Assembly: GCF_964355755.1 (NCBI RefSeq)
Contig: NC_092676.1
Span: 11,578,288-11,642,287 of the forward strand
Length of the DNA stretch: 64,000 nt
DNA from: Antedon mediterranea
Lineage: Eukaryota; Echinodermata; Crinoidea; Comatulida; Antedonidae
Reading direction: 5' to 3'
Part shown: piece by piece, positions 1 through 64,000 of the stretch
How the letters are laid out: every line of letters begins with the position of its first letter
Numbering within the stretch: the stretch's first letter is position 1
Position numbers and translations under genes: made by a program
Notes under the pieces: model-generated
The model's database searches: none
Told to the model about the DNA's origin: nothing
What the model saw: only the letters and a program-made list of their open reading frames with translations

Positions 1-296
1 TATTCAGTAACGTAAATTACTGAATTGAAAGATGAATTCGTCATCAAAATAGTTAAATAAAAACAACATTTGTAACTTTTAACAATAAACCTCATTGGTA
101 TTTTAGATCATTGCCATCACTTTAGTAGGCAAACAAATTATATATTTCATTAAATCATCCTTTTTTTATTTTCTATTAATTCAATGCATATTTTATTAAT
201 CATAATTATAAAAACTCCCATATGAAAATGTAAATTAGTGAGTTTTATAATGCTAGTGTACATACTATTGTTTTGGTTAATATGATTATTATTATT
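1..296. other. Left flank of the Helitron array
   Basis: AT-rich sequence with no recognisable coding. Positions 7-20 (GTAACGTAAATTAC) match the recurrent GTAAC-N4-GTTAC motif, with one arm mismatch, that is also found at 11,323 and at 22,444-23,562. This suggests the segment is the continuation of the DNA on the far side of the array (11,259 onward), split by the Helitron insertion. Confidence 0.5.
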
Positions 297-1874
297 AGGT
301 GATCATTTAGAATAAAATGATCACCTATTGTTATTGTATGAAATCTTTATTCTTATTCTTATTATTTATTTCTCTCTGTACAGATTTTGTGTAACAAATA
401 TCTCAAAAAGTTTAATGTTAATGATTACCAACATTTCACAATGTCTTTCAAATACGTTAACTTAGTCCTAATAAGCTTTTCAGCGTGATCACTCATCCGT
501 GACGTCACGTATACGCCATTTTGTGAAATCACATTATCAATCATATCTCCATAATTCATTATCACATATTAATGAAAATCACTACACATAAACTTGAGGT
601 CAAGGTAAAAAATATTAGCAAATAAAAACTCGGGCGTTTCAAGGTCATGCGCGTGAAATCGCGCGTTGAAATTTTAAAAAGCTCAAAATTTAGTTTTTAT
701 CATTTTAGAGCATGAAATAGGCCATTTGCGTGTTTAAAAAAATTACTGAGCAAAAACACATTTTTGCGCACGCGATTTTTAAAAAGGGTAAAAAATAAAA
801 TTTGATGTATACATCATATTCTACTCACAATCCTTAGTACATTCTCCGACTTTGAGTCCATTCCGACTTAAAATAACGCTATACGAGCACGTTAAAAATG
901 ACAAAATGCGCACATTAATTGTACAAAAGTGCTAAAAATGGTAAAAAAATAAGGCCTTTTTAAAATGAATATTACTCTTCAGAATGGCAGGTGACCCCCA
1001 ATTTTTTTAACTTATTATGGAAGCCAATAAGTTGTAGATATAAATATATATACATATTAGACGTACAAAATGGTATGACGTCATCAAATGGCCACTTGAA
1101 TTTAAAAATTAGTAATTATTATCTTTTTTTGTGGGTTATCACATTCAATAGAGCGCATCTCCGTTATTTGAGCCCAATTTTTGCACACATTTTAGTATGT
1201 GCTTGCTCAATTAATTATCTTTCTCATAAGTTGTCAACATTTTTATTTTGATGACGTCATCACGCGTAAAAACTTGAATAACCTAGGTCGTGTAATTTCA
1301 GCTACACCATACATTTGAATATCTTATAGCTCCTCAGAATTAAAGGTGACCTTGAAGATTATAATTTATTATGAAAGCTGATGAAATGTAGATATGAATT
1401 CATATAAAAATTAAGCCTATCGGATGTTGTGATGTTATCATATGGCCAGTTGAAGTTAAAAAGTAGTTTTTAAATTTCTTTAGTCGAAGTTATACAAATT
1501 TCAAAGAGAGCGCATTGCGCTTCTACGTGTCAAATTCTCTTCCAATCCTTATATTTATTTGCTCAATTCATTATCTTTCGAAATTGTCATCTTCGAGTTT
1601 ATTTTGATAATTCCATCATACCAAAAAATTTGAACTTGATGTGTGTCCCATAATTTCACCTATGCTACACTGTATATAGATATACAGTATATACTGTACA
1701 TTGTATATGGCATATAATAGGCATAACTCAGCAATATAAGCGTATAATAGGATGGCATACATCAACATTTTCCTATCGTATGTTAACGTACGTACATGTT
1801 TAAAAAAAATTTATTTCATTAAAATGATAAAAATGATCACCTATAATTCGTCAAAGTGACGAATTAAATTCTAG
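297..1874 (+). repeat. Helitron-like unit 1 (type A 5' end)
   Basis: Starts with a 12-bp-stem hairpin at 297-326 (first arm AGGTGATCATTT, second AAATGATCACCT). It ends with the 3' subterminal repeat at 1831-1842, the terminal hairpin at 1845-1865 and CTAG at 1871-1874. Confidence 0.75.
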
Positions 1875-1876
1875 TT

Positions 1877-3458
1877 AGGTGATCATTTAGAATAAAATGA
1901 TCACCTATTGTTATTGTATGAAATCTTTATTCTTCTTATTCTTATTATTTATTTCTCTCTGTACAGATTTTGTGTAACAAATATCTCAAAAAGTTTAATG
2001 TTAATGATTACCAAAATTTCACAATGTCTTTCAAATACGTTAACTTAGTCCTAATAAGCTTTTCAGCGTGATCACTCATCCGTGACGTCACGTATACGCC
2101 ATTTTGTGAAATCACATTATCAATCATATCTCCATAATTCATTATCACATATTAATGAAAATCACTACACGTAAACTTGAGGTCAAGGTAAAAAATATTA
2201 GCAAATAAAAACTCGGGCGTTTCAAGGTCATGCGCGTGAAATCGCGCGTTGAAATTTTAAAAAGCTCAAAATTTAGTTTTTATCAATTTAGAGCATGAAA
2301 TAGGCCATTTGCGTGTTTAAAAAAATTACTGCGCAAAAACACATTTTTGCGCACGCGATTTTTAAAAAGGGTAAAAAATAAAATTTGATGTATACATCAT
2401 ATTCTACTCACAATCCTTAGTACATTCTCCGACTTTGAGTCCATTCCGACTTAAAATAACGCTATACGAGCACGTTAAAAATGACAAAATGCGCACATTA
2501 ATTGTACAAAAGTGCTAAAAATGGTAAAAAAATAAGGCCTTTTTAAAATGAATATAACTCTTCAGAATGGCAGGTGACCCCCAATTTTTTTAACTTATTA
2601 TGGAAGCCAATAAGTTGTAGATATAAATATATATACATATTAGATGTACAAAATGGTATGACGTCATCAAATGGCCACTTGAATTTAAAAATTAGTAATT
2701 ATTATCTTTTTGTGTGGGTTATCACATTCAATAGAGCGCATCTCCGTTATTTGAGCCCAATTTTTGCACACATTTTAGTATGTGCTTGCTCAATTAATTA
2801 TCTTTCTCATAAGTTGTCAACATTTTTATTTTGATGACGTCATCACGCGTAAAAACTTGAATAACCTAGGTCGTGTAATTTCAGCTACACCATACATTTG
2901 AATATCTTATAGCTCCTCAGAATTAAAGGTGACCTTGAAGATTATAATTTATTATGAAAGCTGATGAAATGTAGATATGAATTCATATAAAAATTAAGCC
3001 TATCGGATGTTGTGATGTTATCATATGGCCAGTTGAAGTTAAAAAGTAGTTTTTAAATTTCTTTAGTCGAAGTTATACAAATTTCAAAGAGCGCGCATTG
3101 CGCTTCTACGTGTCAAATTCTCTTCCAATCCTTATATTTATTTGCTCAATTCATTATCTTTCGAAATTGTCATCTTCGAGTTTATTATTGATAATTCCAT
3201 CATACCAAAAAATTTGAACTTGATGTGTGTCCCATAATTTCACCTATGCTACACTGTATATAGATATACAGTATATACTGTACATTGTATATGGCATATA
3301 ATAGGCATAACTCAGCAATATAAGCGTATAATAGGATGGCATACATCAACATTTTCCTATCGTATGTTAACGTACGTACATGTTTAAAAAAAATTAATTT
3401 CATTAAAATGATAAAAATGATCACCTATAATTCGTCAAAGTGACGAATTAAATTCTAG
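1877..3458 (+). repeat. Helitron-like unit 2 (type A 5' end)
   Basis: Nearly identical to unit 1. TT (1875-1876) separates it from CTAG of unit 1. It has the same 5' hairpin at 1877-1906 and CTAG at 3455-3458. Confidence 0.75.
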
Positions 3459-3459
3459 T

Positions 3460-5003
3460 GAGAAATTGTTTTTGTAAAAAAAAAATGTTTCTTCGCAATT
3501 TCTTTCTGTACAGATTTTGTGTAACAAATATCTCAAAAAGTTTAATGTCAATGATTACCAAAATTTCACAATGTCTTTCAAATACTTTAACTTAGTCCTA
3601 ATAAGCTTTTCAGCGTGATAACTCATCCGTGACGTCATTTATACGCCATTTTGTGAAATCACATTATCAATCATATCTCCATAATTCATTATCACATATT
3701 AACGAAATTCACAACACGTAAACTTCATGTCAAGGGTAAATATATTAGCAAATAAAAACGCACGTGCACGTAGGGTCATGCGCGTGAAATCGCGCGTTAA
3801 AAATTTAAAATGCTCAAAATTAAGTTTTGATCAATTTAGAGCATGAATTAGGCCATTTGCTTGTTTCAAAAAATTACTGCGCAAAAAAAAATTTGCGCGC
3901 GCGATACTTAAAATGAGTAAAAAATATGAATTTTTTTTACAAATCTCATTCTACTCACCATCCTTAGTACATTCACCAAATTTGAGTCAGTTCCGACCTA
4001 AAATAACGCTATACGAGCAGGTTAAAAATGACAAAATGCGCAAATTAATTGCATCAAAGTGATGAAAATGGTGAAAAATAAGGCCTTTTTAAAATGAATA
4101 TAACTCTTCAGAATGGCAGGTGACCCCCAATTTTGTATACTTATTCGGGAAGCCATTTAGTTGTAGATACATATTCATGTACACATTAGACGTACAAAAT
4201 GGTATGACGTCATCAAATGGCCACTTCAATTTAAAAATTAGTAATTTTTATCTTTTTGTGTGGGTTTTCACATTCAATAGAGCGCATCGCCGTTATTTGA
4301 GCCCGATTTTCGCAGAAATTTTAGTATTTGATTGGCTCAAATAATTATCTTTCTCATGAGTTGTCAACATTTTTATTTTGATGACGTCATCACGCGGAAA
4401 ACCATGAATAACCTAGGTCGTGTAATTTCAGCTACACCATACATTTGAATATCTTATAGCTCTTCAGAATTAAAGGTGAACTTGAAGATTATAACTTATT
4501 ATGAAAGCTGATGAAATGTAGATTTGAATTCATATAAAAATTAAGCCTATCGGATGTTGTGATGTTATCATATGGCCAGTTGAAGTTAAAACGTTGTTTT
4601 TAAATTTCTTTAGTCGAAGTTATACAAATTTCAAAGAGCGCGCATTGCGCTTCTACGTGTCAAATTCTCTTCCAATCCTTATATTTATTTGTTCAATTCA
4701 TTATCTTTCGAAATTGTCATCTTGGAGTTTATTTTGATAATTCTATCATACTAAAAAATTTGAACATATGATGTGGGTCCCGTAATTTCACGTATGCTAC
4801 ACTGTATATAGATATACAGTATATATTGTACATATTGTATATGACACATAGGTACAACTCAGCACTATAAGTGTATATGCATCATGTCATAGGATGGCAT
4901 ACATCAACATTTTTCGATTGTGCATGTTTAAAAAAATATTAATGTCAATAACATTATAAAAATGATCACCTATAATTCGTCAAAGTGACGAAATAAATTC
5001 TAG
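3460..5003 (+). repeat. Helitron-like unit 3 (type B 5' end)
   Basis: More diverged than units 1 and 2. The 5' end is replaced by GAGAAATTGTTTTTG..., in which AGAAATTG pairs with CAATTTCT about 30 nt later. The 3' hairpin has one changed base (GACGAAATA) and CTAG lies at 5000-5003. Confidence 0.72.
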
Positions 5004-5005
5004 TT

Positions 5006-6582
5006 AGGTGATCATTTAGAATAAAATGATCACCTATTGTTATTGTATGAAATCTTTATTCTTATTCTTATTATTTATTTCTCTCTGTACAGATTTTGTG
5101 TAACAAATATCTCAAAAAGTTTAATGTTAATGATTACCAAAATTTCACAATGTCTTTCAAATACGTTAACTTAGTCCTAATAAGCTTTTCAGCGTGATCA
5201 CTCATCCGTGACGTCACGTATACGCCATTTTGTGAAATCACATTATCAATCATATCTCCATAATTAATTATCACATATTAATGAAAATCACTACACGTAA
5301 ACTTGAGGTCAAGGTAAAAAATATTAGCAAATAAAAACTCGGGCGTTTCAAGGTCATGCGCGTGAAATCGCGCGTTGAAATTTTAAAAAGCTCAAAATTT
5401 AGTTTTTATCAATTTAGAGCATGAAATAGGCCATTTGCGTGTTTAAAAAAATTACTGCGCAAAAACACATTTTTGCGCACGCGATTTTTAAAAAGGGTAA
5501 AAAATAAAATTTGATGTATACATCATATTCTACTCACAATCCTTAGTACATTCTCCGACTTTGAGTCCATTCCGACTTAAAATAACGCTATACGAGCACG
5601 TTAAAAATGACAAAATTCGCACATTAATTGTACAAAAGTGCTAAAATGGTAAAAAAAGAAGGCCTTTTTAAAATGAATATAACTCTTCAGAATGGCAGGT
5701 GACCCCCAAATTTTTTAACTTATTATGGAAGCCAATAAGTTGTAGATATAAATATATATACATATTAGACGTACAAAATGGTATGACGTCATGAAATGGC
5801 CACTTGAATTTAAAAATTAGTAATTATTATCTTTTTGTGTGGGTTATCACATTCAATAGAGCGCATCTCCGTTATTTGAGCTCAATTTTTGCACACATTT
5901 TAGTATGTGCTTGCTCAATTAATTATCTTTCTCATAAGTTGTCAACATTTTTATTTTGATGACGTCATCACGCGTAAAAACTTGAATAACCTAGGTCGTG
6001 TAATTTCAGCTACACCATACATTTGAATATCTTATAGCTCCTCAGAATTAAAGGTGACCTTGAAGATTATAATTTATTATGAAAGCTGATGAAATGTAGA
6101 TATGAATTCATATTAAAATTAAGCCTATCGGATGTTGTGATGTTGTCATATGGCCAGTTGAAGTTAAAAAGTAGTTTTTAAATTTCTTTAGTCGAAGTTA
6201 TACAAATTTCAAAGAGCGCGCATTGCGCTTCTACGTGTCAAATTCTCTTCCAATCCTTATATTTATTTGCTCAATTCATTATCTTTCGAAATTGTTATCT
6301 TCGAGTTTATTTTGATAATTCCATCATACCAAAAAATTTGAACTTGATGTGTGTCCCATAATTTCACCTATGCTACACTGTATATAGATATACAGTATAT
6401 ACTGTACATTGTATATGGCATATAATAGGCATAACTCAGCAATATAAGGGTATAATAGGATGGCATACATCAACATTTTCCTATCGTATGTTAACGTACG
6501 TACATGTTTAAAAAAAATTAATTTCATTAAAATGATAAAAATGATCACCTATAATTCGTCAAAGTGACGAATTAAATTCTAG
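5006..6582 (+). repeat. Helitron-like unit 4 (type A 5' end)
   Basis: Very close to units 1 and 2. TT at 5004-5005, the 5' hairpin starts at 5006, CTAG at 6579-6582. Confidence 0.75.
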
Positions 6583-6583
6583 T

Positions 6584-8138
6584 GAGAAATTGTTTTTGTA
6601 AAAAAAAAATGTTTCTTTGCAATTTCTTTCTGTACAGATTTTGTGTAACAAATATCTCAAAAAGTTTAATGTCAATGATTACCAAAATTTCACAATGTCT
6701 TTCAAATACTTTAACTTAGTCCTAATAAGCTTTTCAGCGTGATCACTCATCCGTGATGTCAATTATACGCCATTTTGTGAAATCACATTATCAATCATAT
6801 CTCCATAATTAATTATCACATATTAATGAAATTCACTACACGTAAACTTCAGGTAAAAGGTAAAAATATTAGCAAATAAAAACGCACGCGCACGTAGGGT
6901 CATGCGCGTGAAATCGCGCGTTAAAAATTAAAATAGCTCAAAATTACGTTTTGATCAATTTAGAGCATGAATTAGGCCATTTGCGTGTTTTACAAAATTA
7001 CTGGGCAAAAACACGTTTTTGCGCGTGCGTACATAGAAAGCGTAAAAAATAACAACTTTTTGTACAAATTGCATTCTACTCATCTTCCATAGTACATTCA
7101 CCAAATTTGAGTCCATTTCGACTTAAAATAGTGCTATACGAGCCTGTTAAAAATGACAAAATGCGCATATTAATTGTACAAAAGTGCTATAAATGGTAAA
7201 AAGTAGGGCCTTTTTAAAATGAATATAACTCTTCAGAATGAAAGGTGACCCTCAATTTTTTTAACTTATCATGGAAGCCAATGAGTTGTATAAATAAATG
7301 TATATACACATTAGACGTACAAAATGGTATGACGTCATCATTTGGCCACATGAATTTTGAAAATAGGGGTTTTTCCCCTTTTGTCATAGACCACCTTATT
7401 CAACAGAGCGCAACTCGCTTATCTGTGATCGATTTTCTTTTAATTTTTAACATATTCTACCTCAACCAATTATGTTACTTATGAGTTGCCAATATTTTCG
7501 TTTGGATAACGTTATCACGTCTTAAAATTTAAATAACGGTGGTTACGTAATTTTACCTACAACGTATATTTGAATACCTTACAGCTCTTCTGAATTAAAG
7601 TTGACCTCGATGTTTATAATTTAGTATGATAGCTGGTGAAATGTAGATATGAATTCATACAAAAATTAAGCCTATCAGATGTTGTGACGTTATCATATGG
7701 CCAGTTGAATTTAAAAAGTAGTTTTTTCATCTCTTTCGTCAAAGTTATACAATTTTTAAAGAGCGCGCACGGCCCGTCTACGTGCCAAATTTTCTTCCAA
7801 TTGTTATATTTTATTGCTAAATTAATTATCTTTCAATATTGTTATCCACAAGTTTTTTTTGATAATGTCATCAGTGCCAAACACTTAGAACATGATGTGT
7901 GTCCGTAATTTCACCTATGCTACACTGTATATAGATATACACAGTACAGTATATACTGTACATATTGTATATGGCATATAATAGGCACAACTCAGCACTA
8001 TAAGCGTATAATAGGATGGCATACATCAACATTTTCCGATTGTATGTTAACATACGTGCATGTTTCAAAAATATGAATGTCAATAAAATGATAAAAATGA
8101 TCACCTATAATTCGTCAAAGTGACGAATTAAATTCTAG
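6584..8138 (+). repeat. Helitron-like unit 5 (type B 5' end)
   Basis: Type B 5' terminus as in unit 3. The body has a distinct version of the central block shared with unit 7 (for example CATAGACCACC near 7386). CTAG at 8135-8138. Confidence 0.72.
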
Positions 8139-8139
8139 T

Positions 8140-9698
8140 GAGAAATTGTTTTTGTCAAAAAAAAATGTTTCTTCGCAATTTCTTTCTGTACAGATTTTGT
8201 GTAACAAATATCTCAAAAAGTTTAATGTCAATGATTACCAAAATTTCACAATGTCTTTCAAATACTTTAACTTAGTCCTAATAAGCTTTTCAGCGTGACA
8301 ACTCATCCTTGACGTCATTTATACGCCATTTTGCAAAATCACATTATCAATCACATCTCCATAATTCATTATCACATATTAATGAAATTCACTACACGTA
8401 AACTTCTGGTCAAGGGTAAATATATTAGCAAATAAAAACGCACGTGCACGTAGGGTCATGTGCGTGAAATCGCGCGTTAAAAATTTAAAATGCTCAAAAT
8501 TAAGTTTTGATCAATTTAGAGCATGAATTAGGCCATTTGCGTGTTTCAAAAAATTACTGCGCAAACAAAAATTTTGCGCGCGCGATACTTAAAAAGCGTA
8601 AAAAATATGATTTTTTTTTACAAATCTCATTCTACTCACCATCCTTAGTACATTCACCAAATTTGAGTCAGTTCCGACTTTAAATAACGCTATACGAGCA
8701 GGTTAAAAATGACAAAATGCGCAAATTAATTGAATCAAAGTGATGAAAATGGTGAAAAATAAGGCCTTTTTAAAATGAATATAACTCTTCAGAATGGCAG
8801 GTGACCCCCAATTTTTTTAACTTATTCGGGAAGCCATTGGGTTGTAGATACATATTCATGTACACATTAGACATACAAAATGGTATGACGTCATCAAATG
8901 GCCACTTCAATTTAAAAATTAGTAATTTTTATCTTTTTGTGTGGGTTTTCACATTCAATAGAGCGCATCACCGTTATTTGAGCTCGATTTTTGCAGAAAT
9001 TTTAGTATGTGCTTGGCTCAAATAATTATCTTTCTCATGAGTTGTCAACATTTTTATTTTGATGACGTCATCACACGGAAAACCATGAATAACCTAGGTC
9101 GTGTAATTTCAGCTACACCATACATTTGAATATCTTATAGCTCTTCGGAATTAAAGGTGAACTTGAAGATTATAACTTATTATGAAAGCTGATGAAATGT
9201 AGATTTGAATTCATATAAAAATTAAGCCTATCGGATGTTGTGATGTTATCATATGGCCAGTTGAAGTTAAAACGTTGTTTTTAAATTTCTTTAGTCGAAG
9301 TTATACAAATTTCAAAGAGCGCGCATTGCGCTTCTACGTGTCAAATTCTCTTCCAATCCTTATATTTATTTGCTCAATTCATTATCTTTCGAAATTGTCA
9401 TCTTCGAGTTTATTTTGATAATTCTATCATACCAAAAAATTTGAACATATGATGTTGGTCCCGTAATTTCACGTATGCTACACTGTATATAGATATACAG
9501 TATATACTGTACATATTGTATATGACACATAGGTACAACTCAGCACTATAAGTGTATATGCATCATGTCATAGGATGGCATACATCAACATTTTTCGATT
9601 GTATGTTAACGTACGTGCATGTTTAAAAAAATATTAATGTCAATAACATTATAAAAATGATCACCTATAATTCGTCAAAGTGACGAATTAAATTCTAG
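8140..9698 (+). repeat. Helitron-like unit 6 (type B 5' end)
   Basis: Type B 5' terminus. The body is closest to unit 3 (for example TTATTCGGGAAGCCATT). CTAG at 9695-9698. Confidence 0.72.
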
Positions 9699-9699
9699 T

Positions 9700-11258
9700 G
9701 AGAAATTGTTTTTGTAAAAAAAAAATGTTTCTTCACAAATTCTTTCTGTACAGATTTTGTTTAACAAATATCTCAAAAAGTTTAATGTCAATGATTACCA
9801 AAATTTCAGAATGTCTTTCAAATACTTTAACTTAGTCCTAATAAGCTTTTCAGCGTGATCACTCATCCGTGACGTCATTTATACGCCATTTTGTGAAATA
9901 ACATTATCGATCATATCTTCATAATTAATTATCACATATTAATGAAATTTACTACACGTAAACTTCAGGTCAAAGGTAAAAATATTAGCAAATAAAAACG
10001 CACGCGCACGTAGGGTCATGCGCGTGAAATCGCGCGTTAAAAATTTAAAAAGCTCAAAATTATGTTTTGATCAATTTAGAGCATGAATTGGGCCATTTGC
10101 GTGTTTTAAAAAATTACTGCGCAAAAACACGTTTTTGCGCGTGCGTACACAGAAAGCGTAAAAAATACAATTTTTTTGTACAAACTGCATTCTACTCATC
10201 TTCCTTGGTACATCCACCAAATTTGAGTCCATTTCGACTTAAAATAGTGCTATACGAGCACGTTAAAAATGACAAAATGCGCACATTAATTGTACAAAAG
10301 TGCTAAAAATGATAAAAAATAAGGCATTTCTGAAATGAAAATAATTCTTCAGAATGCACGGTGACTCCCAATTTTTTTAACTTATTATGGAAGCCAATGA
10401 GTTGTAGATATAAATGTATATACACATTATATGTACAAAGTGGTATAACGTCATCATTTGGCCACATGAATTTTTAAAATAGGGGTTTTCCCCCTTTTGT
10501 CATAGACCACCATATTCAACAGAGCGCAACTCGCTTATCTGTGATCGATTTTCTTTTAATTTTTAATACATTCTACCTCAACCAATTATGTTACTTATGA
10601 GTTGCCAATATTTTCTTTTGGATGACGTCATCACGTCTTAAAATTTAAATAACGGTGGTTACGTAATTTTACCTACAACGTATATTTTAATACCTTACAG
10701 CTCTTCTGAATTAAAGTTGACCTCGATGTTTATAATTTAGTATGATAGCTGGTGAAATGTAGATATGAATTCATACAAAAATTAAGCCTATCAGATGTTG
10801 TGACGTTATCATATGGCCAGTTGAAGTTAAAAAGTAGTTTTTTAATCTCTTTCGTCAAAGTTATACAATCTTTAAAGAGCGCGCACGGCGTTTCTACGTG
10901 CTAGATTCTCTTCCAAATTCTTATATTTATTTGCTCAATTCATTATCTTTCAAAATTTTCATCTTTATGTTCATTTTGTTAATTCCATCATACCAGAAAA
11001 TTAGAACATGATGTGCGTCCCGTAATTTCACCTATGCTACAGTGTATATAGATATACAGTATATACTGTACATATTGTATATGGCATATAATAGGCACAA
11101 TTCAGCACTATAAGCGTATGCATCATGTCATAAGGATGGCGTACATCAACTTTTTACGATCGTATGTTAACGTACATGCATCTTTAAAAAGTGTTAATTT
11201 CATTAAAATGATAAAAATGATCACCTATAATTCGTCAAAGTGACGAATTAAATTCTAG
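9700..11258 (+). repeat. Helitron-like unit 7 (type B 5' end)
   Basis: Last unit. The body is closest to unit 5. It ends with CTAG at 11255-11258 and is followed by TTTATTATAATT, which begins non-repeat flanking DNA. Confidence 0.72.
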
Positions 11259-11322
11259 TTTATTATAATTCTGTGAACTTTACAGTTGCTTGGCCTAATG
11301 CTTATCAGTCTCAACTTTCTTA

Positions 11323-11336
11323 GTAACGTAAGTTAC
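11323..11336. repeat. GTAACGTAAGTTAC motif, left-side copy
   Basis: Exact copy of the 14-bp imperfect palindrome clustered at 22.4-23.6 kb. It lies 29 bp downstream of the stop codon of the minus-strand transposase-like gene. Interpreted as a possible subterminal transposase site. Confidence 0.45.
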
Positions 11337-11364
11337 ATTTCCTTTAATGTTTCAACATTTTGAT

Positions 11365-13256
11365 TTATCCGTTCCCTCTCCTGGTCTGAAATGTAGAACA
11401 ATCTACCCGTACAACCCTTTGTTTCAATTTCAACACGGCAGAAAAATCCATATTTTCATCCTTACTATTTGGCCACTGAAATATGTTCTTGTTAATTCTG
11501 CTGCCAGATTTTAAAAAAGACACCAACGCATCTTCATCATCTATATCAACAACTTTGCCGATGTACCATTCTTCATCATATAATGCCGATACCCAATCAT
11601 CAACATGGAATTGAATTTTGCTGCTTTGCTTGGTATTTTGCTTTTGACGTTTCGTTAAGCTATGGACTATCCATCCGGGGCACATGTTATCAGCAGAAGA
11701 GGTTTCTTGACACGCTCCACAGTAGCAAGATACATTGCGTACCATCACTTCTCCACTGATGCCTCTCACTGCATGGAGATTTGTAGTCCCGGGAACAGGT
11801 CTTATGTTTGGCCATTTCATTTGTATTTCCGATTCTGCAGCCACACATTCCTCATTAGTAACAAAAAAGTACTCTATGCGTGAGTTTTCTCTTTCTTGAC
11901 AAGCCCAAGCAAAGAAGTCGTGGGCATCTTGGATCACTGCCGCACCACGTTTTACGGCTTCGTCCGCCAAGCGTTTTACTGTTCCGCCAATGCCGTCGCA
12001 TGGCCCTTTTCCATGCCCAGCTTCGAAGTAGTCCCAGCTGGCATTAATATTATGGAAAAGTATGTTGTGATTAGATATGATGGAGAATATTGTTTTATTC
12101 CGGTATTGTGATGTTGGACTATCGGTCCAATAATGGATAGTCTTTAATTCTGGCAAGATCCCTCTCAATTTTGGCACCAGCTTCTTTAAAATTGCAAACA
12201 CAGTAGAAGCGTTGTGTGCGCGGGTGTCTGAAACCGCTACCATGCTATGATGCTTAATTTCGCCATCATGAAAGTAAGCAACTATAGGGTGTAAAGTAAC
12301 ACCGGTCTGATTCCAGTAGGCGCTTTGCACTTCTTCCATCGGCACACATGTGTAATTCTGAGCGAAATCCATATGTATGACGCATTCTCCTTCTTGCAGG
12401 TTTTCTTTACACTCTCTTATAGCAGTGTATTGTGCTGTAACCCGTTGTGCATGTTTTCGGAAACCAATAGTTGTAGTTACAAATAAGTCTGCAAATGGGC
12501 TTTTGTCGACTCTTTGTTGAACAAGTTTAGTTTTCTTCTTACCGAAATTGTCCGGGACACGTTTCCATTCTTCATACTGGATCTCTTGATCTGGTATACG
12601 TTTGGCAAGATCAGATATCTGTGTGTCGGTGATTGATTTGATTGCTTCATCGGGGCTTGTGATTGTGATCACACCTAGAGATTTTAATACCTTTAACTGA
12701 AGGGCAAAGTTCTGATGTTTTTGGCAAAGACTTGTGTTTCTTGCTGTGAATTTGACAAGTTTAATATTAGCATTTCTTTGTCGGATTTTCTTAAACGAGG
12801 AAAAAGAAACCTTCCGTTGCTCGGGATTTTCACTTTTGTACTTGGCAAACAAGTTCATCATGTAATCATTGAGGTATCTTATCTGGCGTTTTTCTTTGGT
12901 AGAAGATGTTTTGCAGGCATCTCGTTTTCCTGGCATAATCCTGGAGTTGTCATCTCTTTCCATGAAGCCTAATACTTCATTATGAAGAACTCCCCACGCC
13001 TTTTTTACATACTTCGCAGCTGTGATTCCTTGCTCTTTCGTCTTGGATAGGTTACGTTGACCAAGGCCCGACTCCCTTGAAACACGCGCGATTAACCTGT
13101 ATTTCTTGATTATCTTTCCAGATAGAACATTGCTAATCATTCTTCTGGCCTTCTGCCCTTGATTTATCTCTGTGCTCTCTCTTATTTCATCAAGCAGTGC
13201 ATGTGAAAGCAGGAGTTGTTTTTTCAACCCTTTGGGTACTGATCTTGGTGACATAC
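11365..13256 (-). CDS. DDE-type transposase-like protein, main exon
   Basis: A 629-residue open frame from ATG 13,254. It belongs to a multi-copy invertebrate protein family I recognise by motifs but cannot name: HMDFAQNY around residue 294, YWTDSPTSQY around 375, and FEAGHGKGPCDGIGG around 410. D296, D378 and E411 (or D420) are plausible DDE/D catalytic residues; an RNase H-like transposase fold is inferred. A Cys cluster (CYCGAC...C, about 505-525) follows, then a Tudor/chromo-like segment around WYIGKVVDID (about 555-590). The minus-strand acceptor TTTTCTAG precedes GTATGTCACC. Splicing to the exon ending at 13,541 keeps frame. No internal stop is present, so this part may still be expressed. 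Confidence 0.7.
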
Positions 13257-13540
13257 CTAGAAAATTGGAAATTACATCAATACTAAATTAAGTACAGTTT
13301 AGAATATTTAAATATTATCTCAATTGATATGTTCAGGAAGATAATGGGTTAAGCGGCATGTAATGGGCAGAAAAAGAAAATACGTATATTCACATCACCA
13401 TACACGACATGGAACAAGTTATCATTTATAAGGCCTTGAGTACATTCTGTGGATATTTGCTCTATATTATAAATAGCCAATATTATCATTATTAATAATA
13501 ATTATGTGTGAATAAAACAGTACATTCATTCGTGACGTAC
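13257..13540 (-). other. Intron of the transposase-like gene
   Basis: A 284-bp intron on the minus strand with donor CAG|GTACGT and acceptor TTTTCTAG. Joining the two exons after ...AATGCAG with GTATGTCACC preserves the reading frame, giving Gly then Met across the junction. Confidence 0.65.
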
Positions 13541-13790
13541 CTGCATTTCGTAAATCCTGATTTGCTTTCGATCTTGGAGAGTCAGTACTACTCATGGACG
13601 AGTCATGACTGGTAGATGGGATGCAATTCTTATTTACTTTCTTCAGAGCTCTTTCATAGCGCTTGTTTATGGTTTTTTTTTGTCTGGTCATTTTCTGTAA
13701 CTCCAGATTTAATTTTTCGATGCGACGATGGGCTCGACTTAGTGCTCTGCCAACACGTTTTCGAGTAGAAATACGTCTCTTAAACGACAT
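13541..13790 (-). CDS. Upstream basic coiled-coil exon of the transposase-like gene
   Basis: Encodes about 83 residues from ATG 13,790: a strongly basic N-terminus (MSFKRRISTRKRVGR...) followed by a predicted coiled coil (EKLNLELQKM...) and a Ser-rich tail, ending at a consensus donor. The segment just upstream on the minus strand reads CCGTTGTTTCAG, a good acceptor. The ATG may therefore be internal, with an earlier exon existing. The likely partner is the piece at 19,392-19,686, now separated by a LINE. Confidence 0.6.
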
Positions 13791-14299
13791 CTTGATGCAG
13801 CTGAAACAACGGTTGGTTTTTAAAATTTTCTAATACTGCTGCTCTAAAAACATCGAAAAATCTCAGTTCTTAACCAACGGATTTTTAATATAGATAGCAC
13901 TGAAGACATACGAAAACTGCTGAACTTAAATAAACCTGCATCGGAGTTGAAATCTGTGTTGAAACTTGGTTTTTCAAATTGATCATCAGGTAGGCTCCAG
14001 TCAGTGTATTGTAACGCTAAGCCGTTACGTTGGTCCCCCACGAAAACCGATCGTATAGTAGGTTACTCAAATAAATTGAATCGACCATTCTATAATTTCC
14101 GTCTACTTTAATATTTGACATTAAACTTTTTTGTAAAGAATCAACTTATCAACGATCGTGAAGATCTCGACCTTAGTTACAAGAAATATCAAAGTTTAAT
14201 ATCTCTGTTAGCTGTTTTTACAAATTTAAACTGATTTTACTGAGAAGATTGACACGTATTTTTAGCGCTTTTTGTCAGATCAAAGGAATCGCCGCCCAG
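13791..14299. other. Gap between transposase-like exon and LINE
   Basis: No firm gene. A minus-strand frame at 13,844-14,062 is open (it contains DWSLPDDQFEKPSF) and has a GTATGT donor-like site, but it has no ATG and its splice phase does not fit the next exon well. It could be a decayed intermediate exon. The 5' boundary of the LINE lies near 14,300 but I cannot fix it exactly. Confidence 0.35.
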
Positions 14300-14414
14300 T
14301 GCAAGCTATTACGCAACACTGAAAGGACTGTCAAGATCTTTTGTTTTCTTTTGTTTTTGGTCTTCACGCTTGATCGACTCTCGGTTTACAATAGCTTTTT
14401 GATACGACTTGGCG

Positions 14415-16053
14415 ATGGCTGATAAGAAACAGAAAAAGAAAAACGAAAAAAAGAAGATATACAAATGCCAAGCTAATACAAATGGTATACATATGGAAAA
14501 AGAAATGGAGAGGATCGACATATCTGATTCTCCCCCAACACTAACAAAAATGGATTCTAAGCCAAACTCACAAACTGCTTGTTCTCCGCCAACCTTATTG
14601 AGAATCTGTGATGAATTCCCTCCAATAAATGAGCAACATCCTGGATCCTTTGATAAAAGGTTTAACGATATTATTGTCAACTATATGGAAGAAAACTATG
14701 AGCTTAAGCTACAAATTGTAAGAACAGAAAATGAAAATCTCAGAACAGAAAACAAATCACTAAAATCTGAGGTTGAGTCTCTGAAACAAAGGCATCTAAA
14801 AATACACTGTCCCAAAAAAAAATGATGACATTTCTAAAATTAGAGCTGAGATCGACAAATCTAATGAAAGAATGAAAAAATTGGAGAAGGAAAACAAAAA
14901 TCTGAAACTTGACTTTGAGTCTTGGAAGTTATGGGAAAAACGGACAATGAACAAAGAAGAACAAATAAAGACATTACGTCAACAAGTTACAGAAACGGAG
15001 CGTAGCTTATCCATAGCTAAAGACGAAATATATGAACTAAAAAGAACGCAAATTGCCATCGACACCTCAGATTTTGAACTACAACGTAGGACGAGAAAAC
15101 AAATAATGGAAAGTCACACAAGTTCTACGACAACGCAAACAAGGAAAGTTTCTTCTAACACAAACGATTCTATTACACAAACTGAACAATTGATTGATAA
15201 TCTGTTTGAGGAGCTTACCAACAGGCAGCCATCTTCTACTCCTTCAAAACTGACCAAATCAAAATCATCTGCGTCTGCTGCATACCAGGATCAACTAAGC
15301 CAATATAGAAACAAACACAAACAGATACACTCTGATACAGCTTTAGATAAAAAAATCTTGATTATTGGAGATTCGATGATAAAACAGTTTAAACCAAAAC
15401 GACTTAGCAGGTCAACAAATCTGAACGTAATCTGTCAGACAATGAGAGGCGCGAAAATTGATGACATTGCACACAAGGCAGCAGTACTGTCAACAGAACA
15501 TAATGTGGATAGAATTATTCTACACGCGGGAACTAATAACTCCTCAGATGACCCAGCCACTATTGCAGTAAAAATATCATCTCTCGGAGAATCTTTACAA
15601 CCGAGAAGAGTAACAATCTCCTCGATAATTCATCGAAAACATGAATCTCTTACAGAATCTAAGCGTATAAACGATGCCAATGACAAGATACGAGCAGTTG
15701 CTAGACAGCGAAATTGGGGCTTTATTGACAATAGTTGTATCATGTCAAAACACCTGTCTTCGGATGGAACTCACCTAAACCAAATTGGAGTTGGGTCATT
15801 TGCCAAAAATGTTATAAACCACATAAATGGAAATTCGTGCGACGAATCTTTGTCTGTACCTGTGCCTGACATACACAAGCCACAGTCGTCGATTTTTCAT
15901 CGTGCGAATATGTATCAACGACTAACGCAAGCAAATCGTCCATTGGAGAATCATCAATTTCTACAAATAAAACCCCACAGAGATCAAATACACCAAGAGT
16001 GGAGCCAGTACCTGGACACAGTCCGCCGACTGCAAAAGGACACAGCGCCATAA
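14415..16053 (+). pseudogene. LINE ORF1: coiled coil plus SGNH/GDSL esterase, one frameshift
   Basis: The first frame (ATG 14,415) runs through a Lys-rich start into a coiled coil and stops at 14,823 immediately after a run of nine A (14,814-14,822). The next frame continues the coiled coil without a break in heptad character and extends to 16,053. One extra A in the homopolymer explains the shift. The second part holds an SGNH/GDSL-type esterase: IIGDSMIK (block I Ser), HAGTNN (block III) and DGTHLNQIG (block V Asp/His), about residues 165-310 of the second frame. Esterase ORF1 proteins are known in CR1/L2 elements and are thought to help membrane or RNP interactions. Confidence 0.8.
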
Positions 16054-19000
16054 GTACTCATTTTTCTAAATTAAAATTATGTGTACTTAATGCTCGATCC
16101 ACGCAACGCAAAGCCTCAAGAAAAGGAGTGGAGCAAGTATCTGGAAATGGTGAGACGAGTACTAAATCCACAGAAAAGCATAGGTCTAAAGAAAAAGCAC
16201 ATCTTAATTTTGGCGTTCTAAATGCACGTTCACTGCGTAACAAGTGTGATGAATTTGTGGACTTAGTTGTTAGCTATAATCTAGATGTAGTGGCGGTGTC
16301 TGAAACCTGGTTAAGACCAGACGATGATCTTGTGATTGGAGATTTAACTCCACTAGGATATCACTTTGTGCATGTCCCTAGGGTGGACAAAACTGGGGGT
16401 GGTGTTGGAATTCTGTCTAAGTCAAGCTTAGTTGTTAACTTGAAAACGGATGTACATACATATGCATCATTTGAGGCTATACATGTGCATATTACGTCTA
16501 ACTCGAAATCTCTTCGTTTAGTTAACATATATCGACCACCAACCTTGTCTGTTACAGAGTTCCTAAATGATTTTGAAAAAATGTTGTTTGACTTTATTCT
16601 CTTTTCGTCTGAAATTGTTTTCTGCGGAGACTTTAATATCCATATGGATAATAAAAAAAATGTGGCAGCGGATAGATTTAAAACACTGCTTAGATCGTTT
16701 GGTCTCCAGCAGCATATAAATGAACCCACACACTGTAGTGGGCACTGCCTCGACCTTATCATCACTAGAGATGATCTACTGCTCTCGGATGTAAAGATAC
16801 ACCCTGGCCTGTCAGATCATTTTGCCATATTTTGCAAGTTTGATCTTAAACGGCCCACAACACACAAAACTGTAAGAAAAAGTCGCAACCTAAAACAAAT
16901 TGATATTGAGAAATTCACAAATGACATTAAAGCCTGTGTGTCTAATATAACCGATGTAAGTGTAATTCTTGAAGACAGTGTAGAAAGCTATTTTGATCTC
17001 AGAGCTGTACTTGATTTACATGCGCCAGTTCAGAACAAAACAATTAGGCAAAAGGAAGCTAAACCGTGGTATACCGATGAAATTCGATCTGAAAGGAAAG
17101 TACGTCGTCAACTTGAACGTAAATGGATGAAATCAAAGCTTCTTAAGGATAGACAGGAATACTGTGTTCAAAGATGCGTTGTAAATGGACTGATTGAAAA
17201 GGCCAAGACGCGGTATTACTCTAGTCTGGTTAGTGACTGCACAGGTGATCAAAAGAAACTTTTCAATATAGTAAATAAACTTTTACATCACTCCAAGTCA
17301 TCGGTCCTTCCTTCGTCTGTCTCCGATGAAGCTCTTGCTGAAAGATTTTCTGTGTTTTTTGTAAATAAAATTAAATCAATTCGTGATTCACTAGAAAATG
17401 AAAATACTGCCGAAGTTATAACTGCTTCTGATAAATGTAATATATCTTATGGTTTAACTAGGTCTATACGGTTTTCTCAGTTCGAACCTGCAAGTGATGA
17501 GGAAATTTTAAAAATTGTCAAAAATTCTCCCTCTAAATCGTGTGCACTTGACCCGGTACCAACTTCACTGATTAAGAAATGTACTTCTGCATTTATTCCA
17601 TTAATCACACATATTGTTAATAAGTCTCTTGAAAGTGGTTCTTTCCCAGAGTCTCTAAAAGTCACCCATGTTCGACCCACATTGAAAAAAACAGGTCTAG
17701 ATCCCGAGATTCTGAAAAACTACAGACCTATCTCGAATCTTAGTTTTTTAGGAAAAATAATTGAGAAGGTTGTTTCTAAACGGATTTTGTCGCATGTACA
17801 AAAACATGGCCTACTTGATCCGTATCAATCTGCCTACAAAGCGCATCACAGTACTGAAACGGCATTACTTCGTGTAAATAATGACATCCTACGTGGGATG
17901 GATGATGGAAAGCTAACTGCTCTAGTATTATTAGATTTAAGTGCAGCATTTGATACGGTTGATCATTCTGTGTTGCTAAATAGACTCAGTACTTATATTG
18001 GTATTGAAGGAAATGCACTTGATTGGTGTCGGTCATATTTGGAAAAACGACCTCAACACGTATGTATGGGTGATGCTATTTCAAAAGCTTCTTTTCTAAA
18101 CTTTTCGGTACCACAAGGATCTGTTCTTGGGCCGCAATGGTTTACTATTTATTTACACCCAATACGGGATATCATAAGTAAATATGATCTGTGCTATCAT
18201 GTTTATGCTGATGATACTCAGATTTATATTTCTTTTAAACCTACTATGAAACACAGTGACATTTCTTTGGAATTGCTCCAACATTGTATCTATGAATTGC
18301 GTGTCTGGATGAAAAACAACTTTCTTAAATTAAATGATGAAAAAACAGAATTTGTTCTCTTTGGATCAAAACAGCAGTTGGAAAAACTGCCACCAAGCTT
18401 TATTCACATTGGTGAAACCCAAATTGACCCGGCTAGGCAGGTTAGAAATCTTGGGGTTGAAATGGATGTGGGTATGACTATGATTTCTCATATCTCAAAA
18501 ACTATTTCTGCGTCGTCTTTTCACTTGCGAAACATTCGAAGGATTCGCAAGTTTATAAATGAGACAGCAGCTAAACAACTTGTTCATGCTTTTGTCACTT
18601 CACGACTAGATATGGGAAACTCTTTGCTATACGGGCTACCACAAAAACAACTCCACAGGCTCCAACTGATTCAAAATACAGCGGCACGAGTTGTTAAAAA
18701 ATTACCAAGATATGGACACATATCAAATACTTTGAAAATATTGCATTGGCTCCCTGTTAGGTACCGCATTGTTTTTAAAATATTACTCTTTGTTTTTAAG
18801 TCTATAAATGGCATGGCTCCTGAGTATATTTCTGACATGCTTAGGCTGTATGTTCCCGGACGTAATCTGCGTTCTAGTGACTCGCTGCTTCTACATCAGC
18901 CTAAGTCTCACCACTCATGGGGTGACAGAGCATTCTCCGTTACTGCTCCTCGTCTGTGGAATGCTCTACCGAGCTCTATAAGATTTTGCAAAACTGTTGA

Positions 19001-19067
19001 TACTTTTAAAAAATTATTAAAAACACATTTATTCATTAAGGCATATGGAAATCATGAGGTTTCTTAA
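15999..19067 (+). CDS. LINE ORF2: endonuclease and reverse transcriptase
   Basis: A 1,022-codon open frame overlapping the end of ORF1 in another frame. It has no ATG at its upstream boundary, so the start is unknown (reinitiation or a downstream Met). The AP endonuclease (about residues 70-280) has LNARSLRNK, SETWL, a GGGVG loop, FCGDFNIH and SDHFAI. The reverse transcriptase (about 490-780) has NYRPISNL, LDLSAAFDTVDH, VPQGSVLGP and YADDTQIY with the catalytic Asp pair present. The C-terminus has HWLPVRYRI, the WNALPSSIR region and an FKKLLKTHLF ending. No internal stop, so this copy looks young, although ORF1 is frameshifted. Confidence 0.85.
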   Translation: MEPVPGHSPPTAKGHSAISTHFSKLKLCVLNARSTQRKASRKGVEQVSGNGETSTKSTEKHRSKEKAHLNFGVLNARSLRNKCDEFVDLVVSYNLDVVAVSETWLRPDDDLVIGDLTPLGYHFVHVPRVDKTGGGVGILSKSSLVVNLKTDVHTYASFEAIHVHITSNSKSLRLVNIYRPPTLSVTEFLNDFEKMLFDFILFSSEIVFCGDFNIHMDNKKNVAADRFKTLLRSFGLQQHINEPTHCSGHCLDLIITRDDLLLSDVKIHPGLSDHFAIFCKFDLKRPTTHKTVRKSRNLKQIDIEKFTNDIKACVSNITDVSVILEDSVESYFDLRAVLDLHAPVQNKTIRQKEAKPWYTDEIRSERKVRRQLERKWMKSKLLKDRQEYCVQRCVVNGLIEKAKTRYYSSLVSDCTGDQKKLFNIVNKLLHHSKSSVLPSSVSDEALAERFSVFFVNKIKSIRDSLENENTAEVITASDKCNISYGLTRSIRFSQFEPASDEEILKIVKNSPSKSCALDPVPTSLIKKCTSAFIPLITHIVNKSLESGSFPESLKVTHVRPTLKKTGLDPEILKNYRPISNLSFLGKIIEKVVSKRILSHVQKHGLLDPYQSAYKAHHSTETALLRVNNDILRGMDDGKLTALVLLDLSAAFDTVDHSVLLNRLSTYIGIEGNALDWCRSYLEKRPQHVCMGDAISKASFLNFSVPQGSVLGPQWFTIYLHPIRDIISKYDLCYHVYADDTQIYISFKPTMKHSDISLELLQHCIYELRVWMKNNFLKLNDEKTEFVLFGSKQQLEKLPPSFIHIGETQIDPARQVRNLGVEMDVGMTMISHISKTISASSFHLRNIRRIRKFINETAAKQLVHAFVTSRLDMGNSLLYGLPQKQLHRLQLIQNTAARVVKKLPRYGHISNTLKILHWLPVRYRIVFKILLFVFKSINGMAPEYISDMLRLYVPGRNLRSSDSLLLHQPKSHHSWGDRAFSVTAPRLWNALPSSIRFCKTVDTFKKLLKTHLFIKAYGNHEVS

Positions 19068-19391
19068 AGTTGTTTAGACTTAGAATTGTTTTGTATACCT
19101 TTTCCTGGCCAGCATTATCTTTGGGGTGCATCTGTCTTGGTTGTTGTCTCTGAGCACCCGGTCGTCTGTGGCAAGGCAAATGTGTATCCTGCTCCTTTGT
19201 TTGGTCACCTAGGTAGGGGTCCGGGACCGCGACAGAACGACAACGGATGGGGACCCTCCAAAGAAATTGCATTTTATTTGTCAGGAATTTGTATGATTTA
19301 TTTCTTTTTTATTTTTAAATGCGCCTTGAGCACTCTGGAGTGGTATGTGCGCTTTAAAAATCTTATTATTATTATTATTATTATTATTATA

Positions 19392-19686
19392 TTAGAGGAG
19401 AAGTTGGTGAAACCACATCGGAAGATATGGGTGAATCATCATTACTACTACTAGGTTCGTCAGCTTCTTCTGGGTGTTGTACTTGTAGTTGGGCTTGAAC
19501 TTGCTTCACGTACCTTCGATGTTTCTGTACTCTTCTTTTCACCGTCGCTCTCCGTGCATTTCTATCTTTTGTTGTAAGTTCTGCTGACGGAACATAGTAT
19601 TTCATTACACGTCTTGCTTCTGCTTGCAAGTACTCTGCTCCTCGCTTCTCTTTTTGTCGTTCCCGATACGCCGCCTGAATCTCGGC
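19392..19686 (-). pseudogene. Probable N-terminal piece of the transposase-like gene
   Basis: An open minus-strand frame of about 98 codons reading EIQAAYRERQKEKRGAEYL, then KYYVPSAELTTKDRNARR and a basic coiled-coil stretch, then a Ser/Pro-rich acidic tail. Basic R/E/K/Q-rich N-termini of this type are common in the same multi-copy transposase-like family. The frame is closed upstream by TGA (19,687-19,689), while an ATG sits one base out of frame at 19,691, suggesting a 1-nt frameshift near the start. Downstream it runs straight into the LINE (ATT)n tail. Inference: the LINE cut it off from the exon at 13,541. Confidence 0.5.
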
Positions 19687-19710
19687 TCATGACTTTACCA
19701 GTGTCACCTA

Positions 19711-22325
19711 GGCCCGTATTCATGAAAGGGGACTAACTTTAGTCCTGGATTATCTCTGGATTTAGTCCTGGACTATTTTGAAATGGTATTCATGAAAGGG
19801 GACTAACTTTAGTCCTGGACTAAACCTGGACTAAACCTGGACTAAAACCAGCAAAAGATAGTCCACCCAAGGGGTAGGTTTAAGAATAGTTTCAATATTT
19901 TTTAGATAATATAGTTTAATTTCATTTATTTTTCTATTGGTTTAGACTGCTGAACACATATCTGGTCAATATTATATGCCTCCTCTACTACCGTCCTGTT
20001 TGGCTACATGGAATGATGCTGTTGGTCATGTAAGGTAATAAGATAAAGACAACTATTTAAAATGTATTAATAAATTGTCTAAACAAATTGCATCCTGTGA
20101 ACTACACAAGGTGTGTGGGGGATTGAATAAAAAAATCCTGGATCCACCCACTGCATAGTTATCTAGGAAGGCCTGATTTCTGGATATTTTCATCATATTA
20201 AGTTAAGCAGTATTATTGAAAAAAAAAAATGGAGTGGAGTATTGTGACAAATTATCTAGGCTTGTAAGCCTACAGTTTTTGTTGGCCAGGGCTAAAGATT
20301 GTCTATCGTCTACCGCTATTATCTGTACTGTGTTAATTAAAGTTTGGATGTAATATAATTTAACATTATTTATTTTTTTTAGATACAATTGCTAACAAAC
20401 CTGGATGGAGCGCAATAATCATGCAGAGAGAAACAGGACTACCAAAACAATTGTATAGCAAGTTGTACGGTACTTGTGTAGTAATAAATGAAAATAAGAA
20501 TACCCATATAAAAACAACAAATGAAACTTTTTAAATTACTGTATTGTTTTATTCAAAAACAGTAAATAAATAAATTAAAATACCATATTACTGTAGTTTT
20601 GTCAGCATGTACATTCATGTTCAGATCACAGAATTCTGTTCAGTTTTTATTTAGATAAATAATTTGTGACTGAAATACATATATATACAATTGTCATCAA
20701 AATAAATAGTTTTGTTTATACTTAAAGATGGTCATCATGTCTTGAATTATTTTTATGTCCGATTCTCAATTCTGCAGTCGAGCCAGTTTATACTCTGTGA
20801 TAATTTTGCAATCACAGCTCCAACAATGAAAATAGTAGTATAATAACAGTATTTAAACAATGTTGATGCCTTGCTAACTTGAAAATCTGTGTAGATAAAA
20901 AAAAAGAGGAAATTTACAATAAATATTGGAAATTAGTAACTGTATTATGTTTTTTTTTATATTTTCCTGTGAAATTACTTTTTAATCAATATTTCTGTTG
21001 AACATGTTTTTCTTATTTCTATGTTTTTTGTTTGCTTTGCTATATTTATTTGTTTGTTTTATGTATTTATATGAGGGCCCCTTGAATTATGGTCATCATG
21101 CATACTGTATGCTAGGTTCACCATTTAACAAAAAACAAAATAAAACATTTGAAATAATTATATATAAAAGGTAGTGCACTATTTAAATGTGATATCTCAT
21201 TGTAAATCTTATTGAACACAGATCTTCAATTAAATAATGCATGTTATTGTTATGCCTACTACCCGGAGACTACCCTGGCCAGTAGCTAGTAGTAGTAGAA
21301 GGCAGGCTATTGCTCTACTCTAGTCTAGTAGTAGGAACTAGATAGGCAAGGTTGCAGTTAGCTAGGTTAGGCCTTTTTTTTATAAATTTAATCATCATAT
21401 TATTATTATTATTATTATTATGAATCAACCTACTGTAACAGATCAATTAATAATAACAAATGATGAACCCATTTTTTTAAACAAAATATAAAAAAGGACA
21501 AAATTAGTAGTACTACTAGCTAGGCCTACCTAGGCTAGAACTAGTAGTAGTAGCAGTAGTAGGAGTCTGCCTATAATCCTCCTATATATAATAATAAATA
21601 TAGGCCTTGTAGTTAGCTAGTTATTAGGCTAGTCTAGATCTAAAGAGTAGACAGTAGTTACTACTGGAACAAGGCCTAGGCTAGGTAGCAGGCCATAGTT
21701 TTAGTGAAACTAGTGTAGGCCTAGGACTATAATAGTGGGTGGGAATACTAGGCCTAGATAGTAGTTGCGCCTAGGCTAGTCTAGGTAGGCATAGAGAGGT
21801 AGACTAGGCCTAGGCCTAGTCCAACAAGGTAGGCCTAGCTGGCCTAACTAGGCTAGCTAGGCCTGAAGTTCGCCTTAAAATTCAAATAAAATTACACAAG
21901 AGTCTTCTTTAAATATTCAAGACTTACTTTGTTTTCCAATAATTTCATTTATGCTTCTGGTTTAATGGCAAAATTAGTTGTTTTATGTTACTATTTATTC
22001 ATCAGGCATCTGTCACACGTGTACACGTACTGTGTGTGCAGAACCTATAATCTGACCTCTAGTTGAACTTGTGCAGGGTAAAATTATACCCTGGACGCGT
22101 AGTACGCGATTGCAATGCTAGCGTGTTTAGAACAATTTTAGAAGGAAACATCATGGACCACCTAGCTGCTGTAATTTTCCGTGGCTTAATCCAGGACTAT
22201 TTAGTCCAGGTTTCATGAATACCATATCAAGGATAGTCCAGGATTATCCTTAGTCCTGGACTAGATAGTCCAGGACTAAGGATAGTCCAGGACTAAAGAT
22301 AGTCCCCTTTCATGAATACCGGTCC
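19711..22325. mobile_element. 2.6-kb TIR transposon copy L, TA target duplication
   Basis: Left end GGCCCGTATTCATGAAAG, right end the reverse complement of GGACCGGTATTCATG. Both ends continue into GGGGACTA and arrays of AGTCC(T/A)GGACTA. Flanks are TA at 19,709-19,710 and 22,326-22,327. The end sequence is repeated internally about 73 bp in (19,784). The interior has a (TAGGCCTA)n-like and CTAGTAGT low-complexity zone (21,270-21,870) and a short exon-like stretch after TTTTTTTTAG near 20,382, but no transposase. Non-autonomous; a 2-bp TA duplication with GG termini could fit ISL2EU-like or Tc1/mariner-like elements, which I cannot decide. Confidence 0.7.
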
Positions 22326-25300
22326 TAGTGTTTAACAAAATGTATTAGTATTAAATCGAAATAAACAAATATTAAATTATATTTTTACATTTTAAATAAC
22401 CATAATGTAAAAAAATACATTGACTTTGTATGTAGTAAATTATGTAACTTACGTTACCATGAACTTACTATTAATACTTGTGAGTATCGATATTACAAAG
22501 ACACAAGATGTATCCAGGTACATGACATACGTTTGACAATGAATATTCATAAACATATATACACAGATATTATATTAATATCATTGCTATGTTCGGTAAT
22601 GTTACAACAACATAGACATACAACATCAATGTGAAACTTACGTTACCATAGTATCAAGGGCAAAAAAACTTCCCATAAAATAACCCTAAATAAAATCAAC
22701 TCCGGTTGGAGGTAATGTTCATTATTGCCTGTATAATATAACTTAAATTATTTGAATATACTGAGTAGAAAAAAAACAAGACGTCTTAGAAATGAGGTAT
22801 ATAAAATGGTAACCTACGTTACATGTAGTGTAATTTACGTTACGTTGTTGCCTATGCTAGCTTACTAGTGTAAATTGTACAATGTAATAACATACTTGCA
22901 TATCTGTCTAATTTCCTAAATTATGAACATTAGGAAAGTTGTTCTAAATGATCTTTAGTGAATTAAGCATTTGAATACTTACTAAAATATACTCGAAAAT
23001 CTGATATGACGAATAAACTATGAAATTGTGAAGAAGTATTTATAAAAACGTGGTCAAAATTGCCGCTGTCTGCCGAATCACGTGGTTAAAACTTTTTATT
23101 GTGTCAGAGGGCGTTTTCTTGATCATAAGAATATCTGTATTCCTTAGAAATGTCCATAATATTAAAACTCATCAGTAACAATATATATGGTAACGTAAGT
23201 TACCATAACGTAAATTTCAAATGAACTTCAAAGGCTCAAATAATTAAATCTTAAAACAACAACAAAATAATCAGTTTAAAATTAAACTTGACGTAACTAA
23301 TCTTATAAATTATTATAACATGTGTGTACACAAACCGGATCCTAAGAAGAAATGGGGTAACGTAGGTTACATCGCTTAACCAATCGTTTTTCATTAACAC
23401 TTTCCAGGCAATTTTATAACGTATTTACATTATATTTCTTCCGCGCAAGCAATATAATCGTTATCAAGAGTACAAATCACATATAATACGAAGAAAAACA
23501 CTTTTATAGGTAATTATTAATTGATATTTAATGCATTTTTTAAAGTCTGTAACGTAAGTTACGTCATTTGTGCGACATATTTAATTGAAGAATTTTTTAA
23601 AATAAAACTCATTTTTTGTCAAAATTTCACTTACATGCGTTAAACGTATAGGTAAGGCTCCAAAATATACAGTATTTACAATGATAAATGGGATTATATT
23701 TAATTTTTACACTAGAGAATATGTGTACCGCCAAACCAAAACCAGGCGTTTGTCGGCAGCAAGGGATTTCTGTAAAATGCTTCTGAATGTGTAAAACCTA
23801 TATCTTGACCATTTTTAGTTTTTTAAATAATCTTACAGAAAATTTACCGTAGATTCCAAAAATCTATGTATTTTAAAGAAATTATAAGTATAAATCAATG
23901 AAAATAACATTTTAATGAGACCCCCTTTTTCGTCTTTGGTGAAAAAATCAAGTTCTATTCTGTAATTTGTGTCTATTTCTAACCAACTTTTACCTCTTTG
24001 ATTATGAGAAGACCCCTTAATGTGTGGTATTTTTAGAAAGCTCGTGAAAAAATCTTTCCAAAGATAAAGGTTGTAGGTCATGTAAAATAATAGTATAGCC
24101 AATCAAACACATTCTTTAATAACCTTTTGGTATAAGCAAAGCAGTCTTGTTGCTACGGAATCCTGAAACAGGCAATTTGATTGGCTAACAGAGTGGCTCA
24201 AGTCATTGAAGCGTTAAATTTGCCTTTAACAGCTATTCAAAGTACACTGAGGAAGCGGTAAGGTTTTAACAAAACTTTCTTACTGTAAAAAACATTCAAT
24301 ATTAATTCATACTTGCTATTTATGCATCCTAGATAATATAAAACAACATAGAATAGTTTAATGATTTATATAATATGAAAAGTAGAAATATTGGCTTCAC
24401 TAGCGAATCATAAACAACAAGAGGTTAGAAAGTACGAAATGACTTTCTAGCGCGACACACTCAGTTTGGTGAACACAGAAACACTTTTGGTCAAAATATT
24501 AGGCCTAGCCTAGGCATAAGATAAGAGATGAACTGTATGCCAGCTTAGTACTTCAAGTTAGCCTAGTAAAACCACCTAGCATACCTTGGTCTAGGCCTAC
24601 CCCAAAAAAAAAATGATTTTTAAATGTGTTTAAAAAAGTTTAATTTAATTTTTCATTCTGTTTTCAGATCTTGATTGGTAATACTGTAATGTAATACCAA
24701 TAGTTTTGACAGTGGTGGTGATGCTGTTGCTACTTTCTCTTCTCAAAGAACTCCAATAATGGTGGTGATACGCTGCTTAATATAACTTTACAAAAATGAC
24801 TTTGATTCTGATGATACATGACACATGTATTCTATTATGCAACGTAACCCTGAATAAAACCGTGAAATAATTGTATCGAAAAATATGTATGTATTTAAAT
24901 GACCCGGCACAAAAGATGATAATACTGTTGTTGTAACACGCAGCCTGAAATGACCAAAATGTTATAATTTAAAGTGTACCAATTGTAAATAAATTTAAAC
25001 ACATCAAACACAATCAACTGTCTGTGTATCATTAATTTTGGTTCATTTCTATGTGTTGTATTTTTATTGTCACTTTATTAATAGTACTTATTTATAGTTA
25101 TTACAAGCCTCACACATAACATAAGTTTAGTAAAAAAAAGTTTACTAACGTATGTTGTTATTTGAAGTCTCATTTGACAATGTTAATGTTAATGGATTTC
25201 TTTGAAAATTTCAATGATTATAGAAAAATGTATTAGTTACATTTGTGCTAAATTTCAAAGCCATAGGTATACCAGAAGTTAGCGTTGTCAAGGTGAACAT

Positions 25301-25791
25301 GAGTCGCTGTCTGCCAGCACATTTAAACTTCCTTTTTGAACTATTGTTTATCTTTGAATGCATTTTTCACTGCTAAATAAAAATGAATTCTTACTTGTAT
25401 TTCTTTACTTATTGTATCATAACTCTAAAAATACTTGACCAAATTGAATAATTTTTTCAGTATTTTAAAGCAAATTATGTGCTCTGTACAAATATCTTGA
25501 AAACTCAAAATGTCACATTTACGACAAATGCCTGGTTTTGATTTGGCTGTACACATATTATGAAATTGGCCGGCGACAGGCGGTTTTGTGTCATATCATG
25601 AAGTTTAAAGTGACATTATTTTTTAAGGGCAAGGATTTTCAAAATAAAACTTGGCCAATACAAAGAATAACGTTTCCTGTACCGTCATAACGCTTTAAAA
25701 CACACTTTTAGTGCATAGTTTTATATATATAACACAGTAATTATAGGCGACATTGGTTTTTCATATTCGTGTTGGTATAGTGAGCCTGTTT
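22326..25791. other. Spacer between inverted copies L and R; GTAACGTAAGTTAC cluster
   Basis: No convincing gene. 22,444-23,562 holds seven copies of the GTAAC-N4-GTTAC palindrome. A 38-bp element around GTGTAC(C/A)GCCAAA occurs at about 23,718 and in inverted form at about 25,527. Motifs of the CGCTGTCTGCC / TGTCGGCAGC type recur at 23,064, 23,751, 25,298 and 25,570. A TTTTCAG acceptor-like site at 24,660 precedes a short open stretch without support. Confidence 0.45.
22444..23562. repeat. Cluster of GTAAC-N4-GTTAC imperfect palindromes
   Basis: Copies at 22,444-22,457, 22,633-22,646 (one mismatch), 22,809-22,822, 22,830-22,843 (one mismatch), 23,190-23,203, 23,357-23,370 and 23,549-23,562. 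The core spacer is GTAA, GTAG or their complements. Further copies lie at 11,323 and 7. They flank the minus-strand transposase-like gene on both sides, as expected of subterminal transposase-binding sites (inference). Confidence 0.6.
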
Positions 25792-26901
25792 TATCCTTGA
25801 TATGGTATTCATGAAACCTGGACTAAATAGTCCTGGATTAAGCCATGGAAAATTACAGCAGCTAGGTGGTCCATGACGTTTCCTTCTAAACTTGTTCTAA
25901 ACACGCTAGCATTGCAATCGCGTACTACGCGTCCAGGGTATAATTTACCCTGCACAAGTTCAACTAGAGGTCAGATTATAGGTTCTGCACACACAGTACG
26001 TGTACACGTGTGACAGATGCCTGATGAATAAAAATAGTAACATAAAACAACTAATTTTGCCATTAAACCAGAAGCATAAATGAAATTATTGGAAAACAAA
26101 GTAAGTCTTGAATATTTAAAGAAGACTCTTGTGTAATTTTATTTGAATTTCATTTAAAGAAATTGGATTTTAAGGCGAACTTCAGGCCTAGCTAGCCTAG
26201 CTAGGCCTACCCTACCTCTCTCTAGACTCTAGGCCTACCTAGACTAGCCTAGGCGCAACTACTATCTAGGCCTAGTAGTATTCCCACCCACTATTCTAGT
26301 CTTAGGCCTACACTAGTTTCACTAAAACTATGGCCTATTACCTAGCCTTGGCCTAGTTCCAGTAGTAACTACTGTCTACTCTTTAGATCCAGACTAGCCT
26401 ACTAACTAGCTAACTACAAGGCCTAGGCCTATATTTATTATTATATATATATAGGAGGATTATAGGCAGACTCCTACTACTACTGCTACTACTACTAGTT
26501 CTAGCCTAGGCCTAGCTAGTAGTACTACTACTAATTTTGTCCTTTTTTTATATTTTGTTTAAAAAAATGGGTTCATCATTTGTTATTATTAATTGATCTG
26601 TTACAGTAGGTTGATTCATAATAATAATAATAATAATAATATGATGATTAAATAAAAAAAATAGGCCTAACCTAGCTAACTGCAACCTTGCCTATCTAGT
26701 TCCTACTACTAGACTAGAGTAGAGCCTGCCTTCTACTAGCTATTCAATTCAATTCAATTCAATTCAATTCAAAATTCTTTAATCATCCCACACGGGGCAA
26801 TTCAAATAAAAAGTTCTGGATTAAAATGATCTTACAAAAATTAATATACAAAATATCACAATACACAGAACAAAAAAAAAAAAAAAAAGTCAAGTCAAGG
26901 T

Positions 26902-28452
26902 TCAAGAATTTAAGAGTCGAATAGCCACTGGCAAAAACGAATTCCTTTTCCGGTTTGTTCTACATGCCGGGCATCGAAAGCGACGCCCATGAGGCATGAG
27001 CTCGAAATCACTGAACAAGGCATGGTTAATATTTTTTAGAATAGCTCTACTTTTTTCTAGAGTTTGCATGTCACAGAAAGAAGATAAGCTACGAAGTTGA
27101 CAACCTATTAATTTAGAACTTAAGTTAACAATTCTTTGTAGTGAGTTTTTCTCTTTGACCCTAAGACTAAAAAACCAGCATATAAAGGAAAAAGTTAAAA
27201 CGTTCTCAATAAAGGAATTATAAAAAACCCTAAGAATTACTTTATCGACATTAAAATGGTTCAGCTTCCTTAACAGATAAAGTCTCTGGTGTCCTTTCTT
27301 TACTATTGCCTCTGTGTTTAATTCCCAGCCGAGATTGTCCTCAAATATAGTACCTAGGTATTTAAAGGAATGGACAATATCGACTGGTTCGTCATTTATA
27401 ATGGATACCCAAGGGTTGCGTCCTTTCTCCTTCCTAAAATCTACAATCATCTCCTTGGTTTTGGTCACATTGAGTTCCAAGTAGGAGTTTCCACAAAATT
27501 GGATAAAATCATCTAAAGCGGAACCATGGCCGTCCTGTGAATTTTGAAGGAGAGACAGCAAGACAGTGTCGTCAGCAAATTTAACAAGATGACTATTGTC
27601 CTGTTTGCTGCGACAGTCATCCGTGTATATAATATACAGGAGAGGAGAGAGGACGCAACCCTGGGGGGATCCAATACTTGTCATACGTACATTCGATTGT
27701 CTTTGGTTAACTAAGACCCTCTGACATCTGTTCGTAAGAAAACTTATAATCCATAATACAAAATCACGTTGAAAACCAAAATTCGAAATTAATTTGTTTG
27801 CTAAAATATAAGGGTGCATGGTATTGAAGGCAGAAGAGAAGTCGGCGAATAACATTCTGGCGTGAGATCGAGGCAGTTCAAGGTGCTTGTACAATGTGTT
27901 TAATAAAAAAAGCTTGGCATCCTCAACACCTCTTCCAGACCTATATGCAAACTGCAGTGGATCGAGTTTAGACTCTACAACAGACGTGATGTAGGTTTTA
28001 ACTATCTTTTCAAAGATTTTCATAACAAGAGATGTCAGCGCAATAGGGCGCAGATCATTCAGTTGTTTTATGACAGTCTGTTTAGGAATAGGTTTTATAA
28101 TCGATTCTTTCCAAAGATTAGGAACTACACACTGGTTTATAGAGGTCTGGAAGAGGTACCGAAGGACACCACTGAGCTGATCCGCACACGACTTCAATGT
28201 TCTGCCCTCAATACCATCGGGACCAGAACTCTTATATACATTTATATTCCTGAGTAATGTTCTAACATGATCCTCAGAAATAATAATTTCATCTACATGC
28301 GGATCATTATTGCCAACAGTGTCGTCTTTTAAATCGTGTTTTTCAAACCTAGCAAAGAAGTCGTTTAATCTATCTGGCAATGCCTGGTCATCAATACCCT
28401 CTACATTTATTTTATTTCTTTGTGTTTTATCAGCTGTGTTTATAGACGCCAT
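26902..28452 (-). pseudogene. LINE reverse transcriptase portion
   Basis: 516 codons, the downstream half of the LINE protein. RT motifs: SSGPDGIEGRTLK, LRPIALTSL, LFADFSSAFNTMHP, GSPQGCVLSPLLY and KFADDTVLLS with both catalytic Asp present, then LGTIFEDNL and a conserved C-terminal RCPACRTNRKRNSF. It is in the same frame as the endonuclease half (28,507-29,841) and is separated from it only by one TAA at 28,504-28,506, so this copy carries a single nonsense change in an otherwise continuous frame. Confidence 0.8.
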
Positions 28453-28503
28453 ATGTTTAATTCCTTGCCAAGCACTACGAATACATTCACTACTAAACTT
28501 ATT

Positions 28504-29841
28504 TTAAATTTTTCTCTTATACATGTCTTTAGCCTTACGGACAGCTACTTTAACTTCTTTATTTATTTGCTTATTATCATGAGTGGTGCCTTGGTAAAAA
28601 ATCCGTTTTTTCTTATTTAATATGTCTTTCAACTCTTTCGTAACCCACGGCTTATTATTTGCAAAAACGACAACCTCTTTTTTCGGTATTACTGAATCAA
28701 CACAATAATTTACATATGATGTTATAACATCCGCCATTTCGTTTAGATTTGGTGACGACTCATAAAATACTTGCCAATCAGTGCATTCAAAACACCCTCT
28801 TAAACGTTCGATACTGTCCAAAGTCCACAATTTAACAGTCTTGACTATTTTGTCCTTCCTCTGGATAACTGGGACATATTTTGGAATCAGATTCACACAA
28901 TTGTGGTCCGACGCACCAAGCGGTGGTAATGCCACGGACCTATATGCGCTTGGAACTGTACCGTAGCATAAATCTATTGTTTTATCTTTACGAGTAGGGC
29001 AGGTTACATATTGGTGGTATATTCTGAGCACTTTACCAAGCTTGTGTTGGTTGAAATCGCCTAGTATGAGCCTGGGTGCGTCAGGTGACAATGTCTCCAA
29101 CTTGTGCGTATTTTCAGACAAGATTTCAGCTGCTCGTGTAGAATTAGCCTTTGGGTGTATATACACAACTGTAACAAATAACTGTGGAAATTCCCGCGGA
29201 CAATAGAATGGTCTCAGTGAAATTGTCAACAATTCAATATCAGGTGTACATTGCTTATCGCGAACAATAGTTATGTTGCACCATCGTTTGTTTACAAATA
29301 AGCATACACCACCGCCAATGTCTTTTCCGGATTGTTTTGTCCTATCTCCTCGAATTAGGGTGAATCCATCAATGTCGACACTTTCATTAGGGACATTTTC
29401 GCTCAACCATGTTTCTGTAAAACATAATAGATTGGCTTCTCTAAAAACCCTATCATATCGAATATTTGTCCAAACCTCATCCATTTTATTTTTTAATGAC
29501 CGAACGTTTGCCAAAACAATTGTTGGCAAGTGTAAGCGATATTTATTTTTCCTTATCCTCTGTCTTTCTCCTCCTTTCTTACCCCTCTTCCTTCTTTTAT
29601 GTCTGCTATTATTGTCGTAGTTGTTTCCTTTGCTAATTATATCTAGGCTTAGGCGTGTTACATCTTGTATTGTGTCGCTCTTCGATCTAAGGCTTAGCAG
29701 CGCTTCCCTGCTGTAGACCAGTCTACCGTGACCGATACCATCGACGCTAACACAAAAAACACAACATCGTATGAATAGTAAAAGTGACAAAACTCCACAA
29801 ACCACGTAATTAGATCCACAATACATTCTTACAAGTGTCAA
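28504..29841 (-). pseudogene. LINE AP-endonuclease portion
   Basis: 445 codons from ATG 29,841. The N-terminus is hydrophobic (LSLLLFIRCCVFCV), followed by a basic linker. The AP-endonuclease motifs are LANVRSLKNKMDE, FTETWLSENV, GGGVCLF, LILGDFNQH and GASDHNCV, about residues 105-320. The frame ends at TAA 28,504-28,506, after which the same frame continues into the RT. The hydrophobic start may be coincidental or part of the 5' region. Confidence 0.75.
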
Positions 29842-32531
29842 TCAACAAGATTACTCCAAAAAAGTTACTAATTTAACAAAAATCGAATTTAGATCACAAC
29901 AAGATTCCAGCCTTAGACGTCGCCACTGAGCAGCGCCACCAAAAAGGTGGGTAGTCTCTCCTGGTAGTAGGCATAACAATAACATGCATTATTTAATTGG
30001 AGATCTGTGTTCAATAAGATTTACAATTAGATATCACATTTAAATAGTGTACTACATTTTATATATAATTATTTAAAATGTTTTATTTGTTTTTTGTTAA
30101 ATGGTGAACCTAGCATACAGTATGCATGAATGACCATAATTCAAGGAGCCCTCATATAAATACATAAAACAAACAAATAAATATAGCAAAGCAAACAAAA
30201 AACAGAGAAATAAGAAAAACATGTTCAACAGAAATATTGATTAAAAAAGTAATTTCACAAGAAAATATAAAAAAACAAACAATAATACAGTTACTAATTT
30301 CCAATATTTATTGTAAATTTCTTTTTTTTATCTACACAGATTTTCAAGTTAGCAAGGCATCAACATTGTTTAAATACTGTTATTATACTACTATTTTCAT
30401 TGTTGGAGCTGTGATTGCAAAATTATCACAGAGTATAAACTGGCTCGACTGCAGAATTGAGAATCGGACATAAATAATTGAATGACCATCTTTAAGTATA
30501 AACAAAACTATTTTGATGACAATTGTATATATATGTATTTCAGTCACAAATTATTTATCTAAATAAAAATTGAACAGAATTCTGTGATCTGAACATGAAT
30601 GTACATGCTGACAAAACTACAGTAATATGGTATTTTAATTTATTTATTTACTGGTTTTGAATAAAACAATACAGTAATTTAAAAAGTTTCATTTGTTGTT
30701 TTTATATGGATATTCTTATTTTCATTTATTACTACACAAGTACAACTTGCTATACAATTGTTTTGGTAGTCCTGTTTCTCTCTGCATGATCATTGCGCTC
30801 CATCCAGGTTTGTTAGCAATTGTATCTATAAAAAAAAAAAAATAATGTTAAATTATATTACATCCAAACTTTAACACAGTACAGATAATAGCGGTAGACG
30901 ATAGACAATCTTTAGCCCTGGCCAACAAAAACTGTAGGCTTACAAGCTAGATAATTTGTCACAATACTCCACTCCATTTTTTTTTCAATAATACCGCTTA
31001 ACTTACTATGATGAAAATATCCAGAAATCAATCCTTCCTAGATAACTATGCAGTGGGTGGATCCAGGATTTTTTTATTCAATCCCCCACCCACCTTGTGT
31101 AGTTTGCAGGATGCAATTTTTTTAGACAATTTATTAATACATTTTAAATATTTGTCTTTATCTTATATTACCTTACATAACCAACAGCATCATTCCATGT
31201 AGCCTAAGAGGATGGTAGTGGAGGAGGCATATAATAGTGACCAGATATGTGTTCAGCAGTCTAAACCAATAGAAAAATAAATGAAATTAAACTATATTAT
31301 CTAAAAAATATTGAAACTATTCCTGGCCTAGGCCTATTTACATTAAATTATGCCAAATTAAAATTAATTCAACAGGTTGTATGTAAATTGTTTCATTTTT
31401 ATCTTACCTTACCTGACCAGCAGCATTCCATGTAACTTGGACAGTAGTGGAGGCATATAATATTAACCAGACATTTCTTCAGCTGTCTAAACCAAATAGA
31501 AAAATAAATGATATTAAAATATATACATCTATTATTACTACTAACTATTTATTAGCCTAGGTCTATTGTATTTCGACACAATGTAGTTGATATGGGGTTA
31601 AAAAGGCATCGCCTAAACTTTCCCATTCTATGCCAAATTAAAATTAATTCAACAGGATGCCCATATATGTAAATTGATCCAATATTTTGAAAATACCTAA
31701 CTGTAACACTGCATTCATTCCAGTCTAGGCCTAGACAAGGCTAACTAAGTAATACAATGTATGCCTACAATAGAATAAGACTACTGTTTACGGACTACCT
31801 GAAGTAGGGCCTTGCAATGTCCACCGACTCAGCCAATGGCATAGTCTAGAGAGGCCTAGTTAAGTGTAGGCGTAGCTTAAAATAGGCTTTTAGACTGCGG
31901 TCTAGCTAGCTAGGCTATATCCCTCTAACATCATTTTAAACAAAAATGTTAATAATGTAAAATCTATTAAAAATTAAGATTATATATAATGTGATTTACA
32001 TCTTTAAATAAGTTAAATGTGCGCTTAATGAAGAACAAATCATTTTAACACTAGCAGTATAGGGTGGTTGCTAGGCAATATCGCCCTAGGCAAGCGCTGT
32101 CAGAATTAAAGCTGTGGGCCTAGCTTTTGGGCCTAGATTAAACACACTAAATTAACTTACTAAATATAATTTTTTTACTTTCTAAAGTACTTTATTATAT
32201 TAAATATATGTTGTAATTACTAATTTGATACAAATAAAAATGATTATTATTATTTTGCTTCTTAAATACCGTTTTAAAGTTGTCACACTTGTAACCTACC
32301 TTACCTCAGGCCGCCATTTTTTTCGAGCTATTCTTGAGATAGTCCAGGACTAACTTTCTTAAACCTACCCCTTGGGTGGACTATCTTTTGCCGGTTTTAG
32401 TCCAGGTTTAGTCCAGGTTTAGTCCAGGACTAAAGTTAGTCCTCTTTCATGAATACCATTTCAAAATAGTCCAGGACTAAATCCAGAGATAATCCAGGAC
32501 TAAAATTAGTCCCCTTTCATGAATACGGGCC

Positions 32532-32838
32532 AAAGACAACAACACGATTATTACGAGGACGATGAAGAACATGATATGTTTATGTGTACTAATGATGATA
32601 GATTACATAGAGATAAGTTTAGAATTGTATTAAATGTAAATGGTAGTGAGTTACAAATGTACATAGATACACAAGCTGATGACACAATAATGAGTATCGA
32701 TACTTTACAATAAGTATTTTAGTAATATTCCAATCACTAATGATGATATCATACCACTCAAAACTTATAGTGGTGAGAGATTAAAGATACTTGGTAAAGT
32801 AAAGTGTAATGTTATTGATTGTGATGGTAATGCACACA
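32532..32838 (+). pseudogene. Gypsy aspartic protease fragment
   Basis: Contains a retropepsin-like core, FRIVLNVNGSELQMYIDTQA. The usual Asp-Thr/Ser-Gly catalytic motif reads Asp-Thr-Gln here, so the Gly is lost. The frame stops at 32,711; the downstream sequence continues protease-like in another frame up to the TTAA insertion site and resumes beyond it at 36,633. Confidence 0.65.
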
Positions 32839-33697
32839 ACTTAAGAGCCATTGTCTGTAAAAATCAAAGATTTGGTGGCAGATGTAAAAAAATGGATTTC
32901 TCTCAAATTTTTACCATGAATAGACATTTCAATAAAAAGCATATCTACAACATTTATTTTAATTTTTAGCCTCCGTTGCCATGACAACGGTCAATTATCA
33001 AAATGTTGATGTTTTTGCCATTTTTCACAGATTTTCTATAGTGAAAAAGTACAAACTTGTATACTTATTTTAACCAAAAATACTTACAGTATACAGTTTT
33101 TGTTTATAGCAGTGTAAACAACGTGTATTGAGTTCAATTTAATGTAGAAAAAAAATAAATTACAAAATGGAGTTTGGTTGATACCATTATTTTAAAAAGG
33201 GGTGTTTTTAAAAAATATTTTTTTTATAAAAGTATACCTCATAAACGTACCTATAACTTCCAAAGTGGTCTTTTTAAATCAATGAGGTTTTTTAATTTGA
33301 TAGGCAATAGATTTGTCAACAATAATCACGAAAAAAACACTGGGGCAAATTTCGTACATAGGTTTTGTGTTGCCAGGAAAATCCGAAAAATACAAAAAAT
33401 ATAACAAAATATCAACAAACAAAACACATGAAACACAATTTAAATATGGCTAATCTAATAATAAAATGTATATATGGCTTGTCATAATGCTACTAGAGTC
33501 ATACGAATAGTTTAGATAAAAATATAGGAGAATGTGTTGCCAGGTTTATTTCAATTAATTGCCAGAAAAACAGTATTTTGCATTGAAATATTTAGTTGAT
33601 GGAAAATAATGTTAAACTTGGAAATAATTGCGTCAATGGTTTTTATAAATTTTTAAATCTATTTTGTGTAAAGAGATACAGAAAGACCTCCCAAAAA

Positions 33698-35280
33698 ATC
33701 TGACCTTGTAAATAGGTCATTTGAGGTCAAAAGGGGTCAGAATGCAAAACAGGACAGGTCCCCACTTTACTACAACTATTAATGTTTGATCAAAATTTAC
33801 AAGATAGTTCATAACAATTCTCAACAATTTTCATATTTTACCTATAGTGTTACCTTAGCAACCATTTCTATGTGTAACTAAGGAAAGTAATTTTTTTTTA
33901 AACGTAAAAAATGGCGTTTTTATAAATACAAAGAATTGATTGCATTTGTAATTTTTCTCAATTTTACTTCTACTGCATTCCATTAATGACAAACTTGACC
34001 TTGTAAATTCATTCATTTTGAGGTCAACATTTTACCATAGTAACTGTTTCTATGTGAAAATTTCAAAAAAATAAGGGGTTTTTCATAAATACAAAACATA
34101 TTTTCTACATAGTTTTACATTTCTACTTTTTGCCAAATTTACTTTAAATACTGAATCCTAATAATCTCAGAAAGAAAGTCTTGACGAATCTGAATAAAGG
34201 TGAAAAATGACCTTTAGTGTTATCTTAAACCTGTTTACGTAACTAATGATATTAAAAAAAAAAATTAAATATGGAGTTTCCATGAAAAAAAAAATGTTAC
34301 ATATTGAGGTCAAACATAGAGATATTGTTCACTATAATATCTCTATGGGTCAAATGACATCAACATTTTACCTATAGTGTATTGTAGCAACTGTTTCTAT
34401 ACGTAACTAAGTACAATATTTTTAATATGGGGTTTCATGACTACAAACAATTGATTACAAAGCTTTACTACCTTTTCCCAAATTTACTTATCTACTGAAT
34501 CCCAGAAAATCTCTGACCTTGTGAAAGGGTCATTTGTTGGGTCAAGTTATGTCAAAATGTATTATTTATGTTATCTTAGAACCTGTCTATGCATAACTAA
34601 GGATAATTGTTTTTTTTTAAATACAGTTGAACCTCCCGTAAGTGGCCACCCTCGGGACCTGGAAAAGTGGCCGCTTATAATTGTAGGCCTATTATTATTT
34701 ATAATCAGACGTGGTTTAGTATTTTACCATTTTCAGACAAATTTTAAAAACTTTTATCATATGAAAAAGGGTCGGTCAAAATCTGTGTAGTTTTCTCATC
34801 TCTTCACAGTAATGTTTTTAAAACATCTTCAAAATAAAGCTAATATATAAAAAAATACAATAAACATGCACCTCTAATTCATAGGTCCATGCAATAAGTA
34901 TCACATTTTTCGATTGGCCGCTTACAAAAAAATCTCATTTTTTGTATAAAAAGGTGCCCGCATCTGCTTACGGTAAGCACCAAATGCACTAATTAGATAG
35001 GAAGAACAAACAGGCTTTTCAAAGGGAGGTGGCCGCTGTAAATAAAATATGGGGTTTTCATGAATAAAAATAATCACAGAAGAAAGTGCTTACGAATATG
35101 ACCTTGTGAAACGGTAATTTGAAAATGCAAATAAGGCATGCCTGCTAATAATCTACAAATTTAAATTTGTATAAGATAAATATGCAAAATCTAAAGAATA
35201 TCTCAATTTTAGTTACCATAGTAACTGTTGCTATGCATAACTAAGGGAAATTAAATACAGTAATTATCAGATAATTATTA
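33698..35280. repeat. Degenerate internal tandem repeats of the TTAA element
   Basis: Blocks with TGACCTTGT(A/G)AA...GGTCATTTGAGGTCAA, then CCATAGTAACTGTTTCTATG, then TTGATTACA and a TTTACTTCTACTGAATCC-like segment recur at about 33,698, 33,991, 34,180-34,306, 34,510 and 35,095. Copies are diverged and unequal in length. No coding support. Confidence 0.55.
34624..35040. mobile_element. MITE-like fragment with AACCTCCC...GTGGCC ends
   Basis: Starts CAGTTGAACCTCCCGTAAG and contains repeated GTGGCCGCTTA-type words. Near 35,021-35,040 an inverted AGGGAGGTGGCCGC occurs. CAGTTGAACCTCC termini are common in small animal DNA transposons. The right terminus is incomplete here. Confidence 0.4.
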
Positions 35281-35577
35281 ATTAATAATTAATACTGAAT
35301 CCAACCATCACAGTAAAAAAATATAGAATTTAAAACCAATATTTAATAATAAAGTGTGATATTTTACATGCTGACCTTAAATGAAATGAAATTTCAAATC
35401 AGGGCTTCAATATTTGTTAAATGTAACATACCATGAGTATATCATTGACTTTTGATTGGTTCTATTTTGGGGAGGGGAAAGTGGTGGATGCAGGACTTTT
35501 AAATAGTTAGGGGGTTGAAGGCGAGGGTCTAAAAACTTAACTTTATGTCCTATCTTTTGCATTGCAATTTTTAACTT

Positions 35578-35625
35578 GGGGTGGGTGGGGGCTTGGAGAA
35601 AGGGGAGGGGGTGGGATGGAGGAGT
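35578..35625 (+). other. G-rich tract with G-quadruplex potential
   Basis: Runs GGGG, GGG, GGGGG, GGGG, GGGGG and GGG lie within about 48 bp on the plus strand, in an otherwise AT-rich element. A second, weaker G-rich run lies at about 35,753-35,780. Confidence 0.4.
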
Positions 35626-36632
35626 TTGAATCCGTCTATTCATTGAGGCGATAGTAGCGGCAGTGTGGGTGGTGCTTGAATGCATGCATTTGACACTCTA
35701 TAGTGGATGATCGACCAAAGTGTTGCAGTTAATCTTTTTGTGGTTATAGTCGGGGTGGGGAGACGGAGGGAGGGTGGTAGTCGAAAGTGGTGGTGGATGG
35801 GCATGTGGGATCTGCTTAGGTTAGTAAATAAAAGAAGTAAACAAATGAAAGGGGAGCTTCAAAATAAGAGAGGAGTAATCTGTTACAAAGATTAAAATTC
35901 ACAACGATCTGATAATTTATTCAAATTTCCAGAGGATATAACCTATAAAATGACATTAAAACTGGGAATTACAGAATCTATAATTAAAAATTTTTTTTTT
36001 TCTCACAACACAACTAGAAGTATATAAAACATTAAGAATTTTTCTGACCAATGAGTTTCAAATCAAATAATCAAATATGCCTATGTTTCTCGCAACACTG
36101 CTTGTAGATTTTAAATTTACCCCAGTATTTTATTTTAGAAATCAATTATTAAACATTAGAACTACCTATTTGTAATAAATAAGCTAAAAAAATACACCAC
36201 TTTGGGCGTTATGGTGAAGTAAAGTTTAGTTGCATTGAACAATTTAAAAAAAGTGAAAAACACCCCTTTTTAAATAAATGGTATCTCCCAAAGTATGAAA
36301 TAAAAAAAAAATTAAAAAATTTGAAACAGGTACACAATGCATTGTTATTATGCATACACTAATTATTTTTTATAATTAAATGAACAAAACAAAAATATCG
36401 TTCATCAAAGTAGTATCAATATCCATTTTAAAAAACCTTAAAAAAGGACAAAATTTGTCAAAAACACAAATTTGGCCGTTGCCATGGAAATATACGTGTG
36501 AAAAAAAAATACTTCATATTTGATTTCTCTCAACACATATATAGCCATGTGCAAAATTTGAAAGAAATCCATTTTTTTGAGTCTGCCACTCTTTTTGATA
36601 TTTCTTTGATTCTTACAGACAATGGCTCTTAA

Positions 36633-37702
36633 CTGCTAATCTGGTTGATTACAGTAATAGACCTACACTACTAGGACTAGATTGGCTTGCTGTTGTAAAG
36701 TTAAATTGGAAAGAGATCACGAAAGGGTTAAACTCTAAAACTGTAAATAGTTGTAAGCAAGACAAGAATGTAGAACAACATAACACATCTGTAAATAAGG
36801 GTAAAAATGACGTTATGAAGTTGAACGGTTTACTGAACAAATATGGTAAATTATTTGAAGATTCGTATGAGGGCATGAAACATGAACTTGCTCACATTAA
36901 TGTTAAAGGAAATGTTACCCCTGTGTATGTTAAAGCAAGATTTGTCCCCTATGCCAACAAATGTAAAGTTGAAGATGAGCTTAAGAAATTGGAGGAAAAT
37001 AGTGTTATACACAAAGTAGATAAGAGTGATTGGGCAACACCAATCGTAGTTGTTCCAAAAAGCGATGGCACAGTTAGAATCTGTGGCGATTATAGTGTAA
37101 CGATCAATAAGTTTATTGATGATGAGGTATATAGCCTTCCAAGCTCAGATGATTTATATGCAGAGTTAGCAGGAAAATGTATTTTTACTAAATTAGATTT
37201 ATCCCATGCATATGCTCAACTAAATCTAGATGATGAGAGTAAAAAATATGTTACAATTAACACCCATGGTCTTTACTCATACAACGAACTACCATACGGT
37301 GTAAAACCATCCTCAAAAATATTCCATGGTAAAATGGATAAGATTTTGAATGGTATTAATAATGTATTATGTAATCAGGACGATGTGCTGATTAGTACAA
37401 AGACAGTCAAGGAAAACTTGGCAATAATCGAAGAAGTTTTTCGACGATTTGACCACTATAATGTTCGTTTGAAGAGAGCAAAATGCAAATTCCTAGAAGA
37501 TGAAGTAATATATCTTGGACTTAGAGTTGACAAACATGGAATCGCACCGATTGACGACAAAGTTAAACCAATCAAAGATGCAGCGAGACCAGAAACTGTT
37601 ACACAGCTTCGATCATTTCTTGGCATGGTGCAATTTTATTCAAAAATTCATGCCAAATCTGTCTACGCGCATACAACAACCGTTGAACATGCTGCTTCGT
37701 GA
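36633..37702 (+). pseudogene. Gypsy protease end and reverse transcriptase
   Basis: Resumes the pol frame after the TTAA element (RPTLLGLDWL protease C-terminal motif), then the RT. Motifs: WATPIVVVPKSDGTVRICGD, FTKLDLSHAYAQL, LPYGVKPSS and NQDDVLIS. The YxDD catalytic motif has Asn in place of Tyr. The frame ends at 37,702 because of a frameshift near 37,647 within the SFLGMVQFYSKI region; the next frame carries on the sequence. Confidence 0.8.
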
Positions 37703-38660
37703 CGATGTCGAGTGGCAATGGAAAAATGAACAAGAACAAGCTTTTAAATGGTGCAAAGAAAGCCTAAGCAGCGAATCATGTCTGACACACTACGATACCA
37801 AGCAAAAAATAATTCTTGAATGCGATGCTAGTCAGTATGGAATCGGATCGGTAATAATGCATCAGATGGATGATGGATCGAGGTTACCCATACACTACGC
37901 TTCAAGAAAATTAACCAAAAGTGAAATAAATTACAGCATGATAGAAAAAGAGGCACTTGCCATCATCTACGGCATCAAACGATTTTACAAATATCTTATG
38001 GGTAGAAAGTTTACCATCAAGACGGACCATAAACCACTTCTGAAAATCTTTGGTCCAACTACTGAAGTCCCAGTAATGGCTGCAGGACGTATCCAAAGAT
38101 GGGCTCTTCTGTTAAACCAATACGATTATGATATACAGTATATTTCGTCAAACGAGAACGCGGTTGCAGATGCTTTATCACGACTACCAATAAAGAGCGA
38201 TAAATGTGACCTAGAGCAAAGCATATTTAACGTTACCGCGATTGAAGACGATTTTCCGATAACAGCAAAAGACATTGAGAAAGAAACACTAAGAGACAAT
38301 ATATTATGTAAAGTACTTAACTATGTAAAACATGGATGGCCAAACGTTGACAATTTTGATGATGATATAAAACCATATGTAAACAGACAACTTGAGCTAT
38401 CGTGTGAAGGCAATTGCTTACTTTGGGGCTCCAGGGTCATAATCCCTTCTAAACTACGTTCTAAAGTGCTTGATGAAATGCATTGGGAGCATCCCGGAAT
38501 ATGTGCGATGAAAGCCATTGCCAGATCATACGTATGGTGGCCCAAGTTGGACTGTGATATTGAAGTAGTAGTTAAGAGATGTAATACTTGTCAGAGTATG
38601 AGAAATGTTCCACCTAGCACCCCCTTAATAACTTGGAAATGGCCCAGTAGACCGTTTTAG
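37640..38660 (+). pseudogene. Gypsy RNase H and integrase zinc-binding segment
   Basis: Continues RT connection sequence, then RNase H (ILECDASQYGIGSV, MIEKEALAIIYG, IKTDHKPL, NAVADALSRLP) and the HHCC zinc-binding domain of integrase (EMHWEHPGI...CNTCQSMR). It ends at TAG 38,658-38,660. The same frame continues directly into the integrase core, and the stop replaces the Trp or similar residue usual at this position, so it is a point nonsense change. Confidence 0.8.
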
Positions 38661-39491
38661 AGAGTACATATAGATTTTGCAGAAAAGAACGGCGAAAATT
38701 TTTTGATTTTGATAGACAGTCATTCTAAATGGATTGACGTTAAGTACATGAGAAGCACTACCAGTGCTAATACGATCGATGAGTTAAGATTAATTTTTGC
38801 CAAACATGGTATTCCTGAGGAATTGGTGTCCGATTCAGGTCCACAATTAATTTCTGATGAGTTTGAAAGATTTTGCAAACTTAATGGTATCAAACACACG
38901 CTAATTCCCATTTATCACCCAGCTAGCAATGGTGCAACTGAAAGGGCAGTACAGGTTGTCAAAAGTGCATTAACTAAACAGGTACTAGATGGCAAAAAGT
39001 ACACTATGAAACATAGATTAGCTAATTTCCTATTAAGGTATAGGACGACTCCACACTCCACTACAGGACTTACTCCTGCTGAGTTATTAATGAAACGTAA
39101 GTTACGTACACGACTATCTTTAGTTAGTCCAAACATGGCTCAAAGGGTCGAAGAAAAACAAGAGTCACAGAAAGTGCAAAGAGATAGTCATGTTAATCAA
39201 GAAAGACAATATCATATCGATGATAATGTTTTAATTAAGAACATGCGACCCAAATCCAAAGAAGATAAATGGTTGAAGGGAGTCGTAACCCAATGTTTAG
39301 GACCTAGAAAGTATAAAATCCATACTTCACACGGTGTCAAAGTAATGCACCCTGATCATATGATTGTTGATACAGGTAGTACACAATCTACTCAAAATGT
39401 TGAGAGGAGTGATGTGAATGTATTTAAAAGTCCTAATACTAAACCACACAGAATTAAGAAACCAAGAAGCAGGTTGATCGAAGAAGCATAA
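38661..39491 (+). pseudogene. Gypsy integrase core and C-terminal domain
   Basis: Same frame as the RNase H part. Integrase DDE: first Asp in VHIDFAEKNG, second in LVSDSGPQL, Glu in NGATERAVQVV. C-terminal GPY/F-like module around WLKGVVTQCLGPRKYKI and HPDHMIV. Ends at TAA 39,489-39,491. No chromodomain is seen. All three catalytic residues are present, although the upstream pol is broken. Confidence 0.82.
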
Positions 39492-39529
39492 TTTTATTAG
39501 AAGTTCAAATTAAAAATGTTGGTTATTGG

Positions 39530-39790
39530 AGCTGTTGGAGTGGAGCTGTGGCTTGGTGGTTATGATGCTTGGCTACAAATCTAAGGGTCCTGGTCCTGTC
39601 ATATGTCAGGGTTTTTTCTCATGACAATTTACAACTCCACTCCCAAAGACTTAATAATAAGTCTTTGTTTATGTAGAGCATCTTGTGTATATGTTTGTCT
39701 TGTGAAATTATTAAATAGTTTATCCATCCTGTAATTGGCGGGTTACTCGCTGTTGGATGAGTATGAAATAAAATAAAATAAAATAAAATT
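39530..39790 (+). mobile_element. tRNA-like SINE with (AAATA)n tail
   Basis: A-box-like TGGCTTGGTGG at 39,549-39,559 and B-box-like GGTCCTGGTCC at 39,586-39,596 are 37 bp apart, followed by a tRNA-unrelated body and an (AAATA)n tail at 39,766-39,789. Both boxes match the polymerase III promoter consensus with a few deviations. It lies just downstream of the gypsy integrase stop. Confidence 0.55.
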
Positions 39791-40403
39791 GTTCGAAGTG
39801 TTTAACAAAGAAAGTGTTTGATTGTAAGTTTTATTTTAGTTTTTAGACATATGCACTGTACGGTACTTTAGTTACAAAACATCACAATAGTATGTAGTCA
39901 TAGAAGATGCTACTTATATAAGAATACGAGAGGCATATGATTGTTATCGTTAGAATTTATAGTAGAGTTTTATAATTTTTTGAAGTTTTGGTTTCGTTTT
40001 TTTTAAACAATTTAGTCTTTAATCATTAATCTGACATAACTCGTAAAATAATATACACTGTCTGTCATACTTAACTTATAGAAGGAAGTGATGTGATATA
40101 TCGAAATAACGGCTGTAACATAAAGTCTAGTAATAAAGCACATTCATCATGGCGCATAACCACGAGTGTCCGTGTGATTGATTCTGCACGATAAAAACCG
40201 TTGTCTTTATCATAACCCACAAACATAACATCTGTGTCCGTGTTTTCCTGTGTAAAAACAAAAAACAAAAGTAAAACACAATGAAATCGATAATCCCGTA
40301 TTACATTGTCGTGTCTCTTTGTTCCCCTATCAATGGCACTATGGGCGTTCCATAGATATGTCACCAACTGATACCCATTTGAAAAAAGTCTATACAAACG
40401 TAC
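39791..40403. other. Possible host DNA left of the giant element, with exon-like piece
   Basis: Mostly AT-rich. On the minus strand a polypyrimidine tract and ACACAG acceptor (at about 40,250) precede GAAAACACGGACACAGATG, which is open to 40,074 in one frame (59 codons: ENTDTDVMFVGYDKDNGFYR...). Splicing from the exon at 40,404-40,568 in its long open frame would give a short tail ending in YVCGL. The alternative frame fits only the last part of that exon. Not assigned. Confidence 0.3.
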
Positions 40404-40568
40404 CTGTGTCAGCCTCATAATTGCCAGTCCTCGTTTTTGAGGAGGCAATATACTGGCTGCTCAAACTAGCTTGGTCATTGGTGGAGTTTGTATAAATGCC
40501 AATTGCGGTTTGCTGTAGCACGTCGCTGAGAGTGAGGCATACATATTGTATTTGGCTTGAGGTATTGC
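40404..40568 (-). CDS. Unassigned exon-like segment
   Basis: 165 bp between a good acceptor (TTCTTTAACAG) and a strong donor (ACACAG|GTACGT) on the minus strand, open throughout in one frame: about 54 residues rich in Ser, Thr, Asn and Gln, starting NTSSQIQYVCLTLSDVLQ and ending NYEADT. I do not recognise the protein. It lies 226 bp outside the left end of the giant element, so it could belong to a host gene into which that element inserted. Support is only splice signals plus open frame. Confidence 0.35.
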
Positions 40569-40793
40569 CTGTTAAAGAATAGCACGGCCTATTCCATTTT
40601 ACTGTGAGTAATTGCGGTCAAATTTATAATAAATATTGAAAAACTGCAGGTATATACAAATGATTTCTTGATTGCTGCCCTCTATATATTTTATTCCATG
40701 GATTTTTAACTGTATTCAAAGATACTATTTGCTGTATTTAAACCTACGGTAAAGTTTTTTTTTTTTTCTCTTTCGTGTTTTCTTTCACATTTC

Positions 40794-41066
40794 TACGGTG
40801 GCCTATAAGTGTCACGGCAACTTTAAAAATATATCACGGCAATTTTCAAAAAAAGCCACGGCAATTTGAAAAAAGCCACGGCAATTTGAAAAAAGTCACG
40901 GCAAATTAAAAATAAAACATCACGGCAAATTAGAAATAAAACATCACGGCAATTTAACAAAATACCACGGCAACTTAAAAATGAAACACCACGGCAAATT
41001 AGTATTGAAACGCCACGGCAAATTAGTAATGAAACACCACGGCAAATTACAGAAGCCACGGCGGAA
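40794..41066 (+). repeat. Left subterminal CACGGCAA repeat array (TIR)
   Basis: About 12 repeats of roughly 20-24 bp, each with (C/T)CACGGCAA(A/T)TT followed by an A-rich spacer. The last is GCCACGGCGGAA. The array is the reverse complement of 61,418-61,671 with high identity, and a few units differ in number and spacing. Likely transposase-binding sites (inference). Confidence 0.8.
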
Positions 41067-44000
41067 ATGAGCTCGTATTATCTCCCGCAAGCGATTTTTT
41101 TTCCGTACGAGAGTTCTTCCATCGGTTCGTTTCGGACTCAATCGACTCTCTTCGGTATTCGGTAAAGTCAGCTCACTGATGCGTGACAACATAATACAAT
41201 TTACATTTACAAACCGCGAGCTTACTTTCACACAGGCTCTCACAATAGTAAAATAAATCTACACTAATACGAGTTTTGATTTGATGACATTAATTAATAA
41301 ATACTAGGCCTACTTAGTAATTACATTAAGAACCCAATAGCATATTGAAGATATTTAGGTCTACGACCCAATAGTAGGGTATCAGATATTATTTTTTGAA
41401 GTTGAACGACCTTTTGTCACGAACAAGAGGCTCTTTTCTTATCGTTTATGGTATTGTAGCTAGCCCATGGCTAGCCTAGCTTGTGTAAGCCTATGCAAGG
41501 TATTACTTTTGAATTTAAAATGATTATGTACAGTAGGAATTCCTATGCACAGTGTATGTTTTTTATACCTTTTAAAATAATATTATTAAATTAATATTTA
41601 TATTGTAAGGTAATGGAAATTTGACGTTAAAGGTGTACGTATTAATTATCCCCAATCTTGAAAAAAAGATTTCAGACTTTTAATAATAGGCAACTTTGAA
41701 GTTTTAATTAAGTTATAGGCCTACAACTAATATTATTGTTTATTATGTGTATATGTAATTTGGAAAATCATAAAAAATACATGCAAAGTAAAAAACATTC
41801 AATTACGGTACTGACACGACTGCAATAGTACAAATACATTTAATAATAACACATTTTCCAGGAAGCTTATAATTATATGTGATACTATCATCAATTATTA
41901 AATTAACACAATATTAAACGCTTTATAAGCAAGCATGTATTTCTATACATTACAACTTACAAGAATACATGTTACTAATACTAGGCCTAAATGTATACAA
42001 TTTTTCAAATGTTACACTTAAAAACCTGAAGAAAATTGTAATTTTCTTGATAAAAACATCTGTTAGTGTTACTTCTGTACATATAATTTCTAACCTACTA
42101 CTTCATTTTATTAAAATAAAAAATAGTACTGTAGATGGAATGTACTACATTGAAGCACACGTACGTAGGGCAAGGCTAGCTAGGCTGGCCTTGCTTGTGA
42201 CGACCAACAAAGTGCTGCTACTGTGTGTGTGTTACTGTTTGTGAATCTGATGGTGGTACATACATTGGTTTGTGGCTGCCTATACAGTATTATATTATTA
42301 AAATTCTAGGACTATTATTATTATTACAATGACGTTCAGTACTACTATTAATATTTATTATTATATTTACAGTGAGTATAGTATTAGGCCTCTAGTATAG
42401 TATGTATAAATTTGTCACTCGTGCAAAGAAAGAAGCTGCTCACGTTTTGTGGTTGCTGTCACGCATCAGTGAGCATCGGTGGCTTACCGAAGAGTCGATT
42501 GAGTCCGAAACGAACCGATGGAGGAACTCTCGTACTGAAAAAAAAATCGCCTCCCGCAATGCAAATATAGGGAAGTTAACTGGCAAAGCAAAACTATGGA
42601 GGGCGTCGAAGCAGCGAAGCGTGTTAATTGAAAGTTTTCACACAAAACGTTTTGGACACGCGACGCTGAAAGACGATTCCATACATATAAAAGACGTAAA
42701 ATAAGTTTAAAAAAACTCCTCAATGATATAAAACATTAAACCTTTTTTATTTTTAAACTTATTTTCTTAAAACATATGTATATTTCAAAAATATTTATAT
42801 GATATTTTAAATACTATAACATGTCAAACATTGCTATGCAAAACAGTAAATGAACATTCTCGCTTCAAAAATTTCGGAAGTAAAATGAGTCATCTAAAAT
42901 GTTAAATTACTATTAATTCGAAGTTTTTCAAACTATGCAGAGTGGTATATCATCTTGTTTAACTATTATTGCATCTAATTTTAATTAACACGAGAGAGAA
43001 ACAATTATTTCAAGGGAGTATAATTTGATTGAATTTAGGCTATTTGACACAGCAGAATAGACATGCATGTGTTAAAGCATAAGCGCGTTTAGGCCATTAT
43101 TAGGCGCGCGCGCGCTGGCGGCTAGGCCTTCTTACAATACTATAGATACAGTACTGTACAATATCATCATAATAAATACTGTACTTTATTAATTAAATTG
43201 CCTGGCTGTGCGTCTCAATAAGGAAATTATGCAAGATAGTAATTTATGTATGTTTATTATATAAACATACACTATATTATTTCTATTATTATTTCATTTT
43301 TTATCTGTAATGTTTAATATTAAAGGCAAGACCTAGATGTACCCATAGAAAAATATACCTCAAATATTTGTATGTATTCACATTTTTAAATAATAAATAA
43401 TAAATTGTAAATACTGTACAGTAATAAATGTTTTCAATTTTATAGGTTTATAGTAGGCATTAAAAAGTTTCATTTATTATAAAAATAAATGTAGATTTTG
43501 TTTATTTCAGAATGGACAACCATATACAAAATCTATTTCAGTATGCAGAACATGTGGCTAAAAATCATGTGACTAGATCAAATATACAATTGCCTCCTTT
43601 TATATACTCTTATAATAAATATATTTAATAATTATTAATAGATTAATATTGTTAATACTGTAGATATTAAAATTCATTACTAAAAACAATGACAATATTT
43701 ATCGATAGTAATCTTGATTAGGCCTAACTATTTTTCTCATCACAAATTAAAATCATATTAGAGATACATCGTATTCGTAACAATTACAATATATTTTATA
43801 TTATAACATGATATAATCTTCTGGAGCCGTCAACTACAGTTAAATATCGCGTCTATTCCATTCACCATTTGACAGTGCTTTTTCAACAGCTGGAAAATTA
43901 GTCGACTGTACCATATTTTCTGATCATTCGGAAAAATTGCCTCATGCAAAAAATACACATTTCATCTGACTCCAGACATACCTTTAAAAAAATATAATAA

Positions 44001-45032
44001 AAAATAAAACCAGTGTTATGTGTAATTTATTGGTAATAAAATTGCAATTAATACATATTAATTGTATGCATAATTATAAAATAAAAATACTGTACAATGT
44101 TTAAAATAAAATGTTGCCTGTTACCAAAATGGAATAACCCAAACCTAGCGTTACTTATACAACAAGTGGATTATACTATTATTAAAGACTGGGAGGTCAG
44201 TGTAATGATATTAGGAGCTGAAATAATTTTAACGATATAAAAACAATATTAACATTAATGAACTATAAAGATATACTGTAAAACATTAGTTCTTAAACAA
44301 TTTAAGCTATAACAAACAATACATTATGAAAATGTGTATAATTCGGACCACATTCCACAAAAATACCTAACGATATGCCTCGCACATGGGTGGATATATC
44401 CCCAAACTCCAGTCTCTTTTAAAACTTGTATGTAGGCCTAGGCCTTCAAATCTAGGCCTAGTCGGTATGTTTAAGATATGTGATGAGAATTACCTGGCAT
44501 GGTAGCATTTAAAATACTTGAGTGTGTTTGGTTGATCGCTAACATACTCAATAACAACTGTATTTTAGAGAGAAAATAGTGAAAATTCCTCGTTTTTTGT
44601 TCCATCACAACTCCACACCGTCAATTGTTTCTCTAAAACCTTTAAACCACGTGACTAGTTCAATTAATCATGAATATGTATGAGAATACCTGACCTCACA
44701 AAAAACTTCCGAATTTTTTAAAGAAAAGTTTGAAAATTGTACGATTTTTGGTTTAAAATTTGAGTAAAATTGAGACAAAAAGTAAGATAGATAACAGGTA
44801 TATTCCGCTTTGTTTTTTCTTCGTGTTTTTAGATATTTTGATTAAAAAAGTATAAATGAAAATAAATAAATTGTTTTAAGGTCAAATATTTATGGAAAGG
44901 CTATGAAAAATGCTAGGCCATTTGTTGATCCAAATTCAATCAACCGTTACGCAAAATAAACAAGTGCGCGTGGTTTTTAAACGGCGCGTTAATGCGCATG
45001 CGTCAAGTCGCGAAATTCTCTACGAAACATAC
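41067..45032. other. Segment interrupting the left TIR
   Basis: The right TIR goes straight from the CACGGCAA array to the leader exon, whereas here about 4 kb intervenes, so it is either an insertion or was lost on the right. It holds an inverted ~110-bp pair (about 41,077-41,190 and 42,450-42,570) and a 100-codon plus-strand frame (42,402-42,704, HVLWLLSRISEHRWLTEESI...), unidentified. It also has a 38-codon frame (43,512-43,628, MDNHIQNLFQYAEH) immediately after a TTTATTTCAG acceptor-like site. The remainder is AT-rich with nothing recognised. Confidence 0.4.
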
Positions 45033-45078
45033 GTCACGGCGGAAGTAAAACCCCTGGAATCTTCGATTTTTTTCTGAG
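45033..45078 (+). other. Leader exon (left TIR copy) of the HECT gene
   Basis: ACGGCGGAAGTAAAACCCC through TTTTTCTGAG, then donor GTAAGTAATT at 45,079. The same sequence with the same donor occurs in inverted form at 61,367-61,412. It is followed by a ~900-bp intron to the exon with the ATG at 45,992. The transcription start is not determined; the upstream extent is arbitrary. Confidence 0.55.
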
Positions 45079-45343
45079 GTAAGTAATTATTTGTATATTG
45101 ATGTAAAATAATATTAATTTACAGTACGCACGTGTTTATTGCACTCTTCTTGAACTCTCTATGCGGGGCTAGACCCTACTAGCCTAGGCCTTATTACCAG
45201 GTAGGTCTAGACCCTACATTCTACAATGTTTTAATAATATTTACAGTAATCTGTTTTTTATATTAACAATTAAGTTTTTTTTACAGTAGGCCTAGGGCCT
45301 AGGCTAGCTACTGCTACAATCCTACAGGCATTATTATGCCTAG

Positions 45344-45684
45344 TAAAACTAGTAGGCCTAGCTAGGCATAGCGAATTTACTCGCGCCACTGATCGTCGGC
45401 TAGGTCATATAGGCTAGACTTAACTATTAGCAGCCGCAGCTAGGTGGGTATAGGCCTAGATTTTATTGTAGTTGTATAGGCCTACCTATATTATTATAAA
45501 ACTATCTGTCCTATAAAACTAGTAGTAGGCCTAGCTAGGCATAGCGAATTTACTCACGCCACTGATCGTCGGCTAGGGCATATAGGCGGTGAACCATATA
45601 GGCTAGACCTAGCTATTAGCAGCCGCAGCTAGGCCTAGATTTTATTGTAGTTGTATAGGCCTATTATTATAAAACTATCTATCC
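45344..45684 (+). repeat. Tandem ~170-bp duplication in the HECT gene's first intron
   Basis: 45,344-45,512 and 45,514-45,684 are two direct copies (ACTAGTAGGCCTAGCTAGG ... CCACTGATCGTCGGCTAGG ... TATTAGCAGCCGCAGCTAGG). They differ by small indels, including GGCGGTGAACC in the second. The second copy ends in a near-perfect hairpin at 45,671-45,714 (AAAACTATCTA...TAGATAGTTTT). Confidence 0.7.
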
Positions 45685-45976
45685 TATAATAATTATAGGA
45701 TAGTAGATAGTTTTGGAATTGATACTTGGTATATTTACGATTAGCCTTGAATTATAGTTATTTTATGACAAATATTATATAGTATTATTTTTTTTATAGT
45801 GCAAATTAATGTTATGTATAAATATTAAAGTTGACATTGAGCTTGCATACAGTCGGTAGGCTTATGTGTTTTCTAGGCCAGCACGGAAAGTAACTCTTTC
45901 TCTCTCACTTGTTTCATTTAATTACGATTGTTTGACTATATTTTATACATGATATTTGTGCTTAAATTCCTTTTAG

Positions 45977-46038
45977 AACAAGTAGACCAAAATGGCTGAA
46001 CGTGATGGAGGAGGCCGTGAAAAGGATATAGATATTGT
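45977..46038 (+). CDS. Start exon of the HECT-like gene
   Basis: Acceptor CCTTTTAG at 45,976. ATG at 45,992 in the context AAAATGG. Encodes MAERDGGGREKDIDI plus two bases, then donor GT|GTAAGT at 46,039. The phase fits the zinc-ribbon exon at 46,191. Confidence 0.65.
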
Positions 46039-46190
46039 GTAAGTTTACTTATAGAGTACAGTATAAATAAATTGCCCTTGCAAATCTACCTGTACTGTAA
46101 GTAGTAACAATCGTATGAGGGTTTGTGTGTTTGATGTCCATCACCACACCACACCAACTTTAACAGTACATGCGTTATTCTATTTTCCAG

Positions 46191-46293
46191 ATACTGTAGT
46201 GAGTGTGGAGCAAAGGTTCTAGTGATATCTAAATTCTGTTGGTCATGTAATAGTAGAGAGGCCAAATACACAAAAGTCCTCTATAAAAAGTTT
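46191..46293 (+). CDS. Zinc-ribbon exon of the HECT-like gene, cut by an insertion
   Basis: Acceptor TCTATTTTCCAG. The frame continuing from the start exon reads VYCSECGAKVLV...KFCWSCNS, a CxxC-x(10-11)-CxxC zinc ribbon (DZR-like), then REAKYTKVLYKK. A TIR element begins at 46,294. Confidence 0.7.
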
Positions 46294-47299
46294 GGGGGGA
46301 ATTTTTTGTTAATAGCAGGCAACCATGTTGAATGTATCCTTTGTGGGGTGACAAAAACGATAGGGGTGGATGCCATCTTCAGTTTTAGGTTTTAAGGTCA
46401 GTTTATGTGGTCAAGAGGTCAAACAAGATCAAAATATAGGATTTTTTTTTATTCACGGAAAATCATCTACATCATCAGATCTATCCAAAAAGGTATATTT
46501 GAAGATCAACTGATGCTTCATATTATAGTAATTATGAGATAAACATTTAATTTTACACATAAAAACATAGGAAATTAAATATAAAAGTGTCATTTTCTCA
46601 AAATGTTGTTTTCACATATTTCTGTAAAGTACACACAGTTTTTAATAGGCTTTTCCCAGTCTGTTGTAAATTTGTCTTTTTCATGTTGTCCACCAGTCAT
46701 CGTTTTGATTTTTGTCAGAAAAAATAGGTCAAGTGTTATATGTATGAAACGCCATATGTGCCAAAAGATTGGTCTTTTACTATAATATTAATATTACCTA
46801 TAATAATGTAATACAGTAATATTTAGAAATTCGTTTTTAGAAAAATTATTAATATTATCTATAATAATGGAATAATATTTAGAAATTTGTTTTTAGAAAA
46901 ATTTCGAAAACAGAGACCCACTATATGACCTAATGTCGAGATGTTTTTGTTTGGGTCAGAGACTCCCTATAATGTAATTATTTAAACATTTTTTTCATTA
47001 TTTCAATGATACAAGTTTTTATTGAAGTTTGTTGTTTCAAGAAATCTCGAAAGAGAAGCCTGGGTATTGAGTCTTGTTTTCAAAAACTCTAACTATTGGA
47101 CTTTATCAAGGTTGGAAGGAGTGGTAATTGGGGACTTCTTCTTGAGGCCTTCGCATCTATGCTATCATGGCTGACGGTGATAACAAATATAAAACTCCTT
47201 AAGTAATTAAGAAGTCCTTTATACACATGGATAAAGACGATTTTAACGTTTTTACTGTGTCCAGGTATGAAATCCATTTCTCCCAAAAAGTAAACGCAC

Positions 47300-47660
47300 T
47301 TGAAGAGGACAACGTCATGCGACAAATCAAATTCCAGCTATCCATTCTTATTCATATGAAGATCGTTTAAAGTTTCTTGGCCTAACAACCCTGTATGACA
47401 GACGAATTCATGGTGACTTGATTGAAAATTTTCAAAAGATTTCGAGGGTGTAGCCAAGGAAGACTTCCTTCAAATAAGATGCAATCTAAGCAGAAATACA
47501 CGAGGACATCAGCTTAGACTTATTAAACCTAAATTTCACAAAGGACTGATAGGAGATCCACTTTTTCACAATTAGTAATTATATATTTTAATAGTTTGCC
47601 AACCAAAGTCGTCATTTCTGAAACCACCAACACATTTAAAAACCGATTGGATTCGTTGTA
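47300..47660 (+). pseudogene. Relic of a LINE reverse transcriptase C-terminus
   Basis: Plus-strand frames read IHSYSYEDRLKFLGLTTLYD and RRIHGDLIENFQK, then, after stops and a shift, LPTKVVISETTNTFKNRLDS. These match the usual SYEERLKxLGLTTL / RRxRGDLIExYK / TFKNRLD ending of CR1-like LINE ORF2 proteins. Heavily decayed. Confidence 0.55.
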
Positions 47661-48539
47661 GAAATGAGGTTAAAAGGGTAAACAAATTTACCTATCTAAA
47701 CTATCAGAACCCATATTCTAAACACTGAGTGGATGATTGATCAATTCAAAATAGAATCATTGGTATAACAAGAAACGCTGTAATTCATTGATAGGTTCTG
47801 CATGACATGGTCAGACTGATCACGAATCACACATAATACACAATATTCTTTCGAACTGACAGATGATAAGGAAGATATTTAAAGTAACAACTTATTGAAA
47901 GAAAAAAAACAGTACAGTAGAACTTAGAACTTCATGAGCCACTGAGAAAGCATCGCTCTAAACCTTTGCGGATTTCTATAAGGCAACTGTTTCGATAAAG
48001 TATATAAAAACTGACAGAAAATCTGCTGATCAACCATTGGAGTATGATCATAGCCCAATTTTAATATCTTTAACCAAATATGATTTCACATATCTTGATG
48101 GATGGCGTTGAAATACCCACAGATGTTCCAGAAGAAAACTTACAGTAAAAACATGATGGCCATGCACTATAGGATGCAGTAAACATGGCTGTAAACATTT
48201 TGTGACTATGCAAGTATTTATGCAAGTTACCTAGATATTTCGTCATTTTGTTGTATTTGATCATTACATTGGAAAGGCGTGGATAAAAGCAGTGACACGA
48301 TTGAAAGGATAGTCCCAATGTACTAATCTGTACTTCCGTATGTGTTTTGGGCCACACTCATCGGTTTCGAGGAGAACAAATATCACACAGTTTTTAGACA
48401 TTCTTTATGTCAATAACAAAGAGCTTGAAATTATACATGAAAGTTGATGTTAATAATGATATGCACTTTGTAACAGTAGCCTTCAAAAGTATGGACGATG
48501 TCTGGTATAGTGAAAAATAAAGTGGTTAAAAACCTATTA

Positions 48540-49020
48540 AGAATAATCTAACCAGCTTCCATGCCATTACAGGTTGCAGCACGTCATTATTCGCTGGTTA
48601 TGGGAAGAGGTCATACTGGAAATCATTTGTAACGCATCCACTCCTTGTAAATAGAATTGATTAAGATTAAGACTTTCCACGTACAGTGTACACTAAAGTT
48701 TAATATTGCCAAATATATGGTACTCTTGAGCAGATAACTGTATAATAACAGACTACTCTTTGATGCTACCTAACCTCCATCTATACTCAGTGACCATATA
48801 CCATTAACACTAGTGATATATATTTCCCTTAAATATTAAGTATTTCTCTTCACTCAATAAATATTTAAGTACCTGTATTTCTACTTCGGGAAACACTTTA
48901 AATTAAAAAAACTCACCTATGGTGAATACAGACGTCATATAACCTAAACATACGAGCCAACTATCAGGCAGAGATCAGTATGTTGCCTAAATGAATCGGG
49001 TCGTTTGGAAGCCCCTAACC
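48540..49020 (+). pseudogene. Relic of a FHAxTGCxTTS multi-copy family protein
   Basis: Frame fragments SFHAITGCSTSLFAGYGKRS (about 48,554-48,613) and NIRANYQAEIS (about 48,940-48,975) resemble a multi-copy uncharacterised invertebrate family with HAFTGCDTTSAFxGKGK and LRANYQxxIW motifs. They are separated by several stops. Function unknown to me. Confidence 0.4.
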
Positions 49021-50005
49021 CAGTTGTCAGTTTGGAACTTGTTACATACATGTATGTATGTAAACTAAAGAGCCAGATGAAGTTGTTACAGAAAGCATGC
49101 ATATGTGGTTGTGATTCAATCGTTTGCCGTTACCCAGATGACCAGTAGGCATTATATATCAGTGCTTGAAGAAATACCCACCTCAGAGCGTTACCTCCTT
49201 CCATCCCAGAAAAATTTCGAATATTGGCATGTGCCCATGCCGCCCATTACTCCCCATCCACAAATCCTCTGTGACCGTTTTTAAATGAAATTTAAGACAT
49301 TCCAGTAGTCCTCCAATTTCGGTTATTTTGATACTCTAGGACTCATCCTCTCCATTCCTTGAACACCTTCTAGGAGTGACTCACAAAGTTTAAAATCTTC
49401 CCAGTACAATTCTGGTCTTTTTGACACCACACTATAACCATCAGCCCAAGGCTATCGATATCGAAATTATATTTATTTCAATTATTAATACCGATAATTA
49501 ACAGGTCTGTGCTCTATTTGACCTTATGACCTTGAAAATGACCTTTAAACTTGTAAGTTGAACAATTTATGAACTTCACCATCTGCAGCAATATGTCAAT
49601 AATGATCCAATAATGGTTACATTTCTTTTAATTAGCTTATATTTTGTTGAAAACAGCTTAAACCTCTATTTTACCATATTTGACCTTATAACCTTGAAAA
49701 TGACCTTTGACCTGAAATTTGAGAGCGGCATCCACCCCTATCTTTTTTGTCATCCCATAAGGGATATATTCCACATGGTTGCCTGCTATTAACAGAAAAT
49801 TCCCCCCATGATGAAAAAGCTCACATTAGCCGCCCTACTATAAAGGCAACCAAACAAAATTGCGACCATCTGACTGCTCACCAAAATTCTCAAATGAAGT
49901 TGAATCTCAATCTCCCACCTGCTCCACCAGTATTTCGCCTTCTCAGACAGATACCACCATGTCATTTGATTTTTAAAAGCTAAAACATCAAAAGAGAATG
50001 TCACA

Positions 50006-50554
50006 ATGCCAAGGAAAAAGTCAAGAAAATTAGATGAAGAAGTAACAATTAACATTGGGTTTAAGCTGTTAAAAAACGGAATGCTCAAAGCTTCTAGAGG
50101 GAAACGACTACCGATTAGGTTGCCCAAGGCTGCCACATATCCGATTGTTCTTGAAAGGGCTATTGAAAAATTGGCTGCTTTCGATAGAGAGTTTGACAGC
50201 AAAAGCAGCTATGTTTTACTTTACGAAGATAACAGCTACGCTCGATTTATACCAGGAAATTACAAAGAATTCTTTCAACTAGAAAAATACAAAAACGAAC
50301 TTGGAAGGGATTTCAAGAGAATAATTCTTTATGTATGTCATGAGGATGACTTTAAATCATTTGAAGGAAGAAGTGATGACAGTGAGGAAAATGATAATGA
50401 TGATGTAAATAATGAAAATCTATTTTACCTGAACCAACATGAAGAAGGGTACGTTAGAGAATCATTTGATATAAAGGAAAATGATGAAGGAGATGAAGAC
50501 ATACAGTCAGAAGTGAAGAAAGATAGTTTTGTCAATTTGACACAACAGCCTTAA
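50006..50554 (+). pseudogene. HECT-like gene: ubiquitin-like segment and acidic linker
   Basis: 182 codons (MPRKKSRKLDEEVTINIGF...). About residues 12-115 (GKRLPIRLPKAATYP, YVLLYEDNSYARFIPG, KRIILYVCHEDDF) match the segment that precedes HECT domains in G2E3-like proteins and looks like a ubiquitin-like beta-grasp fold (inference). An acidic Asp/Glu/Asn linker follows. The Met may be internal: the open frame reaches upstream (AKTSKENVT). It ends at TAA 50,552 after a frameshift near a T4 run at 50,527-50,530. Confidence 0.65.
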
Positions 50555-50559
50555 CTGCC

Positions 50560-51270
50560 GTGCAAAATCTTCAAGTTGTGACATCAGCGAAAGATGTATG
50601 CGCGCAGTTAAATACAAGAATTGATTCAAGTAAACAATTTTTTTTGATATGCAGAAGAAATGCTCCACTTAACAGACAACTTTTTCTGTGGCAACGGGAA
50701 TCAAAAAAGTCAGATATCATGTCGCAATTTAGGGTAAAATTTAGCGGCGAAGAAGGAATCGACTCTGGGGCATTGTCGATGGAATTTTTGGAAAATAATT
50801 TAGACGCCATCGCTGCACAGATGTTTCCATATGGAAGCCCTTTGTATTCAACCAACCAAATCCAAAATGGTAATTTCCGCACTTGCGGAGAAATAGTCTC
50901 CGTTTCAATAGCGCAGGGTGGTCCTATCCCATGTTTTCTCAATCGATGTGCATACAGGTGTTTATATGCAGATGTTGATTTGCAGGATATAAAAGATGAA
51001 GACTTAACTGCCTATGAACTAGATACTCTAAGTAAAATCAGAAATGACTGTCATGCCCATGTCGACACAATTTTGGAGCATGGTTATACAGGGATAATTG
51101 GTGAAAAAAATGTAGAGGATATCTTAAAGTCAGTTAAAGTCGCGTTTGTGGGTAAACGTGCTTTGTGCATGAATGAATTCAAGCGCGGTTTTGATAGGTA
51201 TGATTTGCAGCAAATTATATCAGCTTATCCAGATGCTTGTGCAAGCTTAAGAGTTCAAAAAGAACCTTGA
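50560..51270 (+). pseudogene. HECT-like domain, N-lobe part
   Basis: Open frame of about 236 codons (continuous upstream to 50,527). The motif RVKFSGEEGIDSGALSMEFL matches the HECT N-lobe signature (V.F.GE.G.D.GAL..EF). SVSIAQGGPIPCFLNRCAYR follows. It ends at TGA 51,268 because of a 1-nt shift in the A5 run at 51,257-51,261; the neighbouring frame continues NLEPDANYLFSLIEPI to the TAG at 51,494. Confidence 0.7.
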
Positions 51271-51486
51271 GCCAGATGCAAACTATCTTTTTTCTTTAAT
51301 AGAACCCATTCACTCGGAGCAAGGATCGTCGAAGCGCACTCGTGAAGAATCTATTATGGATTACTTTCAAGATTTGTTGATGTCTTTAGAAGACACTGAT
51401 ATGACCGGCTATCATGCTTCTGTGACATGGAATGTGGACAATGAAGAAGGCCGTTGTTCTGAAGACGCAGAATTTGAAAACCCTAC

Positions 51487-51744
51487 CTCAGTGTAGCAGG
51501 TGTTATGGGATGGCTGACTGGTCAGAGACAGAAGAATGTCATGGGAAGAGAAAGACCATCTATAACTGCAAGATTCGACCATGAATGTCTATTGCGAAAC
51601 CCAAAGCATACAGTATGCTTCCCATTGGTTGGTGCTTGTAGCAGAGACTTAACATTACCAGTTGCACACATGCACAGAGAAGAGGAATTTCGTAAGCTTT
51701 TTATACTCGGTTATTGCAAGGGTCAATCTTTTGCAAAGTCTTAA
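51487..51744 (+). pseudogene. HECT-like domain, catalytic C-lobe part
   Basis: The frame contains AGVMGWLTGQ, ITARFDHECLLRNP, TVCFPLVGACSRDLTLP and EEFRKLFILGYCKGQSFAKS. Cys45 of the segment that starts at ATG 51,505 (GAC-SRDLTLP) aligns with the HECT catalytic Cys that precedes the conserved LxLP, so the thioester-forming residue is retained. It ends at TAA 51,742-51,744. Confidence 0.7.
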
Positions 51745-52719
51745 TTAAACAACAAGCAGCCAATTATACATTCTTTATAGATTGCCACTGACCAACATAT
51801 GTTCATGTTTTTCAAGCATTAGCACTGTATTACAGAGTTATTATTGTGTTCTAGTTCTGTTTATAATAAACAGTGTTTATTCTATTATGACTTAAAAGTT
51901 TTTTTTTGAAATGGTTTTACGTTTGATGACTTGCTAATGTTTTATTTAATTTTCCAATCATTTTATTATAATTAGGCAATGGAAATCCTGTTTAGTATAA
52001 TAATTAGTACCAGCACGCATAATTAACAAAAAAGAGGTAAATTTCAAAATTAAAATCAGTGCTTCTTTTAAATAATAAAAGATGAATAGTGTTTTAATAT
52101 GTTAAAGTTTCTGCGTAAAAAAAAAATATGCATATATTTACAGTGTTTTTTCCACTGTATTTCTAAGTTATTAGAAAATGTTTCCTCTTGGCCTGTAACG
52201 AATACAGTAGTACACATTTGAATAAACCACATGTTGCAATGCATTATAGTCATATTACTTACTTGATAAATAGACCACATTTTTACATTGTTTTACATAT
52301 AATTAAAATGAACACCATATATATTTTCTCATAGTCTTGAATCAACTGTCTACAGACGATACTTTAAAACAGTAATGATTGACGTCACAATTATAACATT
52401 ATTCAAATGCATTACTGAAATAATAAATGAATAGGCAGAGTTTACTCAACAACTAATGTATAGTTATTCATGTTTATTTCATGAATATGTTTACAAAAAT
52501 TAAACTTTAAATAGGCCATTTTTATCCAAATCCATTCTATAAGTGAAACATATAATATGAGTACATTATAAAACACTCCATTCAAGCTGATAAGCTGTTA
52601 TAAGCAAAACATAACAATACAATAATTTGCTAACTCAATACTTGAATTATTTTCGGTTTTATTCAACATTTTCAGTTTTATTGTAAATTAAAACTACTAG
52701 AACTAGTGCAGGTATATTC
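51745..52719. other. AT-rich intergenic gap between convergent genes
   Basis: 3' ends of the HECT-like (plus) and transposase (minus) genes face each other. AATAAA-like words occur (for example ATAATAAACAG at about 51,862). Nothing coding is recognised. Confidence 0.5.
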
Positions 52720-52958
52720 TCAATTGACACCATTAACAGCATACCATACAATTAAATTATAAAGCCTAAGTGCTTCTTGCCAATTACTAGGTTGTTGGAA
52801 CTGACATGTTTCCATGATGTAGATAAAATAGTCATTGTGAATATTATTTTCTTCTGTTTCAATCAAATGTTCCTTCGCAAATATCTTGTTGTGTTCTGTA
52901 ATAGAAAGTAGCAAGTTTGAAGTACCCCCATGAAGTTCCGGTAAAAAATACTAAAGAA
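52720..52958 (-). pseudogene. C-terminal piece of the integrase-like transposase
   Basis: Open frame after the LINE junction, containing HGGTSNLLLSITEHNKIFAK and FIYIMETCQFQQPSNWQEAL. Joined in frame to the LPEL sequence on the far side of the LINE through the duplicated target site. Stop at 52,720. Confidence 0.6.
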
Positions 52959-53372
52959 CAATCTTTCATTTCCAAACTTATTTATATAATATGTTGGTAA
53001 TAGCTTCCATCTCACATGCTTTCTACATATTAATTTTCTCGCCCACGCAACCTTGAGCGCTTTGACCTGTAATGCAAAATCCGGCATATTAATACCTCCA
53101 TCTTTTAGCTTGCCAATTAATGTCTTTCTTTTAATTTTTTCCCCTTTTCCATTCCATAGGAAATCGTATGTCAGTTTATTCACCTGTAAAACAACATAAT
53201 TTGGTACATCAATTATAGAGGCGTTATGAATTAGTTTAGATAAACCGAGACTCTTTAAAATTGTAACTTTTCCAAAATATGTAAGGTTTCTACCTTTCCA
53301 CGTGTTGAGTAGTCTTTCTAAACTTAACAATTTATTAGCCCAGTTTAGTTCTTGACATTCATCCTTTTTATA
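52959..53372 (-). pseudogene. LINE ORF2, C-terminal segment (truncated)
   Basis: Frame with LLSLERLLNTWKGRNLTYF, FLWNGKGEKIKRKTLIG, GGINMPDF and AWARKLICRKHVRW: thumb and post-RT region of L1/Tx1 ORF2. It runs into the target duplication near 52,959; the rest of the C-terminus is missing. Confidence 0.65.
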
Positions 53373-53374
53373 AC

Positions 53375-55204
53375 CTACATTATTCCTAAAATTTTAATTG
53401 GTTTTTTAACCCAATTTAAGTTACATGGTTTTTCAATTTTATTTATATTTCTACCAATCCACATGGCATTTGTTTTTCTTTTGTTAAGGCTCATACCTGA
53501 TACTTTACAAAAGTTGGTAACAATATTTAAACCTATCTCAATACTATCCTCATTCCCAGTAAAGATAACTGTGTCGTCCGCTAATTGGGCGATGCGTATT
53601 TCTTCATTTTGCACCGGGTCGGGGACAGCTATGCCTACAAAATTCACATCATTTCTTATATTACAGGCCATGATTTCTACAGTTAAAATAAACAATAACG
53701 CTGACAAAGGACAACCCTGTCTTATACCACTATTCATTTGAAAACTTTCAGAAATCCATCCATTATTTACAATTACACATTCGGTATTATTATAAATTGT
53801 TGATACCCATTTACGAAAAGAATCTCCAAAATTAAACTTCTTTAATACTTTGAACATGAATTCCCTATTCACAGAATCAAAAGCTTTACTAAAGTCAAGT
53901 GATAACATTGCACCATCAATATCTTCATCTTTGGTATAGAATAGAATGTCATTAATTAATCTTATATTTTCACCCGCAAAACGCCCTTTAATATATCCTT
54001 TTTGATCATTGTCAATTATATTTGCAATAATCTTTTTTAATCTTGTACATAATATATGAGTTAACATCTTATAATCAGTGTTTAATAGAGTTATAGGCCG
54101 CCAGTTTTCTAAAATTTGTTTGTCACCTTTTTTATAAAGTAAATTGATCACTCCGCGTTTCTGCGTGTGACTCATTTCATTTTTGTTATAACATTCGTTT
54201 ATGGCATTACAAGCAATATGTTTGATATCATTCCAAAATAATTTATAGAATTCCACTGGCAATCCATCACATCCCGGAGCCTTGTTTAGCTTCATTTTTT
54301 TAATAGCTTGTTCGCATTCAGCTATTGTTATTGGGCCTTCACATACCTTGTACTCATCTTCTGATAAAATATATACATTTGAATTATTTAAGTATTTGTT
54401 TATGTCCGCTGAGGGAATATCCTTATTACTATATAATTGTTTAAAGAAATTTACTTCTTCACTAAGGATTTTCTGAGGTTTTGTTAATATTGTCCCATTT
54501 TCTTTTTTTATACTTTTTATATGTTTTTTTGTACCGTTATTTTTCTCTAGCCCAAGAAAATACTTAGTACTCCGTTCACCTTCTTCCATCCATTGTAGTC
54601 GTGAACGTATATAATATGCACCCTTCGCCTCCTTTTCATAAATTTTTTCTAGAACTTTTGTTTTTTCTTCAATTTCAGTCAGAATACATTCATTTTCACG
54701 TGTGCAAGTCTGGTCAATTGCTTCATTTAGAATTGTTAATTGCTTCTGAAGCTTTTCCTTTTTTTTAATTTTTTCTTTATTTATTTTTTTACTGTAAAAA
54801 ATCGAAAAGTCTTTAACCTTCACTTTTATAATTTCCCAAATTAAATCAGGGCTAAGGATCCTTTCGTTGTATTTGGTATTATGTATAATATCCCTAATAT
54901 GGTCTTGATAATCCATATTTTTCAACAAATCATTATTAAGCTTCCAATAGCTAGGACCCCTTTTAGATTGATGTAACCCAATTTTAATTGATATTGCTTG
55001 ATGATCTGTTAGTATTGCTGGCCTAATATCACATGATATTATTTCATTGTATTCAACAATATTTTTAGAGGTAAACCAATAATCTAGTCTTCTATAAATT
55101 TGGTTATGTTTTTTACGCCAAGTAAATTGTATTTTGTTTGGATTTGTAATTCTCCATGCATCTTTTAACATCAATTTGTTCATAAAATGCTTAACCGTAA
55201 ACAC
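53375..55204 (-). pseudogene. LINE ORF2, end of endonuclease and reverse transcriptase
   Basis: 609 codons. LTDHQAISIKI is the endonuclease SDH-equivalent motif. RT motifs: NKAPGCDGLPVEFYK, NWRPITLLNTDYK, LSLDFSKAFDSVNREF, GIRQGCPLSALLF and LADDTVIF. Strongly L1/Tx1-like. It ends at a frameshift near 53,372. Confidence 0.8.
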
Positions 55205-55710
55205 AGATGTGTCTTTTCTATCAGCACTATTTTTTGGTCACAACGTCTATCAAGTACGCAATTAATATCACCCCCCAAAATAATTCTATCACTGTCAAGA
55301 TCAATAAAATTTGAAATGATATTATTTAAATCTCTAAAGAATGTGCTTCTCATTTTGCTATTATTTGGGGCATATACATTAATGAACACAAACATCTTAT
55401 TATTAATTTCTGTTTTAATAATTATATATCTCCCATTTTTACCTACACTTTGCTTTATCACTTTATAATTGAAACCTTTTCTGAATAAAATCGACACGCC
55501 TGCACTAGTCGAGTTATTAATACTATGTACACAATCACCTTTCCAAATCGATTTGAATTTTTTAAATAAATCTTGTGTAAGATGTGTTTCCTGTAACAGT
55601 ACCACATCCGTTTTTTGATCTTTACACCATTTTTCAATTTGTAATTGCTTGGTATTATCACGCAAACCTCGTATATTTAACGAGATACAATGAAAATTTG
55701 AATTAAACAT
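55180..55710 (-). pseudogene. LINE ORF2, N-terminal endonuclease
   Basis: 176 codons from ATG 55,710: ISLNIRGLRDNTK, VVLLQETHLT, GVSILFRKG, FINVYAPNN and IILGGDINCVLD are AP-endonuclease motifs. It shifts frame into 53,375-55,204 near 55,215. Confidence 0.78.
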
Positions 55711-55818
55711 TGATCGGTTTATTTAAAGAACCATTGGTAATTATACATACACACATTAATACCAGTATTAAAGGAAAATAGCGAAAGTAGCATGCACAAC
55801 TATTATAGTATAACACTC

Positions 55819-56164
55819 TCACTTTTCTATAGTTACTTGTTTTTTACTTTTACTGGATTTTCTTCTTCTCTTTGAGCCTGGCAAGGTAGGAGAGATGTTT
55901 TCCTCGTCATCCTTTTGTTCGTTGGTGTTAATCACTTTTCCCTTTACCTTCTTCTCGCTGGTTGAGGCTTGTTTAAGGAAGTCCGTGATCTTGCCTTGCT
56001 TCTCTTGAAGTTCATGCCTTTCACTTTCTTCCTTGTCTTCCTCTTCACTGCCTGTACTTTCCTCCGAGCTTGAAACTTCTTCATTAATAATTTCTTTGTT
56101 TTCATGTGTGTTAGCATCTTTCGTATTGTTCTTAACGATGACACGTTCCCACATATCTTGAATT
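55819..56164 (-). pseudogene. LINE ORF1-like C-terminal fragment
   Basis: Open frame reading QDMWERVIVKNN, then an acidic Ser/Glu stretch (SSSEESTGSEEEDKEESE), then a Lys/Arg-rich tail (GSKRRRKSSKSKK) ending at 55,819, 109 bp upstream of the ORF2 ATG. It begins at the target duplication, so the LINE is 5' truncated inside ORF1. The identity as ORF1 is inferred from position. Confidence 0.5.
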
Positions 56165-56600
56165 AGTTCCGGTAAAAAATACAAAGAATCAGGTCGCCCC
56201 TGTACAGTGTCATGTCGTGATTTGCGAATATAGTGAGTGTTCCAATGCTCTTTAACTTCATCAATGCTCTCTTGTAGTAAATCACTAAAACAAAACCACA
56301 GGCACTCCTTATGCAGTAAATTAGTAAGGTCAACAACATTATTTTCACAAAGTTCTTTTTAATTAATCCACCAATGTGTGTGACTTCGTCTAAAAAAAGA
56401 CCACCATCCTTCTATCCTTTGATTCCTTGGCGAAGGAACATAACGGTGACTACCTTGATCATCTCTAAAAAAGGCTTGCATTGCAGCCATTAAACCATTT
56501 TCTGTTCCACGATCAGTAACCAAGTCAATTGGACATCCTGCAGCTTTCTCCACTGCTTCTAAATAACATTTTGCAATATTTGTGGGTAAATTATTTGAGC
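56165..56600 (-). pseudogene. Integrase-like transposase, catalytic core part 2
   Basis: Contains KAAGCPIDLVTDRGTENG (second Asp), HRYVPSPRNQRIEGWWSFF (catalytic Glu) and, after a TAA near 56,359 in the same frame, continuing sequence LLHKECLWFCFSDLLQESI to LYFLPEL at the LINE target site. Confidence 0.7.
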
Positions 56601-56603
56601 GGG

Positions 56604-57134
56604 TTACATATAACCAAATAATTTTCCTGCTCCAACCGTCAATACAACCATGAATAGGAAAGCCGAAAGGTTTAGTTTGTCATACCCATCACAATGCCAC
56701 GAATGATTCGGTCCGGGATTATGATAAACTCGTCTTTTTAGTCGATGGCGTGCCCTTTCTTGAACACCATCTGGGTCCAGCTCTCGTAGTACTTGTTCGA
56801 CAACCAATCTTGGTACCCGTATACCATTTAATTGCAGTGTGTGCCAAATTGAACGGTAACCTCTCTGACTATCAGGTCCATTCAGTAATGTTTGGATGGA
56901 CTCTGTTATAAAATCAATATCATAATCTGGATTTTTACGTTTAAGTCCTAGACGCTTTATCCTCTTTTTCAACGTACTTAAACTTAATTCTATGCCATGA
57001 TACTTGGACAAAAACAAAAACAAACAGATTTCATCATATATAAAACCTTTGAAAAAATAATATTTGATTAATCCGTCTTCATCAATTTCATCTTCTCCTG
57101 TCTCATCCAGATCACTGTTTACCCTGCCAGTCAT
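56604..57134 (-). pseudogene. Integrase-like transposase, N-terminal part
   Basis: 176 codons from ATG 57,134 (acceptor-like GTACACAG 18 bp upstream). A helix-turn-helix-like region (about residues 45-75, LSLSTLKKRIKRLGLKRKN) and GYRSIWHTLQLNGIRVPR precede YHNPGPNHSWHCDGYDKL, with the first catalytic Asp. After KL the frame is shifted by one base near 56,670; the neighbouring frame reads PIHGCIDGWSRKIIWLYVTR. Confidence 0.72.
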
Positions 57135-57659
57135 ATTGCATTACTGTGTACGGCCTATACAGCCTATAAATATGGTCACTTTTTCTTGGCACCTTCACAA
57201 CCAAGACTCTCACATATTCATAATAGTTCCTGAAAATAGAAAATATATTGTGTACTGTATGTATCAAACAATTAATTTACACTTACCTGCTGACAATGCA
57301 ACTGCCTGGACCTGGTTAGTGCTACTTTGCACCGGGTACCCTTTGCACCACATCTCACAAGCTTAACCCAATTTAAAAACAATTATCTGCTGAGCGATTG
57401 TGATGTTGAGTGACCGTCTTATGCCCAGTTAGGTGTCAAAGTATAGTAGTGCCGGCTAGGCCTCTTTATTATTAGCCAAACCATCCATGTTGTTATGCCT
57501 ACTAGGCCTAGGCCTATATATATAGTATACATTCGCTATAATTCATACCTAGACATAGGGCCGTTATTAAGCCTAAACTAGACCTAAGCCTGCTGACAAC
57601 AACCTAAAACCTGCTAAAGCTTTATTATTATTTTTATTATTTATTTATAGAAATGTAGC
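57135..57659. other. Presumed intron DNA upstream of the transposase
   Basis: AT-rich with TAGGCCTA words. No coding recognised. It lies between the transposase start and the 8-bp-TSD element. Confidence 0.45.
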
Positions 57660-57667
57660 CTAGCTAT

Positions 57668-60600
57668 GGGGTGTCACGAAACCTAAGACCACGAAAGCTA
57701 AGACCCCTAAGACCTAAGATCACGAAAGCTAAGATCCAAGGCCTAAGATTACAAATATTTATCTTTCTCACCTGCCTTGTATTTTAACTCCCAACATTTA
57801 TTTTGAATACCACACCTTAGAATTGGCACTTTTATGAAAAAGAATCACATAAAAAGTAACAAATACATTTTTAAATTGATCATTTTACAGACGTTTTTCT
57901 CGCACACAAACTGTTTGCGAATTTCGCATGACTAGCCTACAGTACAGTAGCAGTAGGCCTACCATGTTCAATGTTTTTGTTTCTATGGAACGTCAAAAGA
58001 GCAAAAATTATATAGAGGGCTGAAAACTCTGTGGAGTGCATCTACAGTGTGGATGGAACAATGTAAAATTAAAATTATAATGATAATAGTATAATCATGC
58101 AAGTACGAAGAAATAAATACTGGCAAATAAATTTTAATTTAAAAATCATGATTTGTTTCGTTTTCTTTCTGTTTTTATACTTGTACTATTATAGTTGCTC
58201 TTTTGGCGCTCCATAGAAACAAAAACATTGAGCATGCATGATCATTTTTAGGTTTACATGAAATGAATGGAAGTATATCAGCGGTGAATGTGAAGCAAAA
58301 CCTACAGGTCACAACAGAAATTAATAATATCTTCATTGCGTTTTGTCATAAGAATAAGATTGTTTACCACTACAAACCATTTTCTAAAATAATGCAGTAA
58401 TAATGAAGTAATAAAACAGTAACAAGGAGCAAGTGTGTAAAATGAAATTACAAATTTTCTAAATAGAAAATTTGTGTTCATTCATATCAAAAATTGTGAA
58501 TGTGGAAAATGAATGTTGATTGTTTAGACAGGCTAAATTATTAATTGCAACATTGAAGTTATTAATTACACTATAATTACATATATAGGCCTAAAATGCC
58601 AACCAAGGCTTTACCATAAATTTGTATTTAATGATATAGAATATAGAATTTTTAACTTTAAAGTGAGTTACCTGAATATTATTATTATTAAAATATTAAA
58701 AATGTTGTTCTTGTGCAACAACAAACAAGGTGAGGTGTGTGTAGGCCTAGTTAGAACTTAGAAGAATAGGCCTCTAAAGCCCTTTTCTCACAGAGCTGAG
58801 TGCCAGGAATATTGCGGGAATATACCATTACCATGCCGGTATGGTTTTCTGTGAGAACGGGTCGTCTTGGCATCATGCCGGCACCATGCCGGCATCAACA
58901 TGACCTGCTTTAGACCTAGTAATATTCTAGGGATATTCCCCGCAATGCCAGACGGGCATTCTGTGAGAACGTAACGCCGTTATATTCCGGGGTTCCTTGT
59001 CGAGGCTTCAGACACCTTGCGCGGTCAAGTGTATCACTTTGGCGCCGATTCAATTCAATTAACAATAATAATGTCGAACTGGAGGGATAATGAGATAAGA
59101 GAGCTGCTTAAAATAAGGGGACAAGAAGAAATTTGTAGCATAATCTATAGCAGGCCTACTAGCCTAGGCCATATAGCTCTTTGTTGGTGCCTAACTAGCC
59201 TGACCCTTCGTCGCCTTGTAAATTGTACAGCCTTCTAAGGTGTTTTACAGATTGCCGATTGACGGCTAATTAATTGCTGTACCTGTATAATATATGCACA
59301 ATATACTGTACATAGCATGTATTGCATAAATATGCTATAAAGGAAGATAATAATCTGTAACCTAACATTCGCCGCCATATATCCCTAGACAAAAATAATA
59401 ACAATATAGGACGCCCTCAATAATTATTTTGTCAGAGACTTTTTATTGGCCGAGTATGCCCGACTCCTTTCTCACAGAAAGCCGGTATATACCGGTTATA
59501 TTTCAGGCACGATAGTCCGATGAGAATGGGTATATGCCGGTAACGATACCGGCACGACTCCAGCACCGTACCGGTATATTGCAGACACATCTGTGAGAAA
59601 GGGGCTTAAGTCTACTCTCTAGGCTAGTACATCTTTTTGGAGGTATCAAAAATTGTTTATTCTGTAACTCCATGGGCTAGACTAGGCCTAATTATTTTGT
59701 GTGATGACCTTTATTATTATTAGTAAGAGTAGGCGAGCTGCAGAGGCTCCTGTGTGTGTTGGGGGCCTAATAGGCTAGCTAGCTAAGCCTACTACTATAG
59801 TATAGGGCCTATATATCATATGGTCCATGGAGGTTTTATTTCCAGGGCATAACGTATTTACCTGATCTAATGTAATAAATAGCGAAATATTGGCTACATG
59901 CCTTGATCAGTATAAATATTGAGTTTTTTTCTTTCTTATTTCACTGACTGTTTCTGCTATCTGATAGCCTCGGTTCCACGGTGTAGGTGGTTACCGAATA
60001 GCTTCGTGTTCTTGCGCGCGATACAACACATGTCATGATGGTACCGCGGAAAAAGTAAACAACCTGGCCTAGGAACCCGCTAGGCGGCGCGATGCAATAT
60101 GAACGTACTTTAGTTTGAATAGTCGGATTTGCGTCCCAACTACTCGATTTTTAATCCCAATATTTCAAAATGTAGTTTATAAATTTGTTCAACAGGGATT
60201 TTAAATTCGAGGTGGTTCATTTTTGATAAATATTTTAATTAAGTGGTTTTTTAAGGCACTAATTCAATAAAAAAATTAAACACGAATTGTCCCTTAAATT
60301 TCAGATTTTTGTATGGATGAAAATTCTTTAAAAAATTGTTACCATATAATTTAATCCTTTGAAAATATATTCCATTTTCAAGTTTTTTTATTTTTAATAG
60401 TAATTTTACATGATATCCTTTCTCCTGAACCCTACAAATTTCTGTATTTTGAACAAATTTGAAAAAATACGGCGCCCTCTCTTAGACGAAAATTTGTTCG
60501 ATTTGTCGAGTGGCTTTCCCACTGCATGGGGGGAGCTCGAGGAGTTACAGTATACAAAGAAACATGTCTGTAAAATCATCAATTTAAAGGATTTATTTAT

Positions 60601-61041
60601 TTGTTTTTATGTGTTTCTCCGTCTGAAAGTACTTATAAATCCTAATTTTAAAGTGTGGTATTCAGGATAAAGTTAGTCAACAAATTTGGAGTCAAAATAC
60701 AAGAAAGGCAGGTGCGTAAGAAAAACATCCTCTGAACCAACACAATGGAGTAAATATATACCAACAAACAACCCGTCAAGTTTGTTTGTTGTAAAGAAAA
60801 AATATACATTTACTCAACGGGCGAAAATAATGTGAGTTTATCTATGTTTTGCGGTAGTATTTAATTATTTATGGTAATAAATGAAACCTACTGTGTTTAA
60901 AATTATGTATGGATAAACAAGTATTGTTTTTAAGCTGTAGTATATCTTAGAATTTGTAATCTTAGGTCTTGGGTCTTAGCTTTCGTGATCTTAGGTCTTA
61001 GGGGGTCTTAGCTTTCGTGGTCTTAGGTTTCGTGACACCCC
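57668..61041. mobile_element. 3.4-kb TIR element with 8-bp target duplication
   Basis: TIRs of about 89 bp: 57,668 begins GGGGTGTCACGAAACC and 61,041 ends with its reverse complement. They contain internal repeats of CACGAAAGCTAAGA. Flanks CTAGCTAT (57,660-57,667) and CTAGCGAT (61,042-61,049) match at 7 of 8 bases. An 8-bp duplication is known for hAT, P and Novosib; the termini do not decide. No transposase is visible. A short open stretch (60,478-60,600, PTAWGELEELQYTKKHVCKI) is unassigned. Contains a nested MITE at 58,778-59,606. Confidence 0.7.
58778..59606. mobile_element. Harbinger-like MITE with TAA target duplication
   Basis: 829 bp with TIR AGCCCTTTTCTCACAG / AGCCCCTTTCTCACAG, flanked by TAA (58,775-58,777 and 59,607-59,609). 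TTCTCACAG/CTGTGAGAA and CCGGTAT words recur internally. A TWA duplication is typical of PIF/Harbinger. A plus-strand frame with ATG 59,071 begins MSNWRDNEIRELLKIRGQEE, resembling the start of Myb/SANT-like proteins encoded by Harbinger elements, and soon degenerates into TAGGCCTA DNA. Confidence 0.6.
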
Positions 61042-61129
61042 CTAGCGATTCCCTACTACTAGGCCTAGCCTAGTTTTACTAAGTCTAAGGCCTAGCTAGG
61101 CCTGTAAAAGCTAGCCTAGCTACTAGGCC

Positions 61130-61671
61130 TAGATAGAGTATACAGTAGGCTAGGCCTACTGTAAAAAAAACTTGTTAATGTTAATATAAAAAAAAGATTA
61201 CTGTAAAAATATTAAAACATTGTAGAATGTAGTGCCTAGGCCTACCTTGTAAACCCGGCCTAGGCAGTTCAAGAAGAGTGCAATAAACACGTACGTCGTA
61301 ACTGCTGCAGTTAAATACACTAATATATTAATTATTATTTACATCAATGCACAAATAATTACTTACCTCAGAAAAAATCGAAGATTCCAGGGGTTTTACT
61401 TCCGCCGTTGTAACTCACTTCCGCCGTGGCTTTCTGTAATTTGCCGTGGTGTTTCAATACTAATTTGCTGTGGCGTTTCATTTTTAAGTTGCCGTGGTAT
61501 TTTTGTTAAATTGCCGTGGTGTTTTATTTCTAAATTGCCGTGATGTCTTATTTTTAATTTGCCGTGGCTTTTTTCAAATTGCCGTGGCTTTTTTCAAATT
61601 GCCGTGGCTTTTTTTGAAACAATTGCCGTGATATTTTATGAAAGTTGCCGTGACACTTATAGGCCACCGTA
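61130..61671. repeat. Right TIR of the 20.9-kb element
   Basis: Reverse complement of the left TIR: a CACGGCAA array (61,418-61,671, about 11 repeats), a leader exon on the minus strand (61,412 to 61,367), its donor GTAAGTAATT, and ~230 bp of intron similar to 45,079-45,310. Unlike the left side it is uninterrupted. Confidence 0.78.
61367..61412 (-). other. Leader exon (right TIR copy) facing the transposase gene
   Basis: Inverted copy of the left leader: reads ACGGCGGAAGTAAAACCCC ... TTTTTTCTGAG on the minus strand, followed by GTAAGTAATT. It points toward the minus-strand transposase at 57,134. Its use as that gene's first exon is inferred. Confidence 0.5.
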
Positions 61672-61677
61672 CATTTC

Positions 61678-62040
61678 TACTTTGATAAATTACGGTGTAC
61701 TTTTGTAGTATGATTTAAAGATGTATTGTCCCTTGAAACACAAAAAATGAAGGTCAAAATATTCTAAATCTAAATTGGCCATATCAAAGTAATGTCGAAA
61801 ATTCGAGCCAAAAACGACAAGTTTACGTAATTAACAGGTAAATTAATTTGATTACATTTCGTCTGAAAAATCGTCGCGAGCGAAAGTAAACAAAGATTTC
61901 AAACCACGAGTATGCATTATGCATGATGCTAATTGGGATTGTTTACAACTCGTCACAGTTGAGAAGGTGTTTTTTCACACAGATCGCAAGGAAGTTTTAT
62001 GATTATGCATACAGTCGAGAAGCCAAACAAGGAGACGGGT
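61678..62040. other. DNA right of the giant element
   Basis: AT-rich, presumably pre-insertion sequence continuing from 40,787. No gene recognised. Confidence 0.4.
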
Positions 62041-62400
62041 TGGTGAATTTTGTCCAAGATGGGGAAATTTCTGTCCAGAATGGGGAAATATTTTGTCCAG
62101 AATAAGGACAAAAGCGATAGGTGGCGCTATAATCGTGTCCAAGATGGGGAAATTTCTGTCCAAGATGGGGAAGTGGTGGCGCTATATCGTGTCCAAAATG
62201 GGGAAATTTCTGTCCAGGATGGGGAAGTGGTGGCGCTATATCGTGTCCAAAATGGGGAAATTTCTGTCCAGGATGGGGAAGTGGTGGCGCTATATCGTGT
62301 CCAAAATGGGGAAATTTCTGTCCAGGATGGGGAAGTGGTGGCGCTATATCGTGTCCAAAATGGGGAAATTTCTGTCCAGGATGGGCTTATGCTGTGTCAA
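62041..62400 (+). repeat. 54-bp minisatellite (18-codon period)
   Basis: Near-identical tandem units containing GTGTCCAAAATGGGGAAATT, TCTGTCCAGGATGGGGAAG and GTGGTGGCGCTATATC. The period of 54 bp is a multiple of three, so two plus-strand frames stay open (VQNGEISVQDGEVVALYR in one). Each unit is itself two TGTCC(A)(A/G)(A/G)ATGGGGAA half-repeats of about 21 bp. No gene context. Confidence 0.8.
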
Positions 62401-63080
62401 AAATAGGCAAGCTGTCCATATAGAGAAATCAGATTTGTCCAAAATGGGGAAATTTCTGTCCAGGATGGGGAAGTGGTGGCGCTATATTGTGTCCAAAATG
62501 GGGACATTTGTGTACAGGATGGGGAAATGCTGTGTCAAAAATAGAGAAGCTGTCCAATATAGAGAAATCCGATTTGTCCAAAATGAAGAAATTTCTGTCC
62601 AGAATGGGGAAATACTGTGTCTAAAATAGCGAAGCTGTCCAATATAGAGAAATTCGATTTGTCCAAAATGGGGATTTCTGTCCAGGATGGGGAAGTGCTG
62701 TGTCCAAAATAAAGAAGCTGTCCAATATAGATAAATCCGATTTGTCCGAAATGGGGAAATTTCTGTCTAAGATGGGGAAGTGCTGTGTCCAAAATAGAGC
62801 TGTCCAATATAGAGAAATCCGATTTGTCCAAAATGGGTAAATTTTGTCCAGAATAGAGAAGGGCTGTGTCCAAAATAGAGAAACTGTCCAATATATAGAA
62901 ATCCGATTTGTCCAAAGTGTTTTCTAAAATAGAGACATTTTCAGCAGAAAAATATAATTTTGACAAATTTCTCCAGAATAGAGAAGTGCTGTGTCCAAAT
63001 TAGAGAAACTACAGTATCCAAGGCCTAATAAATTCAATTTTTCCGAATTGTATAAAAGAGAAACTGTCAAATATGTAGAG
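62401..63080 (+). repeat. Degenerate higher-order continuation of the minisatellite
   Basis: The same TGTCCAAAATGGGGA and TGTCCAGGATGGGGAAG words alternate with AGAAGCTGTCCAATATAGAG and AAATCCGATTTGTCC in units of roughly 90-110 bp, becoming more diverged to the right. Confidence 0.7.
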
Positions 63081-63238
63081 AAATTCAGAAATGTTCAAAA
63101 CGAGGAAAGTTTTTGTCAAGATTAGCGCTACATCGTGTCGAAAATCTGTCCCGCATATAGAGACTATCCAATATAATAGGGAATGTCTCAGTTATGGAAG
63201 CATTCAATTAATATTTAAGACGTATGGTACAGTAGGCC

Positions 63239-63446
63239 TGTCACACCAAAATCAGTCCGGGCCAAAATCGGTCCGGCGGACCAGTTTTGGCTGCCAAAAT
63301 CAGTCCGGAGGACCATTTATGGTTATGGCTGCCAAAACCTGTCCGGCCGGACCAATTTTGGCCGCCAAAACTGGTCCGGCCAGGATAAAATCGGTCCGGG
63401 TAGTAGGACTGTTTTTGGCCGCCAAATATGGTCCGGTCTTACAAAT
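63239..63446. repeat. TCCGG-rich repeat array
   Basis: Tandem, partly inverted words CCAAAATCGGTCCGG, CGGACCAGTTTTGG and TTTTGGCCGCCAAA. The combination forms overlapping inverted repeats. GC-rich compared with its surroundings. Confidence 0.65.
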
Positions 63447-63479
63447 ATATGGTGCGCAAAATGAGTCATAATGTATATA

Positions 63480-64000
63480 TCATTAAAAAAAAGCCATGAT
63501 TAGTCATTATATTGAAAACTACGGTTTTATTTGTTATTTTAATATTATAAATTAAGCCTGTTTTTTTTATTATCATTATTAGTAGTAACTCATCAATAAT
63601 TAGTACTAATTGTTAGGCTTTTTGTATACAATATGTATCTCTGCCTGTTTTTAATCTATTTTGTTCTTTTTTAACATCTTCGTTTCCCCATGATGTTAAA
63701 AACAATTTAATTATTAAATATTATTATTATTAACTATTTATGGTTAATCAATCACTATATAAGTTCAATACAATTATTATAAAACAATTATCCAATATTG
63801 ATTAGGCTGAGGAAGGAAAAAGGCCTCAATCATAAATAAAATCTAGCTGGCAATATCAGCGTCTCATACCCGTTCATGTGAGTGTGTGGCAGGCCGAAAT
63901 ATGAGTGAACACCTAAGTCATGTTTGTAGATAAAATACATTTATTTATATATATATAAACTTTATTTAGACACGAGACTGATGTGCAGTACAACTCGTTC
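63480..64000. other. AT-rich right edge
   Basis: Nothing recognisable: AT-rich DNA with ATT-type microsatellite stretches. Confidence 0.5.

Follow-up and report, generated by a model that had tools for sequence, protein, structure and literature searches.

An IS3EU-type DNA transposon family in a crinoid genome with a probable resident HECT ubiquitin ligase gene

Introduction

Why would a cut-and-paste transposon contain a gene for a ubiquitin ligase? The question is raised by a locus of the crinoid Antedon mediterranea (contig NC_092676.1), within a stretch of 64,000 nucleotides that we call the window. An earlier note, made from the sequence alone, had described there a 20.9-kb transposon with terminal inverted repeats (TIRs), carrying two convergent genes, one for a G2E3-like HECT protein and the other for an integrase-like transposase. 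Our analysis leads us, with good confidence, to an IS3EU-type cut-and-paste family that measures about 6.7 kb when uninterrupted and encodes a DDE transposase together with a resident HECT E3 ligase.

Results

The element occupies positions 40794 to 61671 of the window and is confirmed as one inserted element. The left TIR (40794..41025, plus strand) starts with TACGGTGGCC, and the right TIR (61437..61671, minus strand) ends with GGCCACCGTA at 61671. The terminal bases match at 20 of 20 positions, the two arms share 94% identity over 235 columns, and a perfect 6-bp target-site duplication (TSD), CATTTC, stands on either side (40788..40793 and 61672..61677). Within the window, TACGGTGG or its complement is found at only two places, which are the two ends of the element. 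A scan of positions 36001-64000 for TA..TA ends with TIR identity of at least 15/20 and an identical 6-bp flank returned exactly one pair, namely this element (20/20). The left TIR contains subterminal CACGGCA repeats at a spacing of 20-24 bp. The earlier note had proposed a search for empty sites, and we found five paralogous ones, each with a single CATTTC through which the sequence reads without interruption; together with the scan, they bear out a single TIR transposon flanked by a CATTTC duplication.

The true size of the element is revealed by a compact complete copy elsewhere in the genome (C2:4389848-4396512), which is 6,665 bp long and flanked by the TSD AATATC. The 20.9-kb window copy consists of a core of about 6.7 kb and of about 14 kb in four nested insertions. 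The first (41071..45034, about 4.0 kb) is unclassified and missing in the compact copy, and the second (46251..49840, about 3.6 kb), with the TIR TAGTAG.. and TAA at either border, splits the HECT gene. The third (52952..56164, minus strand) is a LINE with Exo_endo_phos and RVT_1 frames, flanked by the 18-bp duplication AGTTCCGGTAAAAAATAC at 52934 and 56165. The fourth (57668..61041, about 3.4 kb), with the TIR GGGGTGTCACGAAACC, shows an 8-bp near-duplication (CTAGCTAT/CTAGCGAT), a length from which we infer a hAT-like element. That the whole block had inserted as a unit is therefore true of the core and not of the four stretches that the compact copy is without, and the size of the transposon has to be revised from 20.9 kb to about 6.7 kb.

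The compact copy also shows both convergent genes between the ends of the window family, the same arrangement as in the window, with a HECT frame open over 685 codons and a transposase (Pfam rva_4) with one stop. A third HECT-bearing copy, on C1, is truncated, its HECT frame being open and its transposase broken. No copy of the window family in the assembly has both genes whole, and the transposase is damaged in all three HECT-bearing copies. Among 20 further places fetched by the ends of the family, 18 have both ends, and all 18 show a perfect 6-bp TSD, as do the window and compact copies. The other TIR copies fetched are derivatives with no HECT match, that is, ordinary non-autonomous copies. 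The expectation that both genes would recur between the same TIRs is thus realised in the compact copy (with one stop in its transposase) and not in the truncated C1 copy or the HECT-less derivatives. HECT sequence of this family away from these TIRs, which would have spoken against the earlier reading, comes down to one short remnant on C3 and two weak distant matches. At C3:15578215, a weak HECT match and an rva_4 match are separated by 9 kb, and no convincing element common to the two was found. Another weak match is at C10:10962211 (26%).

The transposase gene of the window lies on the minus strand. Its main part (56165..57140), a DDE transposase gene by its match to Pfam rva_4 (PF24764), has one frameshift and one stop, and the nested LINE severs it from its C-terminal end (52720..52951). 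The window fragment reaches 46.3 bits against PF24764, for which the cut-off is 26, and P0114 is also over the cut-off, in agreement with the integrase-like DDE transposase originally recognised. D148, D207 and E241 are invariant in 25 of 25 homologs. When the transposase was compared with solved structures, nothing came up but two weak hits to a TET-like dioxygenase (E 0.011 and 0.017), which we took as chance. The termini of the family are TACGG..CCGTA, i.e. of the form TA..TA. In two sources (PMC10045372, PMC12730594), IS3EU elements are described with TA..TA termini, a 6-bp TSD and an integrase-like DDE transposase, and the fungal members with TAYGG..CCRTA ends. The window family is like them in these features and fits an IS3EU-type assignment made by termini, TSD and transposase.

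The HECT gene lies on the plus strand. Its zinc-ribbon part (46192..46250, a weak Pfam match) directly follows a plausible 3′ splice site, tattttccag, so that a further exon is predicted on its 5′ side, and the rest of the gene (49841..51744) is broken into frame pieces (to 49976, 49970-50554, 50527-51270, 51251-51496 and 51478-51744). Relative to the compact copy, the window frame has four out-of-frame gaps and one nested insertion. The gene product combines a zinc ribbon, a ubiquitin-like (beta-grasp) domain and a HECT E3 fold that, in the predicted model, spans both lobes; the HECT-type E3 with a zinc ribbon is thereby recovered, and the ubiquitin-like domain is an addition to it. In a profile alignment with six HECT sequences, it is C651 that falls on their invariant Cys, and it displaces C644 (HTVCFP), which had been our first guess for the catalytic Cys. 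The Cys motif is present in 76 of the 80 homologs showing that region, which are 32-49% identical; as for the remaining four, P0025 and P0094 keep the Cys in a changed motif, P0087 retains it ahead of a divergent end, and P0070 is without it.

The window HECT fragment scores 16.7 bits, below the Pfam HECT gathering score of 23.9, and for P0001, the family HECT protein, Pfam gives nothing at E<=0.01; all 106 other HECT matches in the genome exceed the gathering score. In G2E3, PHD-type fingers precede the HECT domain. A weakly sensitive Pfam search of P0001 and five relatives gave no PHD finger at E<=0.01, and a likeness to G2E3 has no support outside the HECT domain. HUWE1, UBR5, Smurf and NEDD4 have the same two-lobed fold as the modelled transposon protein, which carries a Cys where its HECT relatives have the invariant one; among the structural alignments listed, identity is 10-17%. 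Unlike these four, it has an N-terminal zinc ribbon and ubiquitin-like domain and is encoded inside a transposon. The protein is best read as a resident, probably catalytic E3 ligase that serves the element.

Genome-wide, with same-strand matches within 2 kb joined into clusters, 20 of 52 HECT clusters have an rva_4 transposase no more than 6 kb away, compared with 0.1 expected (a figure for which the sizes of C4 and C9 were set to the largest match coordinate, both contigs being longer, and match-free contigs were left out). The two genes are convergent in 19 of the 20 pairs, and the four such loci that we fetched have four different transposase frames. One of the 20 pairs has been delimited as a whole element, and the other 19 represent adjacency. 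The second family delimited has the ends TACGA..TCGTA, which are TA..TA but not TAYGG..CCRTA, and the TSD CATTTT. No TIRs were found in the stretches fetched for L066, L067 and L068; a candidate at L067 (2,756 bp, 14/16) was rejected, as it stops short of the HECT match.

Conversely, Pfam gives no HECT match closer than 6 kb for 37 of the 62 rva_4 clusters. Three of the 37 belong to the window family and were counted as HECT-less because the HECT sequence of this family scores below the Pfam cut-off. Long open frames are found at some HECT-less loci, among them C5:18782495 (481 aa) and C11:20732443 (430 aa), and a search with P0001 found no HECT relative at these two either. For the transposase type of L002-L007, L009, L010, L016 and L017, a HECT match lies within 6 kb in 2 of 10 copies. 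A pattern search of viral contigs picked out 38 stretches, none of which encodes a relative.

A ubiquitin ligase had been regarded as an unusual resident of a cut-and-paste element. It is not peculiar to the window copy, since a Pfam HECT match stands beside rva_4 at 20 other places, and this pairing suggests that such elements keep the ligase as a lasting component, a one-off capture being unlikely. Given the genome-wide pairing, we no longer take as the main reading that a host HECT gene was captured just once.

Discussion

In the mechanism that we propose, the transposase would bind the CACGGCA-repeat ends and cut and paste the element, while the ligase, steered by its N-terminal domains, would ubiquitinate a protein that limits the element. 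Our first choice for this substrate, held with some reserve, would be a host repressor or repair factor; the transposase or its bound complex would come second, at a lower probability.

This second choice corresponds to a ligase that regulates its own element, ubiquitinating the transposase or the transposase-DNA complex and thereby limiting copy number or freeing the complex after strand transfer. The convergent position of the ligase gene beside the transposase is consistent with such a role, and other elements are known to have their transposition complexes taken apart by proteases. However, selection for self-limitation is usually weak, and we consider self-regulation possible, though on the unlikely side.

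Less probable again is that the element picked up the HECT gene passively from a host and carries it as cargo of no use to itself. The HECT-less rva_4 clusters would agree with this, as would the distances of the HECT and transposase proteins, which are uncorrelated over five paired contigs (r=-0.02, reached by 50 of 120 permutations) and over seven pairs (r=0.11, reached by 1,700 of 5,040), so that co-descent of the two genes gives no signal with either set. Likewise, the dN/dS of the C7 against the C2 HECT sequence is about 0.86 (6 synonymous and 20 non-synonymous changes), but the changes behind this ratio are few, and part of them reflects decay in a copy that is already broken. Against passive cargo stand the 20 pairs with their convergent order and differing transposase frames, the second delimited family with different ends, the HECT frames that are open in C1 and C2 despite broken transposases, and the Cys motif kept by most homologs at such low identity.

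A placement of the transposase in GingerRoot, or in some other integrase-like superfamily, and not in IS3EU proper is improbable: IS3EU and GingerRoot form one lineage in PMC10045372, yet the TA..TA ends, the 6-bp TSD and the TAYGG..CCRTA termini match the published description of IS3EU. Finally, a mere collage of nested elements, with an unrelated HECT gene caught between two TIRs, is effectively ruled out because, although the four nested insertions are truly present in the window copy, none of them is in the compact C2 copy, where the same pair of genes lies between the same ends, flanked by a TSD of its own.

In the literature searched, subscription papers and Repbase reports aside, no title or opening of an abstract among the papers listed describes a HECT gene paired with an IS3EU-type transposase. 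In the main text of the two IS3EU papers, HECT and ubiquitin are absent (PMC10045372, PMC12730594), whereas the second gene of the window family is a HECT gene. According to PMC12730594, the TET+ IS3EU transposons of fungi resemble the window family in having extra enzyme genes, an alpha-kinase gene being oriented opposite to the transposase; they differ in that these genes encode a TET/JBP dioxygenase and an alpha-kinase and that the hosts are fungi.

By analogy with the fungal transposons, for which TET dioxygenases have been proposed to counter methylation, we tentatively suggest, as a conjecture that may well prove wrong, that the HECT E3 is a second gene anciently retained by an IS3EU-type lineage in many invertebrates, where it would destroy or disarm a host silencing factor. 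If this ancient retention is true, many HECT genes annotated as ordinary would be transposon genes. If the ligase serves the element, HECT gene counts would be inflated in genomes rich in such transposons (here, 20 of 52 clusters adjoin rva_4), and these transposons would come equipped with a ubiquitin enzyme of their own, as is more familiar from viruses and bacterial effectors. The ligase would then offer a direct way into the question of how such elements deal with control by the host.

Boundaries and insertion of the window element

The window lies at C7:11578288-11642287 of the 354-Mb, 18-contig genome. Sequence inspection showed that the left end of the element, TACGGTGGCC, starts at 40794 and that the right end, its complement, ends at 61671, with CATTTC on either side; the end positions given in the earlier note are exact. 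The two terminal arms share 94% identity over 235 columns and contain CACGGCA repeats spaced 20-24 bp apart. A scan of 36001-64000 found no second pair of TA..TA ends in which the TIRs match and the 6-bp flanks are identical. A genome search with both flanks joined through a single CATTTC revealed that the insertion site is a dispersed repeat, and the empty sites for which the earlier note had called were found: five fetched paralogs are continuous across the joint with one CATTTC each, matching the window flanks at 44-45 of 50 columns (right) and 51 of 61 (left). Immediately left of the element, 37509-39491 is a retroelement pol fragment with RNase H, integrase zinc-binding and rve domains (Pfam), and to the right, 62003-62999 contains repeats such as SKMGKFLSRMGKWWRYIV that look like coding sequence in several reading frames.

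We found a second complete copy at C2:4389848-4396512, with the same ends and the TSD AATATC, that measures 6,665 bp. The block claimed to be a 20.9-kb transposon is therefore one element by its ends and TSD, but its size reflects four extra stretches absent from the C2 copy and summing to about 14 kb. These are an unclassified stretch (~41071-45034), one inside the HECT gene with TAA on both borders (46251-49840), a LINE inside the transposase gene (52952-56164; Exo_endo_phos and RVT_1, 18-bp duplication) and one with an 8-bp near-duplication (57668-61041).

Other copies of the family

The C2 copy also carries both genes between the same TIRs, the arrangement for which the earlier note had proposed to look; its HECT frame is open (685 codons), but its transposase has one stop. 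In a third HECT-bearing copy (C1:32765301-32773300), the HECT frame at C1:32769271-32771325 is likewise open over 685 codons and differs from that of the C2 copy by three codons; this copy breaks off within the transposase, and a search of 10 kb did not reveal the opposite end. The C1 and C2 copies are 99.4% identical over 4,895 columns, reflecting either recent activity or duplication. Relative to the C2 copy, the window HECT gene has four out-of-frame gaps. Because all three copies are damaged, the assembly contains no copy of the window family in which both genes are intact.

Searching the genome with the TIRs gave at least 49 matches at at least 29 places, a lower bound with 40 of 107 candidates scored. 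Excluding the window, C2 and C1 copies, 20 of 26 places were fetched. Both ends were located at 18, all with identical 6-bp flanks, and two (L039 and L056) gave a single end each. Sixteen of the 18 measure 0.35-1.2 kb, one 2.1 kb and one 6.4 kb; the fetched copies are non-autonomous derivatives. The 6.4-kb locus (C2:34351460-34357980, TSD AACCTG) has no match in the HECT protein search and is probably a small derivative holding a nested insertion.

That search gave 11 matches across the genome: the C2 and C1 copies, the window pieces, a C3 remnant (two matches) and two weak ones elsewhere. HECT copies lacking these TIRs, which in the earlier note would have spoken against the element, thus come to the C3 remnant, which yielded no TIR end, and the two weak matches.

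HECT genes recur beside rva_4 transposases

The window-family transposase matches Pfam rva_4, and D148, D207 and E241 are invariant in all 25 aligned homologs, drawn from the best 120 of 993 relatives found. The TA..TA ends, 6-bp duplications and rva_4 transposase are consistent with IS3EU as portrayed in PMC10045372 and PMC12730594, a placement made by description rather than by a tree including named members.

Across the genome, Pfam searches gave 77 rva_4 matches in 62 clusters and 106 HECT matches in 52 clusters. We found an rva_4 cluster within 6 kb of 20 of the 52 HECT clusters, 19 of them convergent, against a chance expectation of 0.1 on average and 2 at most (2,000 random placements). 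The window family is missing from these pairs because its HECT scores under the Pfam threshold. Conversely, 25 of the 62 rva_4 clusters lie no more than 6 kb from a HECT cluster. The other 37 have none at that distance, among them the window family's three, two with long open frames (C5:18782495, 481 aa; C11:20732443, 430 aa), and 8 of 10 copies of the transposase type to which locus L002 belongs. HECT is therefore a common companion of these transposases, not a universal one. The C5 locus (18782495-18783052) is the genome's top rva_4 match, has no HECT match nearby, and may be a single-copy gene of the host that arose from a transposase of this kind. Two pairs lie within 10 kb at C6:31605812-31615575, possibly as tandem copies.

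Ends were found for one of the 20 pairs and for none of the others: a 12,715-bp element at C1:5572635-5585349 (TIR TACGAAAGCCTATTAG, 16/16; TSD CATTTT) with transposase and HECT both inside. This second family has a further copy on C8, which matches the first at 97.5% across 5,390 columns. The inverted end arms of the C1 element, about 1.3 kb, take in part of the transposase, which places an additional, inverted piece of the transposase close to the opposite end.

Outside this genome, at least 112 HECT relatives were found (7,993 candidates scored), with the octocorals Dendronephthya and Xenia, the coral Oculina and the ascidian Clavelina among the named hosts. Six exact contig-size agreements link the 112 HECT entries and the 118 transposase entries with a size given: three distinctive sizes (589117, 938784 and 4032369 bases), a 48979667-base Oculina chromosome, and short contigs of 2124 and 5266 bases, where chance would account for about one of the two. 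Because two genes on one contig need not be neighbours, these agreements weakly support the pairing. On the 589117-base contig, the frame ahead of the transposase (P0147) reads, judging from its codons, like CACGGCA and ACGGCGGAAGT repeats, which may be of the same kind as the window family's end repeats.

Possible role of the HECT gene

With the insertion, the two-gene structure and the recurrence of the pairing established, we considered what the ligase might do. The HECT frame would be translated into a protein that ubiquitinates a substrate. The main rival to the host-factor reading favoured below is that the ligase would act in self-regulation of the transposase. The transposase frame differs in each of four fetched HECT/rva_4 loci. 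HECT and transposase protein distances show no correlation over five contigs, which would make gene exchange among families possible. We favour a host factor as the substrate for two reasons: HECT genes adjoin transposases of several types, and the additional TET genes of IS3EU elements in fungi counter silencing, as PMC12730594 proposes.
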